Source of the DNA: Saccharothrix obliqua
Lineage (GTDB): Bacteria > Actinomycetota > Actinomycetes > Mycobacteriales > Pseudonocardiaceae
Assembly (NCBI RefSeq): GCF_019375475.1
Contig: NZ_JAHXGQ010000002.1
Location: 620,001 to 684,000, forward strand
Reading direction: 5' to 3'
DNA: 64,000 bases
This document shows, piece by piece, positions 1 to 64,000 of the stretch (the stretch's first letter is position 1; the number at the start of each line of letters is the position of its first letter). The notes under the pieces are model-generated. The model saw only the letters and a program-made list of their open reading frames with translations, ran no database searches and was not told the DNA's origin. The position numbers were made by a program, and so were the translations under genes.

Positions 1-398
1 GAGCGGGACCGGATCTCCCAACGGCCGTACTGGCGGTCCAGCTTCTGCCGCAGCCACCCGGTGTCCCCGTTGGCCTCCCCGCGCATCGTCATGACGCCGT
101 CGGCCACCGAGGTGTTCTTGGCACACCGGCGGCCGTTCCCACCGTGCCCCGGCCAACACCCGGCAGTGCCACCCTCGGATCCGCTGGGCACCGCCCACTT
201 CGCGGGGTCCACCGCCCCGGCGCGGTCGAACTCGTCGGAGATCGGCAACGGCGATCCCCACCCGTTGCGAACCGCGGCCTGCGTCCGATCACCCGCGAAC
301 GGCACCCCCGGTTCCGCGGCCCACGCCACCGGCTGAACCACACCCGTCACGGCCAAGGTGAACAACACCGCCATGACAGGACTCCTGCGTCGTCGCAT
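1..398 (-). CDS. Secreted glycoside hydrolase family 16-like protein, N-terminal part
   Basis: The gene runs off the left edge, so about 132 N-terminal residues are visible. The ATG at 398 follows a strong RBS (AAAGGAG at 403-410 on the minus strand). A basic N-terminus (MRRRRSPVM) and a hydrophobic stretch ending in PVAWA form a signal peptide. The mature part carries a DEFDRAG segment followed by DPAKWAV, then NGRRCAKN, VADGVMTM and YGRWEIRSR. This order is typical of the start of the GH16 jelly roll (endo-beta-1,3-glucanase and related enzymes). The catalytic ExDxxE motif lies beyond the window, so the substrate cannot be judged. A related lectin-fold protein could be an alternative. Confidence 0.8.
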   Translation of the reverse strand, partial: MRRRRSPVMAVLFTLAVTGVVQPVAWAAEPGVPFAGDRTQAAVRNGWGSPLPISDEFDRAGAVDPAKWAVPSGSEGGTAGCWPGHGGNGRRCAKNTSVADGVMTMRGEANGDTGWLRQKLDRQYGRWEIRSR

Positions 399-468
399 GA
401 GGTCTCCTTTCGTCAGGAACCTCACCCTGTCGACCGCAGTTGGGACCCCTCCCGGGTGTCGTGGCGTG

Positions 469-665
469 TCATGCGGTGTTGCTCGCCATCCGCGACGCCC
501 CTTCGGCGAGCACGTGACCCGCCTTCATCGCGTCGGGGGCGTTGGCGATGTCGAGGCGCGCGTCTTCGGCGTGCGGCAACGCTTCCGCGAGTCGCAGGTA
601 CTCACCGGACTGACGTCCCACCGGGCCAGGAGTGCGCGCAACTGCTCACCCACGGCGAGGTGCAC
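469..665 (-). pseudogene. Frameshifted remnant of an unidentified small protein
   Basis: The last 45 or so codons before the TGA at 469-471 read smoothly (EYLRLAEALPHAEDARLDI, ending ASRMASNTA). The upstream continuation is in a different frame and starts at a GTG at 665 (VHLAVGEQLRALLARWDV). One frameshift near 610 joins the two. Composition resembles the C-terminal helices of a regulator or ligand-binding protein, but I do not recognise the family. It could be chance coding bias. Confidence 0.3.
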
Positions 666-740
666 CTCCGATGCGGCCGGAGGGGTCCGACGACAGGGCG
701 GCCCCGGGTGGTACCCGAGGCCGCCGGTTGGGTCAGCGGG

Positions 741-1265
741 TCAGCCGTGCCGCCACTGCTGGTTCGCGGTGCCGGTGCAGTTCCACAGCTGGACGGTCGC
801 CCCGAGTCCCGGGTTGGCCGCGGAGATCTCCAGGCACCTGCCGGTCAACCGGGTGCGGATCTGGGAACCGTCCCACCACCACTGCTGGGAGGGCCACTCG
901 CGGTGGCAGTCGAACATGTTCACGGCTCCCCCGAGTTCGCCGTTCGACGCCACGACGTCGAGGCACTTCCCGTTGATGGCGTTGACGATCTGCCCGTTGA
1001 CCATGTCGAACAGCTCGGACGGCCAGCCGGTGCAGTCCCACATGGTGACCATGGCGCCGTTCCCGGGGTTGCCGTCCCGGACTTCGAGGCACCGGTTGTT
1101 GTAGTTGGACCTGATGTTCAGCATCGTCGGCCGCGCCAGGTCCGGTGCGGACGCCGCGGCGGGCACGGGGTCGGTTCTCCCCGTTGCCGCGGCGGGCAGG
1201 AAGAACGTGCCGGCGACCAGGGCTGCCACGCCCGCCAACGACATCATTCGGCCCAATCGTCCCAT
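741..1265 (-). CDS. Secreted ricin-type beta-trefoil lectin domain protein
   Basis: The protein has 174 residues. The ATG at 1265 is preceded by AGGAG at good spacing; an upstream in-frame ATG has no better site. Residues 1-28 are a signal peptide (MGRLGRMM, hydrophobic core, FFLPAAA). The rest is one ricin B domain of three subrepeats, each with the CLEV/CLDV/CLEI and Q-x-W type signature: NNRCLEV, GKCLDVV, GRCLEIS and a final QQWRHG. No catalytic domain is attached, so it is a stand-alone secreted carbohydrate-binding protein, probably for galactose- or xylose-type glycans (family knowledge). It is divergent from the small secreted protein at 1489. Confidence 0.85.
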   Translation of the reverse strand: MGRLGRMMSLAGVAALVAGTFFLPAAATGRTDPVPAAASAPDLARPTMLNIRSNYNNRCLEVRDGNPGNGAMVTMWDCTGWPSELFDMVNGQIVNAINGKCLDVVASNGELGGAVNMFDCHREWPSQQWWWDGSQIRTRLTGRCLEISAANPGLGATVQLWNCTGTANQQWRHG

Positions 1266-1488
1266 TACCTGCTCCTGTTCCATCGGTGTACCCGGATGCC
1301 GCAGAACGGAGGAGCATTCGACGCACGAGCGCTCCGCCATCCGCTTCCCGCCCCGGGAATTCGTGGTGCGCCGGAGTACACCGAACCGGTACGGCAATTC
1401 TTTGCAGCCTTCTTGAATGCGCAGCTCGGCACGCCGGGCCGCCGTGCGTAGGCTGTGGGGACTCAGAACGACGAGGGGACCTGGCGAC

Positions 1489-1830
1489 GTGCGGGCGGTG
1501 ACGTGGGCGAGCCGGTTCGGGCTGCTGTTCGCGTCGGCGTTGATGGTCTTCGGCGTGGCGACGGGCCCGGCCGGGCTCGGGGAGCTGCCCCAAGGCGGCG
1601 TGTCGTCCGCACCGTCCATGCACGACGACCGCGGGTTGTGGCTGCGGGTGTCGTCCGCGGTGCGGTACGCGCCGGCCGAGGTGCAAGCGGACACCTGGTG
1701 GGCCGTGTGCCCGTGGGCGTTCGGCACGCCTCCCCGACCGGGACGGCTGTGGCTCTGCGGGGCGGAGCGTTCCGGACCGGCGGTCGTGGCGGCGGTTCCC
1801 TGGTCCAGCAGGGCTCCGCCGATCTCCTGA
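1489..1830 (+). CDS. Small secreted or membrane-anchored hypothetical protein
   Basis: A GTG start at 1489 with GAGGGGACC upstream gives 113 residues. The N-terminus has a hydrophobic segment (FGLLFASALMVFGVATG) that reads as a signal peptide or anchor. The rest is rich in Trp, Cys and Pro (TWWAVCPWAF, RLWLCGAERSG). I know no family. Codon usage is actinomycete-like, and the divergent placement against the secreted lectin suggests a co-exported protein, but the reading is weak. Confidence 0.45.
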   Translation: MRAVTWASRFGLLFASALMVFGVATGPAGLGELPQGGVSSAPSMHDDRGLWLRVSSAVRYAPAEVQADTWWAVCPWAFGTPPRPGRLWLCGAERSGPAVVAAVPWSSRAPPIS

Positions 1831-1933
1831 CGCGAACCAGGTGTCGGAAATCCGGGCGCCGTCAGCGAGGTCGTACCAGCGACTGCGGACGGTGGCGCCG
1901 ACGTGCGCCCACGCCCTCGTGAGGAATCCGTAG

Positions 1934-2098
1934 ATGTCTTATGTCGTGATGATTCTGCTGATCGCCGTCCTGGTGACCGCGATCGGTTTGCAGGTGAAGA
2001 TGTTCGCCAAGGACAAGCCGCTGCTCGGCGTCTACAGCCTCGGCCTCATCATCGGACCGGGAGCACTGCTGGCCGTGGCGTACGCGGCCGTGGCGTAG
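1934..2098 (+). CDS. 54-residue two-helix membrane protein
   Basis: The ATG at 1934 follows GAGGAA at about eight bases. The product has a first hydrophobic helix (VVMILLIAVLVTAIGLQV), a short charged loop (KMFAKDKP) and a second helix (GVYSLGLIIGPGALLAVAYAAVA). It is a hairpin membrane peptide with few charges. The gene is followed immediately by a perfect terminator hairpin, which supports a real transcription unit. Function unknown. Confidence 0.6.
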   Translation: MSYVVMILLIAVLVTAIGLQVKMFAKDKPLLGVYSLGLIIGPGALLAVAYAAVA

Positions 2099-2102
2099 GA
2101 AT

Positions 2103-2138
2103 CCGGTGCCCTGCCGGGAGCGTCCGGCAGGGCACCGG
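2103..2138 (+). terminator. Perfect 15-bp stem terminator hairpin
   Basis: The arms 2103-2117 (CCGGTGCCCTGCCGG) and 2124-2138 are exact reverse complements around a six-base loop. It begins 4 bases after the stop codon of the 54-residue membrane protein. There is no U-tract, as is usual for actinomycete terminators. Confidence 0.8.
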
Positions 2139-2297
2139 CCCGAGCCGGCGAGTCGGTCACGACCCGGGGCTGGACCACCGGGTCGTCCGGGAACGAGGTC
2201 CGGCTCAACGGGCTTCCGGGGCCGGAGTGGACGGCCGGACTCCCCGTCGGGCAACCCGACCCGCCCACCGCGCCCGCACCGGCCGTTCCCGGACCGA

Positions 2298-2612
2298 TCA
2301 GCAGGCCCTGACGACGGCCGTGTGGGCCTTGCTGCCGAGGTCGAGGATCCGCACCTGCCGGTTGCCGGCGGGCACGCGGACCTCGTAGGTGCCGGGGCTG
2401 ACGGGGTAGCCCAGGTAGCTGCCCGCCGGGGCGGCCCCCGTGCCCGCGATCATCGAGCCGTTGGTGCGGTGGATCGTGGTGGAGACCGCCTTGCCGCAGT
2501 TGTTGGAGATGAAGATCTTGCCGGTCGCGGCACTGGCGGAGCCCACGCCGAGTACCGAGACGACGAGACCTGCGGTGGCCAGACCGGTGAGAACGCGCCG
2601 GGTGGTCGTCAT
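2298..2612 (-). CDS. Small secreted protein with two cysteines
   Basis: The product has 104 residues. The ATG at 2612 is chosen because GGAGGAGCACC directly precedes it; an in-frame ATG eight codons upstream has no comparable site. The signal peptide is MTTTRRVLTG followed by a hydrophobic core ending in GSASA. The mature protein starts ATGKIFISNNCGKAV and ends TAVVRAC, so the two cysteines could form one disulphide spanning the domain. The pattern suggests a small beta-sandwich (thaumatin-like or lectin-like start), but no family can be named. Confidence 0.7.
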   Translation of the reverse strand: MTTTRRVLTGLATAGLVVSVLGVGSASAATGKIFISNNCGKAVSTTIHRTNGSMIAGTGAAPAGSYLGYPVSPGTYEVRVPAGNRQVRILDLGSKAHTAVVRAC

Positions 2613-2702
2613 GGTGCTCCTCCGGATGGATGTCATGGGGTCGGCGGCAAGCTAACCGCGGACACGCCCGCGCGCTGTCGGTCGAACGACCGACAGCACC
2701 CC

Positions 2703-3590
2703 TCACGGCGTGAAGCCGGGCAGGACGTCGCGGGCGATCTCCTCCATGACCTCCTCGACCGGGCGGCGGGACGGGCGGAAGTTCAGGGCCACGTGGTTCA
2801 CGCCCACCGCGCGCAGCCGGTCCAGGTACTCGACCAGTTCCTTCGCACCCAGCCGGGCGCCGAACCGCATCGGGTGCGTCGGCGTGTTCGGGTCCTCCGC
2901 GAGGTCGACCAGCATGGTCGTCAGCAGGGGTTTGAACACCGGTGTCGCGTGGTGCCAGTAGTCGGCCACCTCCGCCATCGCCGCCGGCGGGCGGTGGTAG
3001 GTGAAGTGGCCGTCGAGGTGCTCGGCGATCCACGCGACGGTCTGGCCACCGCGCCCGGCCATCACCAGCGGCAGGTGGCCGGACGGCTTGGGCAGCACCG
3101 CGGTCGTGCCCGGAGCCCACGCCGAGCGCAACGCCGCCACGCCGGTGCGGACCAGTTCGGCACGCGCGGCGTGGTCCACGCCGAACGCCGGGAACTCCAC
3201 CGGCCGGTCGCCGGACGCCACGCCGAGCACCAGCCGGCCGCCCGACAGCCGCTCGACCGTCGCGGCCATCTTCGCCACCTGCAACGGGTGCCGCAGCGGC
3301 AGGGCGATCGCCGCGGTGCCCAGCACGATCCGGGACGTCACCGCCGCCAGGTAACCCAGGTACGGGAACGGGTCGAAGACCTGGCCCGCGTCGCCGAACG
3401 ACGGGTCGTACAGCGGGACGTCGCGCAGCCACAGGGCGGCGAAGCCCAGGCGGTCGGCGAGGACCGCGCGGTCGTGGTGGGCGGCGAGGTCGGGTTCGCC
3501 GGGCAGCCGGCCACCGGGCACGGCGTCCGGCGACCAGTCGTTGTCCAGCGGCAGCTCGACGCCCAACGTGAGCACACCGGGTGCCCTCAC
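2703..3590 (-). CDS. LLM-class (luciferase-like) flavin/F420 oxidoreductase, BA3436-type
   Basis: The protein has 295 residues and a TIM-barrel LLM fold. Visible family features are an N-terminal LGVELPLDNDW strand, LGFAALWLRDVP, SRIVLGTAAIALPLRHP, and the hallmark LSGGRLVLGVASGDRP followed by EFPAFGVD. C-terminal GVNHVALNFRPSRRP fits the family. The spacing of motifs matches the BA3436-type luciferase-like subfamily, which uses FMN or F420; the substrate is unknown. The GTG start overlaps the stop of the upstream MFS gene by four bases (GTGA), so the two are translationally coupled. A GTG five codons downstream is an alternative start. Confidence 0.85.
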   Translation of the reverse strand: MRAPGVLTLGVELPLDNDWSPDAVPGGRLPGEPDLAAHHDRAVLADRLGFAALWLRDVPLYDPSFGDAGQVFDPFPYLGYLAAVTSRIVLGTAAIALPLRHPLQVAKMAATVERLSGGRLVLGVASGDRPVEFPAFGVDHAARAELVRTGVAALRSAWAPGTTAVLPKPSGHLPLVMAGRGGQTVAWIAEHLDGHFTYHRPPAAMAEVADYWHHATPVFKPLLTTMLVDLAEDPNTPTHPMRFGARLGAKELVEYLDRLRAVGVNHVALNFRPSRRPVEEVMEEIARDVLPGFTP

Positions 3591-4759
3591 GGGGTGGCTT
3601 CCGCCGGCACCGGGGCGGTGCGCTTCTGCAAGGACCCCGACACCAGCGTCACCGCGAGCGCGGCCACCGCCATCGCCGCGCCCACGAGGTTCGGCGCGGT
3701 GTAGCCGCCACCCGCGTCGATCGCGACGCCGCTGAGGTAGGCGCCCACGGAGATGCCCAGGTTCGCCGCGGACGCGGCGGCGGCCGAGGCCAGCGTGGGC
3801 GCGCCCGCCGCCTTGTCGATGGCCCGGGTCATGAAGCCCGGCACGGTGGCGAAGCCCGCCGCGCCCAGTAGCACGAGCGTGATCACGGCGAGGACCTTGT
3901 TCGCGGAGGTCACCACGAAGACCAGCAGCACCACCGCCAGCACCGCCTGCGCCACGTACAGCGTGGGCAGCTGGGCGCGGTCGGCGAAGCGCCCGCCGAT
4001 CAGGTTGCCGGTGACCAGCCCGACGCCGAACAACACCAGCAGCGGCGTCATGGCACCCGACGAGAAGCCGGTGACCTCGGTCATCAGGGGTGCGATGTAG
4101 CTGAACGACGCGAACAGGGCGCCGATCGACAACGCGGCCGTGGCCAGCGCCAGCCACACCTGGAGGCGCTTGAACACGGCGAGTTCGCTGGCGATGCGGG
4201 CGTCGACGGGCTTCGGCGTGGCCGGCACCATCGTCACCACGCCGACCAGGCTGACCAGGCCGATCCCCGTGATCATCCAGAAGGTCGAGCGCCAGCCCAG
4301 GTCCTGGCCGATCCAGTTGCCCAGCGGCGCGCCGACCACGTTCGCCACGGTCAACCCGGTGAACACCAGCGAGATGGCGCGGGAGCGCTTGTCCGGTGCC
4401 ACCAGGTCGGCGGCGACCACGGAGGCGATGCCGAAGAACGCGCCGTGGCAGACGGCGGCCAGCACCCGGCCGGCCATCAGCAGGCCGTAGCCGGGCGCGA
4501 GGGCGGACAGCAGGTTGCCGACGATGAACAGGCCCATCAGCAGCACGAGCATGGTCTTGCGGGACTGCCGCGTGCCCAGCGCCGTGACCACGGGGCCGCC
4601 GACGACGACGCCCAGCGCGTAGCCGGAGATCAGCAGACCCGCCGAGGTGATGCTGACGGACAGGTCGTTCGCGATCTCGGGCAGCAGGCCCATGACCACG
4701 AATTCCGTGGTGCCGATGCCGAAACTGCTGATCATCAGCGCGACGAGTGCGAGTGGCAC
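3587..4759 (-). CDS. MFS transporter, DHA1 drug/sugar-efflux type
   Basis: The protein has 390 residues and twelve predicted membrane helices. It opens with LVALMISSFGIGTTEFVVMG, the typical first helix of AraJ/Cml-type exporters, then GYALGVVVGGPVV and the loop-2 motif LGTRQSRKT. The GTG at 4759 is chosen because AAGGGGG lies nine bases upstream; a GTG at 4792 has no RBS. It is divergent from a MarR regulator gene and coupled to an LLM oxidoreductase. That layout suggests a MarR-controlled efflux and detoxification pair. The substrate is not predictable. Confidence 0.9.
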   Translation of the reverse strand: MPLALVALMISSFGIGTTEFVVMGLLPEIANDLSVSITSAGLLISGYALGVVVGGPVVTALGTRQSRKTMLVLLMGLFIVGNLLSALAPGYGLLMAGRVLAAVCHGAFFGIASVVAADLVAPDKRSRAISLVFTGLTVANVVGAPLGNWIGQDLGWRSTFWMITGIGLVSLVGVVTMVPATPKPVDARIASELAVFKRLQVWLALATAALSIGALFASFSYIAPLMTEVTGFSSGAMTPLLVLFGVGLVTGNLIGGRFADRAQLPTLYVAQAVLAVVLLVFVVTSANKVLAVITLVLLGAAGFATVPGFMTRAIDKAAGAPTLASAAAASAANLGISVGAYLSGVAIDAGGGYTAPNLVGAAMAVAALAVTLVSGSLQKRTAPVPAEATP

Positions 4760-4841
4760 CGCACTGCCCCCTTCACCGGACGCGGCCGTCACGACTGAGC
4801 GGCCAAAGAGTATGTATGTGCATAGTTTGTGCAGAACTAAT

Positions 4842-4870
4842 ATGCGTGTCAAGCTTATGCTGGCACGCAT
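4842..4870. promoter_or_regulatory. Inverted repeat between MFS and MarR genes, candidate MarR operator
   Basis: ATGCGTGTC (4842-4850) and GGCACGCAT (4862-4870) pair at 8 of 9 positions around an 11-base spacer. It lies in the AT-rich divergent intergenic region 4760-4922, next to the motif TATGTATGTGCATA (4811-4824). Position and symmetry fit autoregulation by the adjacent MarR protein; this is inference. Confidence 0.5.
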
Positions 4871-4922
4871 GTTGTCCAGCGCAGTGCTGCTGATGCAAAC
4901 TGATCCGTGAAGGAGGTGCTTG

Positions 4923-5375
4923 ATGGCGCAGGCCGCGGAGCCACAGCCCAGGATCGAGCTGCCCACGGAGACCGAGCGCCAGTGGCACCGCCTCCGGCTC
5001 GCGGTCAGCCGGGTCAACGACCGCCTCGAACGCGCGCTCGGCACCCATCAGCTGTCGCTGTCCGAGTACACGGCCCTGTCCGCGCTAGCGTTCTCCGACG
5101 ACGGCGGCCACCTGCGCCAGCAGGTGCTGGCCGACGCCGTGCCGCTCAACCAGAGTTCGCTCAGCCGCCTCGTCACGCGGCTGGAGCGCGAAGGGCTGAC
5201 CGAACGCTACCACTGCCTCAACGACCGGCGCGGCGTCTACACGCAGATCACCGAGAAGGGCCGGCGCAAGGTCGACGAAGCCCGCGAGGTCTACCTCGAC
5301 GCCCTGCGCGACGCGCTGGCCGAGGAGGAAGCCGACGACTTCCTCACCGCGTTGTTCGCCGTCCGGGCGGAGTGA
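4923..5375 (+). CDS. MarR-family transcriptional regulator
   Basis: The protein has 150 residues. The ATG at 4923 has a near-consensus RBS (GAAGGAGG). The MarR winged helix is clear: HQLSLSEYTALSAL, then DAVPLNQSSLSRLVTRLEREGL as the recognition helix, then NDRRGVYTQITEKGRRKV as the wing. N- and C-terminal helices for dimerisation flank it. It is transcribed divergently from the MFS/LLM pair and is the likely repressor of both. The ligand is unknown. Confidence 0.9.
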   Translation: MAQAAEPQPRIELPTETERQWHRLRLAVSRVNDRLERALGTHQLSLSEYTALSALAFSDDGGHLRQQVLADAVPLNQSSLSRLVTRLEREGLTERYHCLNDRRGVYTQITEKGRRKVDEAREVYLDALRDALAEEEADDFLTALFAVRAE

Positions 5376-5420
5376 CGCCCGGCCGCGGGCAGCACCCGGG
5401 CCGGACGTCGCGACCACGCG

Positions 5421-6080
5421 TCACACCGCCGTGACCCGCCCGTCGACGGCCAGCACCAGCCCGTCGTCCTCGTACCGGGCACGCACCGCGCCGAGGTCGG
5501 GCACGGTCAGCTCCACGTCCGCCACCGGCCCCAGTTGCGGGCCCGCGATGCCCACCACCCGCATCCCGGCCGCCCGCGCGGCCAGCACCCCGCTGCGCGC
5601 GTCCTCGACGACCACGCACTCCCCGGGCGGCACGCCCAGCAGCCGCGCGGCCGACAGGTAGCCCTCCGGCGCGGGCTTCCCGGCGGTGACGTCGTCGGCC
5701 GTGACCAGCACCTCGGGCTTCGGTATCCCGACGGTGTCCAGCCGGGTCGTGGCGACGAGCCGGCTGCCGGACGTGACCACCGCCCACGTGCCCGCGCGCA
5801 GGCTCGTGACCAGGTCGCGGGCCCCGGGCACCGGTTCGAGCGAGGCCAGGTCGGCGATCTGCTCCGGTTCCAGCGCCAGCGCCTCCGCCGGCGCGTCCAG
5901 CTCCGGCGCCACGATGCGGATCGTGTCGACCGCGGGCCGTCCCGGCGTGAGCGCGACGACCTCCTCCGGGTCGAACCCGCGCCGCACCGCCCAGCGCCGC
6001 CACATCGCCTGGATCGCCGCCTCGGAGTTCACCAGCACGCCGTCGAGGTCGAACAGCACGGCGGTGCAGCGAAGGTTCAT
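5421..6080 (-). CDS. HAD-superfamily sugar-phosphatase-like hydrolase
   Basis: The protein has 219 residues and the classic HAD motifs. Motif I is FDLDGVLVNS (nucleophile Asp11, acid/base Asp13), motif II is VVTSGS, and the Lys motif and motif IV are KPAPEGYLSAARLL and VVEDARSGVLAARAAG. The cap resembles that of YfbT/DOG1-type 2-deoxyglucose-6-phosphate or glycerol-phosphate phosphatases. It is the last gene of a run with an APH-fold kinase and a KbaZ-like protein, so it probably dephosphorylates a sugar phosphate of that pathway. RBS AAAGGA precedes the ATG. Confidence 0.88.
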   Translation of the reverse strand: MNLRCTAVLFDLDGVLVNSEAAIQAMWRRWAVRRGFDPEEVVALTPGRPAVDTIRIVAPELDAPAEALALEPEQIADLASLEPVPGARDLVTSLRAGTWAVVTSGSRLVATTRLDTVGIPKPEVLVTADDVTAGKPAPEGYLSAARLLGVPPGECVVVEDARSGVLAARAAGMRVVGIAGPQLGPVADVELTVPDLGAVRARYEDDGLVLAVDGRVTAV

Positions 6081-6101
6081 CTCGGTGTCCTTTCGGCGGC
6101 G

Positions 6102-7325
6102 TCAGGCGGGCAGCAGGGACAGGTGTCGGCGCGGGTCGATCCGACCGTGCTCCTCCAGTTGCGCCACGGCGTCCTCCAGGAACAACACGCCGAACAGGTA
6201 GTGGCCGGCGGCCAGCTCGATGGGGCTCAGGTCCACCGCGCTGCCCGCGCCCGCGCGCTTCTTGATGTCCGAGAGCCGGCACGCGGCCTCGGCCAGCAGG
6301 TGGAAGCCGTGCGAGAGCAGCAACCTGTCCCGCCACCCCGGGTCGTGCGCCACGACCGCGCGCACCCCGGCGTGGTTCTCCAGGAACTCCACCAGGTCCT
6401 CGGCGCTGCGCCGGTACGCCGGGTACAGACCGCCCCGGTGCGCCACCGACACCGCCTCGTCGGCGCCGTAGTCGATGACGAAGCCCTCGCGCAGGCCGAC
6501 GTCCCAGACGGTGAGGCTGAACAACAACTTCGCCAGGTCGTAGACGACGTCCCAGTTCGCGATCGAGCCGCGCGGGTCGATGATGCGCAGCGCCGGGTCG
6601 GCCGGCGCGGTCATCAGCACGTTGCGCGTGTTGAGGTCGCCGTGCGCCGGGAAGTGCAGTCGCGCCGGGTCGATGCCCGAGGTCAGCTCGGGCCGGTCGC
6701 GCAGCAGCTTCGCGATCGCCAGCGGGTTGCGGCACGAGCGCCCGTTGATGGTGATCCGGTCGCCCTCCACGTACTCCGCGGGCAGGTGCTTGCTCAGCAG
6801 CCAGTACCGCCGCTCCAGCCGGTCGGCGTGGATGTCGGCGATCGTGCCCGGACCCACCTCCGACTCCGCCAGCAGCCAGCCGTGGTCGGCCAGCGCGGTC
6901 AACGTCGTGCCGAGCTGGGTGAAGAAGCGGTCCACGTCGGGCGTGTCGGACCGCAGGCAGGCGGCGACGTCCTCGCTGGGGTAGAACGGCATCGTGTACG
7001 CCGCCCAGTTCTGGCCGTGGAACTCGCGCAGCTTCTCGGTGTAGACGGCGGCCAGGTCGGGCGCGTCCGCGCGGATCTTGTCCAGTTGGCGCAGCTTCAC
7101 CCGGAACGAGTCCAGGTCGTGCCCGTCGACCGCACCCGGCATGTCGACCAGCAGCTTGAGCACCTGGAGCGAGCCGTCACGCATCCGCAGCCGCACGAGG
7201 CGGGCGGGCGAACCGCCCTCGGTCAGCTCCGCCTCGACGGTCGCGGACAACTCCGCGCTCAGCTCGGCGATGAGCGCGTCCTCCTGCGCACCGGTGTCGT
7301 GCGCGAGTGGTGCGATCGTGGTCAT
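6102..7325 (-). CDS. APH-fold small-molecule kinase, probable sugar kinase
   Basis: The protein has 407 residues. The C-lobe has the Brenner-type catalytic motif HGDLNTRNVLM and the metal-binding IDPRGS that define aminoglycoside phosphotransferase-like and choline/homoserine kinase-like enzymes. The N-lobe lysine probably lies in SLQVLKLLVDMPG. Extended helices follow (AAYTMPFYPSEDV, DHGWLLAESEVGPG). The gene sits 10 bases after a KbaZ-like gene and 21 bases before a HAD phosphatase gene. Phosphorylation of a sugar or sugar-acid intermediate is the most economical role; antibiotic resistance is less likely. That is inference from context. Confidence 0.8.
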   Translation of the reverse strand: MTTIAPLAHDTGAQEDALIAELSAELSATVEAELTEGGSPARLVRLRMRDGSLQVLKLLVDMPGAVDGHDLDSFRVKLRQLDKIRADAPDLAAVYTEKLREFHGQNWAAYTMPFYPSEDVAACLRSDTPDVDRFFTQLGTTLTALADHGWLLAESEVGPGTIADIHADRLERRYWLLSKHLPAEYVEGDRITINGRSCRNPLAIAKLLRDRPELTSGIDPARLHFPAHGDLNTRNVLMTAPADPALRIIDPRGSIANWDVVYDLAKLLFSLTVWDVGLREGFVIDYGADEAVSVAHRGGLYPAYRRSAEDLVEFLENHAGVRAVVAHDPGWRDRLLLSHGFHLLAEAACRLSDIKKRAGAGSAVDLSPIELAAGHYLFGVLFLEDAVAQLEEHGRIDPRRHLSLLPA

Positions 7326-7335
7326 CGTGTACCTC

Positions 7336-8508
7336 TCAGACGCCCGTCGCGGTCAACGCGACGGCATCGGTCCGGGCGGGGGCGGTGCGCAGCGGCGTGG
7401 TGTAGTGCTCGACGGCCCGCTCCACCGCGGTGCGCAGCCGGGTGTCCAGGTCGAAGCCGCGCGCCTGCGCGACCTCGTGCGCGACCTGCTTGATCTCCCG
7501 GAACTGCTCGGTGTTGAAGGTGTAGTGACCGGCGATGACGGCCCGGTCGTAGTCGGACGCGCGGGTGTCCGGCGACATCCACTTCGACCACGAGCGCGAC
7601 TCGTAGGCCAGCGCCAGGAACCGTTCCAGCTGGACGCGCAGTCCCAGTTCCTCCAGCACGGCGACGAACTCGCGGGTCTCCACCACGCCGAACTCCGGCG
7701 CGATGTTCATCGCGTGCACGCCCGCCGCGTCGAGCGTGCGGATCGTGGCCTCGTCCAGGTAGTCGCAGTTGTGCGCCTTGAGCGCGATGCCGCGCCGCTC
7801 GGTGGCCCGGACCAGCGCGCGCACGGTGAACGCGACGGCGGCCGGCGCGGTGATCATCGCACCGACGTTGCGGGTCTCCTGGACCTTCGTCGCGGTCTGC
7901 GCGACGACGAACGTGGGCTTGGGCAGCCGCTCGGCGGCCAGCAGCGCCAGCGCCTCGTCCAGCTGCTCCTCGAACTCGCCGGGGTGGTTGGTGTCGTGGC
8001 CCTGGTCCTCGAAGCCGATCTCGAACATGGTGGCCGCGCCGATGGACCGCGCGTACTCCACGCACTGCCCGTACAGCTCGACCGCGCGGCGGACCGCCAG
8101 GTCCGGGTCGGCCACGCCGTCGAGGTCCATCGACGTGTCGATGTGCAGCAGGTCGAAACCGCGGCGGATGTCCTCCTGGTAGGACTCCAGCGCCGAGGCC
8201 ATCGCGGCGTCGCCGGACAGGCGCTCGGTGCGCTCCCGCACCGACTGGTACGGGCCGCCGTGGTCGCGGCACAGCAGCACGAGGCGGTTCGGGTCGTGGG
8301 ACCGGACGTAGTCGGCGAACGCCTCGGTGTCCCACCCCTCGACGTAGCCGCCGCCCTGCGAGGCCGCCTCGACCTGGCGGCGGCTGGGAATCAACATCAA
8401 CGGCTGCCCGTGCCGCGCCGCCACGGCGATGGTCGCGTCGACGGCGTTGCGGGACATCGGCCCGATGCCGACTCGGGACGGGACGTGAACGGGTTCCTGG
8501 GAAGTCAT
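7336..8508 (-). CDS. KbaZ/GatZ-like class II tagatose-bisphosphate aldolase subunit
   Basis: The protein has 390 residues and belongs to the family of the D-tagatose-1,6-bisphosphate aldolase non-catalytic subunit (PF08013). Visible pieces are HGQPLMLIPSRRQVE, the region QGGGYVEGWD, LLCRDHGGPY, LLHIDTSMDLDGV, FEIGFEDQGHDTNH, AHNCDYLDEATI and NIAPEFGVVET. No KbaY/GatY catalytic partner is present nearby, so it may act alone or in a different reaction. The ATG at 8508 follows AGAGGG. It is the first of three tightly spaced genes, with kinase and HAD phosphatase downstream. Confidence 0.85.
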   Translation of the reverse strand: MTSQEPVHVPSRVGIGPMSRNAVDATIAVAARHGQPLMLIPSRRQVEAASQGGGYVEGWDTEAFADYVRSHDPNRLVLLCRDHGGPYQSVRERTERLSGDAAMASALESYQEDIRRGFDLLHIDTSMDLDGVADPDLAVRRAVELYGQCVEYARSIGAATMFEIGFEDQGHDTNHPGEFEEQLDEALALLAAERLPKPTFVVAQTATKVQETRNVGAMITAPAAVAFTVRALVRATERRGIALKAHNCDYLDEATIRTLDAAGVHAMNIAPEFGVVETREFVAVLEELGLRVQLERFLALAYESRSWSKWMSPDTRASDYDRAVIAGHYTFNTEQFREIKQVAHEVAQARGFDLDTRLRTAVERAVEHYTTPLRTAPARTDAVALTATGV

Positions 8509-8664
8509 GTGTGACCCTCTGCAACTCGGCGGCACCGCGACGCGCGGCGCCGGTTTCGGGTGCGCGCGACCGGCCACGCCCCTCCGGGGTGGCTCGTCGC
8601 GCGTCGGAGCGCCGGACCGGCGTGCGGTCCGTCGGATCTCACCCAGCGCGGTGCGCGGGGGTGG

Positions 8665-9327
8665 TCAGGGCCGGGTGGCGGCCCAGGAGATGCCCTGCAA
8701 CAGCAGGGTGGTGGAGTCGGGGACGCGGAGGTCGGCGAGGTAGTGCCCGACGGACGTGTAGAAGACGCGGCCCTCGCCCCAGTTGCGGGTCCACGCGACG
8801 GGCGAGGTGTGCCCGTCGATCCACGGGATGTGCTCGCCGGTGAACGTGGTCTCGGCCAGCACCTCGTTGGCCGGGTCGACGTGCATGTAATACTGCTCCG
8901 AGGCGACCTCGAAGTCGTGCACGCCCTTGGTGACCTCGTGTCCGGTGTGGACGATGCGCACGGTGTAGGGCACGCGCACGCCCTCGCCGCCGGGGTGCGA
9001 CACGCAGTTCCCGCCGACGATCATGTTGTAGAGCAGGCTGGCGCGGAACGACGCGCCCATGCCGTGCCAGCCCGCGACGCCGAGTCCACTCGCGACGGAC
9101 GCGGAGAACCGCTCGGCCACCGCGGGGTCCAGGTCCTCGGTGGGGTGGCTCTGCGTCCAGCCCAGCAGCACGGCGGCGAACTCCGAGAGGTCGTCACCCA
9201 GCCGCGCCGGGTCGGCGGTCAGCTCGACCTCGAAACCCCGTTGGTGCAGCTCGGGGATCAGCCAACCCGCCACCTCGCCGGGTTTGTGCCCCGGCCAACC
9301 CCCGCACAGGTACAGCAGTCGTGACAT
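8665..9327 (-). CDS. ThuA-like glutamine-amidotransferase-fold protein
   Basis: The protein has 220 residues. The start MSRLLYLCGGWPGHKPGE, then LLGWTQSHPTEDL, LGVAGWHGMGASF, HVDPANEVLAET and WTRNWGEGRVFYTSVGHY follow the ThuA (trehalose utilisation) pattern; GRVFYTSLGH is diagnostic. ThuA proteins work with keto-glycoside metabolism (3-keto-trehalose, 3-keto-glucosides), though their reaction is poorly defined. It lies 21 bases downstream of the FG-GAP gene and 156 bases upstream of the KbaZ-like gene, all on the minus strand. Context therefore points to keto-sugar handling. Confidence 0.85.
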   Translation of the reverse strand: MSRLLYLCGGWPGHKPGEVAGWLIPELHQRGFEVELTADPARLGDDLSEFAAVLLGWTQSHPTEDLDPAVAERFSASVASGLGVAGWHGMGASFRASLLYNMIVGGNCVSHPGGEGVRVPYTVRIVHTGHEVTKGVHDFEVASEQYYMHVDPANEVLAETTFTGEHIPWIDGHTSPVAWTRNWGEGRVFYTSVGHYLADLRVPDSTTLLLQGISWAATRP

Positions 9328-9348
9328 CGTTCCCCCAGTGAATGCGTG

Positions 9349-10512
9349 TCAGGAGCGCAGAGATCTGTTGTAGGCGACGACCACCTTCGGGTCCTCGGCG
9401 AGGAAGTACCCCGGCGTGCAGTAGCCGATCGTGGCGAAGTCCAGCACGCCGTCGCCGTCGAAGTCCGCGACCGCGATGCGCGCGGCGGACTCGGTCGACA
9501 CCAGCTTCTTGGTCCACAACCCCTTCGCGGCGTCGACCGCCTTGTAGTAGACGACGCCCTGCCACGGGCTCGGCCCGCGCAACGCCACCAGGAACTCGTC
9601 GTCGCCGTCCTGGTCGAAGTCGGCGCACACCAGGTCGTGACCGGGTCCCTCGCCGAGTTCGTTCGGGTCGCCGTAGACGTCGAGCACGGTCCGGCGACCG
9701 TCCTCCGTGTACACGGCGACTGTGTTGCCGTGGAATGGTTCCAGCGACGCGACGTACGTGGTGCCGCTGCTCGCGAGCACACCCCGGGACGCGGTGTTGC
9801 CGCCCCGGTAGCCGGTGCGCCCGACTTGACCGACCTCGCCCGCACCGATCGGGACGGCGTCCCACCCGTCGCCGGCCCGGGTCAGCTCGGTCACGCCCTC
9901 GGCGCTGGACAGCAGCAGCGGCTGCCCGGCCCGGGGTCGCGTGCGGTTGGCCGGCACCATCTCGTGCACGACCGAGTAGGACGTGACGTCGATGGTTTCC
10001 TCGTGCCACGGCACGGTTTCCGGGTTCTCCGGCCGCACGAACGAGGTGAGCCGCACCGGTTCGGCGACCGCGCCCGGACCGCCGCCGGGACCCACCATGG
10101 GCGCGGCGAGCACCCGGTCGTCCAACACCAGCACGCGGTGCGCCGAGCAGAGCTGCCCGATGTCGAACTGCCGCCACGCGCCCTCGGCGCCCGGGTTGCG
10201 CAACCACGACACCATGCCGCTGTCGGGCGCGCACGCGCGCAGCGTTTCGCCGTAGTCGTGGCACACCACGATGTCCAGCGAGCCGTCACCGGTGAGGTCG
10301 GCGGTGTCCAGTGCGACCGGCCGGTGCAGGACGGCGATCTCCCGCTCGGTCCAGGTGGGGTTCTCGAACCAGGCGATCCGCCCCTCGGCGACGCCCGACA
10401 CGATCAGATCGGCCCGCCCGTCTCCGTTGAGGTCGGCCGCGTGGATCCAGTACCCGTCCGCCAGGCCGCTCGCGACGACCTCTATCTCGAACTCCGGGGA
10501 GATGATGGACAT
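9349..10512 (-). CDS. Cytoplasmic FG-GAP/VCBS beta-propeller protein, possibly an aldos-2-ulose dehydratase-like lyase
   Basis: The protein has 387 residues with no signal peptide, which is unusual for FG-GAP proteins. Repeats include DLNGDGRADLIVSG, DLTGDGSLDIVVCHDYG, DFDQDGDDEFLVAL and DFDGDGVLDFATIGY, all with Ca-binding DxDxDG loops. DGYWIHAADLNGDG, WFENPTW, ENPGAEG-like WLRNPGAEG and CSAHRVLVL resemble, from memory, the propeller of aldos-2-ulose (1,5-anhydrofructose) dehydratases. That match is unverified. It is the first gene of the co-directional set with ThuA, KbaZ-like, kinase and HAD genes. GGAGAG lies eight bases before the ATG. Confidence 0.75.
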   Translation of the reverse strand: MSIISPEFEIEVVASGLADGYWIHAADLNGDGRADLIVSGVAEGRIAWFENPTWTEREIAVLHRPVALDTADLTGDGSLDIVVCHDYGETLRACAPDSGMVSWLRNPGAEGAWRQFDIGQLCSAHRVLVLDDRVLAAPMVGPGGGPGAVAEPVRLTSFVRPENPETVPWHEETIDVTSYSVVHEMVPANRTRPRAGQPLLLSSAEGVTELTRAGDGWDAVPIGAGEVGQVGRTGYRGGNTASRGVLASSGTTYVASLEPFHGNTVAVYTEDGRRTVLDVYGDPNELGEGPGHDLVCADFDQDGDDEFLVALRGPSPWQGVVYYKAVDAAKGLWTKKLVSTESAARIAVADFDGDGVLDFATIGYCTPGYFLAEDPKVVVAYNRSLRS

Positions 10513-10551
10513 GCGGTCGCTCTCCAAGGAAGCCAAGGATATACATGACCA

Positions 10552-10563
10552 GTCATTAATGAC
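10552..10563. promoter_or_regulatory. Perfect 12-bp palindrome upstream of the sugar operon
   Basis: GTCATTAATGAC is fully self-complementary. It lies 40 bases upstream of the FG-GAP gene start in an AT-rich patch. A TATAT element (minus strand, about 10539-10545) lies between palindrome and start. It is placed as an operator overlapping the promoter of the minus-strand sugar genes. No regulator gene is adjacent. Confidence 0.5.
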
Positions 10564-11170
10564 GTAAGCAATGTTGGCATGTGCATGGACTGCCCGCAAG
10601 GGCATGGACACGGAGCGTCGCCCACCCGAAGCGGCTCGTGCCGACAAGTGATGCGCGGCACTCGCCGCGTTCATCCTTGCGGCGCAACGGGAGTCGCGTA
10701 GAGGCGTCGCACAGGTCCGCCATTCGGCGTCGTCGCGCGGAATTCGGTGATCGACGCCATGGTGATCGACCGCGGCAACAGCGGTCGGTGCGACGCAGGT
10801 CAGGCGGTGCGGGACGATCCGGATCGGACTCCACGCCCATTTCGACACCGATCGGCTCCGCATGGTTTTCGCTTGCGCCACTGGGGAAAACCGAAGTTGC
10901 CGGCACGGGTGTCGCGCAGCGGAAACACGGTGTTCACGCCCGGGAAACGGGCGATGTCCACCTGTCGGGCCGCCCGCGCGGAAATCCCCGCCCCACGTCG
11001 GCCGGCCACGGCGTCGACCGCGAGCCGGTCCCGCACACCGCAATCCCCGACCGGCAGGCCGCAATCCCGCGCATTCTCCCCCGGCCCGTTTGGACACCGG
11101 TCGACGCACCGGAGGCCGACCGGCCCGAGGGCCTCTCGCCCGACGGGCGCGCGGCACGACCCAGATTTGC
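10564..11170. other. Intergenic region without a convincing gene
   Basis: About 600 bases between divergent units. Several open frames cross it on both strands, but their translations are Arg/Pro/Ser-rich without domain character, and none has an RBS-supported start. I see no RNA gene or strong hairpin. Confidence 0.5.
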
Positions 11171-11182
11171 TAGATTCTGAAT
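11171..11182 (+). promoter_or_regulatory. Candidate -10 element of a leaderless transcript
   Basis: TAGATT at 11171-11176 ends seven bases before the ATG at 11183. That places the expected transcription start at or next to the start codon, and no RBS precedes the ATG. Leaderless mRNAs are common in actinobacteria. No clear -35 hexamer is visible. Confidence 0.45.
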
Positions 11183-11986
11183 ATGGTGAACACCGAGAGC
11201 GTGTTGCGCCGGGACGGCGCGGTGCTGTGGTACCGCGACCTCCCCGGCCCGCGGCGTCCGGTCGTCTTCGTCCACGGCGCCGGGATGGACCACCGGATGT
11301 TCGAGGCGCCCGCGCTCGCGCTGCACCGGGCCGGGCACCGGGTGGTCCTCTGGGACCTGCGTGGTCACGGCGCGTCCACCCTCGACACGCGGTTCACCGC
11401 CACCGCCGCGTTGGACGACCTCGTCGCGCTGCTCGACCACCTCGCCGTGCGACGTCCGGTCCTCATCGGACACTCACTGGGCGGCAACCTCGCCCAGGCA
11501 CTGGTCCGCCGCCTGCCCGACCACGCGCACGGGCTGATCGTCCTGGACGCGACCCGGAACACCGGACCGCTGAGCACGGCCGAGCGGTTCCTGCTCGGGC
11601 TCGCCGCTCCGGCGCTGGCGCTGGTGCCGGCGTCCCGCCTGCCCCGGCTCATGGCGCGTGCCTCGGCGACCACACCCCGTGGCATCGCGGAATCGGAGCG
11701 CACGTTCGCACGCATCCCGAAGCACGTCTTCCTGGACGTGTGGCGCGCGACCACATCCCTGGTCGACCCCGATCCGGCCTACCGCACCCCGATCCCGCTC
11801 GGACTCGTCCGCGGCGCACACGACCGCACCGGCAACATCGCCACCGCCATGCCCCGCTGGGCCGCCGCCGAGGGCGTGAGCGAGCACGTCATCCCCGACG
11901 CCGGGCACAACGTCACCCTCGACGCCCCCGCCGCGACCACCGCGGTGATCAGCACGCTCCTCGACCGGTGGGAGCACACGGCATGA
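11183..11986 (+). CDS. Alpha/beta hydrolase
   Basis: The protein has 267 residues with a complete alpha/beta hydrolase pattern: oxyanion strand VVFVHGAGMDHRMF, LWDLRGHGAST, nucleophile elbow LIGHSLGGN (Ser98), acid loop GLVRGAHDRTGN and catalytic His in DAGHNVTLD. A helical cap follows the nucleophile. Substrate unknown; esterase, lactonase and haloperoxidase-like folds all fit. The stop overlaps the next start as ATGA, so it is coupled to a GbsR/MarR-like regulator gene. Confidence 0.9.
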   Translation: MVNTESVLRRDGAVLWYRDLPGPRRPVVFVHGAGMDHRMFEAPALALHRAGHRVVLWDLRGHGASTLDTRFTATAALDDLVALLDHLAVRRPVLIGHSLGGNLAQALVRRLPDHAHGLIVLDATRNTGPLSTAERFLLGLAAPALALVPASRLPRLMARASATTPRGIAESERTFARIPKHVFLDVWRATTSLVDPDPAYRTPIPLGLVRGAHDRTGNIATAMPRWAAAEGVSEHVIPDAGHNVTLDAPAATTAVISTLLDRWEHTA

Positions 11987-12468
11987 CCGCCCCGGACAAA
12001 CGCGCCGCGTTCGTCGCGGCCCTGGGCGACCTGCTCGCCTCGTGGCACCTCCCCCGCGCCACCGGTCGCGTCTACGGGCAGTTGCTGCTCAACGCCGACC
12101 CCGTCACGCTCGACGACCTCGGCCAGGACCTCAAGCTCAGCAAGGGCGCGGTGAGCACCGCGGTCCGGGAACTGGTGTCCTGGGGGCTGGCCCGCACCAT
12201 CCCGCAACCGGGCAGCCGCCGCCTCCTGGTCGAAGCCGCCGGCGGGTTCGAGCGGCTCCTCGCGGCGTCACACGCGCGAACCCGCACTTTTGTCGACACC
12301 CTCCGCGACGGCGCCCGACTCGCCGACGCCGACCACGCCCGGGCCCGGCTCACCGAGGTCGCCGACTTCTTCACCGCCTACCTCGACGCCGGCGACCACA
12401 TGCTGCACCAACGCCGCGGCACCCGCGGTGCAGGGCCGATCGAGGGAAACCCCGTCGAACGACCTTGA
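11983..12468 (+). CDS. GbsR/MarR-like winged-helix regulator
   Basis: The protein has 161 residues. RATGRVYGQLLLNADPVTLDDLG followed by LSKGAVSTAVRELVSWGLART is the GbsR-type winged helix, in which the family reads RxxGxxYGxL before the recognition helix. LGDLLASWHLP at the start fits. It is translationally coupled to the alpha/beta hydrolase by a four-base overlap, so it may sense the hydrolase substrate or product. The C-terminal tail (after about residue 145) is low complexity. Confidence 0.85.
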   Translation: MTAPDKRAAFVAALGDLLASWHLPRATGRVYGQLLLNADPVTLDDLGQDLKLSKGAVSTAVRELVSWGLARTIPQPGSRRLLVEAAGGFERLLAASHARTRTFVDTLRDGARLADADHARARLTEVADFFTAYLDAGDHMLHQRRGTRGAGPIEGNPVERP

Positions 12469-12517
12469 ACCCACAGGTCTTCCTGGTATCCCGGAAGCAC
12501 ACGGGGGGTGGGGGATC

Positions 12518-15331
12518 ATGGTGGTGGTGGAGTTCGGGCTGCTCGGTGGCGTGTGGGCGCGGCGGGACGGTGACCAGGTCGACCTGGGGCACCGCCGACA
12601 ACGCGGGGTCCTGGGCGTGCTGCTGGCGGAGGCCAACCGGCCCGTGCCCGTCGAACAGCTGCTGGACCGCGTGTGGGGCGAACAGCCGCCGCGCCGCGGC
12701 CGGGACACCCTCTACAGCTACCTGACCCGCTTGCGCGGCGTGCTGGCCGACCTCGACGGTGTCCGGCTGGAGCGCCACTCCGGCGGCTACCGCCTCGCCC
12801 TCGAAGAGCGAACCGCGGACCTGCACCGCTTCCACGACCTGCTCACCCGCGCCAGGGCCACCCGTGACGACCACCAAGCCCTGGGGCTGTACGAGCAGGC
12901 GCTCGACCTGTGCCGGGGCGAACCGCTGCCCGAACTCGACACCCCGTGGGCCGCCGACCTGCGGACCGCCCTGGAGCGCCACCGCCAGGCCGCCGAACTC
13001 GACCACACCGACACCGCGCTGCGCCTGGGCCGCCACACCGACCTGCTGCCCGCCCTGACCGAACGCGCCGGCCGGCACCCGCTGGACGAACGCCTCGCCG
13101 GCCAACTCATGCTCGCCCTGTACCGCAACGGACGGCAGGCCGACGCCCTGGACCACTACCAGCAACTCCGCACCCGACTCGCCGACGAACTCGGCACCGA
13201 CCCCGGCCCACCCCTCCAACAGCTCCACCACCGCATCCTCACCGCGGACCCCGGCCTGGCCGAGGCGGAGGAGGGCGCGGACCGCTCCCGGGTGGTGCCC
13301 CGCCAGCTGCCGGCCGTGCCGAGGCTGTTCACCGGCCGCGCCACCGAACTCGCCGAGCTGGACCGCGCCCTGACCACGACCCCGGACGACGTGTCGGGTG
13401 CGACGGTGGTGATCTCGTCGATCGGCGGCACCGGCGGCATCGGCAAGACCTGGCTCGCGCTGACCTGGGCCAACCGGTGGGTGGACCGGTTCCCCGACGG
13501 GCAGCTGTTCGTCGACCTGCACGGCTTCAGCGCCGCGGACGAGCCGGTGGAGCCGGCGGTGGCCCTGCGCGGGTTCCTCGACGCCCTCGGCGTCGAACCC
13601 GACCGCATCCCGACCGGCCTCGACGCCCAGGCCGCGTTGTACCGGAGCCTGGTGGCGGGGCGGCGGATGCTGGTCGTGCTGGACAACGCCGCCACCGTCG
13701 ACCAGGTCGTCCCCCTGCTGCCCGGCAGCCCGACCTGCACCGTCCTGGTCACCAGCCGACACCGGCTCGCCTCCCTGATCGACCGGCACGGCGCGCGCCA
13801 CCTGAACCTCGACATCCTCACCCGCGACGAGGCCCGCGCCCTGCTGACCGCCCGCCTGGGCACCCACCGCGTCGGCAGCGCCCCCAGGGCGGTGGACGAG
13901 TTGATCAGGCTGTGCGGTGGCCATTCCCTGGCTCTGGCGATCACCGCCCGCAACGTCGGCACCCGCCCCACCGCCCCGCTGGCCGAGGTCGCCGCCGAGC
14001 TGCGCGAGCTGGGCCTGGAGGCGCTGGACCACGACACCGACCCGTCCGCCAGCCTGCCCACCGTGCTGTCCTGGTCCCTGCGCCGGCTCACCGAGGAGCA
14101 GCGCACCTTGTTCGCACTGCTCGGGATCGCACCCGGCCCCGACACCACCGCACCCGCGGTCGCCGCTCTCGGTGGCTTGCCGCCCGCCACGACGCGCAGG
14201 ACGCTCACGGCGCTGGAAGAGGCGTCGATGCTGGAACGACGGCCGGGCGGCCGGTACGCGATGCACGACCTGATCCGCGCCTACGCCGCCACCCTCGGCC
14301 GCGAGTTGCCCGAGCACGTGCGGAGGGCGGCCCTGGTGCGGGTGCTGGACTTCCGCCTGCACACCGCGGTCGTCGCCGGCCGCCTGCTGAACCCCCACCG
14401 CCCACTCGCGGACCCCGGCCCGCTCGCACCCGGCGTCCGCCTGCACCCGCTGCCCGACATCGCGACGGCGATGGCCTGGCTGGACGCCGAGCACGCCACC
14501 CTGCTGGCCACCCAGCGCACCGCCGCAGCCCTCGGCTGCCACCGCGTCGTCTGGCACCTGGCTTGGGCACTGCACGCCTTCCACCTCCTGCGGGGACACC
14601 GGCACGACGCGCTGGCCACGTGGCGGGCCGCGCTGGACGCCGCCGACCACCTGCCCGACCCCGCCACCCGCAGCCGCGCACACCGCCACCTCGGCACCGC
14701 CTACTCCAGGCTGCGCCTGCACGAGCAGGCCGTCCCGCACCTGGAGCAGTCCCTCGCCCTGGCCCGACAACACCGCGACCCCGTCGAACACGCACACGCT
14801 CACGATGCGCTCGCGATCGCCTGGGAACGGCGGGGCGACGACCGGCGGGCGCTGGAGCACGCGCGTCAGGCCCTGGACCTCTTCCGCGCGGTCGACCACC
14901 CGGTGTGGGAGGCCAAGGCGCTCAACGCGGTGGGTTGGTACGCCGCGCGGCTGGGCGAGTACGACACCGCCCACGAGCACTGCCACGCCTCCCTCACCCT
15001 GTTCCGCCACCACGGCTACCCCGAGGGCGAGGCGGACGCCTTGGACAGCCTGGGCTTCATCGCCCACCGCACCGGCGACCACCACCAGGCCCTCGACCAC
15101 TACCGGCAGGCCCTCGCCCTGCGCCGTGCCCTCAACCACACCTACGACGTCGCAAACATCCTCGATCACCTCGCTCACCCCCACGCCGCCCTCGGACACC
15201 GCCGGCAGGCCCGCGCGGCGTGGCGGGAAGCGCTTCAGCTCTACCGGGAGCAGGGACGCGACGAAGACGCCGCACACACCCAACGCCAACTCGACGACCT
15301 CGACCGCACCGGTTCGGCCGAAACCCCTTGA
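12518..15331 (+). CDS. AfsR/SARP-family regulator with NB-ARC ATPase and TPR domains
   Basis: The protein has 937 residues. Residues 1-90 are an OmpR-type winged helix (FGLLGGVWARRDG, LLDRVWGEQPPRRGRDTLYSY). Residues 95-245 are the bacterial transcriptional activation domain, ending LADELGTDPGPPLQQLH. A STAND/NB-ARC ATPase follows with P-loop GGTGGIGKT (303-311, Lys310), Walker B MLVVLDNAAT and a GLPPATTRRTLTALEE winged helix. The C-terminus from about 690 holds tetratricopeptide repeats (ALATWRAALDAADH, AVPHLEQSLALARQH). Such proteins are pathway-specific or global activators of secondary metabolism. The ATG follows a G-rich RBS. It is convergent with the M48 gene with eight bases between the stop codons. 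Confidence 0.93.
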   Translation: MVVVEFGLLGGVWARRDGDQVDLGHRRQRGVLGVLLAEANRPVPVEQLLDRVWGEQPPRRGRDTLYSYLTRLRGVLADLDGVRLERHSGGYRLALEERTADLHRFHDLLTRARATRDDHQALGLYEQALDLCRGEPLPELDTPWAADLRTALERHRQAAELDHTDTALRLGRHTDLLPALTERAGRHPLDERLAGQLMLALYRNGRQADALDHYQQLRTRLADELGTDPGPPLQQLHHRILTADPGLAEAEEGADRSRVVPRQLPAVPRLFTGRATELAELDRALTTTPDDVSGATVVISSIGGTGGIGKTWLALTWANRWVDRFPDGQLFVDLHGFSAADEPVEPAVALRGFLDALGVEPDRIPTGLDAQAALYRSLVAGRRMLVVLDNAATVDQVVPLLPGSPTCTVLVTSRHRLASLIDRHGARHLNLDILTRDEARALLTARLGTHRVGSAPRAVDELIRLCGGHSLALAITARNVGTRPTAPLAEVAAELRELGLEALDHDTDPSASLPTVLSWSLRRLTEEQRTLFALLGIAPGPDTTAPAVAALGGLPPATTRRTLTALEEASMLERRPGGRYAMHDLIRAYAATLGRELPEHVRRAALVRVLDFRLHTAVVAGRLLNPHRPLADPGPLAPGVRLHPLPDIATAMAWLDAEHATLLATQRTAAALGCHRVVWHLAWALHAFHLLRGHRHDALATWRAALDAADHLPDPATRSRAHRHLGTAYSRLRLHEQAVPHLEQSLALARQHRDPVEHAHAHDALAIAWERRGDDRRALEHARQALDLFRAVDHPVWEAKALNAVGWYAARLGEYDTAHEHCHASLTLFRHHGYPEGEADALDSLGFIAHRTGDHHQALDHYRQALALRRALNHTYDVANILDHLAHPHAALGHRRQARAAWREALQLYREQGRDEDAAHTQRQLDDLDRTGSAETP

Positions 15332-15339
15332 CCCACTGG

Positions 15340-18291
15340 TCAGCAGGAGTCGCCGGTCACGTCGCCCACCCGGTTCTCCAGGCACACCACGACGTCCTGG
15401 AGCCGTTCGATCTCCTCCAGCGCCGCGCGCAAGGCGTCCTCGTCAAGGTCCACAAGCGACTGCGCGCACCCGAGCCCCGCTTTGGCCGCCGAGCGCACGA
15501 ATCCCTCCCACCGCTCCTGCATCCACGGGTCGTCCACGGGGAAGAAGTCCCGCGCGTCCTTGGCCACCTCGGTCACCTCGGCGCAGTGCGGCATGAGCGC
15601 GGTCGTCTCGACCTTCCCCCGCACCTCTTCGATGTAGGCGAACAGGCGCTGGGCGGCGGTGTCGAAGCGCGCCAGCAGATCGCGGGCGCCGCGGTCCGCC
15701 CACTGCGCGGGCGCCAGGGCGTCACCGAGGCCGGGCACGGCGACGACCGGTTCGTCGCCGCGTGCGACGGCGTCCAGGCCGGTGCGCAACGCGGTCGCGG
15801 CGTCGGCGGCCCGGCGTGCCCACGCCAGGCCCGTGCCGGGATCGGTGGCGCAGTTCGTGCGGGCGCGGTCGGCACGCATGACGACGGCGTCCCACAAGGG
15901 ACGCAGACGACGGTCGGGTACGCGGAAGAACGCATCGGTTTCCCGTGCGGCGGCGGAGATGTCGGCACACGTCGCGGCACCGGTGACGTGGCCCAGGACC
16001 GCGCGCCCGCCGACGCGCGTCCAAGCGGCGAGCTGCAACCGCGTCGTCCGGGCGGACGGCGCGGAGGCCGCTTCCGGTGCGGGCCCCAGGTCCCCTTCCC
16101 CGGACGGGACCGCGGCCCCGCGCATCACCTCGGCCCCGCTCACGAGCAACGCGGCGGCGGCGAGCACGGCCACGGCGACGCGGCGGGGCGCGGTGGACAC
16201 CGGGTGCGTCGGCGCGGGGGCCGGGCGGCGGCGGGTGGCCGCGCGGACCGCGGCGACGGCCGCCCCCACCACGGCGGCCGAAACCAGTGACGGGACGACG
16301 ATCGGCCCCAGGACCGGCCACGAACGCAGGACGACGGCGGTCGCGAGGGTGGTCAGGGCGGCGACCTGCGCGGCTGTGAGCAGGACCGGCAGGTGGTGGC
16401 GGCCCGGCGCGGTGATCGCGGCGAGGAGGGCGGCGGCCGTGACGGCGGCGAACGTCGCGGCCATGAACCCCAGTTCCGGCAGGTCGCGGCCCACGACCAG
16501 CACCCCGGCGGCCACCGCGCCCGCGAGCAGGCCGGGCGTCACGACGCGGCGCAGCCGGGGCAGCGGTCGCGGTGGTGGGTCGGGCAGGTCGGGATCGGCT
16601 TCGCGGACCCAGCGCAACGTCGCCGGCCGGACCGTCCAGGCCAGCAGCGGCACCACCCAGGCGAGGGCGACGGCCACCAGGAGCAGCGGCACCTTCGTCA
16701 CGCTGGCTATCAGCGGGACGTTCGCCACGACGACCTCCACCAGCCACGGCGGCCCGACGCCGGGAATCCTGCGCTGGAACTCGGCGACCATCGCGTCCGT
16801 GCCGATCGGCCAGCCGACCACGAGCACCGCGCCGCCGCCGAGCCACCACGCGAACCACGTCGACAACACCACGCAGCCGGCCGCGAGCACCAGCAGCATC
16901 GGCAGGCGCAGGGTGCGCCCGGACCACGTCCCGGCCCACAGGCGGGCGCACCGGGCGATCCACCAGGCGAACCCGACACCGGCCACCACGACCACCGACA
17001 GGAGCCACCAGCGGCCGGGCACCCAGTCGTGGACGACGTTCTGGCCGGTCACCAGTTCACCCGCGAGCACCCCCGCGCCCAGCCACAGGCCGGCACGCAC
17101 ACCGCTCGGCGCGGTGATGCCGGTCAACCGCGCGTGCACGACGGCGCGCCACAGGGCGATCCCCACGACGCCGGTCACGAGCCCGGCCGCGAGCAGCGCG
17201 ACGAACTGGTCGACCCACCACCCGGCGATCCGGTAGTCCTTGAGGTACTGCCAGACGGAGTTGTTGATCAGCGCCGCGCCCACGCCCGTGAGGAACATCG
17301 GCAGCGCCCGCACGCCGAACAGCGGCGCCGGGTCGTCCAGCGACGCGCGGCGCAGGTCCCCGCGCGGGTGCGTGCGCCACAACTCGGCGAACGCGCCGAG
17401 CGGACCGGTGTCCGCGGTGTCCCAGCCCCGCCGGTCCGCTCCCCACCGCAACGCCGTCAGGTCGGCGTGGACCTCGCGGGTGCGCAGGACGTCCGCCCGC
17501 GCGAGGTGCACCAGGAGGACCAGCACCACCGCGAGCACGATGTCTCGTGCGAGGCCGGGCAGGTAGGACGACCACAGCGGTGAGTCCGGGCCGTCCACGA
17601 ACCGCGTGCCCAGCCATAAGACCTTCGGCAGCAGCACCAGCACCAGAAACGCCCGCCACAGGGCGACGGTCGCGCCGGTGAGGCTGACGTCGCGGTTGCG
17701 GATGTGCGCCAGTTCGTGCAGCACGACCGCGCGGAACCCGGCCGGGTCGGCGGGGCGGCGCACGAGCAGCCCGATGTGCAGGCTCACCACGGGTTTGCGG
17801 TTGCGCCCGAACACGACCGCGCCGGTGGACGTGGCGGTCGGGTCCACCGCGAACGCCGGTGCCGCCGGAAGCCCGGCCGTGACCACCAGGTCGTCGAGCG
17901 CGGCGGTCAGGTCGCCGTCGTGGTCGATGCGCGTCACGGGGACGAGACGACGTGCCTTGCGAGCGGTGGTGCCGAAGAACAAGCCGGCCGCGACCGCGGT
18001 CAGCACAAGGGGTCCGAGCAAGGGCAGCCACCACGGCGGCGGGGGCGCGTAGCGGGCGAGACACGCTTCGAGCGGGCCCGCCTGGCCGAGCCGGCTGCCG
18101 AGCACGGCCAGGTCCTCGCGGTCCGGGTCCCAGCCGGTGGCCAGCCAGCACGACCAGGGATCCGATTCTCCCCACCAGGAGGCGAAATCCGACGCCGCCA
18201 CCACCGACGCGACCGCCAGCAGCACCAGCAGCAGCGTGAACCGGACCGTCGTGCCGGGGCCCAGAACCCGCTCGTCGATCCGCGGGGCCAC
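15340..18291 (-). CDS. Large polytopic M48-family (HtpX/Ste24-like) metalloprotease
   Basis: The protein has 983 residues and starts at a GTG three bases after the upstream gene stops. The zinc motif HELAH (192-196, in VVLHELAHIRNRD) and the downstream EVHAD, which can provide the third ligand, define a Ste24/HtpX-type M48 peptidase. At least two helices precede the motif and many follow, giving a protein far larger than HtpX (about 290). The final 230 residues are hydrophilic and contain several cysteines (SAAARETDAFF, LMPHCAEVTEV, VVVCLENRVGD), perhaps an extracytoplasmic sensor or substrate domain. The role is unknown; membrane quality control or proteolytic signalling is inferred. Confidence 0.85.
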   Translation of the reverse strand: MAPRIDERVLGPGTTVRFTLLLVLLAVASVVAASDFASWWGESDPWSCWLATGWDPDREDLAVLGSRLGQAGPLEACLARYAPPPPWWLPLLGPLVLTAVAAGLFFGTTARKARRLVPVTRIDHDGDLTAALDDLVVTAGLPAAPAFAVDPTATSTGAVVFGRNRKPVVSLHIGLLVRRPADPAGFRAVVLHELAHIRNRDVSLTGATVALWRAFLVLVLLPKVLWLGTRFVDGPDSPLWSSYLPGLARDIVLAVVLVLLVHLARADVLRTREVHADLTALRWGADRRGWDTADTGPLGAFAELWRTHPRGDLRRASLDDPAPLFGVRALPMFLTGVGAALINNSVWQYLKDYRIAGWWVDQFVALLAAGLVTGVVGIALWRAVVHARLTGITAPSGVRAGLWLGAGVLAGELVTGQNVVHDWVPGRWWLLSVVVVAGVGFAWWIARCARLWAGTWSGRTLRLPMLLVLAAGCVVLSTWFAWWLGGGAVLVVGWPIGTDAMVAEFQRRIPGVGPPWLVEVVVANVPLIASVTKVPLLLVAVALAWVVPLLAWTVRPATLRWVREADPDLPDPPPRPLPRLRRVVTPGLLAGAVAAGVLVVGRDLPELGFMAATFAAVTAAALLAAITAPGRHHLPVLLTAAQVAALTTLATAVVLRSWPVLGPIVVPSLVSAAVVGAAVAAVRAATRRRPAPAPTHPVSTAPRRVAVAVLAAAALLVSGAEVMRGAAVPSGEGDLGPAPEAASAPSARTTRLQLAAWTRVGGRAVLGHVTGAATCADISAAARETDAFFRVPDRRLRPLWDAVVMRADRARTNCATDPGTGLAWARRAADAATALRTGLDAVARGDEPVVAVPGLGDALAPAQWADRGARDLLARFDTAAQRLFAYIEEVRGKVETTALMPHCAEVTEVAKDARDFFPVDDPWMQERWEGFVRSAAKAGLGCAQSLVDLDEDALRAALEEIERLQDVVVCLENRVGDVTGDSC

Positions 18292-18294
18292 CGC

Positions 18295-18768
18295 CTACTC
18301 CGGCTCGTCGCCCAGGGCCAGGCGCGCGACGATGGCGTCGGCGATCGCCTCGGCCTCCGCCACCGCAAGCCCCCGCCGCACCCCGATCTCCACCGCCTTG
18401 CGCCGCACCTCGGCCAACTGCTCGGGGGACAAGGGCAAGACGACAACGGGCTCGACAGCCCTCCGCCGCCTCACCAACCGCCGCAGGCGGTCGACAAGGC
18501 TGTCGGCGGCCGAGTCGGTCAACCTGGTGACGATGTGCTCGACGGCCACCCACACCACCGGCGTGACAACCACCGCCACGTCACCCAACCCGAACCCCAA
18601 CGGCTCCCGCCGGGCACCAGCCCTCACGACCCGCCGCGAGACGACCCCGGGATCAAGCGCGGCAAGCGCGTCGACGACCGGAACCTCTTCCGGCGCCACC
18701 CGCCCGACGACGTCGCGAACGACGTCAACCACCCGACACTGCCCAACCTGCTCCAGTTCCGACGTCAA
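18295..18768 (-). CDS. Small one-helix membrane partner of the M48 protease
   Basis: The protein has 157 residues. The TTG at 18768 is chosen because a strong GGGGAGAGGGGG site precedes it; in-frame alternatives up to 18831 lack one. Features are an acidic N-terminal region, one hydrophobic segment (GDVAVVVTPVVWVAVEHIV) and a helical C-terminal region with LSPEQLAEVRRKAVEIGVRRG. Only three bases separate it from the M48 gene, so the two are co-translated. It could be an adaptor, inhibitor or substrate. Family unknown. Confidence 0.65.
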   Translation of the reverse strand: MTSELEQVGQCRVVDVVRDVVGRVAPEEVPVVDALAALDPGVVSRRVVRAGARREPLGFGLGDVAVVVTPVVWVAVEHIVTRLTDSAADSLVDRLRRLVRRRRAVEPVVVLPLSPEQLAEVRRKAVEIGVRRGLAVAEAEAIADAIVARLALGDEPE

Positions 18769-19096
18769 CGGTCCCCCTCTCCCCGAGTCACCAGTGATAA
18801 CGCCAGTCCCGGACCGGTGGTGACAAAGCACCCCGGATACACCCCAACGGCCCAGCGCCCCACCGCCCGCCGCCGAGGAGAGCGTGGTTCCGCAGTGGTC
18901 GCGGGGAACGTGAACCTGCGGCTCGTGGAGCGAGGTACATCGACCCGTGCCAGACCACGCACGGGGACGGCGTTGGACCGGGATCCCAGCGCCTCCCCCC
19001 GCCGTCGGCTTCCTTCTGCCTCACCCCGCTCGGCGGCTCGGTATGTGCCGAACTGCGTGCTCAACTGGTTTGCCGCCGCGCGGCGCACCGGGAACC

Positions 19097-19591
19097 ATGA
19101 TCGGCATGGACGCCTCCTACGCCCTTCAGCCCGGTCCACCCCCGGTCGACGACTTCCTCCGGTTGCGTCGTGAGGCCGGGCTGTCCGAGCCCACCAGGGA
19201 GCGCGCGGAACTCGGGATCGACGGCGCGTGGACCGCTGTCCACGTGATCCACCGAGGCACCGGCGAAACCGTCGGCATGGGCCGGGTGATCAGCGACGGC
19301 GGCACCTACTTCCACATCATCGACATGGCCGTCCTCCCCGCCCACCAGCGGCGGGGGATCGGGGACGCGATCCTCGACACCCTGCTCGCGTCCATCGACG
19401 CCGCGGCGGGCGCGGGTGCTGCGGTCAGCCTGCTCGGCGACCCACCCGGTTGGCGCCTCTACCGCCGCCACGGTTTCGTGGAGACCGCACCCGAGACCGT
19501 CGGTATGCGACGCACGCATGACTCCCCTGGCGCCTCGCCGCGGACGGACGACTGGACGACCGCGGTGGTTCAGGAGCCTCGACGGACGTAG
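19097..19591 (+). CDS. GNAT-family N-acetyltransferase
   Basis: The protein has 164 residues. The acetyl-CoA motif A is AVLPAHQRRGIGDAILDTLL (R/Q-x-x-G-x-G/A form), preceded by GRVISDGGTYFHIIDM and followed by VSLLGDPPGWRLYRRHGFVE, the typical C-terminal beta-bulge of GNATs. The ATG at 19097 or 19106 could be the start; neither has a strong RBS. Its 3' end overlaps that of the convergent NYN gene by 22 bases. Acceptor unknown. Confidence 0.85.
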   Translation: MIGMDASYALQPGPPPVDDFLRLRREAGLSEPTRERAELGIDGAWTAVHVIHRGTGETVGMGRVISDGGTYFHIIDMAVLPAHQRRGIGDAILDTLLASIDAAAGAGAAVSLLGDPPGWRLYRRHGFVETAPETVGMRRTHDSPGASPRTDDWTTAVVQEPRRT

Positions 19592-20325
19592 AGGACGCCA
19601 GGCTTGCCGTCACCCGGAATTCGGCGGTCCAACTCGAACAGGGTGGTCGCCGCCATCAGGTCGCTGAGCTTGGCGTAGCCGTACGTGCGGGAGTCGAAGT
19701 CCGGGCGCTGCTTGGTGATGAGGTGTCCCACCGAAGCCAGCGGAGACCACCCGTCGTCACCGGACGCCGCCTCGACGGCGTTGCGCAGCAGGCTTACCAG
19801 CACCGCGTTGTCCGCCAGTTGTGCCACGGGCGCTGAGATGGGTCGCGGCGACGTGGTGTCCGCCGCATCGACGTCGGTGCGGGAGAAGTTCTCGATGTAG
19901 ACGAACTTGTCGCACGCGGCGACGAACGGCTTCGGCGTCTTGTGCTCCCCGAAGCCGTACACGGTCAGTCCTGATTCACGCAGACGCGCGGCCAGGCGGG
20001 TGAAGTCGCTGTCGCTGGAGACCAGGCAGAACCCGTCGAAGCGACCGGTGTAGAGCAGGTCCATGGCGTCGATGACCATCGCCGCGTCGGTGGCGTTCTT
20101 GCCCGTGACGTACGCGAACTGCTGAACCGGTTGGATGGACAACGCCAGCAGCTTGTCCTTCCAACCCTTCAGGCTCGTGCCCGTCCAGTCACCGTAAGCA
20201 CGCTTGACGTGCGCGGTGCCGTACTTGGCGACCTCGGCCAGCAGCGCTTGGGCGATCGCGGGCTTCGCGTTGTCGGCGTCGATGAGCAACGCGAGCTTCG
20301 CGGCACTTCCAGCAACCAGATCCAC
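19570..20325 (-). CDS. NYN-domain (LabA-like) protein with C-terminal OST-HTH/LOTUS-like domain
   Basis: The protein has 251 residues. The GTG at 20325 has AAGGGGAG upstream. The N-terminal PIN-like NYN nuclease domain shows the acidic residues in LLIDADNAKPA, KNATDAAMVIDAMDLL and CLVSSDSDFTRLAARLRE, then VYGFGEHKTPKPFVAACDKF. The C-terminal 75 residues (LLRNAVEAASGDDGWSPLA, FDSRTYGYAKLSDLM) match the OST-HTH/LOTUS pattern, an RNA- or G4-binding module. Such proteins are predicted endoribonucleases. It stands alone, convergent with the GNAT gene. Confidence 0.88.
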   Translation of the reverse strand: MDLVAGSAAKLALLIDADNAKPAIAQALLAEVAKYGTAHVKRAYGDWTGTSLKGWKDKLLALSIQPVQQFAYVTGKNATDAAMVIDAMDLLYTGRFDGFCLVSSDSDFTRLAARLRESGLTVYGFGEHKTPKPFVAACDKFVYIENFSRTDVDAADTTSPRPISAPVAQLADNAVLVSLLRNAVEAASGDDGWSPLASVGHLITKQRPDFDSRTYGYAKLSDLMAATTLFELDRRIPGDGKPGVLYVRRGS

Positions 20326-20598
20326 AGCTCCACTCCCCTTCTCCGAACCTGCTGCGACCCAACAGCTTCCCGCACGCCGTACCACAGCCAACGGTGTTAC
20401 CGGCGGCCAATTCGCGTGAACCTTCCTCGCGATCAATGCGAATTTCAGCGCGCATGGAATGCGCCGCACTTGTGCGGCGAGCTGCGGAACCGCGAAGAAC
20501 GTCGACGCGACTTCATTGCGCGAAGCACCCGCACCGCTACGGTGAGCAACGGGACCACCGGGCTCTTTTCGAGGAACTCTCACGGAATCGGAGAAACG

Positions 20599-20886
20599 AT
20601 GTTGAACAGGCTGAGGGTTTTCCTGGTCGCCGCCCTCGCGTTACTCGCGACAAGTGTCGCCACCACCGGAGCGCAAGCCGCCCCCACCACCGACGTCGGA
20701 GTGCAGGTCGCCAGGACGCTGTGTTACGCCAACGACGTCGACGTGCGCTGGACGCCCGGCGGCAGCCCGACCGGCCGGCTCGTGTACCGCGGCCAGACCG
20801 TCAACGTGATCGATTTCCGCGACGGTGTGTGGTGGGAGATTAATTCGCCCTACCGGGGTTTCGTCTTGGCCCAGTATTTCTGCTGA
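20599..20886 (+). CDS. Small secreted SH3-like peptide
   Basis: The protein has 95 residues with a signal peptide (MLNRLRVFLVAALALLATS to GAQA). The mature part resembles a bacterial SH3 domain: VRWTPGGSPTGRLVYRGQ, then VNVIDFRDGVWWEINSPYRGFVLAQYFC, with the terminal Cys pairing with Cys near ARTLCYAND. These domains bind peptidoglycan or act as secreted inhibitors. One TTA leucine codon (bldA-type) lies in the signal peptide. The ATG follows GGAG. A terminator hairpin follows. Confidence 0.75.
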   Translation: MLNRLRVFLVAALALLATSVATTGAQAAPTTDVGVQVARTLCYANDVDVRWTPGGSPTGRLVYRGQTVNVIDFRDGVWWEINSPYRGFVLAQYFC

Positions 20887-20919
20887 TACCCGAAAGGCCC
20901 AACAGGAACGGCTCATCTC

Positions 20920-20956
20920 CCGAAGGCCGCCGGGACAGTGCCCCAGCGGCCTTCGG
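20920..20956. terminator. Bidirectional hairpin between convergent genes
   Basis: CCGAAGGCCGC (20920-20930) and GCGGCCTTCGG (20946-20956) pair perfectly around a 15-base loop. It lies between the stop codons of the secreted SH3-like gene (20886) and the minus-strand transglycosylase gene (20968), so it can serve both. Confidence 0.75.
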
Positions 20957-20967
20957 TGACCCCCCGG

Positions 20968-21797
20968 TCAGGCGACGTGGTGGACGCCGCTCCAAGTCGG
21001 GTAACGCCAATGCGCACCCGTGTAGTAATCGGTCTTCGTGTGACCGATGACGTTGCCGTAGACCTGCAACTCGCCCGAGCTGGTGATCGCGGTCAGGTCG
21101 GCGAAACCATCGCCCGTGACATCGCTCAAGCTGATGTCGTGGACCGTGTTCCACCCGCTGGTGACCTGCCAGGTGACATCCCAGAACGGCGTGTCCCCGC
21201 GACCGGGCAACAGGATGCCGTTGCCGTACACCTCAAGCGTCCCGTTGGCGCGAATGGCCGCCAGGTCGGCGTAACCATCCCCGGTGACGTCACCCAAAGC
21301 GATGTCGATGACGTCCGCACCCCACCCGCTCTCGTAAACCTTCAACGGACCGGAGAACGGGGACTGACCGTCACCAACCTGCTTGGTGTTGAGGAACACC
21401 TCCAACTTGCCGCTCGTCGTCACCGCGGCCAGATCCGCGAACCCGTCCTGGTTGATGTCGCCGGCCGCGATCTTGCGGTAACCCGACCAGTTGTCGTACT
21501 GCCGCCACACACCGGTGAACGGAGCGTGGTCCGCGTTGATCAGCGACTGGTTGCCGTAGATCTGCAAGGCGCCCGAACTGGTCAGCACCAGGAAGTCGGC
21601 GAACCGGTCCCCCGTCACGTCGGCCGTGGTGATGGACTTGGCGTCCTGACTCCAGTTGGTGTTGTCCGTCTGCCACGAAACGCCGTGATACGGCACGCCG
21701 TTGTTACCAGGCACCAGAATCCCATTGCCGAACACCGCCAACCGACCCTCAGCGGTCACCGTCGTCAGGTCGGCGTAACCATCACCGGTGATGTCGC
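20968..21797 (-). repeat. Direct repeat copy 1: propeller-encoding half
   Basis: This segment encodes the C-terminal propeller from GDITGDGYADL to GVHHVA. It aligns without a gap, at a constant offset of 1309 bases, with 22277-23106. The two proteins differ by only a few dozen conservative changes, while their N-terminal enzyme domains are unrelated. Confidence 0.9.
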
Positions 21798-22257
21798 CTT
21801 CGGAACGGTCCCGCGGCGTCGGGGGCGTGCCGAGCCGGTCGACGGCGGCCTGCGCGCGGTCGAGGTACTGGCGGTACTTGCCGGTCTTGTACGTCACCCA
21901 GGGCTGGAAAGTGCTGTTGCGCCCCAAGTAGATCGCGTAGGCCGCGTTGGCGTTGCACTGCGGATCGTAGGTGCAGGCGTTCGAGAACTGCGTGTGGATG
22001 GAGTTGATCTGCCACAGGCCGCGGTCGATCGTCCCGTTCGTGTTGTGCCCCGTCGCCGACGGGTTGCACCCGGACTCGGCGAGGGCGATCGCCACCGCCG
22101 TGACGAGGGTCCCGGTCCTGGTGAACCCGGCGTTCTCGCCGACGGTCGCGCACAGGTCGGCGGGAGCGTCGGCAAGCGGCGCGGCGACGGCCGTGTGCGG
22201 CCACGCGAGACCGATCGACAGCGCCACGACTCCGAGCGCTTTGTGTCCCCACTTCAT
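20968..22257 (-). CDS. Secreted transglycosylase-like protein with FG-GAP propeller
   Basis: The protein has 429 residues. After a signal peptide ending in AVA, residues 30-150 form a lysozyme/SLT-like domain: IALAESGCNPSATGHN (catalytic Glu61 in the ES motif), RGLWQINSIHTQF and NANAAYAIYLGRN. A linker (TPPTPRDRSEG) leads to six or so FG-GAP/tachylectin-like repeats (GDITGDGYADLTTVT, DVTGDRFADFLVLTS, DINQDGFADLAAVT and so on). It probably cleaves peptidoglycan and binds glycans or calcium through the propeller. The propeller half is nearly identical to that of the next gene upstream. GGAAGGAAG precedes the ATG. Confidence 0.88.
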   Translation of the reverse strand: MKWGHKALGVVALSIGLAWPHTAVAAPLADAPADLCATVGENAGFTRTGTLVTAVAIALAESGCNPSATGHNTNGTIDRGLWQINSIHTQFSNACTYDPQCNANAAYAIYLGRNSTFQPWVTYKTGKYRQYLDRAQAAVDRLGTPPTPRDRSEGDITGDGYADLTTVTAEGRLAVFGNGILVPGNNGVPYHGVSWQTDNTNWSQDAKSITTADVTGDRFADFLVLTSSGALQIYGNQSLINADHAPFTGVWRQYDNWSGYRKIAAGDINQDGFADLAAVTTSGKLEVFLNTKQVGDGQSPFSGPLKVYESGWGADVIDIALGDVTGDGYADLAAIRANGTLEVYGNGILLPGRGDTPFWDVTWQVTSGWNTVHDISLSDVTGDGFADLTAITSSGELQVYGNVIGHTKTDYYTGAHWRYPTWSGVHHVA

Positions 22258-22276
22258 CGCAGGACTTCCTTCCGGC

Positions 22277-23106
22277 TCAGGCGACGTGGTGAACGCCGGT
22301 CCAGGTGGGGTAACGCCAGTGCGCGCCCGTGTAGTAGTCGGTCTTCGTGTGACCGATGACGTTGCCGTAGACCTGCAACTCGCCCGTGTCGGTGATCGCG
22401 GACAGATCGGCGTAGCCGTCACCGGTGACATCGCTGAGGCTGATGTCGTGAACGGTGTGCCACGCGCTCGTGATCTGCCAGGTGATGTCCCAGAACGGGG
22501 TGTCCCCACGGCCAGGCAGCAGGATGCCGTTGCCGTACACCTCAAGCGCTCCGTTGGTGCGGATGGCCGCGAGATCGGCGTAGCCGTCGCCGGTGACGTC
22601 GCCCAGTGCGATGTCGATGACGTCCGCGCCCCAGCCGCTCTCGTAGACCTTCAACGGACCGGAGAACGGGGACTGGCCGTCACCGACCTGCTTGGTGTTG
22701 AGGAAGATTTCCAGCTTGCCGCTCGTCGTCACCGCGGCGAGGTCGGCGAACCCGTCGTGGTTGATGTCGCCGGCCGCGATCTTCCGGTAGCCCGACCAGT
22801 TGTCGTACTGCCGCCACACGCCCGTGAACGGCGACTGGTCCGGGTTCATCAGGAACTGGTTGCCGTAGATCTGCAACGTGCCCGCGCTCGTCAGGACCAG
22901 GAAGTCGGCGAAGTGGTCCCCCGTCACGTCGGCCGTGGTGATGGACTTGGCGTCCTGGCCCCAGTTGGTGTTGTCGGTCTGCCAGAGGACACCGTGGTAG
23001 GGCACGCCGTTGTTGCCCGGCACCAGGATTCCGTTGCCGAACACCGCCAACCGACCCTCGGCGGTCACCGTGGTCAGGTCGGCGTAACCATCACCGGTGA
23101 TGTCGC
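22277..23106 (-). repeat. Direct repeat copy 2: propeller-encoding half
   Basis: Partner of 20968-21797. The shared start is at the GDITGDGYADL codon and the shared end is at the stop codon. That indicates domain shuffling by tandem duplication of the propeller followed by replacement of the N-terminal enzyme domain, or later gene conversion. Confidence 0.9.
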
Positions 23107-23686
23107 CCTGGGACCGGTCGACCGGCTTCAGCGGGCTCCACCAACTCGTCTTCTGCAACGCGCCGTTCCAGCCGAAGCTCAGGTGCACGTGGTCGATGTG
23201 CGGGCTGGGGCCGCTGTACGGCGTCCAGCTCAACGTCCTGGTCGACCAGATCTGGCGGTTCCAGATGATGTACATGATCCCCATGCGGCGGACCAGCGCG
23301 TGCTTGTTGCCGTGCTGGTCGGTCGCCAGCAGCCAGTTGACCAGGTCGTCACCCTGCGCCCGCTGGCCGGGGTCGTTGGCGTTGAACGGGTAGTCCAGCG
23401 CACGCCCCTCCTTGTGCTCGCTGGCCCCGCCGTCGTTGCACGCGCGGATGATGCCCTTGCTCGGGCGGCCGTAGGTGGACACGAGCAGGTTCTGGATGTC
23501 GACGACACCGGGCTTGGCCGACGGGTCGCACGTCCGCTGCGGTTCGGCCGCCGCGTACGGGTCGATCTGCGGACCGAAGTTCGGCGTGGGCGGTGCCGCG
23601 TGGGCCGGTGGTGCGACGGTGGCGCTGACGACCGCCGCCAGGACGACGCCGATGACGGCGCGCGCCACCGTTCTCGCTCTTGACAT
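22277..23686 (-). CDS. Secreted M15/VldE-like peptidase-fold protein with FG-GAP propeller
   Basis: The protein has 469 residues. The signal peptide ends PPAHA. Residues 60-175 carry a zinc D,D-peptidase-like site: GGASEHKEGRALDYP (His91, Asp98) and SPHIDHVHLSFGW (His166/His168), as in actinobacterial ARB_07487/VldE-type and M15 domains. The rest is the same FG-GAP propeller as in the downstream gene. It is probably a cell-wall enzyme; the substrate is not shown. The ATG at 23686 is preceded by GGGGGA. It is 19 bases upstream of the transglycosylase gene, so the two form an operon. Confidence 0.85.
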   Translation of the reverse strand: MSRARTVARAVIGVVLAAVVSATVAPPAHAAPPTPNFGPQIDPYAAAEPQRTCDPSAKPGVVDIQNLLVSTYGRPSKGIIRACNDGGASEHKEGRALDYPFNANDPGQRAQGDDLVNWLLATDQHGNKHALVRRMGIMYIIWNRQIWSTRTLSWTPYSGPSPHIDHVHLSFGWNGALQKTSWWSPLKPVDRSQGDITGDGYADLTTVTAEGRLAVFGNGILVPGNNGVPYHGVLWQTDNTNWGQDAKSITTADVTGDHFADFLVLTSAGTLQIYGNQFLMNPDQSPFTGVWRQYDNWSGYRKIAAGDINHDGFADLAAVTTSGKLEIFLNTKQVGDGQSPFSGPLKVYESGWGADVIDIALGDVTGDGYADLAAIRTNGALEVYGNGILLPGRGDTPFWDITWQITSAWHTVHDISLSDVTGDGYADLSAITDTGELQVYGNVIGHTKTDYYTGAHWRYPTWTGVHHVA

Positions 23687-23704
23687 GATTCCCCCGTGTA
23701 TCAC

Positions 23705-23744
23705 TGAAGCTGGCTTCATCCCCGTTTTGGATCACTTTAGTGAT
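23705..23744. promoter_or_regulatory. Two perfect 6-2-6 inverted repeats upstream of the secreted enzyme operon
   Basis: TGAAGC-TG-GCTTCA (23705-23718) and ATCACT-TT-AGTGAT (23731-23744) are both perfect. They lie 19 and 45 bases upstream of the ATG at 23686 in an AT-richer segment. They are candidate binding sites for two different dimeric regulators, or one site and a transcript hairpin. Confidence 0.5.
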
Positions 23745-23807
23745 CGGACGGAGCGTAACCACGATCGCGAGCATCGGTCAACAAGTTAACTCGACAGCAG
23801 ACTCTGA

Positions 23808-24908
23808 TCAGTCTGGTGACTGAAGACGGCGGTACGCGTCGCTCACGCGCGCCAGCCACGCGGCGTCGGCGTCCAAGTCCGCGCCCGCGGTCAACACGGG
23901 CGCCGGTCCGCCGACCGGAAGGCCCTCCGCGCGCTTGAGCCGGATGGCCTCGGCGATGACGCGGGCCTCGGCGCGTGCGTCGCCACCGGGCTCCGGCTCA
24001 CGCAGGAACGGCCGCAGCGGGCCGATCAGTGCGTCCCGGATGCCGATCACGCGTTGCTGGTAACGCACCTGGAAGCGGAGCGGGCGGTCGGTCGCGATCT
24101 CCGGGCACGCCTCGCGCACCGCGCGCGCCAGGGGCGCCATCCGCCGGTAGGACCGCAGCCGCGCCCAGCGGCGAGCCGCCCGGGGACCCCAGGACGGCAG
24201 CGTGACACCGACCATCAGCAGGGCGGTCGCCGGGACCAGCAGCACCGCCTGGATGCCGTACGACCCGTTCTCCTGCCACGGCAACCGCCCGCCCGCGTTC
24301 ACCGTCACCTGGTAGGCGACCTTGTGCGCCACCTGGAACAGGGCGACCGCCGCGCCGGCGGCCATCATGGTGACGCCGATCCGCAGGTACCGCCCGGTGA
24401 TCGCGGGCCGACGCCACCAGAGCTGCACGATGTCGACCAGCACCAGGCACGCGTAGCTCTGCCACGCCAACACGTACGCCGTGATGGTGAAGTCGGCGTG
24501 GCCGTCCGGCGCCAGGATGGGCAGTCCCAGCCGCAGCGGTCCCACCACGTAGCAGACGCCCAGCAACACGAAGGCCATCAACAACAACCGCTGCCGCCGT
24601 CGCACCGCCCGATCGGGACGCGTGGTGGCGACGCGGACCATGAACACCTCGGCGTAGTACGCCACGAGCATCGCGAAGCAGTGCTGGACGAGTTGAGGCA
24701 TCAGCGGAACGCCGCCCAGCAACCGGTGCACCGGCCAGTAGAACTGCGGCAGACCGATGAGGAACACCAACGTCAACGACAGCAGGCCGAGGAAGATGGC
24801 CCTCGCCGTGGGGTCACCGGCGTGCCGGCGCAGCGACCGGAACCGGTACGCGCACGCGAGCCCGGAGGCGGCGATCAGCCCCAGCTGAACCCAGTTGGCC
24901 GGCGTCAC
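23808..24908 (-). CDS. MAB_1171c-family multi-pass membrane protein
   Basis: The protein has 366 residues. Seven or so hydrophobic segments fill residues 1-245 (WVQLGLIAASGLACAY, AIFLGLLSLTLVFLIGLP, LLLMAFVLLGVCYVVG and others). A cytosolic helical tail follows with LRFQVRYQQRVIGIRDALIGPL. The layout and the invariant neighbourhood (ImmA/IrrE protease and XRE regulator upstream) match the actinobacterial MAB_1171c putative transporter family. It is translated from a GTG six bases after the ImmA gene. Function is not established. Confidence 0.85.
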   Translation of the reverse strand: MTPANWVQLGLIAASGLACAYRFRSLRRHAGDPTARAIFLGLLSLTLVFLIGLPQFYWPVHRLLGGVPLMPQLVQHCFAMLVAYYAEVFMVRVATTRPDRAVRRRQRLLLMAFVLLGVCYVVGPLRLGLPILAPDGHADFTITAYVLAWQSYACLVLVDIVQLWWRRPAITGRYLRIGVTMMAAGAAVALFQVAHKVAYQVTVNAGGRLPWQENGSYGIQAVLLVPATALLMVGVTLPSWGPRAARRWARLRSYRRMAPLARAVREACPEIATDRPLRFQVRYQQRVIGIRDALIGPLRPFLREPEPGGDARAEARVIAEAIRLKRAEGLPVGGPAPVLTAGADLDADAAWLARVSDAYRRLQSPD

Positions 24909-24914
24909 CGCGAC

Positions 24915-25418
24915 TCAGTCACCCAGCACTCGGCCGAGCCGGTCGGTGACCTCGTCGTCCTCGCGCGGCCGGAACGCGCGGTCGGCGCGCACCCGCACCT
25001 CGTGGGCGAACGCCTCGGCCTCCAGCTCCTCGACGCCGGTGTACGCGTCGTGCCGGCGGGCCAGCATACGACCCACCACCTCCGGGTCCAGCTGGGGGAA
25101 CAACGCGGCCAGCACCTGCGCCGCGGGCCCCGACCCGCCGTGGTCGCAGAGGATGTGCCCGAGTTCGTGCAGGACCACGTGCTCCCGGTGCGGCGCCGAG
25201 GTGTTCTGCTCGTACCAGATGTAGTCGAGGCGGTCGGCCGCCAGCCACAACCCGGACACGCCCAGCGCCGACAGGGACGCGGGCACCAGTTCGATGGGCC
25301 GACCGCGGGCCCGCCCCGCCCGCCGGCACAACTCGGTCAGGTCGAAGGGATCGGGGAAGTCCAGCCGCGCCACCAGGCGGCGGCAACGGCGGTGCGCCCG
25401 ACGCGTCGACCACCACAT
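24915..25418 (-). CDS. ImmA/IrrE-family metallo-endopeptidase
   Basis: The protein has 167 residues. The zinc motif is VVLHELGHILCDH (His84, Glu85, His88). A downstream glutamate in EELEAEAFAHEVRV supplies the third ligand, and DYIWYEQNTSAPHREH precedes the site as in IrrE. In the ImmA model such proteases cleave a partner XRE repressor. The ATG overlaps the last base of the stop codon of the upstream XRE gene (TGATG), so expression is coupled. Confidence 0.9.
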   Translation of the reverse strand: MWWSTRRAHRRCRRLVARLDFPDPFDLTELCRRAGRARGRPIELVPASLSALGVSGLWLAADRLDYIWYEQNTSAPHREHVVLHELGHILCDHGGSGPAAQVLAALFPQLDPEVVGRMLARRHDAYTGVEELEAEAFAHEVRVRADRAFRPREDDEVTDRLGRVLGD

Positions 25419-25831
25419 CAGGCGTCGTCCGCCTCCAGGCCCTCCAGCTTGCGCAACTGCTCGGTCATCGCCTGCACGGCCTCCAGGCTGCCCTGGGACA
25501 ACCCGACCATCCGGGCGGCGACCTGGGCGATGCCCGCGTCACGCAGCATGGCGGCCAGCGCGACCTGCGCGGTGACCTGGTCGGCGGTCTGCTCGTCGAA
25601 GAAGAACGCCTCCGGCACGCCGAAGAACCGCGCGAGCCGTTCCAGGGTGTCCTTGGTGGGGTTCTGGTTCTTGCCCGACCGCAACGCCGACAGCAGCCCG
25701 GTGGACAGACCGGTCTGCTCGGCGATCTCCGGGTGCGTGTACGGCTTGCGCCCGCGCGGGTGCACGTTGCGGATCAGGTAGTCGACCTTCTCCGGCAAGG
25801 TGCGCGGCACCGGGCTGGACTGCCCGTCCAT
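25418..25831 (-). CDS. XRE-family helix-turn-helix regulator
   Basis: The protein has 137 residues. The HTH is YTHPEIAEQTGLSTGLLSALRSGKN followed by TKDTLERLARFFGVPEAFFFD, typical of the XRE proteins that accompany ImmA in actinobacteria. The C-terminal helical region (VALAAMLRDAGIAQVAARM) is the likely cleavage or interaction part. It is the first gene of the trio XRE-ImmA-MAB_1171c and its likely repressor. Confidence 0.9.
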   Translation of the reverse strand: MDGQSSPVPRTLPEKVDYLIRNVHPRGRKPYTHPEIAEQTGLSTGLLSALRSGKNQNPTKDTLERLARFFGVPEAFFFDEQTADQVTAQVALAAMLRDAGIAQVAARMVGLSQGSLEAVQAMTEQLRKLEGLEADDA

Positions 25832-25954
25832 TCGTCCCCTCCTCCCGCGAGCAGCGTACCGACCGCGGCGACTGCTCCAAGTGGCGGCCTACACCACGCC
25901 CACCCCTCTGTGCCTGCGCCTCACGATGCTGCCCCCTGTCGTGCCGGTCCCCCA

Positions 25955-26485
25955 TCAGAGCGGATAAACCGCCTTCTCGAAGTCGCCCGCGGCAGCTCCA
26001 CGTACGGCGGTCAGCAGCCAGTCGAGGAAAGCGGTGAAGCTCGGGAACAGCTCCCGCCCTTCACCGAGGTACACGCCGTCCTCGATCGCGCCGACCGGCA
26101 GCAGGTACACCGGCGCGCCCTCCACCCCGAGGGCGAACAGCGTGCCCCCACCGTCGCTGCCGAACACGACCAGGTCCGAGTCGGTCAGGGCCGGCGCGCG
26201 CTTCGGCGAGTACGGATCGGACAGACCTGTCAGCATCAAACCCAGCGAGTGGATGAAGAACCCGTTGTACGCGTCCGGCAGCGCCACCTCGCCCACGTGC
26301 CGGTGGAACTCCAGCAGCACCACAGGCACCGCCCCCTCGGCGGCTGCCAACTCCTCTGGCCCCACCGGGCCGCCAAGGGTGGGCTCGCCCGGTGGATAGC
26401 CGAACCGGGCCTCGAAGCCGCGGAGCAGGTCGTCTACCGCACCCGTCAACGCGGTGCGCCAGCCGTTGTAGTCATAGCCACTCAA
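25955..26485 (-). CDS. SMI1/KNR4 (SUKH)-like immunity-type protein
   Basis: The protein has 176 residues. The TTG at 26485 is preceded by AAGGGGAACC. SUKH-like features are GPVGPEELAAAEG, VPVVLLEFHRHVGEVALPDAYNGFFIH, LVVFGSDGGGTLFALGVEGAPVYLLPVG and the closing FPSFTAFLDWLL. SUKH proteins are mostly immunity partners of polymorphic toxins. No toxin gene is adjacent, so it may be an orphan immunity gene. Its start overlaps the tail of a decayed Vsr gene by 14 bases. Confidence 0.75.
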   Translation of the reverse strand: MSGYDYNGWRTALTGAVDDLLRGFEARFGYPPGEPTLGGPVGPEELAAAEGAVPVVLLEFHRHVGEVALPDAYNGFFIHSLGLMLTGLSDPYSPKRAPALTDSDLVVFGSDGGGTLFALGVEGAPVYLLPVGAIEDGVYLGEGRELFPSFTAFLDWLLTAVRGAAAGDFEKAVYPL

Positions 26486-26800
26486 CGCGGTTCCCCTTGT
26501 CGATCGTCCTTGCGGTGCGCATCGCGACGAGTTCGAGCACGCGTTGCACGGCCTCTGTGGGGCCTTCGTGTTTCCACGGCAAGTCGGCATCCGTCTCGCG
26601 GTCGCGCATCGCGATCCTCTCAGCTGCAGCCTCCAGGTTCGGTCGGTCTGCGGTAGCGGACAGCGCGCAGCAGGACGTCCACCCGCCTGCGGCGATCCGC
26701 CCCCAGGTGGCGAGCGGTCCACGAAGCTCAGTCCCCTCCGGTGCGGCGCGCTGCGCAACGCCAGCTCCGGGTTCGTGCCGGAACCCCTGACACGGCTCAT
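26472..26800 (-). pseudogene. Decayed Vsr-type mismatch endonuclease
   Basis: The beginning (MSRVRGSGTNPELALRS, HRRGLSF, VDRSPPGG) is the Vsr N-terminus, which in intact genes reads MSRIRGxxTxPExxLRxxLHxxGLRF. After a frameshift near 26690 the sequence continues as RRRRVDVLLRAVR, the next Vsr block. The catalytic FVDGCFWHGCP block is missing. A further frame holds the Vsr tail, RDRETDADL then WKHEGPTEAVQRV (normally RDxxxxxxLxxxGWxVxRxWEHE). So the gene has at least one frameshift and an internal deletion, and cannot make a nuclease. No dcm-like methylase gene remains nearby. Confidence 0.7.
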
Positions 26801-27376
26801 CAGGTTCGCTGTGGTGCCACACAAGACGATCAACGACGTCAGCACGCGGCTCACCAGTAGCAGCCGTACCTGCGGAAACTACCGCAGACCACATTGGCGA
26901 GACCTCCTCTGGTGCAGCGATCGACTTCGGACGACGGAAGTGCTTTTCCTACAGGGTCGAGATCGCTCTGCCTATCGGCACGGAACGAAATCCTCCAGGT
27001 CCTACGAGGTACTACAGGTGCACGGAGGTTCTTGCCCCAGTAGCAGCAGCTCACCGCGCTAGAGAAAACCGTTATTGCTGTGCTCGAATGCCCAGAAAAG
27101 ATTCCCCTCGGCCGACAGCACACCGTGCGCGACGACGGAGGTCTGTGTGATGTGACCGGGAACGTCCTCGCCTGGGGTCGCCACAGCAGCCGCACGCCCT
27201 CCAGAGTTCACTGCACCGCTTCTCGGCCTGCCCACACTGGAGCTGTCCGATCTCGGTCGCGTAGCGGTGACACGTTGTCTCATAAGAACTCCAGCAGCCA
27301 AGCCGCGACTCTTGAGAGACGTCTCAGGTAGCGGTGGCCATGATCTTGGTGGAGAGATCATGGGAACGGGGGCGAC
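26801..27376. other. Non-coding or decayed stretch
   Basis: About 575 bases of lower GC than the surroundings. A 74-codon minus-strand frame (27059-27283, starting MRQRVTATRPRSD) is open but has no RBS or recognisable domain. Just before the next gene there is a local repeat, GATCTTGGTGGAGAGATC (27347-27359 region). No RNA gene was recognised. Confidence 0.4.
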
Positions 27377-28459
27377 GTGAGCGGGAGTTCCGGGGGTGTG
27401 AGCCGGGCGGTGTGGACCAGGCGGTGGCCCGAGTGGGTGCCTTTCGCCGCCGGGGGTTGGGGAGCGCTGTACGCCGCCGTTCAGGTCGCTTGGGTCGTGG
27501 CGGGGGTCGACGTGCGGTGGGCACCTCACGTGTCGTACCCGCCGGCAGTCCAGTTGCTCCTGGCCGCGCTGGCCGTGCTCGTCGCGCTGGGTTGCCTGGC
27601 TACCACGCGAGAACTCGGGCGACGTGTGCTGCTGGTGTCGCTGGGGGCCGCGATTCCCGTGTTCGCCGCGGGAATGGCCAGCCTCCCCGCGCACGTCGTG
27701 ACGCTGGCGTCGTTCGCCGGCGTGGAAAGCGCCACTGGCCTGGCCCAGGTCCTGATGAGCACGGTGAGCACGGTCCTTCTCGTACTCGTCGTCATCTCCT
27801 ACCGCCGGCGCCTGCGCGGCCGGTGTCCGAGGTGCGGACACACGCACCCGGGCACCGGCGACGGTCCACTCGCCCACCCCCGCGCCGGCATCGCGTCGAA
27901 GCGGACGCGGTTGGCGGTCTACGTCCTCATGTGCGGGCTGCTGCCGTGGGCGGGCGTCAAGACGATCTGGACGCTGGGTGGTGACGCGCTCGGCGTGTCC
28001 GCCCAAGGGTGGCGGGAGGCCGGAGGGTCGGGAGCGGGTGAGGTGCTGGCCGCGGTGGGCATCGATGTGACGGTCCTGGCCGCGATGGCCGGGGTTTTCC
28101 TGCTGTTGGGGCTGATGTACCCGTGGGGTCAGGTGTTCCCGCGCTGGACGCCGATCCTCGCCGGGCGGCGGGTCCCACGCCTGCTGCCCCTGCTCCCCGC
28201 GTGGCTCGCAGCCGTCGGCCTGTCGGTGTACGGGGTCTTCCTCCTGATCTACGCGCCGCTCACCGCCGCGGGCGTGCTGCCGAGTCCGGTGATCACGCCG
28301 CCGTTCACCACCAGTGCCGGGATCATCTGGATGATCGCGTTCGGCGGCCTCGCCTTCGGCGGCCTCGGCCTCGGGTTGGTTGCAGCCGCCAAGTCTTACG
28401 CCAAGCGCACTCGACCTGTCTGCGCGGCATACCTGTCCGAGCACGGCGCCGCGGAGTGA
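27377..28459 (+). CDS. Polytopic membrane protein with a zinc-ribbon-like CPRCGH loop
   Basis: The protein has 360 residues with about eight hydrophobic segments (VPFAAGGWGALYAAVQVAWV, VQLLLAALAVLVALGCLA, AVYVLMCGLLPWAGVKTIW, VLAAMAGVFLLLGLMYPWG and others). A cytosolic loop contains RGRCPRCGHTHPG, a possible half zinc site. GTG start at 27377 after GGGGGCGAC. I do not recognise a characterised family; actinobacterial genomes carry many such LigA-like or DUF-type membrane proteins. It stands alone and is convergent with an alpha/beta hydrolase gene. Confidence 0.75.
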   Translation: MSGSSGGVSRAVWTRRWPEWVPFAAGGWGALYAAVQVAWVVAGVDVRWAPHVSYPPAVQLLLAALAVLVALGCLATTRELGRRVLLVSLGAAIPVFAAGMASLPAHVVTLASFAGVESATGLAQVLMSTVSTVLLVLVVISYRRRLRGRCPRCGHTHPGTGDGPLAHPRAGIASKRTRLAVYVLMCGLLPWAGVKTIWTLGGDALGVSAQGWREAGGSGAGEVLAAVGIDVTVLAAMAGVFLLLGLMYPWGQVFPRWTPILAGRRVPRLLPLLPAWLAAVGLSVYGVFLLIYAPLTAAGVLPSPVITPPFTTSAGIIWMIAFGGLAFGGLGLGLVAAAKSYAKRTRPVCAAYLSEHGAAE

Positions 28460-28538
28460 TGGCCGACGGCACGGATCTCGCAGGCTGGACAACCTCCCAG
28501 AAAAGACCCTGTACAACCACGAGCCGTCCCAAACGTCG

Positions 28539-29237
28539 CTAGGCTGCCTCGATCAGCAGCTCGACCAGCTCGGCGGGCGTGGTGATCATGCAGTCGTGGC
28601 CGGTGGGCAGTTCTCGCACCCGTTCACCGACCGGGACGGGGCGTCGCGTGATGCCCGCCGGACGGTCCGCGACGCAGTGGATGTGCGTGCGCGGGATCAT
28701 GCGCGCGGCCGGGTTGTTCAGCCGGACCGGCTCCAGCAGGCATTGCACCGGCTGGTCCGACAGCATCGGGCGCAACCAGGCGATGTCCTCGGGATCGGTG
28801 ACCCCGAACAGGCCGAGCGGCGGTGGCTGTTCCGGCATCGGCGGCACCCGCCAGCCGTCTGCGGCGAGGTCGATGAGCTGCTTGGTGACGGGGAGGACGT
28901 CGACCGCGGTTTCGCCGTCTTCGGGGACCATCGCGTCGAGGAACACCAGGTGCGCGATCCGTTGCGGAACCCGGTGGGCGACCCCTGAGATGACCATTCC
29001 GGCGTAGCTGTGCCCGACGAGCACGACGTTGTCGAGACGTTCGTCGTCGAGCAGGCCGGCGATGTCGTCGATGTGGGTGCCGAGCCCGACCGCGGGGCTC
29101 AGCAGGTGTGCCTTGTCGCCGTAACCGGTCAGCGACGGCGCGAGCACCCGGTGCCCAGCCGATTCCAGCAGCGGAACCACCCGGTCCCAGCTCCGCCCGT
29201 TGTGCCAGGCGCCGTGTACCAGCAGGAATGTGGCCAT
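28539..29237 (-). CDS. Alpha/beta hydrolase of the EstC/pyrethroid-hydrolase type
   Basis: The protein has 232 residues. FLLVHGAWHNGRSWDRVV at the N-terminus and VLVGHSYAGMV (Ser77) are diagnostic for the EstC/hydroxynitrile-lyase-like subgroup. The catalytic His is in LPTGHDCMITTP near the C-terminus. It is divergent from an HxlR regulator, whose likely target it is. Substrates in the family are small esters; the exact one is unknown. Confidence 0.9.
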   Translation of the reverse strand: MATFLLVHGAWHNGRSWDRVVPLLESAGHRVLAPSLTGYGDKAHLLSPAVGLGTHIDDIAGLLDDERLDNVVLVGHSYAGMVISGVAHRVPQRIAHLVFLDAMVPEDGETAVDVLPVTKQLIDLAADGWRVPPMPEQPPPLGLFGVTDPEDIAWLRPMLSDQPVQCLLEPVRLNNPAARMIPRTHIHCVADRPAGITRRPVPVGERVRELPTGHDCMITTPAELVELLIEAA

Positions 29238-29350
29238 GATCGGGTGGTTCCCCCTTGTGCCTCGGTACCCTTCGGTAATCGATCTTGATCCACACCGCGC
29301 GCGCCGGGCAATACGGCACTTTCCGGTGCCCCGGTTCCCAGGAGGTAACC

Positions 29351-29692
29351 ATGCAGGACCCGTGCCAGGTCCGCGAAATCCTCGGGATCGTCGGGGACAA
29401 GTGGGCGCTGCTGATCGTGCGCATGCTCAAAGACGGCCCGCGGCGCTTCACCGAACTCAAGCGGTCCATCAACGGGATCAGCCAGCGCATGCTCACGGTG
29501 ACATTGCGCGACCTCGAACGCGACGGGATCCTGACCCGCACGGTCCACAACGTCATGCCGCCGCACGTCAGCTACGAGCTGACCACGATGGGCCGAACCT
29601 TGCGCGAGGCCACCGCGCCGCTGCTCGAGTGGAGCATCACGCACCTGCCCCACATCGACGCCGCCCGCGCGGCGTACGACGACCGCCAGTAG
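29351..29692 (+). CDS. HxlR-family transcriptional regulator
   Basis: The protein has 113 residues. CQVREILGIVGDKWALLIVRMLKDGPRRFTEL, then INGISQRMLTVTLRDLERDGILTRTVH and VSYELTTMGRTL, is the complete HxlR winged helix, with the conserved Cys at position 5. Such proteins sense aldehydes or oxidants. AGGAGG precedes the ATG. Divergent from the EstC-like hydrolase gene; the 113-base spacer contains GGTACC-type partial dyads. Confidence 0.92.
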   Translation: MQDPCQVREILGIVGDKWALLIVRMLKDGPRRFTELKRSINGISQRMLTVTLRDLERDGILTRTVHNVMPPHVSYELTTMGRTLREATAPLLEWSITHLPHIDAARAAYDDRQ

Positions 29693-29849
29693 CGCCGTGC
29701 TGTTGCCATCGGCTTCATCGATCGGAAATCTCCGCCACGACCGCTGGGCCCTGCCTCACCGGGTCATGGAAAGCGACGGCCGGAATGGGCGAAGTCCGAG
29801 CCTGCTCTCCCTCATGTGATCCGCCGGAAAGCCGGTTCCTCATGGAAAC

Positions 29850-30790
29850 GCTGTCGTAGTTTCCTCTGGTCCGAGGTCCAGAGTCCGGGCGTACCTGATC
29901 GATCTTGTTGCTCGGGTCGGGCGAGTTCTGGTCCGCGGGCGGGGAGTTGATCGAGGGCAACGCCTACAGGTACCGGGTGGGTGCCGTGGCGGGAGGCGCC
30001 GGAGCGATACGGCCGTGGTGGACGTTGTACGAGCGGTTGTCGCGGTGGAGCGCGGGCGGTACCTGAGCCGCCCTGGTCGCCGCCGTTCGGGCGCGTGCCG
30101 ATCTGGTCGGCGAGCTGGACTGAGTGGTGTCGGCGGACTCCAGCCCGGTCCAGGTTCACCAGCACGGCGCGGCCCTGTCACATGGCACAGGGGGCCTGGT
30201 CGAATCACAAGAATCTGACCGCGGAACCGGCTGACCACGCCGTCGGCCGCTCAGCGGCGCCTGACCACCGGAATTCACCCGGCGGTCGAGGGTCGGGGCA
30301 GGCCGCTGTCGATCGTGCTCACCGTGGGCAACGTCAACGACACCACTGTCTTCGTCGACGTCCTGGCCGGCATCCGGGGTGGGTGATCGCGGACAAGGGC
30401 TGCTCCAGCCGCGCCAACCGCGACCATCCGGATCCGACGCGGATCAAGGCCACCATCCCGGAGAAGGACGACCAGATCGCCAACCGGCTGCGCCGAGGCT
30501 CGGCCGGTGGCCGTCCCACAGGTTCAGCACACAAGCGCCGCAACGTGGTCGAACGCTGTTTCAACCGGCTCAAGACCTACCACGGCATCGCCAACCGCTA
30601 CGACCACCTCGCCCGCAACTACCCCGGCGCACTCAACCTGATCAGCCTGCTCGACTGGCGCACAGATCCGGCAGACACGCCCAGTGGGGCACAGCGGTCA
30701 CTGAAGCGGTCTACCGGTGCCAAATCGTGCCCGTGATGATCGAGGGGCGACCGCGATGGATCGCCCCTTCTCCAGGACGGGCTGACGGAC
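29850..30790 (+). mobile_element. Degenerate IS5-type insertion sequence
   Basis: Transposase pieces occur in order in three frames. An N-terminal block with NAYRYRVGAVAGG (about 29955) is followed by WWTLYERLSRWSAGGT. Then comes the block around VVSADSSPVQVHQHGAA, whose parent motif is VSVDSTIVRAHQHAA with the catalytic Asp. The C-terminal block is GWVIADKGCSS, IPEKDDQIANRLRRGSAGGRP, RNVVERCFNRLKTYHGIANRYD and NYPGALNLISLL (30385-30670). The RNVVERCFNRLK box is the IS5-family DDE signature. Several stops and frameshifts make it inactive. Exact ends and terminal repeats were not resolved. Confidence 0.8.
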
Positions 30791-30799
30791 CAAAAACTA

Positions 30800-30871
30800 C
30801 TACTGCCCGATCTCGTCGCACTCCGCCATGGCGGCAAGCACGGCTTCCCTGGTGGTGTCGTTCCACGCCAT
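30800..30871 (-). pseudogene. Truncated 5' end of a ScoMcrA-type (McrA-like) restriction protein
   Basis: The ATG at 30871 opens a 23-residue stub, MAWNDTTREAVLAAMAECDE followed by IGQ and TAG. This is, from memory, the opening of the N-terminal head domain of ScoMcrA-like modification-dependent endonucleases (MAWxDxxRxAVLxAIxEYDxLGQ). The match stops at the right end of the IS5 relic, so insertion or deletion by that element is the likely cause of truncation. Nothing of the gene body was found on the other side. Confidence 0.5.
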
Positions 30872-31296
30872 GACCAGACAGGGTAGGGGCCACCCCCGAC
30901 AGTCAAGCCGACCCGCAGTCGGCCGGCACAGCCCCGCCGGTCACTCACCAGCGTGTGAGAGGACTGCGAGATCAAACGATGATCGAGCCTCGAAGCCGAA
31001 GAACCCGCTGACCAGGAATTTCGCCTGAATCAGCCCAAGCCAGTCAGGCGCAGTTCGACGCAGGCCGGAACCGTTGGAGCACGACGAACTCTCCTCCACT
31101 CGCTCCTCCACAGAACAAGTGACCGGGTCTGCGAAAGGACGTCGACGTCTGCTGACCCGAACGGCAGACCGAGGGCGAGGCCACCGGTCGGGGTAGGCGA
31201 TTGGGCCGATCCGGTCATCTTGGGAGCGAATCGGCAAGGAGCATCGGCGCAGGCGCAGTAGCTTGGCCCATCGCTATGTCACCGGAGGGGGAGCCG
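30872..31296. other. Intergenic stretch upstream of the Rhs toxin operon
   Basis: About 425 bases without a supported gene. GC is lower near 30960-31040. Open frames here translate to low-complexity Arg/Ser sequence. It must contain the promoter of the 31297 operon, but no confident -35/-10 pair is visible. Confidence 0.4.
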
Positions 31297-31740
31297 ATGA
31301 CCGATCCGTTGGCCAACGTGCAGCGCTTGGTGGACGACTGGGAGCGCGACGCGGAGGAGAAGGCCGCGCGGTACGAGTCGATGCGGCAGGAGGTCGAGCG
31401 GATCTCGATCACCGCTTCGGCTGCGGGTGGGGCGGTGAGCGTGACCGTCGGCCCGAACGGCATCCCCAGCGCGGTGACCATGACCGACGGCGTGTCGCGG
31501 TTGCGGCCGGAGCAGATCGCCGCTGCGGTGATGGAGGCGATGGGCAAGGCCCAGGCCGGCTACCCGGCCGAGTTGGCACGCATCGTCGACGAGACGGTCG
31601 GCCGGACCCCGTCGGGGCAACACATCGTCGCCGTGGCGGAACACAACTTCCCGCGGCCCGAATCGGACACGCCACCTCCCGCACGGCCCCGTAGGCAGGG
31701 CGATGACGGCGATTTCACCGACGAGAGCTACCTGAGGTGA
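31297..31740 (+). CDS. YbaB/EbfC-family protein of a type VII-associated operon
   Basis: The protein has 147 residues. The ATG at 31297 has GGAGGGGGAGCCG before it. The YbaB pattern is LVDDWERDAEEKAARYESMRQEVERISITASAAGGAVSVTVGPNGIP, followed by LRPEQIAAAVMEAMGKAQAGYP. A Pro-rich acidic tail follows. In actinobacteria YbaB-like proteins often precede WXG100/EspC-type genes and large toxins. It is five bases upstream of an EspC-like gene. Confidence 0.85.
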   Translation: MTDPLANVQRLVDDWERDAEEKAARYESMRQEVERISITASAAGGAVSVTVGPNGIPSAVTMTDGVSRLRPEQIAAAVMEAMGKAQAGYPAELARIVDETVGRTPSGQHIVAVAEHNFPRPESDTPPPARPRRQGDDGDFTDESYLR

Positions 31741-31744
31741 CACG

Positions 31745-32050
31745 ATGACCGGGTACGAGGCCGTCACCGGCGAGATCGACGCGTTGGCCGGCCGGGTGGA
31801 GGGACTGGCCGACCGGCTGCGCACGGCCGCGGACGCGGCGCGGACGGTGGCGATGAACGACTCCGCCTACGGCGTGGTGTGCCAACCGTTCGCGATGCTG
31901 CTCCAGCCGTTCGAGGACATGGGCGTGCAGGCGTTGACCAAGGCCGCGGAGACCGTGTCGGACAACGCCGCGAAACTGCGGGAGACCTCCCGCGCCTACG
32001 ACGCCCGGGAGAGCGGCGAGTCCGCGCGGTTCGACGGGATGAACACGTGA
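31745..32050 (+). CDS. ESX-associated (EspC-like) helical secretion partner
   Basis: The protein has 101 residues, almost all helical: MTGYEAVTGEIDALAGRV, LRTAADAARTVAMNDSAYG, CQPFAMLLQPFEDMGVQALTKAA. This is the ESX-1 secretion-associated (EspC/DUF2580) type, which forms helical hairpins with WXG partners. Its stop overlaps the GTG start of the Rhs toxin gene (GTGA). It probably guides the toxin to a type VII secretion system encoded elsewhere. Confidence 0.8.
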   Translation: MTGYEAVTGEIDALAGRVEGLADRLRTAADAARTVAMNDSAYGVVCQPFAMLLQPFEDMGVQALTKAAETVSDNAAKLRETSRAYDARESGESARFDGMNT

Positions 32051-35000
32051 GCAACCCCTTGGTCGCGACGGCGAAAAGCGACACGACCGCGGTCACCGGC
32101 ATCGGCATCGCCGAGTCCGCGAACGACCTGGCGCAGGGCATCTCCGACGGCAGCTGGGTCGCGGCCGGGCTCGGCGGTGTCGGCGTCGGCCTGGAAGTCC
32201 TCTCGATGGTGCTCGACCCCGTCGGCACCGTCGCCTCCTACGGCGTGTCCTGGCTCATCGAACACGTGCAACCGCTGAAAGACGCGCTGGACTGGTTCGC
32301 CGGCGACCCACCGGTCATCCGCTCCTTCAGCGAAACCTGGTCCAACGTCGCCGCCGAGGTCACCCGCATCGCCCAGGAACTGGGCACCCAGGACGCACCG
32401 GGCTGGCAGGGCGCCGCCGCCGACGCCTACCGCGGCCACGCCACCCAGACCGCCGACGCCATCACCGGCGCGGGCACGCTCGCCGAAGGCGTCGGCACCG
32501 GCGTGATGATCATGGGCGAGGTCGTCGCCGCCGTCCGCGAACTCATCCGCGACCTCGTCGCCGAAGTCGTCGGCAAACTCATCACCTGGGCCCTGGAAGC
32601 CGTCGCCACCCTCGGCCTCGCCACCCCGCTCATCGTCGCCCAGGCGACCTCCACCATCGCCAAAGTCTGCAACCGCATCGCCGACCTCGTCCGCAAACTC
32701 GTCAAAACCATCGGCAACGTCACCCCCCGCATCCGCAAAGTCCTCGACAAACTCGGCGAAATCATGGAAAAGCTGGGCAAACTCGGCCGACGCGCCGACT
32801 CACCCGGCACCACCACCACGTCCAGCGCCCCGCACACCCCGAGGACCGACGTTCCGACCATCGGAGACGCCGACTCCCCCACGACGCCATCGAGCGCCGC
32901 CACCGACGTCACATCCCCATCAGGGACCACATCACCTTCCGGCACGACGTCCCCGAGCGGGACCTCGACCGATACCAGCCCCAACCGACCCGCGGACCCG
33001 AACGACACCAGGACACCGGAGTCCGAGCGCGTCTGCGAGAACGACCCGATCGACGTCGTCAGCGGCGAGATGGTCCTCGCCCACACCGATCTCGACCTAC
33101 CGGGCGTGCTGCCATTGGTGCTGGGCCGGACCCACGTGTCGTCCTACCGCGCAGGCCGCTCGTTCGGGCCGTCCTGGGCGTCCACACTGGACCAGCGGTT
33201 GGAGTTCGACGCGCGTGGTGTCTTGTTCCTCGCAGAGGACGCCATGGTGCTGGTCTACCCGGAGCCCACCGAGCACCCCGTGCTGCCGGTGGCGGGACCG
33301 CGGTGGCCGCTGTCGCGGGTTGGCCGAGGTTTCACGATCAGCCAGCGGGGCACCGGCCGCACGCTGTGGTTCGACGCCGATGGCCCGCTCGTGGCGGTGA
33401 CCGACCGCAACGGGAACCGGATCGACCTCGACCGCGACGCGACGGGGACCGTCACGTCGGTGCGGCACAGCGGCGGCTACCACGTCGACGTGCACAGCGA
33501 CCAAGGGCTGGTGACGGAACTGCGGCTGCGCGGCGCCGACGTCACCGTCGTCCGGTTCGGCTACAACGACACCAGGCTCACCGAGGTCGTCAACTCCTCC
33601 GGCAGACCGATGCGGTTCGACTACGACCACGCCGGCCGGATCACGCAGTGGACCGACCGCAACGGCGAGTGGTACCGCTACCACTACGACGCGCACGGCC
33701 GGTGTGTCGGCAACGAGGGTTCAGGCGGGTTCCTCGACGGCACGTTCGAATACGGTGACGGCACGACCCGGTTCACCGACGCGCTCGGCGCGACCACGAC
33801 GTACCGGTTCGACGACCGGCGACGCCTGACCGCCAGGACGGACCCGCTGGGCAACGTCGTCGTCCAGGAGTGGGACGAGTGCGACCGCTTGGTCACCCGT
33901 GTGGACGAACTCGGGCACACCACCCGCTTCGCCTACGACGAAGCGGGCAACCTGGTCACCACCACCCGACCCGACGGCACCCAGGCCATCGCCGAGTACG
34001 ACGAGCACGGCATGGTCACCACGTTCATCGCCCCCGACGGCGGGGTGTGGCGACAGCTCTTCGACGGACGCGGCAACCTGCTCGCCGAGACCAACCCGAC
34101 AGGGGCGGTCACCAGCTACACGTACGACGACCGTGGTCACCGACGCGGCGTCACCGACGCCCTCGGCGCGGTGCGGCGCATCGAGACCAACGGCGCGGGC
34201 ATCCCGATCGCGGTCACCGACGCGGCAGGCGCGACGACCCGGTACATCCGCGACGCGTTCGGCCGTGCCACGGCGGTGATCGACCCGCTCGGCGGGCGCA
34301 CCGAGTACGCCTGGACCGTCGAGGGCAAACCGCTGACCCGCACCCGCCCGGACGGTGCCACCGAGCGGTGGCGCTACGACGCCGAGGGCAACGAAGTCGA
34401 GCACGTCGACCCCTTGGGGCGGGTGCGCAGGGTCGTCACCACGCACTTCAACCTGCCGGCGGCCGAGGTCCGGCCCGACGGCAGCCGGATCGAGTTCGAC
34501 TACGACCGCACCCTGCGGCTGACCACCGTCACCAACGCCCTGGGGCTGGTCTGGCGCTACGAGTACGACCCGGCCGGCAACCTGGTACGGGAGACCGACT
34601 TCAACGGCCGCGTGCTGACCTACCGGCACGACGCGGCGGGCAGGCTCGTCGAACGCGTCAACGGCGCGGGCCAGACCGCCGGTTTCTCCCGCGATGCCTT
34701 GGGCAACATCGTCGAGCGGCGATGCGGCGATGCGGTGACCACCATCGAGTACGACGAACTCGGTCGGATCACTCGTGCCCGCAACGCCGACGCGGAGCTG
34801 TCCTACACCCGTGACCCGTTGGGCCGTGTGCTCGCCGAGACGATCAACGGGCGTGCTGTCGTCTCCTCGTACGACGCGCTCGGCAGGCGTGTGCGCAGGC
34901 ACACCCCGACTGGCGCGACCACCTCCTGGGAGTACGACGCCACCTCTCGGCCCACCCGGCTCTCGGCGGGTGGCCGGGTCATGGCGTTCGACTACGACGC

Positions 35001-36399
35001 GGCAGGCCACGAGATCAGCCGCTCGACCGGTGAACTGGTGCTCGGCCAGTCCTGGGACGCCAACCACCGGCTGATCGGGCAGGCGTTGCTCGCCGGCGGC
35101 CGGGAACTGGCGCACCGCCGGTACCACTACGAAGCCGACGACAACCTCGCCGCGGTCCGCGATTCGACCGGCTCGTCACGGAACTACCGCGTCGACCCCC
35201 TCGGCCGGGTCACCGGTGTCGACGGTCCCGGTTGGCGCGAGCGGTACGCCTACGACGCGGCGGGCAACGTCACCGCATCGGACACCACGCACGCGGGCAC
35301 CCTGGTGCGCACCGCGGGCGACGCCCGTTACGAGCACGACGCGCAGGGCCGCGTCGTGCTGCGACAGCGCAAGCGGCTGTCCCGCAAACCCGACACCTGG
35401 CACTACCGGTGGGACGCCGACGACCGCCTCGTCGCGGTCACCACACCGGACGGCACGAGGTGGTCCTACCGGTACGACCCGCTGGGCCGCCGCATCGCCA
35501 AGCTGCGCCTCGCTCCTGACGGGTCGGTCGCCGAACGCGTCGACTTCGCGTGGGACGGCTCGGTCCTGGCCGAACAAACCCACTCGGCCGGACATGCGAC
35601 GACCTGGGAGTTCGCCCCGGACAGTTTCCGGCCGCTCACCCAGACCGAACGCGCGCACACTGGCCAGGAGTGGGTCGACCAGCGCTTCTACGCCATCGTC
35701 ACCGACATCGTGGGCACGCCGACGGAACTGGTCGACGATCGCGGAACACTCGCCTGGCGGCAGGAGGCGACGCTGTGGGGACTGCCCACCGCCGACACGG
35801 GTTCCGCGGGCACGCCGCTGCGGTTCCCCGGCCAGTACCACGACGCTGAAACCGGGCTCCACTACAACTACCTCCGCTACTACGACCCGCTCGCCGCCCG
35901 CTACACCAGCCCCGACCCGCTGGGGCTGTTCGGCGGGCCGTCACCGCACGGGTACGTGCACAACCCCACCGGGTGGAGCGACGCGCTCGGCCTCACCGAG
36001 ACCAGCGACATCGAGTTCCTGGACCCCAACGACATCAACTTCTCCCAACGCAGCATCACGCAGAACGAATACGCGGAAGCAATGCGCAACGGCCAGTGGG
36101 ACTGGAGTCGATCACCGGTGCACGTCATGGAGATCGACGGTCAGCTCGTCAGCTACGATAACCGCCGCCTCGACGCCGCACGGGAGGCAGGCGTGCCCGT
36201 AGGTGTTCAGCGAGTCGACCCCAACGCCCCGCACCCCGAGTCGACCACCGGCAAGACGTGGGCCGAGAAGTTCCAGGAACGCTTCCGCGACCCGCGCAAC
36301 AGGCTCAACGGCGAGCCGGTTCCCAACACGGGCCTGGACGAACGACCGACCGCCCTGCCGCCGGGCTGTGGCGGACGACGGCGCAGGAGGCGCGGATGA
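32047..36399 (+). CDS. Rhs/YD-repeat polymorphic toxin with WXG-like N-terminus and C-terminal toxin domain
   Basis: The protein has 1450 residues. The N-terminal 255 residues form a helical WXG100/PPW-like module with GWQGAAADAYRGHA and a hydrophobic stretch. A Ser/Thr/Pro linker (about 255-325) leads to a DUF6531 opening (NDPIDVVSGEMVLAHTDLDLPG). Then come dozens of YD repeats (YDHAGRITQWTDRNG, YDAEGNEVEHVDPLG). The Rhs core closes with LRYYDPLAARYTSPDPLGL and GWSDALGL at about 1316. The last 134 residues are a distinct toxin: LDPNDINFSQRSITQNEYAEAM, then VHVMEIDGQLVSYDNRRLDAAREAG and TTGKTWAEKFQERFRDPRNR. The DNRRLDAA box resembles ParB/sulfiredoxin-type folds (inference). It is translationally coupled to its immunity gene. 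Confidence 0.93.
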   Translation: MSNPLVATAKSDTTAVTGIGIAESANDLAQGISDGSWVAAGLGGVGVGLEVLSMVLDPVGTVASYGVSWLIEHVQPLKDALDWFAGDPPVIRSFSETWSNVAAEVTRIAQELGTQDAPGWQGAAADAYRGHATQTADAITGAGTLAEGVGTGVMIMGEVVAAVRELIRDLVAEVVGKLITWALEAVATLGLATPLIVAQATSTIAKVCNRIADLVRKLVKTIGNVTPRIRKVLDKLGEIMEKLGKLGRRADSPGTTTTSSAPHTPRTDVPTIGDADSPTTPSSAATDVTSPSGTTSPSGTTSPSGTSTDTSPNRPADPNDTRTPESERVCENDPIDVVSGEMVLAHTDLDLPGVLPLVLGRTHVSSYRAGRSFGPSWASTLDQRLEFDARGVLFLAEDAMVLVYPEPTEHPVLPVAGPRWPLSRVGRGFTISQRGTGRTLWFDADGPLVAVTDRNGNRIDLDRDATGTVTSVRHSGGYHVDVHSDQGLVTELRLRGADVTVVRFGYNDTRLTEVVNSSGRPMRFDYDHAGRITQWTDRNGEWYRYHYDAHGRCVGNEGSGGFLDGTFEYGDGTTRFTDALGATTTYRFDDRRRLTARTDPLGNVVVQEWDECDRLVTRVDELGHTTRFAYDEAGNLVTTTRPDGTQAIAEYDEHGMVTTFIAPDGGVWRQLFDGRGNLLAETNPTGAVTSYTYDDRGHRRGVTDALGAVRRIETNGAGIPIAVTDAAGATTRYIRDAFGRATAVIDPLGGRTEYAWTVEGKPLTRTRPDGATERWRYDAEGNEVEHVDPLGRVRRVVTTHFNLPAAEVRPDGSRIEFDYDRTLRLTTVTNALGLVWRYEYDPAGNLVRETDFNGRVLTYRHDAAGRLVERVNGAGQTAGFSRDALGNIVERRCGDAVTTIEYDELGRITRARNADAELSYTRDPLGRVLAETINGRAVVSSYDALGRRVRRHTPTGATTSWEYDATSRPTRLSAGGRVMAFDYDAAGHEISRSTGELVLGQSWDANHRLIGQALLAGGRELAHRRYHYEADDNLAAVRDSTGSSRNYRVDPLGRVTGVDGPGWRERYAYDAAGNVTASDTTHAGTLVRTAGDARYEHDAQGRVVLRQRKRLSRKPDTWHYRWDADDRLVAVTTPDGTRWSYRYDPLGRRIAKLRLAPDGSVAERVDFAWDGSVLAEQTHSAGHATTWEFAPDSFRPLTQTERAHTGQEWVDQRFYAIVTDIVGTPTELVDDRGTLAWRQEATLWGLPTADTGSAGTPLRFPGQYHDAETGLHYNYLRYYDPLAARYTSPDPLGLFGGPSPHGYVHNPTGWSDALGLTETSDIEFLDPNDINFSQRSITQNEYAEAMRNGQWDWSRSPVHVMEIDGQLVSYDNRRLDAAREAGVPVGVQRVDPNAPHPESTTGKTWAEKFQERFRDPRNRLNGEPVPNTGLDERPTALPPGCGGRRRRRRG

Positions 36400-36818
36400 G
36401 CGACATCACCACCCTGTGGGCTTCCGCCCGTCTGCCCATCGAAGACGGCCTGTACTTCGCCGACGGCCGCTCCTACGCGGTCGAGGCCGACGAGCTTGGT
36501 CTACGCCTGGTCGAAGGCTTCGACCTGGGCGAACTCCTGGCCGAAGATCCCGAGTGGCTGACCTCGATCGACATCACGAGGGAGATCCGCGTTCCCGGCG
36601 GCTACGCGTGCGCCGGCGAGGGCTCGCACGGCTCGGAGGGCTTCTTCGCCCGGCTGGACGAGGACCGCACCCTGATCTGGGTCTGCTACCTGTCCGAGTC
36701 GAACCCGTTCGACGAACTCACCGTCGAGGCATCGAACCTCACCGCAACCTCAACGTCCAACCTGTCGATCACCCTCCCACTCGACAACCCGGACAAGGCG
36801 CTGTCGGCGGAGAGCTGA
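36396..36818 (+). CDS. Probable immunity protein for the Rhs toxin
   Basis: The protein has 140 residues, acidic and soluble. The ATG overlaps the stop of the toxin gene (ATGA), and GCAGGAGG within the toxin 3' end is its RBS. Features are LYFADGRSYAVEADELGLRLVEGFDLGELL, ACAGEGSHGSEGFFARLDEDRTLIWVCYL and ESNPFDEL. No named immunity family is recognised. Position, size and charge are standard for toxin-immunity pairs. A strong terminator follows at 36929. Confidence 0.75.
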   Translation: MSDITTLWASARLPIEDGLYFADGRSYAVEADELGLRLVEGFDLGELLAEDPEWLTSIDITREIRVPGGYACAGEGSHGSEGFFARLDEDRTLIWVCYLSESNPFDELTVEASNLTATSTSNLSITLPLDNPDKALSAES

Positions 36819-36928
36819 CCGCGACACCGCACCGGCAACGCGTCGGGCGTCGAGTGGCGAAGTGCGGTGCGTGCCATGAAGTCCTTCCGCCCGGAATTCG
36901 CCCGTATGACACATAGGTTCCGGCATCA

Positions 36929-36969
36929 CGGCTCGCCTCCCGATCCGGCCAAGATCGGGGGGCGAGCCG
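36929..36969. terminator. 17-bp stem terminator hairpin after the Rhs operon
   Basis: CGGCTCGCCTCCCGATC (36929-36945) pairs with 36953-36969 over 17 positions with one T-G wobble, around a seven-base loop. It lies between the convergent immunity gene and the 36980 gene, and can stop both. Confidence 0.8.
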
Positions 36970-36979
36970 GTTCAGGCGA

Positions 36980-37714
36980 TCACGACCGGAGGGTCTGTAC
37001 CGCCGCGAAGCGGTTCTTGACGTTGTCGGTGAGCCGCTTCAAGCCGAGCAGCTCCAGCACGGCGCGCCGCAACGCCTCCTCACCGGTGTTCCCGTCCCGT
37101 TCGGCGACGTGGTCGAGCAGCGCCGCCAGTTCGCTCGGGGGCACCTCCTCGAAGGACTGCGGCCCCAGGTGGCGCATAACGACAGGCAGCCGACACCGAC
37201 GACGAGTTCGAGTTCTTCGGCGTGCCCGGCCGCGGGTGACGTAAGCGGAGAACAAGTCGTTGTACACGTTGCGCGCCGGTCGATCGGCCCGCTTGCGCTC
37301 GGCCCACTCCGACCAGCGCGCCTCCCACTCGACGTGGGCGTCCCGAATCCCGGGAGCGTCGGCGCGCTGCTCATCTTCGCCGATCACCTGGCGCAGGCGA
37401 GGTGGCGTGCTCGGATCATCCCACGCCCCGTCCAGCCAGGACCGCAGTTCCGCCGCCGGCTCGGGCGGCTCCTCGTGCGCGATTCGCTCGACCGTGAGCA
37501 GGGCGGCATCGGGCTCCGGCGCGTCTTCCCGGTGCCCGGACCGGATGGCGGGGTGGTCCGGCAACTGCCCGAACCACAGCACCGAGTCGTAGCTGTCGGT
37601 GGTGCGGGGCGGGTTCGACTTGAGCTGCTGGCTCCGCGCGAGAAACTCAAAAAGCCGTACCGCTCGACCAACCGCCGCGTCCTGCGGATTCGGAGCAGCG
37701 CCGTTGTTCGCCAC
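36980..37714 (-). CDS. Chimeric remnant of a large DNA-helicase-like protein
   Basis: The frame gives 244 residues. Residues 1-155 (VGRAVRLFEFLARSQQLKSNPPRT, YDSVLWFGQLPDHPAI, WSEWAERKRADRPARNVYNDLFSAYVT) look like the N-terminus of big actinobacterial helicase or AAA proteins. The next 15 codons are unnatural (RGRARRRTRTRRR), whereas the neighbouring frame reads GHAEELELVVGVGCLSL there. The last 65 residues (FEEVPPSELAALLDHVAERDGN, LLGLKRLTDNVKN) resemble the C-terminal domain (DUF3320-like) of the same proteins. The likely origin is a large internal deletion plus a frameshift joining both ends. Family assignment is from memory. Confidence 0.5.
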   Translation of the reverse strand: MANNGAAPNPQDAAVGRAVRLFEFLARSQQLKSNPPRTTDSYDSVLWFGQLPDHPAIRSGHREDAPEPDAALLTVERIAHEEPPEPAAELRSWLDGAWDDPSTPPRLRQVIGEDEQRADAPGIRDAHVEWEARWSEWAERKRADRPARNVYNDLFSAYVTRGRARRRTRTRRRCRLPVVMRHLGPQSFEEVPPSELAALLDHVAERDGNTGEEALRRAVLELLGLKRLTDNVKNRFAAVQTLRS

Positions 37715-38711
37715 AGCCGTCCCCCCTTCTCACCACCGAACTGATCTTGCTGCTCATCGCCGGCGAGGCGCGCAGCGATACATCCGACACCACACCGTTA
37801 CGATGACACGCCGCACTTTGCGGACAGGCCACCTTGAGCGACAAGGCCACTCGGTTTGTGGGACCAGATCCGATCAACCTACGGAAACAGCCCTTCGACG
37901 TAGTGCAGATATGACCGAATGCCGCACTGGCACCCAGTTCTAGAATTTCGGAACAGTTAAACGCAAGCGGTAGCAGCCATGACAGAGCACCAATAGCAAC
38001 ATTCCAAGGGTAGTCAGACACGAGGCTGTTCCCCTGTCCAGGCAGGCGCGGCTCGAACCCTTCTGAGACGTAGGTGTCGGCGACATCTGCTGCCCACTTG
38101 CCGGTCGTGTTGTAGGTGGCTGGTGCGTTGATCGTCGTGGAAGCCGCGGCCCTGACGGCCACCACGGACGAACCGGAGGTCCGTGACACGGCGCTGCGTC
38201 TGAGAGCCCTGGCGTGGAACTCGATGAGGTCTGCGCGACCGAACTGGGCGCCGGAGTGACCATCTTGCACGTCGGGCGGATGGCGTACTACTCGGCAGGC
38301 TCTCGTTGGCCGACGAGGCGCGGGCGAAGTCACGCGACGCATTCGACAGCGAGAGGGCTGCAAGGTCGCTATGGTCGGCGACGGTGTCGACAACGCCCCG
38401 CGCTCGCCCAAGCCGAAGTCGCGCTGGTCGATGTCATACTGCGGCGGTCGCCCCGCCCATCGCAGTCCCCACCCCGTTTGCACGTCATCGTGCGGTCCGC
38501 CACGCCTGGTCTCCGTCCCGAGACTTTGACGAAACAGTGTCTGCGAGCGGCTCGCCGACAGGGGTTTCGCCCATGCGGCCAGCCGTTGCGCGCTGCCCGC
38601 GCTGAGGTTCAGCAGTTCCACGATTTCGGCGGCCGCGGGCGAGCGAGGCTGGTGCATCGGAGTACCGGTTCTGCAGGGCGGTCCGGCTCGATACCGTGAC
38701 CTCGCTCGTGG
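37715..38711. other. Gene-poor stretch with decayed sequence
   Basis: Nearly 1 kb without an intact gene. GC drops noticeably at 37890-38000. It contains a P-type ATPase relic (entered separately). On the minus strand at about 37960-38140 there is a plausible but unidentified fragment with GKWAADVADTYVSEGFEP and GALSWLLPLAF. The rest shows no coding character. Confidence 0.5.
38215..38436 (+). pseudogene. P-type ATPase hinge-domain relic
   Basis: Pieces of a P-type (heavy-metal type) ATPase appear in order but in different frames: GAGVTILHVGRMA, then LSLADEARAKSRDA, then GCKVAMVGDGVDNAP (38355-38400), then ALAQAEVALVDV. The parent motif is VAMVGDGVNDAPALAQADVG, the phosphatase/hinge signature. 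At least three frameshifts separate the blocks and no other part of the pump is present. Confidence 0.65.
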
Positions 38712-39695
38712 TCAGCCCTGTGCGATGACCACGCGGACCGGGAGTTCGGAGTCATCGGTGTTGATGTCCTGTTCGAACCCGGCGGGGTTGTCGATGCGCC
38801 GTCCGGGGTCGTAGACCACCGCAACGAGTGCGGCGACGTTCTCCTGCCGCCGGTACCCGAACATGTCGTCGACGAGCTGGCGCCGTATCTCCTTCGCGCT
38901 CAGCGAAGGGCGGGTCATCTTGGCCTCGATCGCTACCTTCTCCTGCCGCAGCACGAAGTCGATCCGGTAGGAGCCGCCCGCCCGGCGCGGTGTCGTCTCT
39001 TCCGCCTCGACGTCGTCGAAGTGCAATCGGAGTACCGCGTGGAGCACCCGTTGAAGGTCGTACTCGTCGTTGACCTCCAAGCCCGCCCTGTCGCGGTTGC
39101 CGCGTTCGAGGATGGCCAACGCCGCCGGCAACCTGCGGAACAGGCTCACGAGCTGCTCGGTGGTCCGGAGCAGGTCGGGATTGACTCCGAGCCGTCCCTT
39201 CGCCTCCAGCAGGAGACGGCGTTGTTCGCGCAGCGGCTCCTCGAAGCTCCGCTTGAACGCGTACTGCCAGCGACCGTGACCCTTGAGGAACCGGGGCATG
39301 GATTCGTACAGCACCCAGGGCTGTCGGGGATTTGCCACGAACTGCTTGATCCGCGGGCTGAGCGTCGGACGCGTGGAATCGTACTGGGCAGTGAACTTTT
39401 CGCGGAGATCGTCCGGCAGAGCCGCGAGTGCCGCCGAGTACCACACCGGGTAGCGCTCCTGAAGTTCACGCGCCGCTGCTTCGCCTTCCACCTCCTCCTC
39501 GTGCTGCGCCCGCCTACCCAGTTCGACCAGCCCCTCCGCCTGCCCCAAGAGCACGGCAAGGTTGTTGGCGCTGCGCGTGTGATCCAGCATGGCCAGATCG
39601 TAGGCTCCCGGTCTGACGGTCCGGTGGCGTCCACAACGCCCACACCACTGCTCCCAGCCATCCCGGACGATGTTGAGCACACGACAGGCGGACAC
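38712..39695 (-). CDS. Protein with C-terminal DpnII/MboI-type restriction endonuclease fold
   Basis: The protein has 327 residues. The C-terminal 110 residues follow the REase_DpnII-MboI pattern: LQRVLHAVLRLHFDDVEAEE, GGSYRIDFVLRQEKVAIEAKMTR (catalytic D and E-x-K), IRRQLVDDMFGYR and VVYDPGRRIDNPAGFEQDI. The central part is helical with LYESMPRFLKGHGRWQYAFKR. The N-terminus holds half a zinc ribbon (WCGRCGRHRTV); the matching CCSCH lies just upstream of the chosen GTG in the same frame but without a start codon. The real start is therefore uncertain, and a frameshift from an ATG at 39720 is possible. It is probably a stand-alone defence nuclease. Confidence 0.75.
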   Translation of the reverse strand: MSACRVLNIVRDGWEQWCGRCGRHRTVRPGAYDLAMLDHTRSANNLAVLLGQAEGLVELGRRAQHEEEVEGEAAARELQERYPVWYSAALAALPDDLREKFTAQYDSTRPTLSPRIKQFVANPRQPWVLYESMPRFLKGHGRWQYAFKRSFEEPLREQRRLLLEAKGRLGVNPDLLRTTEQLVSLFRRLPAALAILERGNRDRAGLEVNDEYDLQRVLHAVLRLHFDDVEAEETTPRRAGGSYRIDFVLRQEKVAIEAKMTRPSLSAKEIRRQLVDDMFGYRRQENVAALVAVVYDPGRRIDNPAGFEQDINTDDSELPVRVVIAQG

Positions 39696-39744
39696 GCGGT
39701 GACACGAACAGCAACGACATGATTGGCCCCGACGGGTTGTCCGT

Positions 39745-39999
39745 TCAGTTCGCCCTTGGAGATGCCACTGAGGCGATGTTCTCCTCCAATACGAGTTGGA
39801 CCCGGCCGTCTTCGAAGGTGACCACTTGCCGAAAGAGGGTCGGCCCTCCCGACCTGGCGCAGGTCTGCGTACAGGCAGAGTTCTCCCGTGCCGCACTCGA
39901 CTGTCGTGCGGACGGATAGGCGTGGTCGAGTGTGGCCAGGTCGAGGTCATGGTCGATCACGACTCGGCTCCCTACTTCCGTCAGGAACGCGGCGCGCAC
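39745..39999 (-). CDS. Small hypothetical protein upstream of the DpnII-fold gene
   Basis: The protein has 84 residues from a GTG at 39999. The sequence (VRAAFLTEVGSRVVIDHDLD, TLFRQVVTFEDGRVQLVLEENI) is protein-like with alternating strands, ending 25 bases before the ATG at 39720. There is no good RBS. It could be a regulator or antitoxin-like partner of the downstream nuclease, or the end of a decayed larger gene. Confidence 0.4.
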   Translation of the reverse strand: MRAAFLTEVGSRVVIDHDLDLATLDHAYPSARQSSAARENSACTQTCARSGGPTLFRQVVTFEDGRVQLVLEENIASVASPRAN

Positions 40000-40262
40000 G
40001 AGAAGTTCGTCAAGTGACTCCGAAACCCGATCCTTTACCGGCCGAGGGCGCGGCCGTTGTAGGCGACGCTCAAGAAACCCACAGGGGAACAGTTACGCGC
40101 GCGAATCGCACCGCTCTACGAAAAGATCGACCGAGACCGAGGGGTGCCGTCTGAACAGTCGCGCAGGAGCGCTGATGGGGCAGCGGCAGCGCGTTCGACC
40201 TGGTTCGCGCGGTGCGGCCACGTCCGACCTCGAACACACCCGCGATCGCCGCTCACCGACTC
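40000..40262. other. Short decayed interval
   Basis: The plus strand at about 40085-40180 reads TGEQLRARIAPLYEKIDRDRGV then PSEQSRRSADGA. This looks like a piece of a regulator or DNA-binding protein, but it lacks a start and breaks off. Nothing else is recognised. Confidence 0.3.
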
Positions 40263-40772
40263 TCACACCGCGACGCGTCGGTCCTGCGCCACCCAGGAGG
40301 TCCGACGCACCAGCCCGACCCACCACACCAGCGTCAACGCGATGATCGTCGGGTTCTTCACGAACAGCAGCACCGCTTTGTAGCCCTGCCGCGCCTCCTC
40401 GGGCAGCAGCCCGCCGACAACGCTTTCCGCCACCACGTCGAACACCAGGAACGCGACGCTCAACAGCACGCCCTGCCACACCAGGCTCCGCCAGTGTGCC
40501 GTCGCGAACGCCGTGAACCGACCCCACGTCGCCCTCCCCCCGCGCAGCGCGAGCCACCCGACGGCCAGCACGAGCCCGACCCGCACCGCCATGACGACGA
40601 TCTCCGACGCCGCCGCCCACCCACCGGGGATGCCCCAGTTCACGGCGACCAGCCGCTGCACGGACGGGACCAGTGACAACCCCACGATCAACGGCAGGTG
40701 CCGCAGGTAGAACCGCCACGTCCACCGCGGCACCTCCAGCGCCACCCTTAGCTCAGCGCCCCAGATCCCCAC
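40263..40772 (-). CDS. Four-helix membrane protein controlled by the adjacent MarR gene
   Basis: The protein has 169 residues from a GTG at 40772 with GGGGAGGG upstream. Hydrophobic segments are LPLIVGLSLVPSVQRLV, ASEIVVMAVRVGLVLAVGWLAL, LVWQGVLLSVAFLVFDVVAESVVGG and TIIALTLVWWVGLV. No family name is recognised, though the WRFYLRHLPLIVGLS opening is common in actinobacterial regulators of membrane stress. It is divergent from a MarR gene across a 67-base spacer with an operator-like palindrome. Confidence 0.75.
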   Translation of the reverse strand: MGIWGAELRVALEVPRWTWRFYLRHLPLIVGLSLVPSVQRLVAVNWGIPGGWAAASEIVVMAVRVGLVLAVGWLALRGGRATWGRFTAFATAHWRSLVWQGVLLSVAFLVFDVVAESVVGGLLPEEARQGYKAVLLFVKNPTIIALTLVWWVGLVRRTSWVAQDRRVAV

Positions 40773-40799
40773 GTTTCCCTCCCCAGTCGAACCTTTTAG

Positions 40800-40813
40800 T
40801 TCAGTGTACTGAA
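40800..40813. promoter_or_regulatory. MarR-type operator, perfect 6-2-6 palindrome
   Basis: TTCAGT-GT-ACTGAA lies in the divergent spacer between the four-helix membrane protein gene and the MarR gene. The sequence matches the TTCAGTxxACTGAA-like sites commonly seen beside actinobacterial MarR genes, and continues in TTTAGTTCAGTG. It overlaps both promoter regions, so it probably gives co-repression. Confidence 0.7.
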
Positions 40814-40839
40814 ATATCAGGCGAGGTAAAGTGCTTCCC

Positions 40840-41304
40840 ATGAGCGACCTGGGACGTGAGCTGAGCACCGCCGTGGTGGCGTTCCACGAAGCGGTAGGCG
40901 CACACCTCGGGGTCACCGCCGTCGACCAACGCGCACTCGCCCTCATCGGCCGCCACGGCCCGATGACGGCGGGCGACCTCGCCAAGCGGATCAACCTCAC
41001 GCCAGGCGCGGTGACGGGCGTCGTGGACCGCCTGGAACGAGCCGGCCTCGCCCGCCGCCACCCCGACCCGGCCGACCGCCGCCGCGTCCTCGTCACCGCC
41101 GTGGGGGGCGTGCTCGGCGACCTCTTCTCAGGGCTCAACGCGGCAATGGGCGAACTGACCGCCCGCTACACCCCCGAACAGCAACAGCTCATCGCCGACT
41201 GGGTGACCCGGACCGTCGAGGTGCTCCACGAGCAGACAGCACGGCTCACCACCCGACACCAACCACGCCGCAACCGACCACCAAGGGCGAACGACGAAGT
41301 GTGA
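40840..41304 (+). CDS. MarR-family transcriptional regulator
   Basis: The protein has 154 residues from ATG 40840 (a GTG at 40831 lies closer to the GAGG site and could be the true start). The winged helix is VTAVDQRALALIGRHGPMTAGDLAKR, INLTPGAVTGVVDRLERAGLARR and HPDPADRRRVLVTAVGG. It is divergent from the small membrane protein gene and next to a clear palindrome. The basic tail (RHQPRRNRPPRANDEV) is unusual for the family. Confidence 0.9.
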   Translation: MSDLGRELSTAVVAFHEAVGAHLGVTAVDQRALALIGRHGPMTAGDLAKRINLTPGAVTGVVDRLERAGLARRHPDPADRRRVLVTAVGGVLGDLFSGLNAAMGELTARYTPEQQQLIADWVTRTVEVLHEQTARLTTRHQPRRNRPPRANDEV

Positions 41305-41380
41305 CCCCGGGCGGGGATGGGTCCGGGTGCTGGTCCACGCCGCAGCGGGGTGGCGCGTGCAGTGGGCGCACCACGTCGAT

Positions 41381-42240
41381 TCACACGCCCGGTATCACCA
41401 CGCCACGGAGACGGCGGGCTTCCAGGTCGTCGGCGATCTGCATCTCCACACGGTCCTCACCCGAACGCATGGCCTGCAACGCCTCCTGCCAGACACGCGA
41501 GGCTCCGGCCGGCCTCATCACGTGGACCGGGGCCCGGCGGCTGATCGACCGCTTCTCGTCCCGCACCGCCCTCGCCAACACGTCGGCCGAGCGGGTGCCG
41601 GACTCACCGAGCACGTCGACCGCTTGATGCCGGACTTTCGACGCGGGGTCGCTCAAGGCCGGTGACTCGATCCGCCGGACGGTTTCCCGGGACAGCGTTT
41701 CCAGGGCGCCGAGTTCGTGCACGGCAAGGACTCTCTCCGCATCGTCGGCGCTCGACATCAGCGCGAACAGTGCCCCTTCGGATCGCGGAGCGGCCGAGGA
41801 AGGGTTCGCCGACTGAGTCCAGGTGAGGTACCAGCGCAGAAAATCCGGTTCGGGACGCCGAGCTGCACTTCGAACTTCCCCCTGCAAGTGCGGACGTCGT
41901 CGGTGTGGAGGTCGGCGTAGTCCAGCAGATCATCGCTGGGTCCGCCATTCGCCTTGGCCGCCACCGCCTTCTTGGCGGCTTTCTCTGCCGGCCGATTCCC
42001 GGATCCCCACTGTCGACGTCCGACGCCAGAGGGACAAATCGCCGATCATTCCGGTGATCGCGTTGACCAGAGCTTGGTGTGGACGGGGTCTCGGTCACAG
42101 CGACCGCACCGTCGAATACCACTACGGCGTTGACCAGCCGGTGCACCAGATCCAGTCCCGCACGCCACTCCGCGCCTCGACCACCCCAGCGGTCACCGGC
42201 TCCTCCTGGTCCGCGAAACCTCCGAACCGGCCGAGGAAGC
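41381..42240 (-). pseudogene. Frameshifted gene of unknown function with HEAT-like C-terminus
   Basis: The minus strand carries coding-quality segments in changing frames. About 42130-42000 reads HQALVNAITGMIGDLSLWRRT then VGIRESAGRESRQ. About 41965-41850 reads KANGGPSDDLLDYADLHTDD then VRTCRGKFEVQLG. 41860-41381 reads DFLRWYLTWTQSANPSSAA, ALFALMSSADDAERVLAVHELG, ALSDPASKVRHQAVDVLGESG and ends RLRGVVIPGV. The last part looks like HEAT-type helices. Two or more frameshifts are needed to join them. It could instead be a short intact gene (41381-41887) behind debris. Confidence 0.4.
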
Positions 42241-42244
42241 CCGG

Positions 42245-42613
42245 TTATTCCTCCGCTCCGCGCATGAGGGCGATCACCGCTTGGGTCCGATCGGCCACAG
42301 CCAATTTGTGGAAGATCGAGTTGAGGTGGTTCTTCACCGTCCGCTCCGAGATGTCGAGCGACCGGGCGATCGTGCGATTCGACATGCCTTGGGTGAGCAG
42401 GTCGACCACGTTCTGCTCACGTTCGGTGAATTGGGCGCGCGCCACCTTCCGACCGCAGATCGCCGACTGCCCCGCCACGGGCGCCAACTTGCTGATCTGC
42501 TCTGCGAGGTCGAGCAGCTGCTGGGCCTCCTGCTGGTGCGCTTGTAAACGACGGAGCAGTTCCACTATGTCCTGACTTCGTTTCTCACCCTCCCCGGAGG
42601 AGGCGGTCGACAT
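42245..42613 (-). CDS. Small LuxR-type HTH regulator
   Basis: The protein has 122 residues. The C-terminal 65 residues are a GerE/LuxR HTH: FTEREQNVVDLLTQGMSN, RTIARSLDISERTVKNHLNS, IFHKLAVADRTQAVIALMR. The N-terminal half is a predicted coiled coil (DIVELLRRLQAHQQEAQQLLDLAEQI) without a receiver domain, so it may dimerise constitutively. It lies 165 bases downstream of the lipid-synthase operon on the same strand and is a candidate cluster regulator. Confidence 0.85.
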   Translation of the reverse strand: MSTASSGEGEKRSQDIVELLRRLQAHQQEAQQLLDLAEQISKLAPVAGQSAICGRKVARAQFTEREQNVVDLLTQGMSNRTIARSLDISERTVKNHLNSIFHKLAVADRTQAVIALMRGAEE

Positions 42614-42778
42614 ACGAGGAACTCCTTACGGACCGAGACTTCGAAACCCTTCTCCAGGCGAGATCCTCTCATGTCTTCGATCTCGGAAGAATCCCCCGTT
42701 CGGCCGTGAAGCGGGTCGCGTGTGACATATCGAGCGGAATACAGTCAACCGTCGACGGCGGCGCGGAGGAATTGTGTT

Positions 42779-44515
42779 TCACCGATGCACCGGGTGGTGG
42801 AGCAGTTCTTCCGGCACGTCCAGCAGCAGTGGCGCGGCGTCGAGGTCGGTCAGGACGCGGTCGCACAGGTCGTGCTCGCGCTCGGCCAGCCGATCGAGCT
42901 GCTCGGCGGTGATCAGCCCTTCGCGGAGGTGGAAGGCGGCGTGCCGGGACAGCTCGCGCACCGCGTGCATCGCGCTCAGCGCGTCCGCCAGGCGTGTCGC
43001 CGAGCCGGCCGGCGAACTCGCGGGCGCCTCCGCGACCGCTTCGAGCATCAGGCGCGCCACGTGCGCTTCGGCCAGTTCCGCGCCCAGGTGGCTGCGGTTG
43101 TTCCACGCCTCGAAGCCCTGCTGGCCGCGGCTGGCGGCCAAGCGCATCCGGTCCGCCAGTCGCTCGTACAGCAGGCGCTCGCGTGCGCGGGCGAGACGGG
43201 GCCACGACGCGGGATCGGACAGGTCCATGTCGAGGGCGCCTTCGCGGAGCGGGGGTTCGTAGTGGTCGCCGGCGGCCATGCCGCGGGCGGCTTCCAGGAC
43301 GATGAGGTAGCCGTCACCCGCGGCGGGACCCAGCATGTGCGCCAGCCCTTGGTAGTCGACCCACCGGCCGGTGGCGAACACGCCGTGCGCCCCGCAACGG
43401 AGCGCGCACGTGGTCACGATGTCACCGGTCAGGGTGCTCGCGACCGCTTTGACCAGGCCGTAGGTGCGGTTCAACGCCGGTCCGGGCGACCAGGCGGACC
43501 CGTCCGGGGCGTGCTCGCGCGACCGGGTGCGCGCCGCCTTGACCCGCTCGACCAGGCGGGTCAGGGCGTAGCAGTCCGCCAACGCGCCGAAGAGCGGTCG
43601 CTGCTGGGCGCGGTGGTCGAGGACACCCCGCTCGCCGGCGAACCGCGACACCGTGAGCCGGTTCCGGGCGTGGCGCAGTGCGTTCACGACACCGGCACGG
43701 GCCACGGCGGCCAGCGCCGCCGACGAGGCCACCCAGGCGTTGTGCCGGATGTCGAGCGACCGCCTCAGCCGGCGGTCCGCACCGCCGAGTGGGTCGGCGA
43801 AAGCCCCGTCCGCGTCGAAGCGGGCGTTGTCGGCCAGCAGCGCGGTGCCGGGCAGGCGCAGGCCGTCGAACTCGATGAGCGCGTAGTCCAAGGGCAACAA
43901 CGGAGCCTCCGGCAACGGGACCACGCGCACGCCGTCCGGTGTGCCGTCGGCGGTGCGGATCGGTGTGACGAACGGGAACACGCCGTGGTCGCGTCCCCCG
44001 GCTCGGAGCCTGGCGTAGACCACGCCGGTCTTCGGCACGTGCGCCAGCCCCACGTTGGGCATGAACTTGCGCGCGGCCTCGTCGGGGGTGCGTAGCACGA
44101 ACTCCCCGGTGGCCACGTCGTGCTCGGCGGTGGTCCGGATGCCGAGGTGACTGTTGCCCCGGCCCAGCTCCGTGACGAGCAGGGCCCCGAAGCTGGACAT
44201 GTCGTCCAGCTCGCGCACGTGCTGTTCGGCTCGCTCGTCACCGAACTCGACGATCGCGCCGAGGCTGAGGCACACGTGCAACGTCAGCGCGAGGAACAGC
44301 GGTGGATCGGCCACGGCGGCCCACTCGAGGGTGGTGAACAGCTTGGGCAGGTCCCGCAGCAGGGCGCTGCCCGGTGGCAGGTGCCCGCCGACGACGCGGA
44401 GCCTCTCGTAGGTCAACTCGCAGCGCTCCTGGTAGTCCATGCCGCCGCGGGGTCGGAACACCTCGTGCCGGAACAACGTCGCCAGCACGTCGCGGAAGTC
44501 GTCATCGACCGGCAC
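42779..44515 (-). CDS. Acyl-CoA dehydrogenase/oxidase-like flavoenzyme
   Basis: The protein has 578 residues. The core of an acyl-CoA oxidase-type fold is visible: LLVTELGRGNSHLGIRTTAEHD (flavin/acyl-binding strand), FVLRTPDEAARKFMPNVGLAHV, GVFPFVTPIRTADG, RHNAWVASSAALAAVARAGVVNALRHARNR and CGAHGVFATGRWVDYQGLAHMLGPAAGDGYLIVLEAARGM. Length exceeds simple dehydrogenases (about 390) and is near oxidases (600-700). The GTG start lies behind a consensus GAGGAGGTG and overlaps the megasynthase 3' end by 14 bases. It probably adds a double bond to, or shortens, the acyl chain made by the operon. No catalytic base can be assigned by eye. Confidence 0.85.
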   Translation of the reverse strand: MPVDDDFRDVLATLFRHEVFRPRGGMDYQERCELTYERLRVVGGHLPPGSALLRDLPKLFTTLEWAAVADPPLFLALTLHVCLSLGAIVEFGDERAEQHVRELDDMSSFGALLVTELGRGNSHLGIRTTAEHDVATGEFVLRTPDEAARKFMPNVGLAHVPKTGVVYARLRAGGRDHGVFPFVTPIRTADGTPDGVRVVPLPEAPLLPLDYALIEFDGLRLPGTALLADNARFDADGAFADPLGGADRRLRRSLDIRHNAWVASSAALAAVARAGVVNALRHARNRLTVSRFAGERGVLDHRAQQRPLFGALADCYALTRLVERVKAARTRSREHAPDGSAWSPGPALNRTYGLVKAVASTLTGDIVTTCALRCGAHGVFATGRWVDYQGLAHMLGPAAGDGYLIVLEAARGMAAGDHYEPPLREGALDMDLSDPASWPRLARARERLLYERLADRMRLAASRGQQGFEAWNNRSHLGAELAEAHVARLMLEAVAEAPASSPAGSATRLADALSAMHAVRELSRHAAFHLREGLITAEQLDRLAEREHDLCDRVLTDLDAAPLLLDVPEELLHHPVHR

Positions 44516-47500
44516 GGCTCACCTCCTCCGAGGACGTGATGCCCGCGGCGCGCACCCCGGTCAGCCGCACCAGGGGCGTGCCGTCGGGAGCCGAGGCCAC
44601 CGCGTCACCGTCGGCGGCGACCACGGTGATGCCGTCGCCGTGCCGGTCGAGCAGTTCGACGTCGTTGGCACCCGTGTACCACTCCACCCGCTCCACCCCG
44701 GTCGGGATCGGCAGCGGATCGTCCTCGTCGCGTCGGTCGGCGATCAGCGCGCACTGGATCAGGGCGTCGACCAGCAGCACCGGCAGGCGCAGCCCCGCCA
44801 GCCGCTCGGCCCACCGCCCCAAGGAGGGGCGGAACCGCGCCCGGGCGCGGTGTGCGCCGGCACGCACCTCCGCGAGGCAGGCGAACGGCGGGTCGAGCAC
44901 CACCGGACCGGTCGTGCCGTAGCGGAACCCCGTCTCCGGCGGAGGTGCCCCCGGCGCGCTGCCGGCCGCGGGGCGCGGGTGCCGCGCGGCGAACTCCACC
45001 ACGGCGGCGGCGTGCGGGCGCCCGCCGACGAGCAGCCGCCCGTCGGGCGCGACGACGTCGGCCAGCACGCGCACCCGCACCCGGCCGTCACCGGTGTCGG
45101 ACGCCTCGACCGAGCACGTGCGCCCGGCTCGGCCCAGGACGGTCAGCGGAGCGCGGAACTCCAGGTCGGACACCGCCACCGGCACACCGCCGCGGTCACC
45201 GCGCAGGCTCGCGGCCACCGCCAGCTCGGCGATCCACGCACCCGGCAGCGTGGGCGCGCCGTGCAGCCGGTGGTGCCGGAAGTAGCCGTCCTCGTCGGGG
45301 TCCGGACGCCAGAGCAGCGCGCGCCCGCCGGGCTCCGGCGCGACCTCCACGGCGTGCCGGCGGGTGGTGACGAGCAACCGTCGCTCCGCGGTCCCGAGGT
45401 GGGTCACCTCCGGGTCGGGCAGACCTCGGCGCAGTTCGCGCAGGACGAGGTCGACGCCCTCCCGGTCCGACAAGCCGGTGAGCGCGCCCTGCCTGCGCAG
45501 CAGGTCCCGCACGACCGGTTCGGCGGCGAACCCGGACTGCTCCCACAGCGGTGAGGCGAACGTGGCCTCACGACCGCCCGGGCTGGCGGCCCGCCAGTGC
45601 GCCGCGAGGCCGAGGACCTCGTTGGCCGAGCAGTAGTCGGCCTCACCCGGCCAGCCCAGGACCGCCAGCAGGGAGCCGATGTTGAGCCAGCGGTCGGGAC
45701 GGCGGTGCGCGAACGCGGCGCACAGGTTGAGGTAGGCGAGCACCTTGGTGTCGCGCACCGCGCGAGCGGTGTCGAGGGAGGTGGTGGCCACGCGCCCGCC
45801 GACGTGCCTGCCGGCCGCGTTGACCAGCAGGTCGACCCGGTGGTGCGTGGTGAACACCCGGTCCACGGCCGCCGCGGTCTGCGCGGGGTCGGTGAGGTCG
45901 CAGCGGATGAAGCGGACCCGGTCGCCGCCGAGGATCGCGGCCAGGTCACCGACGGTTCGCGCGGTCTCCGCCGCCGCCGCGCGGTGGTCGTACTCGGCCG
46001 ACAGGCTCGCCACCGACGACGTCGGGTCTTCCCCGCGACGCCGCGACAGGAACTCCGCGCGGGTGGGTGGTTCCCCGGCTTCGGGGGCGTGGCGGCCCAG
46101 CAGGTACACCGCCTCCGGTGCGCTCTCCTCGGCCAGGCGCGCCAGGAGCCGGGCGGTCAGCCCCCTGGTGCCGCCCGCCGCCACGACGATCCCGCCGCTT
46201 GGCAGGGCCCCGTCGGCCGCCGGTCCGGGGTCCTCGACCAGCCGGTGCTCCAGGCGCCGCCCGGCCGCGTGGACCACCACGGCCAGGTCGTGCGCCCTGG
46301 CCGATTCCCGTGCCAGCAGGTCCAGGCCCGCCGGCGGGTCCGTCAGGTCGGTGACCACGGCGAACACCAGGGCGTTCGGCGTCTCGCGGGCCAGCGCCTT
46401 GACCAGCCCGGTGAACAGGCCCGCCGCCGGGTGGGGCGCGGCCGAGCGGACGGCTCCGGTGATCAGGACCGCGTAGGACGAGCTTCTCCGCCCGCGCCAC
46501 CTCTTGGCCGCGAGGAACGCGAGGTCGTGCGCCACGCGAAGCCGGTCGAGAGCCGAGAGGTCCGCCGACGCCGGGCCGTCCGCGTCCACCCGGATCAGGA
46601 CGCGGACGTGCTCGAACGGCGCCTCGTCGGGCGGCAGGAGCGCGGTCAGCTCCGCGGTGGTCGGCAGGCCGCCTCCCGCGGACGCGGGCGCGACGACGAC
46701 GCACGCGTCCCGTGGCAGCTCGACGCCGTCCACCAGTTCCGGGTGCGAGAGCACGACCAGGCTGCCGGGCGGCACCGACGGCAGCGGCGACCGGACGCGA
46801 CGCGGCGCGGCCGGAACCAGCCGAGGCGTCACCCGGGTCAGCGTCGTCCCGGTGGGCGCGGACCCGCCCGGGGCGGCCTCGGGTTCGGACGGCGTGGTGA
46901 GGTCGACCCAGGTGCCGACGTCCGCCGCCGAACCCACCGTCGCCTCGGCGTGCCCGCCGGCCAGCCGGGCCACGACGGCCAGCAGCGCATCGGCTCCCGG
47001 GTAGGTTCGACCCGAGCCGGCCAGCGGCGTGTGCCGGCGGGGCCTGGTGGCCGGGTCGGTCGGGCCGAAGCGGGTGCGCAGCCGGCACAGGACGGGTAGC
47101 GAGTGCCGCCGGGCGGTCGACTCGCGGACGAGCACCACCAGGAAAGCGCCTTCGGCCGGGGCGTCGGTCACGCCCGCCGAGGACAGCAGTCGCCGGTACT
47201 CCGCGGTGGTGTTGCCGTTGACGCCGGCGACCACGGCGGCGTCGAGGTCGCCGTGCCGCAGGTAGCGCTCGGCCGCGCGCAGCGCGTCCAGGCTCGAGTC
47301 GGGGCCGGCGTCGAAAGTCGCGTTGAGGCCGCGGAAGTCGCGGACGGAGGCCAGGCGCGAGGCGATGATGTTCGGCATGATGCCGGGGAAGGAGTCCTCG
47401 GTGGCGGCGGGCACCAGGGAGCGCACGTCGGCGGCCAGCCGGTCCAGCGACTCGGCCAGGTCGGCGTCGGCAGCCGTGTGGTCCACCAGCGCGCGGTCGA

Positions 47501-50054
47501 GGTCGCCCAGGTAGCAGCGCAGCGCGTAGTGGACCGCGCGGCGCGTGGGGCCCATGTGCCCGACCACGACGCCGGTGGTGTCGTGCAACTCCTCCAGCAC
47601 CGCGTCGACCTCGGGGGGCAACGCCGCCGCCGCGCGCAGCACCATGACCTGCGTGCGGTCCATGCCGCGCAGCGTGGCGGGTGGCAGCCTCACCTCCCGC
47701 CACCCCGGCAACGGGTGGTCGTCGCCGAAGGTCACGGGCGGCGCGGGCGCGGCGCCGCGCAGCCAGCCGGTCGCGTCGCCGCCGGGCACGTCGACCGCCC
47801 ACCCGACGACCACGACCTCCTCCGCCGCCGCGGCAGTGCCGCCGCCTGGCCGGTCGGGCCGGTCCTCGCCGAGCACGAGGTGCGCGTCGGTGCCGCCGAA
47901 CCCGAACGACGAGATGCCCACTCGGCGGGTGCCGTCCCGTCCCGCGCGCACGGCACGTGCCGCCCCCGCTGTCGGCGGCGTGAACCGGCCCTCGGCGACG
48001 GCGTCGATGGGATCGCGCAGGTACGGCTGCGCGGGCGCCTCGCCGCGGGCCAGACCGGACAACGCCTGGCTGAGCGAGACCAGCCCCGCGGCCCAACCGG
48101 TGTGCCCGACCACGGCCTTGTTGGACGACAGCAGCGCCGGACCGCCCTGCCCGGCGACCTCCCGCAGGGCGGTCACCTCCGTGCTGTCGCCCGCACGGGT
48201 CCCGGTCGCGTGGGCGACGACCCAGCCCACGTCGGCCGGGTCGACCCCGGCGGCGCGGTAGGCCCGGCGCAGGGCCAGGGCCTGGCCCTCGGGGTTGGGC
48301 GCGTAGATGGCCTTGCCCCGGCCGTCGCCCGCCAGCCCGATGCCCTCCACGACGCCGAGCACCCGGTCGCCGTCGGCGTGCGCGCGGTCCAGCCGCTTGA
48401 GGACCACGGCGCCGGCCCCGTCGGAGAACAGCACGCCGTCCGCCGCGCGGTCGAAGCAGCGCACCGTGCCCGACCGGGAAAGCCCCTGGAGCTTGGAGAA
48501 CAGCACCAGGTTGCGCGCGCTGTAGGCGAACGCGCCGCCGCAGACGGCCAGCTCGGCACTGCCTTCCCGCAGCGCCTTGACCCCGAGGTCCAGGGCGTAG
48601 AGCGAGGAGGAGCACGCGGTGTCCACCATGACCAGCTCCGTGTCGTCCGGCAGCAGTCCCGCGATGGCGTTGCGGCCGACCCGGTGGGGCAGGAACTCGT
48701 GCGGCGGTTGGCCCAGGCGGTCGTAGCGCTCCCGCAGCACGCGCACGGCGTCCTCCGGCAGGCGGTCGGCGACGCGGTCGAGGTAGCCGGTCAGCACGAG
48801 GTGCGCTTCGAGGTCCTGGCTGCCGTCGGCGGTGTAGCCGAACGCCGCGAAGCAGCGGTCGCCCGCCGACCTGCCGACGCCCTCCAGCGCCGCGTGCAGG
48901 CAGTGGCGCAGCCACAACGTGGTGGCCTCCCGGCTCAGCGCGGGGTCGCCCGCCAGTTCGGCCGCCAGGCGCGGGTGGGGGCGGAAGTCGGTGATGAACC
49001 CCGATTCCGGGGAGTAGGTCCGGTCCTCGGAATCGGGATCGGTCGAGTGGAAGGACGTCACGTCGAACAGCACGGGACGGCGGAAGGCGTTCCGCCCGTC
49101 CGACAGCAGCCGCCACAGCTCGCCCGGGTCGTTCGCGCCGGGGGTCACCACGCCGACGCCCACCACCGCCACCGCGTCGTCCCGCGCCCGCACCCGGGCC
49201 ACCCGCTTCTCCTGTGCCGCCGTCCCGGCCGCGCTGCGCTCCGGCGACGGCGGGTCCGTGGCGCCCTCACGGCGCGGTGGCGCGAGCATCGCGGCGCCGA
49301 GGGAGAGCCCACCGTCGGCCACCACTGTCTGCCCGGTGATCCAGGACGCGGCCGGCGAGGCGAGGAAGACCACCAGTTCGGCGAGTTCCTCCTCGCGCCC
49401 GAGGCGGTGGCCGAGGGGCGTCGCCTCCCGCACCCGCTCGGCCAACCGCTCGGCGTCGGGGAACAGGCCGGCGACCGCGCTGTCCAGCAGGCCGCCGGAG
49501 GCCGTGTTGACCCGGATGCCGTCGGGGGCGAACTCCACCGCCAGGTAACGCGTCAGCGCTTCCACGGCGGCCTTCGTGGTGCCCACGGTGGCGTAGTCCC
49601 CGATCACGAGCGAGCTGCCGATCGAGGACAGGTTCACGATCGCGCCACCACCGCGGCCGACCATCAGGCGCGCCGCGCGCCGGGCGCACCTCAGGCTGCC
49701 GCGCAGGTTGGTGTCCACCGCCCGTTGCCAGTGCGACTCGTGCAGTTGGTCCATCGGGAGCAACGCGCCCGACGCCGCGTTGTTCACCAGCACGTCCACC
49801 GCGCCGTGCCGCTGCCGCACCGCGTCGAACATCGTGTCGACCTGGTCCGCGACGGCCACCGACGCGCGCACCGCCTCCGCCGACCAGCCCCGGGCGGTCA
49901 GCTCCTCGACCACCCGGGGGGCCTCGGCGGTGGCGTGGAAGTAGTTGACGATCACGTGTGCGCCCCGGCGGGCGAACGCCGTGGCGACCGCCCTGCCCAC
50001 CCCGCGCGCGCCTCCGGTGACGAGGACGACCCGGCCCGCGAACTCGCCGCTCAC
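44502..50054 (-). CDS. Megasynthase: FabL-type enoyl reductase - ketosynthase - CLF-like - ketoreductase - dehydratase
   Basis: The protein has 1850 residues. Residues 1-262 are an SDR with VVLVTGGARGVGRAVA and YATVGTTK (Tyr154-x6-Lys161). That spacing and VNTASGGLLDS are those of enoyl-ACP reductase III (FabL), not of a ketoreductase. Residues 292-725 are a complete ketosynthase: VDTACSSS (Cys481), HATGT (His615), GHTGWAAG (His651). Residues 745-1075 are a second KS fold with FDAGPDSS, where Gly917 replaces the Cys, as in chain-length factors. A linker is followed by a ketoreductase (about 1286-1490; VVAAGGTRGL, IGSLLAVLGWPGEADYCSAN). Residues 1573-1850 are a dehydratase with HRLHGAPTLP (His1595) and DALIQ (Asp1763). 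AT and ACP are absent and are supplied by the next gene upstream, whose stop overlaps this GTG start. Confidence 0.92.
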   Translation of the reverse strand: MSGEFAGRVVLVTGGARGVGRAVATAFARRGAHVIVNYFHATAEAPRVVEELTARGWSAEAVRASVAVADQVDTMFDAVRQRHGAVDVLVNNAASGALLPMDQLHESHWQRAVDTNLRGSLRCARRAARLMVGRGGGAIVNLSSIGSSLVIGDYATVGTTKAAVEALTRYLAVEFAPDGIRVNTASGGLLDSAVAGLFPDAERLAERVREATPLGHRLGREEELAELVVFLASPAASWITGQTVVADGGLSLGAAMLAPPRREGATDPPSPERSAAGTAAQEKRVARVRARDDAVAVVGVGVVTPGANDPGELWRLLSDGRNAFRRPVLFDVTSFHSTDPDSEDRTYSPESGFITDFRPHPRLAAELAGDPALSREATTLWLRHCLHAALEGVGRSAGDRCFAAFGYTADGSQDLEAHLVLTGYLDRVADRLPEDAVRVLRERYDRLGQPPHEFLPHRVGRNAIAGLLPDDTELVMVDTACSSSLYALDLGVKALREGSAELAVCGGAFAYSARNLVLFSKLQGLSRSGTVRCFDRAADGVLFSDGAGAVVLKRLDRAHADGDRVLGVVEGIGLAGDGRGKAIYAPNPEGQALALRRAYRAAGVDPADVGWVVAHATGTRAGDSTEVTALREVAGQGGPALLSSNKAVVGHTGWAAGLVSLSQALSGLARGEAPAQPYLRDPIDAVAEGRFTPPTAGAARAVRAGRDGTRRVGISSFGFGGTDAHLVLGEDRPDRPGGGTAAAAEEVVVVGWAVDVPGGDATGWLRGAAPAPPVTFGDDHPLPGWREVRLPPATLRGMDRTQVMVLRAAAALPPEVDAVLEELHDTTGVVVGHMGPTRRAVHYALRCYLGDLDRALVDHTAADADLAESLDRLAADVRSLVPAATEDSFPGIMPNIIASRLASVRDFRGLNATFDAGPDSSLDALRAAERYLRHGDLDAAVVAGVNGNTTAEYRRLLSSAGVTDAPAEGAFLVVLVRESTARRHSLPVLCRLRTRFGPTDPATRPRRHTPLAGSGRTYPGADALLAVVARLAGGHAEATVGSAADVGTWVDLTTPSEPEAAPGGSAPTGTTLTRVTPRLVPAAPRRVRSPLPSVPPGSLVVLSHPELVDGVELPRDACVVVAPASAGGGLPTTAELTALLPPDEAPFEHVRVLIRVDADGPASADLSALDRLRVAHDLAFLAAKRWRGRRSSSYAVLITGAVRSAAPHPAAGLFTGLVKALARETPNALVFAVVTDLTDPPAGLDLLARESARAHDLAVVVHAAGRRLEHRLVEDPGPAADGALPSGGIVVAAGGTRGLTARLLARLAEESAPEAVYLLGRHAPEAGEPPTRAEFLSRRRGEDPTSSVASLSAEYDHRAAAAETARTVGDLAAILGGDRVRFIRCDLTDPAQTAAAVDRVFTTHHRVDLLVNAAGRHVGGRVATTSLDTARAVRDTKVLAYLNLCAAFAHRRPDRWLNIGSLLAVLGWPGEADYCSANEVLGLAAHWRAASPGGREATFASPLWEQSGFAAEPVVRDLLRRQGALTGLSDREGVDLVLRELRRGLPDPEVTHLGTAERRLLVTTRRHAVEVAPEPGGRALLWRPDPDEDGYFRHHRLHGAPTLPGAWIAELAVAASLRGDRGGVPVAVSDLEFRAPLTVLGRAGRTCSVEASDTGDGRVRVRVLADVVAPDGRLLVGGRPHAAAVVEFAARHPRPAAGSAPGAPPPETGFRYGTTGPVVLDPPFACLAEVRAGAHRARARFRPSLGRWAERLAGLRLPVLLVDALIQCALIADRRDEDDPLPIPTGVERVEWYTGANDVELLDRHGDGITVVAADGDAVASAPDGTPLVRLTGVRAAGITSSEEVSRAGR

Positions 50055-51376
50055 CGCGATGCCCCGGCCGTGGTGACGTAGTCGGCGATGCGGCCGAGCG
50101 TCGGCAACTCCCACACCGGCAGTTCCGCCGGGCGATCGGCCAGGCCGAACCGCTCGACGACCCGGCCCAGCAGCGAGGTCTGCTTCAGCGAGTCGACACC
50201 CAGCTCGGCCTCCAGCAGGGCGTCCTCGGTCAGCAGGTCGGCCGGGTACTCCAGCGCGGCGGCGTACAGCTCGCGCAACTCGGCGAGGACCCGGCGTCGG
50301 TCCGCCGCCGCAGGCGCTACCGGGACGGGCTCACCGACCACGCCGACCACCTGCGCCTCGGCGGGCGGGGAAGTCCGCGCCGGCTGCCCGTTGCGGGACG
50401 CGCGCGCCGGTGGCGGTGCGGCCGGGTCGGTGGCGGCGCGCAGGCCCGCGTCCTCCTGCTCGGGGTCGACCAGCGGGGCGACGACCCGCACGTCGGGCAC
50501 AGTCTGCTCGACGCACTTGACCAGGGCGTTGAGCGCGCCGCTCTCGATGAAGGTGGTGTGGCCCTTCGCGTGCAGCTCCCGAACGGCGTCGACGAACCGC
50601 ACCGGGCGCACCAGGCACTCGGCCAGCGCCCACTTGAGGTCGTCGTCGTCGGTGTAGCGGCGGCCGTGGACGGGCGAGTAGACCGCCTGCTCGAACGGGT
50701 GTTGGCGGATCCCGCCCGTCCTTTCCAGGAAGTCGGCCACCGCCGGTCGCATCGACGGGTGGTGCGACGCGTAGGGCAGGTGCAGGCGTGCGAACAGCAC
50801 GTCGAGGTTCGCCGCGAGCCGCTCGGCGCGGTCCAGTGCCGGCAGCGGACCCGCGAGCACGGTCTGGCGAGGCGCGTTCAGGCAGGCCACCACCAGGTCG
50901 GGCTCGTCCAGCACCCCGGCGACGTGGCCGGCGGTCGCCTCGTCGACGCCGATCGCGGCCATCCCGCCCCGGCCTTCCCAGGGCCTCAGCGCCGCGGCCC
51001 TGGCGCACACCAGCCGGACCCCGTCGGCCGGCGTGAACGCCCCGGCCGCGACCAGCGCCGCCATTTCCCCGAAGCTGTGGCCCACGAGCAGCCGCGGCGT
51101 GACCCCTCGCGCGACGAGGATGCGGTGCACGGCCACGGAGACGCCGAAGATGGCCAACTGGAGCACCTCGGCCGGTTCGGCGAGCAGGTCGCGGATCGGG
51201 CGCGGCTCGCCGTCGAACAGGGCCGCCGACACCGGCGGCACGTCGAGCCGCGCGGCGGCGGCGTCGATCTCGTCGAAGACGGCGTCGACTTCGCGGTGGG
51301 AGGCCCTGGCCTGCCGGAGCACTCCCGGGGAGTACGCGCCGAGACCGGGGAACAGGAGCACGGGACGATCGGACAC
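50051..51376 (-). CDS. Stand-alone acyltransferase-ACP didomain protein
   Basis: The protein has 441 residues. Residues 1-300 are a malonyl-type acyltransferase: LLFPGLGAYSPG, LLVGHSFGEMAALVAAG (Ser101) and LHLPYASHHPSM, with FIESGALNALVK near the end. A Pro/Ala linker (about 310-350) leads to one acyl carrier protein (LGVDSLKQTSLL, phosphopantetheine Ser about 396). PUFA synthases usually carry tandem ACPs; here there is one. The GTG at 51376 has GGAGGCCCC upstream. The last four bases overlap the megasynthase start, so the two are made together and probably form one complex. Confidence 0.9.
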   Translation of the reverse strand: MSDRPVLLFPGLGAYSPGVLRQARASHREVDAVFDEIDAAAARLDVPPVSAALFDGEPRPIRDLLAEPAEVLQLAIFGVSVAVHRILVARGVTPRLLVGHSFGEMAALVAAGAFTPADGVRLVCARAAALRPWEGRGGMAAIGVDEATAGHVAGVLDEPDLVVACLNAPRQTVLAGPLPALDRAERLAANLDVLFARLHLPYASHHPSMRPAVADFLERTGGIRQHPFEQAVYSPVHGRRYTDDDDLKWALAECLVRPVRFVDAVRELHAKGHTTFIESGALNALVKCVEQTVPDVRVVAPLVDPEQEDAGLRAATDPAAPPPARASRNGQPARTSPPAEAQVVGVVGEPVPVAPAAADRRRVLAELRELYAAALEYPADLLTEDALLEAELGVDSLKQTSLLGRVVERFGLADRPAELPVWELPTLGRIADYVTTAGASR

Positions 51377-51407
51377 TGATGGGGCCTCCGGAGGTATCCG
51401 TGTGGGC

Positions 51408-52232
51408 TCAGACGGGGATGCGGCCGTGCTGGAGGAAGCCGAGGAGCTGCGGCCCGCCGACGAAGCAGGTCGTGCCACCGTCGGAGACCAGGCAGCTGCC
51501 GGTGACGCCGCGCGAGGCGTCGCCCGCCAGGTAGACCACCGACCCGACCACGTCCGACGGGTCGCCGATCGCGCCGGACGGCACCGCCGCCAGCAGACCC
51601 GCGCTCGCGTCCGGGTCGGCGAGGAAGGCGCGGGTCAGGTCGGTCCGCACCCATCCGGGCGCCAGGGCGTTCACCCGCACACCCGCGGCAGCCCACTCGG
51701 CGGCCAGCGTCCGGGTCAGCGAGATGACGGCGGCCTTGGTGACGGCGTAGTGCGCGAGCATGGGCGTGCCGCCGAGCCCGGCGATCGACGAGATGTTGAT
51801 GACGGAGCCGCCGCCCCGCTCGACCATGTGCGCACCGAACACGTGGCAGGCGTGGACGGTGGACTCCAGGTTCAGCCGCAGCACCCGCCTCCAGTCGTCG
51901 AAATCCAGGTCCAGGAACGGGCCCGCGTGACCGATCCCGCCCGCGTTGTTGACCAGCACGTCCAGCGCGCCGAACTCCGCGAACGTCGTCCGCGCGGCCT
52001 GGCGGATCTGGTCGCTGTCGTTGACGTCGCAGGTCAGGACGAGCGCCCGGCGGCCGAGCGACTCCACCTCCCCGGCCAGGCGCTCCAACGCGGTCGTGCC
52101 GCGCGCGAGCAGCGCGACGTCCGCGCCCGCCTCGGCCAACCCGGTGGCGACCGCCCGGCCGATCCCCCTCGACGCCCCGGTCACGAGTGCCGTCTTGCCC
52201 TTCAGGTCGAACAGGTCCAACGCGGACGCCAT
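51408..52232 (-). CDS. Short-chain dehydrogenase/reductase of the lipid operon
   Basis: The protein has 274 residues of classical SDR type: TALVTGASRGIGRAVATGLAE (NADP-binding), LVNNAGGIGHAG, VINISSIAGLGGTPMLAHYAVTKAA (Ser, Tyr-x3-Lys) and VRVNALAPGWVRTDL. It is FabG-like. It may reduce a beta-keto or fatty-aldehyde intermediate, or supply a ketoreduction separate from the megasynthase KR. It lies 35 bases after the WS/DGAT gene and 31 before the AT-ACP gene. GGAGGACCC precedes the ATG. Confidence 0.9.
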   Translation of the reverse strand: MASALDLFDLKGKTALVTGASRGIGRAVATGLAEAGADVALLARGTTALERLAGEVESLGRRALVLTCDVNDSDQIRQAARTTFAEFGALDVLVNNAGGIGHAGPFLDLDFDDWRRVLRLNLESTVHACHVFGAHMVERGGGSVINISSIAGLGGTPMLAHYAVTKAAVISLTRTLAAEWAAAGVRVNALAPGWVRTDLTRAFLADPDASAGLLAAVPSGAIGDPSDVVGSVVYLAGDASRGVTGSCLVSDGGTTCFVGGPQLLGFLQHGRIPV

Positions 52233-52267
52233 GGGTCCTCCGGTTCGCGGGTCGGTTGTGGCGGTGC

Positions 52268-53731
52268 TCAGGCGGTCGTGGCCGGGGCGTCGGCCCGCGG
52301 GGCGAGGGCGATGACCTCCTCGAAGCTGTCACGCAGCGCGGCGACGAAGGCGTCCGGATCGGTGAACGCGCCGGTGTCGAGCGTGATCCCGATGTGGCAG
52401 CGGTCCCCGTACGTGGTCAACGCGATGCTCGTCGCCCCGCGCAGCAGCGGCGGGAACGGCGAGACGCCCAGCACCCTCGCCCCGACCAGGCGGAACTCCC
52501 CCGGCACACCGGGGAAGTTGGTGGCGATCAGGTCGTTGCCGTGGAACATCCGGGTGAACACGAACCTCACCAGCGGTCCGGGCAGCGGCGTGATCGGGCG
52601 GGTGAGCAGGTCCAACGCGCGCAGCACCGGTTTGGTGCGCACCGCGGCCACCCGCCGGCGGGACTCGGCGATCCGCTCGACGGGGCTCAGGCCCGACACC
52701 GGCATGGCCAACCTCGTGCTGGCCAGTCGGTTCCCGGCCGGCAGGTCGTCGCGTCGGCGCACGCTGATCGGGATCAGGAACGGGACCGCGGGCAGGTCCA
52801 GCCCGAAGTGGCGGTGGTACCGCTCGAAGCCGCCCATGAGACCTGCCACGAAGGCGTCGTTCAAGGTGCCGCCCCCGGCCTTTCCCCCCGCCCTGAGCGC
52901 CCGCACGGGGAACTCCAAGGCGTCGAAGTGCATCGCGTGGCTGCGTGCGCGCAACAGTGGTGACGCGGGGACCGGTGGCAGCAACGTGGTCCGGGCGAAC
53001 GACATCAAGCCGTCGGCGACGCGGTCGACCGGCGGCAGGGCGAACCCGGGCTTGGCGTTGCCCCGTCTCGCGCGGATCCCACCGGCGGCGCGGACCAGTG
53101 CCGGGACCACCCTGGACAGGTTCTTGGCGAGGCGGCCGGTGAGCAGTGCGACGGCGACGGCGGGCCGCGCTTCGGGCACCGGCGGCAGAGCGGGTTCGCC
53201 CACCGAGGACGTCGCGTCGTCCAGCACGACCGCGGCCAACTGCGCCGCGCCCAGGCCGTCACTGAGGCTGTGGTGCAGTTTGAGCAGGTAGGCCGCCCGG
53301 CCGCCGCGGCCGTCGTCGAGCCCTTCCACCAGCGTCACCTCCCACAGCGGGCGTTCCGGTGGCAGGGGCGTGGAAGCGACCGCCTGGGCGAGGTCGAGCA
53401 ACTGGCGGGTCGTGCCGGGCTCCGGCAGCCGCACCCGGCGCACGTGGTTGCGCACGTCGAAGGTCCGGTCCACCACCCAGAACGGCCGCCCCAGCCTCAG
53501 CGGCGGCTCCAGGGCCCGGTGCCGCAACCGGGGCGCGATCCGGGTGCTCCACTCGTGCCTGTCCACGAACCGCCCCCAGTCGGGGCACCGGTCGAGCACG
53601 AAGACACCCAGCATGTTCGACCGCATCCCCGGGTGGTTCTCCGCGCGCCAGAACAACGTCTCCAGGGCGTTCATCTCGACCGGCGCGCGCCAGACGGCGC
53701 GGGCGGGTGCCCCTGTTCCGCGTTCGGCCAT
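52268..53731 (-). CDS. Wax ester synthase/diacylglycerol acyltransferase (WS/DGAT)
   Basis: The protein has 487 residues. The catalytic HHxxxDG motif is LHHSLSDGLGAAQL (His153, His154, Asp158). Further family blocks are the N-terminal VEMNALETLFWRAEN, PLPPERPLWEVTLVEGLD, and the C-terminal LVRFVFTRMFHGNDLIATNFPG, GVSPFPPLLRGATSIALTTYGDRCHIGITLD. WS/DGAT enzymes transfer acyl groups to alcohols or diacylglycerol. As first gene of the lipid-synthase operon it is the likely release or esterification enzyme for the new acyl chain. RBS GGGGGAAG precedes the ATG. Confidence 0.92.
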   Translation of the reverse strand: MAERGTGAPARAVWRAPVEMNALETLFWRAENHPGMRSNMLGVFVLDRCPDWGRFVDRHEWSTRIAPRLRHRALEPPLRLGRPFWVVDRTFDVRNHVRRVRLPEPGTTRQLLDLAQAVASTPLPPERPLWEVTLVEGLDDGRGGRAAYLLKLHHSLSDGLGAAQLAAVVLDDATSSVGEPALPPVPEARPAVAVALLTGRLAKNLSRVVPALVRAAGGIRARRGNAKPGFALPPVDRVADGLMSFARTTLLPPVPASPLLRARSHAMHFDALEFPVRALRAGGKAGGGTLNDAFVAGLMGGFERYHRHFGLDLPAVPFLIPISVRRRDDLPAGNRLASTRLAMPVSGLSPVERIAESRRRVAAVRTKPVLRALDLLTRPITPLPGPLVRFVFTRMFHGNDLIATNFPGVPGEFRLVGARVLGVSPFPPLLRGATSIALTTYGDRCHIGITLDTGAFTDPDAFVAALRDSFEEVIALAPRADAPATTA

Positions 53732-54176
53732 GCTTCCCCCTGGAATTTGTCGACGGGGAATCGAGCAGATTGAGCGGCATTCGCAGACGAGCCGCGCTTC
53801 GACACTTTCATCTCACATACATTCACCGGCCACGTGTACCCCCATTGGTGTGACACCTCCGGTCGGCACCGCAAACCGGGAGAGGTACTTTTGTGTGAAG
53901 CCATCCCGGCTAACGGCGACGCCCGGGTGGCCGTACGGTGGTTCAAGTGCCGTGACACTGCGTGCGGAGGAGCGGTTCCAAGCCGGCAGCGGGCCGCCCG
54001 GAAGGGCGGGACCAAACGATACGCAAATATGCCGCCCCACTCGGCCACCCTACCGATAGGGGCAGCACGAAAGTGCCGTGGTCGCCGGGACGGGACGCGG
54101 GCAAAATGGACTCCGGCATTCGTCGTGCCCGGCGTGATCGGAAAGTTCGCACGACTGGGAAAAAGCCAGGGAAGTG
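53732..54176. promoter_or_regulatory. Divergent promoter region between lipid operon and coiled-coil gene
   Basis: The 445-base spacer must hold promoters for the five-gene minus-strand lipid operon and the plus-strand 54177 operon. The segment 53800-53900 is AT-richer (CATACATTCACC, GGAGAGGTACTTTTGTGTGAAG). No unambiguous -35/-10 pairs or operator palindromes are seen. Open frames across it have no domain character. Confidence 0.4.
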
Positions 54177-54461
54177 ATGAGGGTGACCACCAGCAGGACC
54201 ACCAGGCCCGGGTTGACGAGGTTCCTCGGCAACCTCGTCGACGACACCAAGGACTTCATCGACGACGTGCTCGACCGCGGCGGCGAGGTGGAGCGCGACC
54301 TGCGCGGTACCGCCCGGCGGACGTTCCGCGAGGACGAGCGCGACCCCGCACGTGGCCGCGACGACCGGCAGGAACTCGCGCTGTTGCGGGAACAGCTCGA
54401 CGAGCTGGCCGAGAAGATCTCCCGGCTGTCGTCGGCCGAGGAGCAGGCGCGGACCAGCTGA
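54177..54461 (+). CDS. Small coiled-coil protein, phasin- or granule-associated-like
   Basis: The protein has 94 residues. TRFLGNLVDDTKDFIDDVLDRGGEV is an amphipathic helix, and the C-terminus is a coiled coil (RQELALLREQLDELAEKISRL). The ATG follows AGGGAAG. The next gene encodes a PhaR-like DNA-binding protein and the third an ABC1 kinase. Size and helical character fit small phasin-like proteins, but there is no firm family match. Confidence 0.65.
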   Translation: MRVTTSRTTRPGLTRFLGNLVDDTKDFIDDVLDRGGEVERDLRGTARRTFREDERDPARGRDDRQELALLREQLDELAEKISRLSSAEEQARTS

Positions 54462-54496
54462 AGCCCACGCGCGCGACGCGGGCTCGGACGGAGTGG

Positions 54497-54784
54497 ATGG
54501 GCATGGGGGCAAGGCGCGTGCTCGTGCGTGAGCGGGACGGCGGCCTCACCGACGTGGCGAGGCGGCGACCGGTCACGGACTCGGAGGTCCTCGACGACCT
54601 CCGCGCCGGGCGGCCGTTCCGGGCTCACCGGCGTGACACGGGAGCCGACTGCACGATCGAGGTCCTCGCCCGCGTGCTGGGACTGCCGCTCGGCCTGAGC
54701 GGACGACGTGACACGCGCTCGCCCCTCGCGCAGTTCGCGGAGGGACTGATCGGCTCGCGTCGCCCCGGTTGCGATCCGCGTTGA
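54497..54784 (+). CDS. PhaR-like (PHA accumulation regulator) DNA-binding domain protein
   Basis: The protein has 95 residues. RRVLVRERDGGLTDVARRRPVTDSEVLDDLRAGRPFR then VLARVLGL mirrors the PhaR N-terminal domain, which reads I-K-R-Y-x-N-R-K-L-Y-D-T then V-T-L-x-x-I-x-x-L-I-x-x-G. The match is divergent. The C-terminal 25 residues (LAQFAEGLIGSR) are helical. Its stop overlaps a TTG start of the kinase gene. A role in sensing lipid or polyester granules is inferred, and is notable next to a WS/DGAT operon. Confidence 0.55.
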   Translation: MGMGARRVLVRERDGGLTDVARRRPVTDSEVLDDLRAGRPFRAHRRDTGADCTIEVLARVLGLPLGLSGRRDTRSPLAQFAEGLIGSRRPGCDPR

Positions 54785-56262
54785 ACCCGGCACGGGCGAG
54801 GCTGGTCGCCGTGACGCTCGCACGCGTGGTTCGCTCCGGCCGCGAGCAGCACCCCGGCTCGCGGCGGCGTGCCGTCGCGGTGCGGCGAGCCCTCGAAGCG
54901 CTCGGTCCGCTGTACATCAAGCTCGGGCAGGTCCTGTCCACCCGACCCGACCTCGTCTCCGCGGCCATGACCGATGAGCTGGCCACCCTGCACGACAACG
55001 TGCCCGCCGCCCCGTTCGACGGCTTCGCACGGGTGCTGGAGGAGGAGTTGGGCGTCGGGTGGCGTCGGGGCTTCCGGTGCTTCGACGCCGAGCGCCCGCT
55101 GGGCTCGGCGTCGTTGGCGCAGGTCTACCGCGCGGACATGCCGGACGGCCGGCCCGTGGCGGTGAAGGTGCAGCGGTCCGGGGTGCGGTCCGTCGTCGAC
55201 GCGGACATGGCGGTGCTGCGCCGCGCCGCGCGGTGGTCGGCGCGCCTGTGGCCCGAGTTCAACGCCGTCATCGACTTCAGGGCGATGCTCGACCTCATCT
55301 TCGACGCCGTGCGCGGCGAACTCGACTTCACCGTCGAAGCGCGGCAGATGGAGATCGGCAGGAAGGCCACCGGGGATTTCGCCCACCTCACCGTGCCGGA
55401 GGTCGTCAGGGCGACACCGAGGGTGCTGGTGCAGGACCTGGCGCCGGGACGTTCGATCCGCGACGCCGTGCCCGACGAGTTCACCCGGCACGAGCGGCTG
55501 GCCATCGCCCACGACCTGATGGCGTTCATGTACCGCGGGTACTTCGTCGAGCGGATCTTCCACGCCGATCCGCACCCCGGCAACGTGTTCGTCGCGCCCG
55601 GCCACCCCGCCGCCCTGATCGACTGGGGCATGGTCGGCCGCCTGGACCGGCCGCTCAGCCTCAAGCTGGCGCTCACCCTGATCAACATCGTGCAGAACGA
55701 CGGCGACGGCGCGGCCAAGGCGTGGATCGAGATGGGAAAGCCGACCCGCCGGGCCGACATCGGCGGATTCACCAGCGACGTCGCCGCGTTGGTGCCCAAG
55801 GCGGCGACCGCGACGCTGGCGGAACTCGACTTCGGGCTCACGCTGACCGCCGTGCTGCGCCACTCCACCCTGCGCGGCATCAAGACCAACCCCGCCGTGC
55901 CGCTCTTGGGCAAGTCCTTCGCCAACATGGAGGGCTCGATCCGCTGCCTGGCCCCCGAGCTTTCCGCCGCGGAGGTCTTCCGCGACCAGCTCACCGACAT
56001 CATGGTGGACCTGGCGTGCGAAACGCTGTCCGAGGCCCAGATCGCGCGCACCATGACCGAGCTGCTGTTGACGGCAGACGGAAGCTACAACCAGGCGCGG
56101 GGCATCCTCCGCGACCTGGCGGACCGCGAACTCCAACTGCCGGTGGAGTCCGGCAACGGTCCCGGGGCCAACCCCACCTTCACCCGGCTGGCGCTGCTGG
56201 CGATCGCCGTTGCCGCCGTCGGATACCTGAGGAGGGGCTCTTCCCGGCACGACGGTGCTTGA
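54781..56262 (+). CDS. ABC1/UbiB/ADCK-family atypical kinase
   Basis: The protein has 493 residues. The family-specific KxGQ motif is LYIKLGQVLSTRPDLV. It is followed by LGSASLAQVYRADMPDGRPVAVKVQR (nucleotide-binding Ala-rich loop and VAVK lysine), the catalytic HADPHPGNVFV and the metal-binding LIDWGMVGRL. A C-terminal hydrophobic helix (FTRLALLAIAVAAVGYL) can anchor it to the membrane. UbiB-like proteins support ubiquinone/menaquinone or lipid handling. The TTG start overlaps the previous stop by four bases, so the three genes form one operon. Confidence 0.9.
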   Translation: MNPARARLVAVTLARVVRSGREQHPGSRRRAVAVRRALEALGPLYIKLGQVLSTRPDLVSAAMTDELATLHDNVPAAPFDGFARVLEEELGVGWRRGFRCFDAERPLGSASLAQVYRADMPDGRPVAVKVQRSGVRSVVDADMAVLRRAARWSARLWPEFNAVIDFRAMLDLIFDAVRGELDFTVEARQMEIGRKATGDFAHLTVPEVVRATPRVLVQDLAPGRSIRDAVPDEFTRHERLAIAHDLMAFMYRGYFVERIFHADPHPGNVFVAPGHPAALIDWGMVGRLDRPLSLKLALTLINIVQNDGDGAAKAWIEMGKPTRRADIGGFTSDVAALVPKAATATLAELDFGLTLTAVLRHSTLRGIKTNPAVPLLGKSFANMEGSIRCLAPELSAAEVFRDQLTDIMVDLACETLSEAQIARTMTELLLTADGSYNQARGILRDLADRELQLPVESGNGPGANPTFTRLALLAIAVAAVGYLRRGSSRHDGA

Positions 56263-56319
56263 CGTCCGTCGCACGACCGTCTGGACGCACGGGACGATTC
56301 CATCGTCCTTCGGGGATGT

Positions 56320-56682
56320 TCATCGACGGCCTGGTCGGGACCGTACCGTCATCCGCGCCGCGCTGGACAAGTCGGCCGGTGCGTCGCGCACGGCCTGGTT
56401 CAGGACCAGCGCGAGCGGCGCGGCTTCGGGGTCGAGGAGCCCGTCGGGTGATCCGACCGTGCGCAGGTCGAGGTTGAGCGCGATGTCACCCTTGGCGTTG
56501 GCTTCGGCGACGAGGTAGGACACGGCCTGTGCCTTGCCGGTGCCTCGTCGGCTGAAGAGGATGTGGTGATCGACCGTGTCCCAAGGGTTCGGCGACGCCC
56601 GAGTCGACTCGAACGTTTCGCGTAGCGCGTTCATGTCCCACTTCTCGGCACGAAAAGGGATCTCGGTCAACGCACGGTTCAA
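56320..56682 (-). pseudogene. Fragment of a P-loop ATPase gene
   Basis: About 120 codons read cleanly: RALTEIPFRAEKWDMNALRE, SPNPWDTVDHHILFSRRGTGKAQAVSYLVAEA and GDIALNLDLRTVGSPDGLL. The P-loop is SRRGTGKA, with Ala in place of the last Thr/Ser, which would impair ATP binding. The upstream part is replaced by an RbpA-like gene start in another frame. The downstream part runs into non-homologous sequence. It is a truncated remnant of a larger ATPase whose family I cannot name. Confidence 0.5.
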
Positions 56683-56848
56683 CTTCGACAGCGGCGGTGG
56701 CCTCGGCGTCGGTCGAGAACGGCACGGTGAACTCGTGCCCTCGGCGGCACGCGAAGCGGCCCTGCACCCGCGGCGCCGGCCGTGCGTCGCGATCCGGTTC
56801 GCCGGTGGGTGTTCCCAGGCGGTAGCCCCGCAAGACCGGTCCGGGCAT
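56670..56848 (-). pseudogene. Truncated RbpA-like RNA polymerase-binding protein
   Basis: The ATG at 56848 opens MPGPVLRGYRLGTPTGEPDRD then APRVQGRFACRRGHEFTVPFSTDAE. This is the N-terminal tail and zinc-ribbon-like core of RbpA (typically VLRGxRLGxxSxExD, then Y-x-C-x-x-G-H-x-F-x-V-P-F-x-x-x-A-E). The normal continuation (PxxWxCxxCG and the sigma-interacting helix) is lost, and the frame runs into the ATPase fragment. A housekeeping RbpA gene presumably exists elsewhere; this is a broken paralogue. Confidence 0.65.
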
Positions 56849-57178
56849 CGTGATCTCCGCTCGCGGATCGGCTGGGCTGGTGTCGCGAGCCGTTCTCGTG
56901 CCGGCTTTCGCCGGGCTAGGAGGCTTTGGCCTTGGTCCAGGTAGCGCCGTTGAGCCACTGCGGCTGAAACCAGAACTATGGCAACGCCTGACAAACCACC
57001 GGCGGAGCCTCGGTACGGAAAGTGGACGATCATCGTCGCCTCGGCGACTCCGTAGCCGACGTTGCGGACAACATCAGTTGGACCGGGCGGGAGACTCTGG
57101 CCCGGTCGGGGCCAGCGGTCACGGCAACGCGCTGACCGGCCATCGAGCGTAAGTGTTTGGCAAGCGACTTTTGGGTTA

Positions 57179-58342
57179 CTACGAGGGTCCGGCCAGGCTG
57201 CGCAGGAGGGTTCGGCGGAGGTGGTCGTCGGTGGCGTTTGGGGCGATGGTGACCTCTGCGCATCCGACAGCGCGCGCCAAGTCGTGGCAGGCGTGTACGA
57301 AGCCGTCGATGGTGTTGGGCGTGAGGTCGTCGAGGGTCAGTCGCAGAACGGTCATCGTCTGCTCGCGCCGAGCGAGGTCGGCGCGTCCGACCAGTCGAGT
57401 GCCGACGAGCAGTGGGCAGACGTAGTAGCCGTGGACACGTTGTGCCGCTGGTTTGTACGCCTCCAGGGTGTGGGTGAAGTCGAAGAGCCGGGCGACTCGT
57501 GGCCGGTGCCAGATGAGGTTGTCGAATGGGCCGAGGAATGTGGCGCGGTCGGGCGGTCGGGTGCGTTCCAGAGCGTCGGGATGTGCCCAGGTCGGTGCGC
57601 TCCAGCCGTGCACACCGACCGGCCGCAGGACCGTGTCCGGCAGCAACTGCCGGGTAAGGGGCTTGGGGATCCGGATGTAGTCGGCGAGGTCGTCGATGGT
57701 GGCCACGCCCAGGACGCGTCCGGCTCGGTTGAGCAGTTCGAGTTGGCATTGCCGGTCGTCGAGCGCGTCGGTGAGCAGTTCGGCGGGCACGACGCGGTGC
57801 GGCAGGTCGAACAGTCGTTGCCAGTTGGTGCGCCGGGTGCAGGCCAGCTCACCGGACCAGACCAGGTACTCGACCGCGGTCTTGGTGGGGCTCCAGTTCC
57901 AGCCGTCGCCGGCGTCACCGTCGCCGCGGAGGTCCTTCATCGTCACGGGGCCGTGTTGCTCGACATGGCGCAGCAGCGCACGTGCGGTGGCGCTGTCGGG
58001 GTAGTCCGGGCGTCGACGGGTCGCGCGGCGGCGGAAGGCCCACAGCGGCCAGTCACGCAGGGGGAGCAACGCCAAGGCGTGGGCCGGGTAGTCGAAGGCG
58101 ATCGGCTCGGGCCCACCCCACAACGCCTCGTCGATCTGGCGTGCGGTGAGGCTCGTGGTCCTGGTCGCCAACGTCAACTGGTGCGCGCGGGCCAGGGCGT
58201 TGATCGAGTCCAGTTGGACGATCCCGAGATCGCGCAGCGCTCGGCCCGGATCGTTGTCGACGCGGTCCAGGCGGGCGCTGTTGATCGCGATCGTCCTGAC
58301 CTCGTCAACTGTCAGTTCCGTACCGGTCGTGGTGGGGGACAT
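57179..58342 (-). CDS. YcaQ/AlkX-like winged-helix DNA glycosylase (HTH_42 family)
   Basis: The protein has 387 residues. The family signature is LGIVQLDSINALARAHQLTL, in which Q43-L-D45 matches the QxD catalytic motif of the YcaQ (AlkX) branch rather than QxQ of AlkZ. Winged-helix repeats follow (VTMKDLRGD, TAVEYLVWSGELACTRR, RLFDLPHRVVPAELL) and FLGPFDNLIWHRPRVARLFDF with YYVCPLLVGTRLVGRADL closes the core. These enzymes unhook interstrand crosslinks or remove bulky alkyl adducts. Some protect producers from their own genotoxins. It is isolated among broken genes here. Confidence 0.85.
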   Translation of the reverse strand: MSPTTTGTELTVDEVRTIAINSARLDRVDNDPGRALRDLGIVQLDSINALARAHQLTLATRTTSLTARQIDEALWGGPEPIAFDYPAHALALLPLRDWPLWAFRRRATRRRPDYPDSATARALLRHVEQHGPVTMKDLRGDGDAGDGWNWSPTKTAVEYLVWSGELACTRRTNWQRLFDLPHRVVPAELLTDALDDRQCQLELLNRAGRVLGVATIDDLADYIRIPKPLTRQLLPDTVLRPVGVHGWSAPTWAHPDALERTRPPDRATFLGPFDNLIWHRPRVARLFDFTHTLEAYKPAAQRVHGYYVCPLLVGTRLVGRADLARREQTMTVLRLTLDDLTPNTIDGFVHACHDLARAVGCAEVTIAPNATDDHLRRTLLRSLAGPS

Positions 58343-58357
58343 GCGCGGCGGTACCCC

Positions 58358-59016
58358 TTACGCTGCGGTATTGATCGATGACTCGGACGGCGAGACGGTT
58401 CGACGCATGGTGGCGGTACGGCTCAAGGCCAGCACGATCAGCAGTCCGGCGATCGCGCAGCCGCTGAGCAGGGCGAGCGCGGTGTCCCATTTCTGACCGG
58501 TGACCAGTGCGCCGATCGCTATGGCGATGATGCCATTGGCCACGTCGGTGCTGGCGCCCACCCATGTGTTGGCCTCGTGGCGCAGTCGCTCGTCGATGCT
58601 GCTGTCGACCAGGAGGAAGGCGTTGATGAACACCGGAGTGACGAACAGGCCCGACAGCACCAGGAGCGTTGCGAGCAGCCACAGCGGACGGAGTACCAGC
58701 GACACCCACCAAGGCCAGCAGAAGGCGACACTGACCGCCACCAGCGACATGAACGTCATGGCCGCAGCACCCATCACGACCAGTGCGCGTCGCTGGCCGG
58801 CACGGTCGAGCACACGGCCCGCGGCGGGCCCAGGAACGCCAGGACCATGGTGCCGTTGACCAGCGCGGCGATGCCGTAGCCGTAGGGCTGGGCGAGGCTG
58901 ACCAGCAACGTGATGGGCAGCACCGCCACGACGGTGCGGCTGACCAGGGCGATGGCGAGCAGGTTGAGCACGCGGGGGCGGGTGAGCACCCTGACCGCAG
59001 AGGTGTCGGCCTGCAT
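58358..59016 (-). pseudogene. Truncated and frameshifted MFS transporter
   Basis: From ATG 59016 the frame gives TM1-2 (LNLLAIALVSRTVVAVLPITLLVS, GIAALVNGTMVLAFLGP). It then needs a one-base shift near 58830, in a run of C/G, to continue as AAGRVLDRAGQRRALVV and four more helices to LSRTATMRR. The joined product would be about 219 residues, roughly half an MFS protein, so internal sequence is also missing. A sequencing error could explain the frameshift but not the short length. Confidence 0.65.
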
Positions 59017-59148
59017 TGGATCGTGATCCTCCACGAACATGTGACAACAACAGAACCGACCGCTCAGCGCGGACAGTCAGGGTGCCGGCGGTGCCTGGCC
59101 GCCGGTCGACGGGGTCGACGAAAGCTCAGCCGGGGTCGGCGGGTCGAT

Positions 59149-59722
59149 TCAGGCGTGGGCCTGGACCGAATCGGGATGAAGGAGGACCACGCGGGCGACC
59201 GGATCGCCCCTGCGGACTGTCGTGGGCTCGGTGGGGTGGACGGCCAGGCTGAAGCCACCTCGGTCGGTCATGGCGTTGACCACTCGGGCAAGGAGGATCC
59301 CGAGGGGGATCTCCAAGCCCGGATGACCGGCGCCGAGTACGAGCAGGAGGTAGCGGTCGGGTATCCGGATGCCCCAGCCCAGACGCCATTCCACCGTGCC
59401 TGAACCGTTGGGGACGAACATGCCCTCCCAGCCGTGGCGATCCAGGAGCCGTCACGGCGCCACAACTCGGCCGTGCCGATCTTGCGGGCGACGTCGGCGA
59501 CCTCCTCCCCCCGGGAACGGAGAGTTCGCTGTCGTTCACCGGAGCAGGGTCGAAGGTGATCGGGGAGCGCACCAGCCAACCCAGCTCCTGTCCCATCACC
59601 CAGGGAGGGCAGTCCACCGGTAGTCGGGCGATGCGCCGGTAGCGGAAGTGCTCGGCATACAGGTCGCGCTCCTCACGCGCCGCCTTGCGGTCGGTCTTGG
59701 GCGATTCGGGCGTCAACGCCAC
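59149..59722 (-). pseudogene. DUF6065-like gene split over three frames
   Basis: The N-terminal part (MALTPESPKTDRKAAREERD, RIARLPVDCPPWVMGQELGW, SPITFDPAPVNDSEL) is in one frame. The middle (EEVADVARKIGTAELWRRDG) is in a second. The C-terminal part (MFVPNGSGTVEWRLGWGIRI, LLVLGAGHPGLEIPLGIL, VARVVLLHPDSVQAHA) is in a third. Joined, they give a coherent protein of about 190 residues of the DUF6065 type (name from memory), often found near peptide or polyketide clusters. Two single-base shifts are required, so it is either decayed or badly sequenced. Confidence 0.6.
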
Positions 59723-59795
59723 GGCTGCAACTGTGTGAAAGCGACGTCCACCACGGGTATTCCTTCTCCTCCAGGACGCACCGCGCTGTCACGCT

Positions 59796-60743
59796 TCAGC
59801 GGCGGAACGGTCGCCTGGGATCGCGCGGTTGCGCGTGGTCGAAGGTGGTGAACCAGGCGTGGGGCCGGTAGTCGCCTATGTCGAGACGGCGGTTGTGGTC
59901 GTCGTCGGGGTCCTCGATGCCGTCGCGGCCGGGATCGAACAGTTCGAGGATGTCGTGGTCGGTGAACAGCACGTCGGACAGCAGTGCCCAGTCCAGGTCG
60001 TCGCCGCGTTCGGGCAGCCCGGCGAAGCGCGTGTCCAGGCCGGACCAACCGTCGTCCACCGCCGACTCCGCATAGCGCAGAATCAGGTGCAGGGCCATCT
60101 CCTCGGCCGCACACCGGGGTCGCGGGCACTCCCCCGCCGCCAGGTCGGCGGCCAGGTCGTCGAACGAACGGGCCGCCCGACGCCGCCACACCGCATCCTG
60201 ACGCCAGGTGATCCGAGGGAACTCGCCGAACACCGACCACAGCCCGCCCGCCGGATCCACCGGGCCGTCACCGAACTCCAGCACGTCACCGTAGGCCAGA
60301 TCCGCCAACATCCCCGCGGCCGACCACAACACCGCGACCGTCCGCGGCGTCAACATCCCCGCCGCACACCGCACGCAGTCCCCGCCACCACAGCCGCACT
60401 CCGGGAACAACGCGGCGAAATCCGGCCACACCCGCGACCCGTCCCCCCGACCGTCGGCCTCGACGGCCCAGCACCGCGCGCCGACAACCTCCACACCCTC
60501 GCAGTCCACGATGGCGACCGGGTCGACCACGGCCTCCAACGCCGCCACCGGGTCACCACGCACACCCTCGGACCCGTCCCGACGAAACCGCACCACGGTC
60601 CCACCGGAACCGCCACCGACCACAAAGACGGACCCAACAACCGACCGCACCGCCGACCGCTCCAGCGGCGCCTCACCGACCACCTCGACCAGCACCTCGG
60701 CGGTCACCTTGAAACGACGCCGCACCCCACCACTGTCGACCAC
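59796..60743 (-). CDS. Hypothetical protein with a Cys-rich loop
   Basis: The protein has 315 residues from a GTG at 60743. It has an N-terminal beta-rich half, a Cys/Gly loop ([12 protein letters not shown]) and an acidic C-terminal half with [19 protein letters not shown] and [21 protein letters not shown]. The loop could bind a metal. No family is recognised. Third-position GC and amino-acid composition are typical for the genome, so it is probably a real gene despite lacking a clear RBS. Confidence 0.65.
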
Positions 60744-60987
60744 CCCACGACCCTACGACCAACACCCACCCACGGAACCCTCCGAACCAGGTCGGTTCAC
60801 GTCGATCCGCGCACGTCAGACCCGGTCCAGGCAGGTTCAACAGAACCACCCGTCCGGGTGGCGACCCCATTCGGTGCTGGCAAAAAATCAGGAGCGAGTC
60901 GCTCCCGATCCGCTCCTTCGCAGCACCCTCGAAGATCGTTTCGCTGCCGACCCGTAACCAATTTCAACATCGGTACAAGCGCACGAG

Positions 60988-61030
60988 AAAGCCCGCTGAC
61001 CTGTGCTTATCGCGCCGATACAGCGGGCTT
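60988..61030. terminator. Hairpin next to the tRNA-like fragment
   Basis: AAAGCCCGCTG (60988-60998) pairs with CAGCGGGCTT (61021-61030). The 22-base loop itself contains TATCG-CGC-CGATA. On the minus strand it would follow the tRNA-Pro-like fragment and end in GGGCTTTCT, as a factor-independent tRNA terminator does. Confidence 0.65.
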
Positions 61031-61040
61031 CCTCCGACCG

Positions 61041-61085
61041 TCGGGACGACAGGATCTGAACCTGCGGCCCCTCGACACCCAGGGT
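61041..61085 (-). tRNA. 3' fragment of a tRNA-Pro-like gene, candidate attachment site remnant
   Basis: On the minus strand the segment reads from the anticodon-loop region through a T-arm with GCAGGTTCAGATCCTGTC to an acceptor end GTCCCGA, and is followed by a terminator hairpin. The D-arm and 5' acceptor half are missing, so it is not a functional tRNA. Such 3' tRNA pieces are left when elements integrate into tRNA genes. The T-loop (GTTCAGATC) deviates from consensus. Confidence 0.5.
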
Positions 61086-61773
61086 CGCCCAGATCATGTC
61101 TTGACCTGCGGAAACAGCGAGTTCGCCCTCCAGTAAGGAGTGGTTGAGAGCACTTATTGCTTGGACAAGTCGGCAGCGGACAGCACGCACCTCCCTCCTG
61201 CACCCCCGACCGAGCAGAACCGGCCCATTCCGGGGCACTCGCATGGCGGCTGACAGGTCAATGCCAACCAACCCACTCCTACCGACCGTTCTTGGGGCGA
61301 GAGCCCGGCGTGTGGCCGAGGGTGACGACAACCGACCTCGAGCTTGGGCTTGTGTCCGGATGCGGACCGCTGAGCAATCAGCGCGACAAAGCACGTGCAC
61401 CAACGAATGTAGCGTGACCACAACCGCCGAGATCCAACCATGGCAGGGCAGCCGAGATGCGAGGGCACCGTGTTCCAGGACACCATCCAGGAACATCACC
61501 AAACGGTGACCCATGTGCATCGTCGCTGTTCAGGAAGTGTTCTCCCCGCTCAGCGGGGGTTCTGGCCGTCCTCGCCCTCCATTCACTCGTAGACGTTCTC
61601 TCCGCGCAATGGGGATGGGTCGCGACTGGGCGGGTCCAGAACAGCACCCCCGGCGGTACCAATGAGCGGCAGCGGAGACACGCCTCGGGATGACACTCGC
61701 CGGGTGCCGAGCAGGTCGTAGGGTCGTCAGGATCGGCGGGCGCGATGACGGGGACGTGGTGGCGGGTGGTGTC
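61086..61773. other. Non-coding region between tRNA fragment and membrane ATPase gene
   Basis: About 690 bases with no supported gene. Open frames give low-complexity translations. Two short hairpin-forming motifs that resemble type I-E CRISPR repeats lie at 61537-61565 and 61595-61621, but are imperfect and 56 bases apart. It presumably includes the promoter for the 61774 gene. Confidence 0.4.
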
Positions 61774-64000
61774 GTGAGCGGGAGAAGGCGGCCTGGGCTG
61801 CTGTGGTTATGGCTGGCTCTGGCAGTGGTCGGATTCACCTCGTGGTGGTGGCAGCCCGCGGTGCTGCAGGCGCTGAGCTCGTTCTTGTCGTTGTCCTGGG
61901 AGGAGCGCGACCAGCGTGCCAGCGTCTTGAGCCTGGCGGTCACGGTTGTCCTCGGCGTGCCCGGACTCGTGTTGTCCGTGGTTTCGACGCGACAGAAGCA
62001 CCGCTCCCATGTCGGCCCTGCCCTCCCCGACGAAGCGCTGGCCGCAGGCGCTCGCCTGCGGCCCACGGCATTGCCGCGGATGAGGACACTATCGGCTGGC
62101 CGAGCCCGGGTGCACATGGCGCTGCCGCTGCCGACCGGACACGACCGGCCGCAGCATCGGTGGCGGACCCCTTGGTGGGCGACCGGCGTCGTGCTGGACC
62201 CGGACCTGCCGCTGTTCGTGCCACGCGACCTGTCCGACGAGGTCACCGCATGGATGCGGCGGGCACGGGAGCAGGGCGGATTCTTGCTACTGGTGGGCAC
62301 CTCCAGCGTGGGCAAGACCCGGCTGTTGTTCGAAACCGCCCGCCGCGAACTGAGCGCCTTCCGGGTGCTGGTGCCGGACCTGGGTGACGGCGGGGCGGTC
62401 AACGCCCTGGCCGAGACGGTGCCGCCGGGGCCGGTGGTGGTATGGCTGGACGAGTTGCAACGCTTCCTGCCCGGTCCCTACTTCGTTTCCGCCGACACCG
62501 CCCAGCACGAGCCCGTCACTGCCGGGGCACTGCGCCGCCTGCTCGACAGCGACACGCCGGTGGTCGTGCTGGCTACCTTGTGGCCGGACTACCTCGACCA
62601 ACTCCGCGCCACCGACACCGTCGACAACGTGACCAGACCCCGCCACCCTGGCTCCACCGACGTACTGGCGCTGCAACCGACACAGCTACGGGTGAACACC
62701 TTTACCGAGACGGAGAAACGACGGGCACGCGAGCTGGGCGTTCAGGATCCGCGGCTGGCCATGACGGCAGCGTCGAACGCGGAGTTCAATGTCACCGAGA
62801 CCCTCGCAGGCGCACCACGCATCGTGCAGCGCTATGACGAAGCCTCCGCCAGCCGGCTGGCCGTCGTCCACGCCGCAGTTGACGCCCGCCGCCTCGGAAT
62901 CCAAGGCCCCCTGACCGAGGACCTGTTGCGCGAGGCCGCCCGCGGCTACCTCACCGACATTCATCCCGACGACGCCTGGTTCGACGAGGCTTTGCACGAT
63001 TTGCGTCGCAATGATCGCCGCGAGGATGCCGCCACCGCGCCTCTCCTGATCGTTCCCACCGCCGACCGGCGCGGCGTCCTCGGCTACACCGTCACCGATT
63101 ACCTCCTCCAGGTACTCCTGCGCCAGCGCCGCAGTCAACTGCTGACCGAGACGACCTGGCAGGCCCTCATCCACCACGTCAGCCATCCCGATGATCGCTG
63201 GCGCTTGGCTGACGGCGCCTTTCGTCGCCTGCAGTACCGACAGGCCGAGCACCTCTACAGTCCTCTCGTCGTCGAAGACAACCTCGCGGCCAGGCGCCTG
63301 GTCAACCTGCTGGCCATGCAGGGCAGGGAGAACGAGTTGCGAGTCCGTGCCAATGGCGGTGACTCAGTCGCCGCCATCGGTTTGGCCAACCTGCTGGCCA
63401 AACGTGGAGAACTCGAGCACGCCTGCGACGTGCTGCGACCTCACGCCGACGGTGACCGGCAGGCTGCCGCCTGGTTGAACAGGTGGCTCGAGCAGCTAGG
63501 CGCGACGCGGGAACTGCGTGACCGAGCCGAGGCTGGCGATCGCAGCGCTGCCACCAACCTGGTCGATCTCCTAGGAGGCCAGGGCAGGCTGGCAGAAGCG
63601 CGGGCCATCGCCCGGTTCAGCGACCACCAGGCCGGAGTCCGGCTAGCCGACCGGCTCATCCAAAGCGGACAGCTCCACCAGGCGCTCGACGTGCTGCGTT
63701 TCCACGCCTGCAACGGGCACCGCGAAACCGTCGAACATCTGACGAAGTTGTTGATCGAACACGGCGAGATTGACGAAGCCATGACCGTGTTGCGTACCCA
63801 CGCCCAGGATCCACGGCTGTCCACCCAGTTGAACCGGCTCCTGGCTGCACAGGGCAGGCTGGAGGAACTTCGTGCCCGTGCCGCCAACGGAAACGGCGAA
63901 GCCGCCACCTGGTTGGCAACTCGCTTGCTCGGCAAAACCGAGACCGACGACGACAAGGTCGACGAGGCACTGGAGCTCTTGCGTCCCCATGCCGACGCCG
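61774..64000 (+). CDS. Membrane-anchored P-loop ATPase with helical repeats, 5' part
   Basis: The frame stays open to the right edge, giving 742 residues of a longer protein. The GTG at 61774 has GGGTGG upstream; a GTG at 61759 is an alternative. Two hydrophobic helices come first (LLWLWLALAVVGFTSWWW, VLSLAVTVVLGVPGLVLSVV). A P-loop follows at about 175-182 (LLLVGTSSVGKTRLLFE), with Walker B PVVVWLDELQRFLPG. From about residue 500 the protein becomes degenerate 30-40-residue helical repeats (NLLAKRGELEHACDVLRPHAD, LIQSGQLHQALDVLRFHA, LLIEHGEIDEAMTVLRTHA), TPR-like. STAND-type signalling or defence sensor architecture is plausible. It contains a TTA codon near the start. Confidence 0.85.
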   Translation, partial: MSGRRRPGLLWLWLALAVVGFTSWWWQPAVLQALSSFLSLSWEERDQRASVLSLAVTVVLGVPGLVLSVVSTRQKHRSHVGPALPDEALAAGARLRPTALPRMRTLSAGRARVHMALPLPTGHDRPQHRWRTPWWATGVVLDPDLPLFVPRDLSDEVTAWMRRAREQGGFLLLVGTSSVGKTRLLFETARRELSAFRVLVPDLGDGGAVNALAETVPPGPVVVWLDELQRFLPGPYFVSADTAQHEPVTAGALRRLLDSDTPVVVLATLWPDYLDQLRATDTVDNVTRPRHPGSTDVLALQPTQLRVNTFTETEKRRARELGVQDPRLAMTAASNAEFNVTETLAGAPRIVQRYDEASASRLAVVHAAVDARRLGIQGPLTEDLLREAARGYLTDIHPDDAWFDEALHDLRRNDRREDAATAPLLIVPTADRRGVLGYTVTDYLLQVLLRQRRSQLLTETTWQALIHHVSHPDDRWRLADGAFRRLQYRQAEHLYSPLVVEDNLAARRLVNLLAMQGRENELRVRANGGDSVAAIGLANLLAKRGELEHACDVLRPHADGDRQAAAWLNRWLEQLGATRELRDRAEAGDRSAATNLVDLLGGQGRLAEARAIARFSDHQAGVRLADRLIQSGQLHQALDVLRFHACNGHRETVEHLTKLLIEHGEIDEAMTVLRTHAQDPRLSTQLNRLLAAQGRLEELRARAANGNGEAATWLATRLLGKTETDDDKVDEALELLRPHADA

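What the first reader, a model, noticed from the sequence alone, without database searches (positions are those of the whole stretch)
42245..53731. Compact PUFA-synthase-like operon coupled to a wax ester/DGAT enzyme
Five minus-strand genes with 31-35 base gaps or 4-14 base overlaps encode WS/DGAT, SDR, AT-ACP, an ER-KS-CLF-KR-DH megasynthase and an acyl-CoA dehydrogenase-like enzyme; a LuxR gene follows. KS-CLF and the KR and DH functions are hallmarks of PUFA/HglE-type iterative synthases. Here the AT and a single ACP are on a separate protein, the enoyl reductase is an SDR, and release seems to be by direct esterification. I know no characterised system with this set. Predicted product: a wax ester or triacylglycerol-type lipid with a dedicated, possibly unsaturated, acyl chain.
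Basis: partly seen in the sequence, partly recalled or inferred. Interest (0 to 1): 0.88.

Follow-up and report, generated by a model that had tools for sequence, protein, structure and literature searches.

The report
Lipid synthase paired with ester-forming enzyme
A soil actinobacterium carries a compact gene set for an iterative fatty-acid-like synthase beside an enzyme of the kind that makes wax esters and oils; the synthase is one of a widespread family, and the repeated pairing with the ester-forming enzyme suggests that the genes make a dedicated ester lipid of still unknown structure.

Summary
Six minus-strand genes (42245-53731) encode WS/DGAT, an SDR, AT-ACP, an SDR-type ER-KS-CLF-KR-DH megasynthase, an acyl-CoA-oxidase-like flavoprotein and a LuxR-type regulator. 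The nearest relatives are Saccharothrix. The AT-ACP plus megasynthase pair is not unique: one scan found 66 loci from Actinomycetota, Burkholderia, Bacillota and Chloroflexota, 63 with AT upstream, catalytic residues mostly kept. It works like a PUFA synthase but is not one: one ACP, FabL-type enoyl reductase, one PKS-type dehydratase. The WS/DGAT link is confined to this genus among the loci seen, and recurrent there: beside 9 of 10 megasynthase loci in 25 held genomes, and 0 of 86 loci from elsewhere. These WS/DGATs group together, while their synthases come from separate lineages; two lineages share one chromosomal site. That supports real coupling, probably esterification of a dedicated acyl chain. 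Product, acceptor alcohol and release step are inferred. The oxidase-like protein has lost the glutamate that acts as base in acyl-CoA oxidases, so ordinary desaturation is unlikely. Verdict: new variant of a known kind.

The parts
52268..53731 (-). WS/DGAT-family O-acyltransferase, 487 aa, first gene of the operon
   Evidence: PF03007 153 bits and PF06974 54 bits, over cut-off; TIGR02946 264.5 bits, under its cut-off of 309.95; HHSLSDG motif; solved relatives 6chj, 7nxg
51408..52232 (-). stand-alone FabG-like SDR, 274 aa, with Y-x3-K
   Evidence: PF13561 213 bits; motif read in the sequence
50051..51376 (-). AT-ACP didomain protein, 441 aa (GTG start 51376)
   Evidence: PF00698 115 bits and PF00550 32 bits, one stretch each; GHSFG and GVDSL motifs; start by comparison with S26
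44502..50054 (-). megasynthase ER-KS-CLF-KR-DH, GTG start overlapping the AT-ACP stop
49275..50051 (-). N-terminal SDR domain, FabL-type enoyl reductase (Y-x6-K)
   Evidence: NF005975 FabL 254.6 bits, under its cut-off of 328
47853..49184 (-). ketosynthase domain with Cys-His-His
   Evidence: PF00109 and PF02801; full-length match to 6riw; residues
46962..47831 (-). chain-length-factor domain; the KS cysteine position holds Pro here
   Evidence: weak KS-like match; no Cys at this column in 82 of 83 relatives
45585..46193 (-). ketoreductase domain with K, S, Y, N
   Evidence: PF08659 99 bits over two stretches; residues
44544..45302 (-). double-hotdog dehydratase domain, HxxxG and D-x3-Q
   Evidence: PF21089 and PF14765; residues
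42779..44515 (-). acyl-CoA-oxidase-like flavoprotein without the catalytic Glu, 578 aa
   Evidence: PF01756 and PF22924; solved relatives 2fon, 1w07; missing Glu
42245..42613 (-). small LuxR-type (GerE) regulator, 122 aa, 165 nt after the flavoprotein gene
   Evidence: PF00196 68.5 bits; kept in S26, S. algeriensis and G023
54769..56262 (+). flanking ABC1-type kinase gene; marks the shared chromosomal site, not proposed as part of the pathway
   Evidence: PF03109 182 bits; beside the WS/DGAT in six genomes

Best explanation
A self-contained secondary-lipid pathway. The AT loads malonyl units on its own ACP. The megasynthase works in trans on that ACP: KS-CLF condenses iteratively, KR and DH process each unit, and the N-terminal FabL-type SDR reduces the enoyl, in all or some rounds. 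The stand-alone SDR and the oxidase-like flavoprotein modify the chain; lacking the usual base, the flavoprotein is more likely a flavin oxygenase or an isomerising/reducing enzyme than a desaturase. The WS/DGAT then moves the finished acyl chain from ACP or CoA to an alcohol, giving a dedicated ester lipid. This resembles the mycobacterial Mas-PapA5 pair, where an iterative PKS is emptied by an acyltransferase. Shown: genes, domains, residues, conservation and recurrent pairing. Inferred: iteration, substrates, release by the WS/DGAT, and the ester product.
For: Domain set; enoyl-reductase type; KS-CLF similarity to 6riw; catalytic residues in relatives: KS C/H/H 83 of 83, KR K/Y/N 82 of 82 with a hit, ACP serine 79 of 79 with a hit, ER Tyr and Lys each 65 of 66 with a hit. 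No thioesterase among the six genes. Tight junctions. The block is conserved as a unit and under constraint. Pairing: WS/DGAT beside 9 of 10 megasynthase loci in the 25 held genomes of the genus and 0 of 86 loci from elsewhere. Paired WS/DGATs form one side of a 100/100 branch, while their megasynthases are separate lineages (the T1 plus T2 clade is rejected, AU p 6.9e-69), so the pairing arose or was kept more than once. Precedent for an acyltransferase emptying an iterative PKS: PMC5064953 (passages).
Against: The same synthase, SDR and flavoprotein occur without WS/DGAT in G023, two Allokutzneria and one Streptomyces. In G110 the WS/DGAT and LuxR gene survive although synthase and AT-ACP are not found there, so the enzyme may have a use of its own. 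No alcohol-forming enzyme or PPTase is among the six genes. The WS/DGAT scores under the TIGR02946 cut-off. The type-3 partners read HHxxxDA. The grouping of type 1 and 2 WS/DGATs has only 91/93 support. The AU test named its group after the tree was seen.
Confidence: 0.55

Rival explanations
1. The synthase makes an acyl chain for a different acceptor (an amine, a peptide or a coenzyme-bound intermediate), and the WS/DGAT is a neutral-lipid enzyme that sits at the same site and stores acyl chains, without being the release step.
For: The core goes without WS/DGAT in its nearest relatives outside the genus. In S. tanashiensis it stands beside NRPS genes. WS/DGAT survives alone in G110.
Against: Pairing with three synthase lineages in one genus and no WS/DGAT beside 86 loci from elsewhere. 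No NRPS or aminotransferase is among the six genes. The other WS/DGAT-family protein of this genome reads HQxxxDG, so the operon copy is the only one of the two with the canonical motif.
Confidence: 0.25
2. A conventional PUFA/HglE-type lipid synthase that makes a polyunsaturated membrane or storage acyl chain.
For: KS-CLF pair resembling 6riw, KR and DH present.
Against: One ACP; an SDR reductase and no PfaD-like gene among the six; one PKS-type DH rather than two FabA-like DH/I domains; far under the TIGR02813 cut-off (213 of 1010 bits).
Confidence: 0.1
3. The chain is mainly a polyene or hydroxylated polyketide that is tailored by the flavoprotein acting as a DszC-like oxygenase, and the ester step protects or exports it (antibiotic or pigment rather than storage lipid).
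For: Loss of the oxidase base in the six sequences aligned; relatives of the core sit beside P450, FMO, Rieske or NRPS genes; a LuxR-type regulator.
Against: The enoyl reductase is part of the same protein and its residues are intact, which argues for at least partial saturation. No exporter among the six genes.
Confidence: 0.15

Closest known systems
Two-gene AT-ACP / ER-KS-CLF-KR-DH synthase family (relatives found here; no product found)
   Same: Domain order, AT-ACP directly upstream, catalytic residues
   Different: Outside this genus none of the 86 loci looked at had a WS/DGAT beside it; accessory genes differ (P450-KR fusion, FMO, NRPS)
PUFA synthases PfaA-D and secondary lipid synthases of Shulse and Allen (PMC3098273; passages and section 7 read)
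   Same: KS-CLF didomain, KR, DH, iterative logic
   Different: One ACP on a separate AT-ACP; SDR enoyl reductase fused in front of KS; no second DH; the KS-CLF, KR and DH in one chain. Their Figure 1 is not held, so their 20 types could not be compared one by one
Mycobacterial Mas-PapA5 (PMC5064953, passages)
   Same: Iterative type I PKS whose chain is moved to an alcohol by a dedicated HHxxxDG-type acyltransferase (motif of PapA5 recalled)
   Different: Mas holds its own AT and ACP, has no CLF, and extends a loaded fatty acid; no AMP ligase in this operon
SgaAB sphinganine pathway of Pseudomonas (PMC12134224, passages)
   Same: An iterative PKS makes a long acyl chain that a partner enzyme takes off
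   Different: Partner is an alpha-oxoamine synthase; the paper calls SgaA a monomodular PKS and does not contain the term 'chain length factor'
Bacterial WS/DGAT (6chj, 7nxg)
   Same: Pfam domains, HHxxxDG, sequence similarity over most of the length
   Different: Part of a lipid-synthase operon; under the TIGR02946 cut-off

Membership tests
PUFA synthase (PfaA-D) | KS-CLF didomain | tested here: met
PUFA synthase (PfaA-D) | tandem ACP domains | tested here: not met
   one PP-binding stretch in AT-ACP, none reported in the megasynthase
PUFA synthase (PfaA-D) | PfaD-type enoyl reductase | tested here: not met
   no such domain among the six genes; FabL-type SDR instead
PUFA synthase (PfaA-D) | two FabA-like DH/I domains | tested here: not met
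   one PKS_DH_N/PS-DH unit
PUFA synthase (PfaA-D) | makes polyunsaturated fatty acids | not testable with these tools
   needs product analysis
FabL enoyl-ACP reductase | Y-x6-K catalytic spacing and closest solved relative | tested here: met
   YATVGTTK aligned to the same spacing in 3oic, 197 bits against 150 for the best FabG
FabL enoyl-ACP reductase | NCBIfam NF005975 cut-off | tested here: not met
   254.6 bits against 328
WS/DGAT | Pfam domains and HHxxxDG | tested here: met
WS/DGAT | NCBIfam TIGR02946 cut-off | tested here: not met
   264.5 bits against 309.95
WS/DGAT | acyl transfer to an alcohol or diacylglycerol | not testable with these tools
   needs an enzyme assay
Acyl-CoA oxidase | family domains | tested here: met
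   PF01756 and PF22924 over cut-off; solved relatives
Acyl-CoA oxidase | catalytic glutamate (TYEG segment; its role recalled) | tested here: not met
   PAAG in window, S26, S. algeriensis and G023; AAGG in two Allokutzneria and one Streptomyces
Mas-PapA5-like release | acyltransferase takes the chain directly from the synthase | not testable with these tools
   only the genetic pairing was tested

The most novel reading that the evidence does not exclude
In Saccharothrix the WS/DGAT is the constant exit enzyme of a lipid cassette-exchange site: next to the same ABC1 kinase gene, one WS/DGAT lineage is combined with interchangeable iterative synthases (type 1 with the flavoprotein, type 2 without it, both in tandem in one genome), and it empties a discrete AT-ACP by direct transesterification. 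That would be a release mode for KS-CLF synthases not described in anything I could search.
Probability: 0.3. Interest if true: 0.75.

Novelty: new variant of a known kind. Interest (0 to 1): 0.57.

Why it matters
A KS-CLF synthase family spread over several phyla, with an unusual domain order and no product that I found in print, would gain a first entry point: a six-gene set with clear borders, a likely exit enzyme, and natural knock-outs and swaps among close relatives. It makes testable whether WS/DGAT enzymes can release chains directly from a carrier protein and whether one exit enzyme serves different synthases, which bears on making designed esters.

Tried and rejected
Rejected readings. 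(1) A unique operon: rejected. (2) A plain PUFA synthase: fails three defining features (membership test). (3) WS/DGAT as a mere neighbour: my view after (2 of 66 loci), changed by the genus-wide searches. (4) The N-terminal SDR as a second ketoreductase: less likely. (5) A simple duplication of the whole operon as origin of types 1 and 2: disfavoured, since their megasynthases do not group.

Led nowhere. One search queried the viral collection with a wrong reading frame, so its empty result means nothing. The AlphaFold model of the flavoprotein is weak (mean pLDDT 62.5); its fold match to acyl-CoA oxidases adds little to the sequence match, and the segment with the missing glutamate is below 50. 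The simple gene caller misplaces starts and some genes; gene ends that matter were checked by homology. In one search the FabG count of 24 of 66 is inflated by cross-matches to the ER domain; separate FabG genes are seen in 10 (L016, L017, L047, L064 upstream; L018, L069, L071, L073, L074, L075 downstream), and the two missing KS of the 17 loci are an artefact of my distance limits (one search shows them). An earlier count said that D-x3-Q of the DH occurs only in the window clade; one search shows that L110 has it too. Shulse and Allen's type M could not be compared because the figure is not held.
Full report
What is there. The window lies in an 8.04 Mb, 49-contig assembly. Its nearest relatives by the KS-CLF protein are Saccharothrix sp. 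S26 (94%) and S. algeriensis (81%). On the minus strand six genes follow each other: WS/DGAT, FabG-like SDR, AT-ACP, a megasynthase, an acyl-CoA-oxidase-like protein and a small LuxR-type regulator. The first five have gaps of 31-35 nt or overlaps of 4 and 14 nt; the LuxR gene follows after 165 nt.

Domains. The megasynthase reads SDR-KS-CLF-KR-DH. The SDR is FabL-like: the best solved relative is the enoyl-ACP reductase 3oic (197 bits; best FabG 150) and the Tyr-Lys spacing is Y-x6-K; it stays under the NCBIfam FabL cut-off. Over its whole length the KS matches 6riw, 'ORF10' (187 bits for the KS-CLF query; that this is the PfaC KS-CLF of Moritella is recalled); 7zma scores higher in total, from two KS copies. 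In 83 relatives the KS Cys-His-His is kept in 83; the CLF has no cysteine at that column in 82; KR Lys, Tyr and Asn are kept in 82 of 82 with a hit; the ER Tyr and Lys each in 65 of 66 with a hit; the DH His in 74 and Asp in 75 of 75 with a hit. After the DH Asp most relatives have D-x3-R (66 of 75); the six nearest relatives and L110 have D-x3-Q, as the window has.

The synthase family. A protein search of plasmids found a full-length relative in Paraburkholderia ginsengisoli beside an AT-ACP gene, and further ones in Streptomyces. One scan of the genome collection gave 66 loci in Actinomycetota, Pseudomonadota, Bacillota and Chloroflexota. An AT lies upstream in 63 of 66; the three misses lie near the end of their contig or locus. 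ACP was seen in 62, ER in 54, KR in 65, DH in 63, the oxidase-like gene in 5, WS/DGAT in 2. Where no ER was found the N-terminus can still be an SDR too diverged to match (S. tanashiensis, judged by eye). In a sample of 150 genomes of the family 16, the window's own included, have a CLF match. Accessory genes vary: P450-KR fusion and FMO in P. ginsengisoli, NRPS, reductase and MFS genes in S. tanashiensis. So the core is a general-purpose chain maker; I found no characterised member in ten library searches, which cover open-access papers only.

The window's clade. The nearest group holds Saccharothrix, G023 (another genus), two Allokutzneria and one Streptomyces (7 rows, support 99, drawn open). 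All carry the oxidase-like gene and a FabG gene. In the six full sequences aligned, and in the broken G023 copy, the segment that holds the catalytic glutamate of acyl-CoA oxidases (TYEG; role recalled) reads PAAG or AAGG. Ordinary alpha-beta dehydrogenation is therefore unlikely; other members of the fold in secondary metabolism act as oxygenases or unusual oxidases (recalled).

The WS/DGAT link. In the first survey it looked like a Saccharothrix add-on. Searching the 25 held genomes of the genus changed this. Ten megasynthase loci occur in 8 genomes, and 9 of the 10 have a WS/DGAT beside them. There are three arrangements. Type 1 (window, S26, G150, G164) is WS/DGAT-FabG-AT/ACP-megasynthase-flavoprotein, with LuxR found in the first three. 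Type 2 (G164, G150, G151) is WS/DGAT-LuxR-AT/ACP-megasynthase-FabG, without flavoprotein; the WS/DGAT is 49-54% identical. Type 3 (G156, G152) is AT/ACP-megasynthase-FabG-WS/DGAT, with no ER match and WS/DGAT 32-33% identical. G167 has a megasynthase locus without WS/DGAT. G150 and S. algeriensis, and G160 and S26, share the same DNA. With three WS/DGAT probes none of the 86 loci from elsewhere (64, 17, 5 from plasmids; three are repeats; some are cut by contig ends) had a hit.

Different histories. The paired WS/DGATs lie on one side of a 100/100 branch from the other WS/DGATs sampled (rooting by midpoint). Their megasynthases do not: type 1 groups with Allokutzneria, types 2 and 3 fall elsewhere, and a clade of types 1 and 2 is rejected (AU p 6.9e-69, quick tree, group named afterwards). 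Type 1 in the window, S26 and G110, and type 2 in G164, G150 and G151, sit beside the same ABC1 kinase gene and small gene; in G164 both types stand in tandem. In G110 the WS/DGAT (72%) and LuxR gene remain with scraps of FabG and flavoprotein; the AT-ACP and megasynthase are not found there, and discrete KS- and AT-like genes lie beyond the kinase gene. The simplest reading is that one exit enzyme has been combined with different synthases at one site. This is inference from a small sample.

How it most likely works. AT loads malonyl on the ACP; the megasynthase extends and reduces the chain in trans; SDR and flavoprotein modify it; WS/DGAT passes it to an alcohol. The nearest functional parallel is Mas-PapA5 (PMC5064953, passages). 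Not shown: iteration, chain length, substrates, acceptor, or direct transfer from ACP. The genome's other WS/DGAT-family protein reads HQxxxDG, so the operon enzyme is the only one of the two with the canonical motif.

What speaks against. The nearest synthases outside the genus do without WS/DGAT; WS/DGAT outlives the synthase in G110; no alcohol-forming enzyme or PPTase is among the six genes; the enzyme scores under the NCBIfam cut-off; type 3 partners read HHxxxDA. I put the coupled ester-lipid reading at 0.55.

Verdict. Observation confirmed, interpretation partly supported. A new variant of a known kind: a KS-CLF lipid synthase with an unusual domain order, from a widespread family, recurrently paired with a WS/DGAT in one genus.

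Noticed in passing
window 57179-58342 (-): AlkZ-like DNA glycosylase gene (PF06224, 165 bits) near the operon; it lies outside the block conserved with S26, which ends at 56270, so I do not link it to the pathway.
   Followed up: partly
window 31879-36399 (+): Large RHS-repeat protein with a weak WXG100-like N-terminal match.
   Followed up: no
window 38712-39950 (-): Protein with a DpnII-MboI-type restriction endonuclease domain at its end (130 bits).
   Followed up: no
L131 (G110) 7776-16000: Relict of the operon in a congener: WS/DGAT and LuxR kept, scraps of FabG and flavoprotein, no AT-ACP or megasynthase found; discrete KS- and AT-like genes beyond the kinase gene.
   Followed up: yes
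L142 14631-16203, L144 15688-17296, L145 19363-19899: A DUF6230-DUF6114 gene pair lies downstream of the type 2 operons (only DUF6230 within the stretch held for L145).
   Followed up: no
L056 (Streptomyces tanashiensis) 1-6659 and 7904-15043: The same synthase core beside an NRPS with a luciferase-like monooxygenase and methyltransferase region, and a PCP-reductase protein; looks like a lipopeptide pathway with reductive release.
   Followed up: no
L005 20949-26381 (Paraburkholderia ginsengisoli plasmid): P450 fused to a KR domain, then an FMO, directly after the core; a second KR match at a similar distance in many Burkholderia and Nocardia loci suggests the same fusion there.
   Followed up: partly
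L007 11900-14900 (Streptomyces YIM 121038 plasmid): A copy of the core whose matches lie in several frames, probably a decayed copy.
   Followed up: no
G000:C1:751790-752584 (L119): The genome's other WS/DGAT-family protein has HQxxxDG instead of HHxxxDG; the other sampled WS/DGATs of the genus and family read HQ or HN as well.
   Followed up: partly
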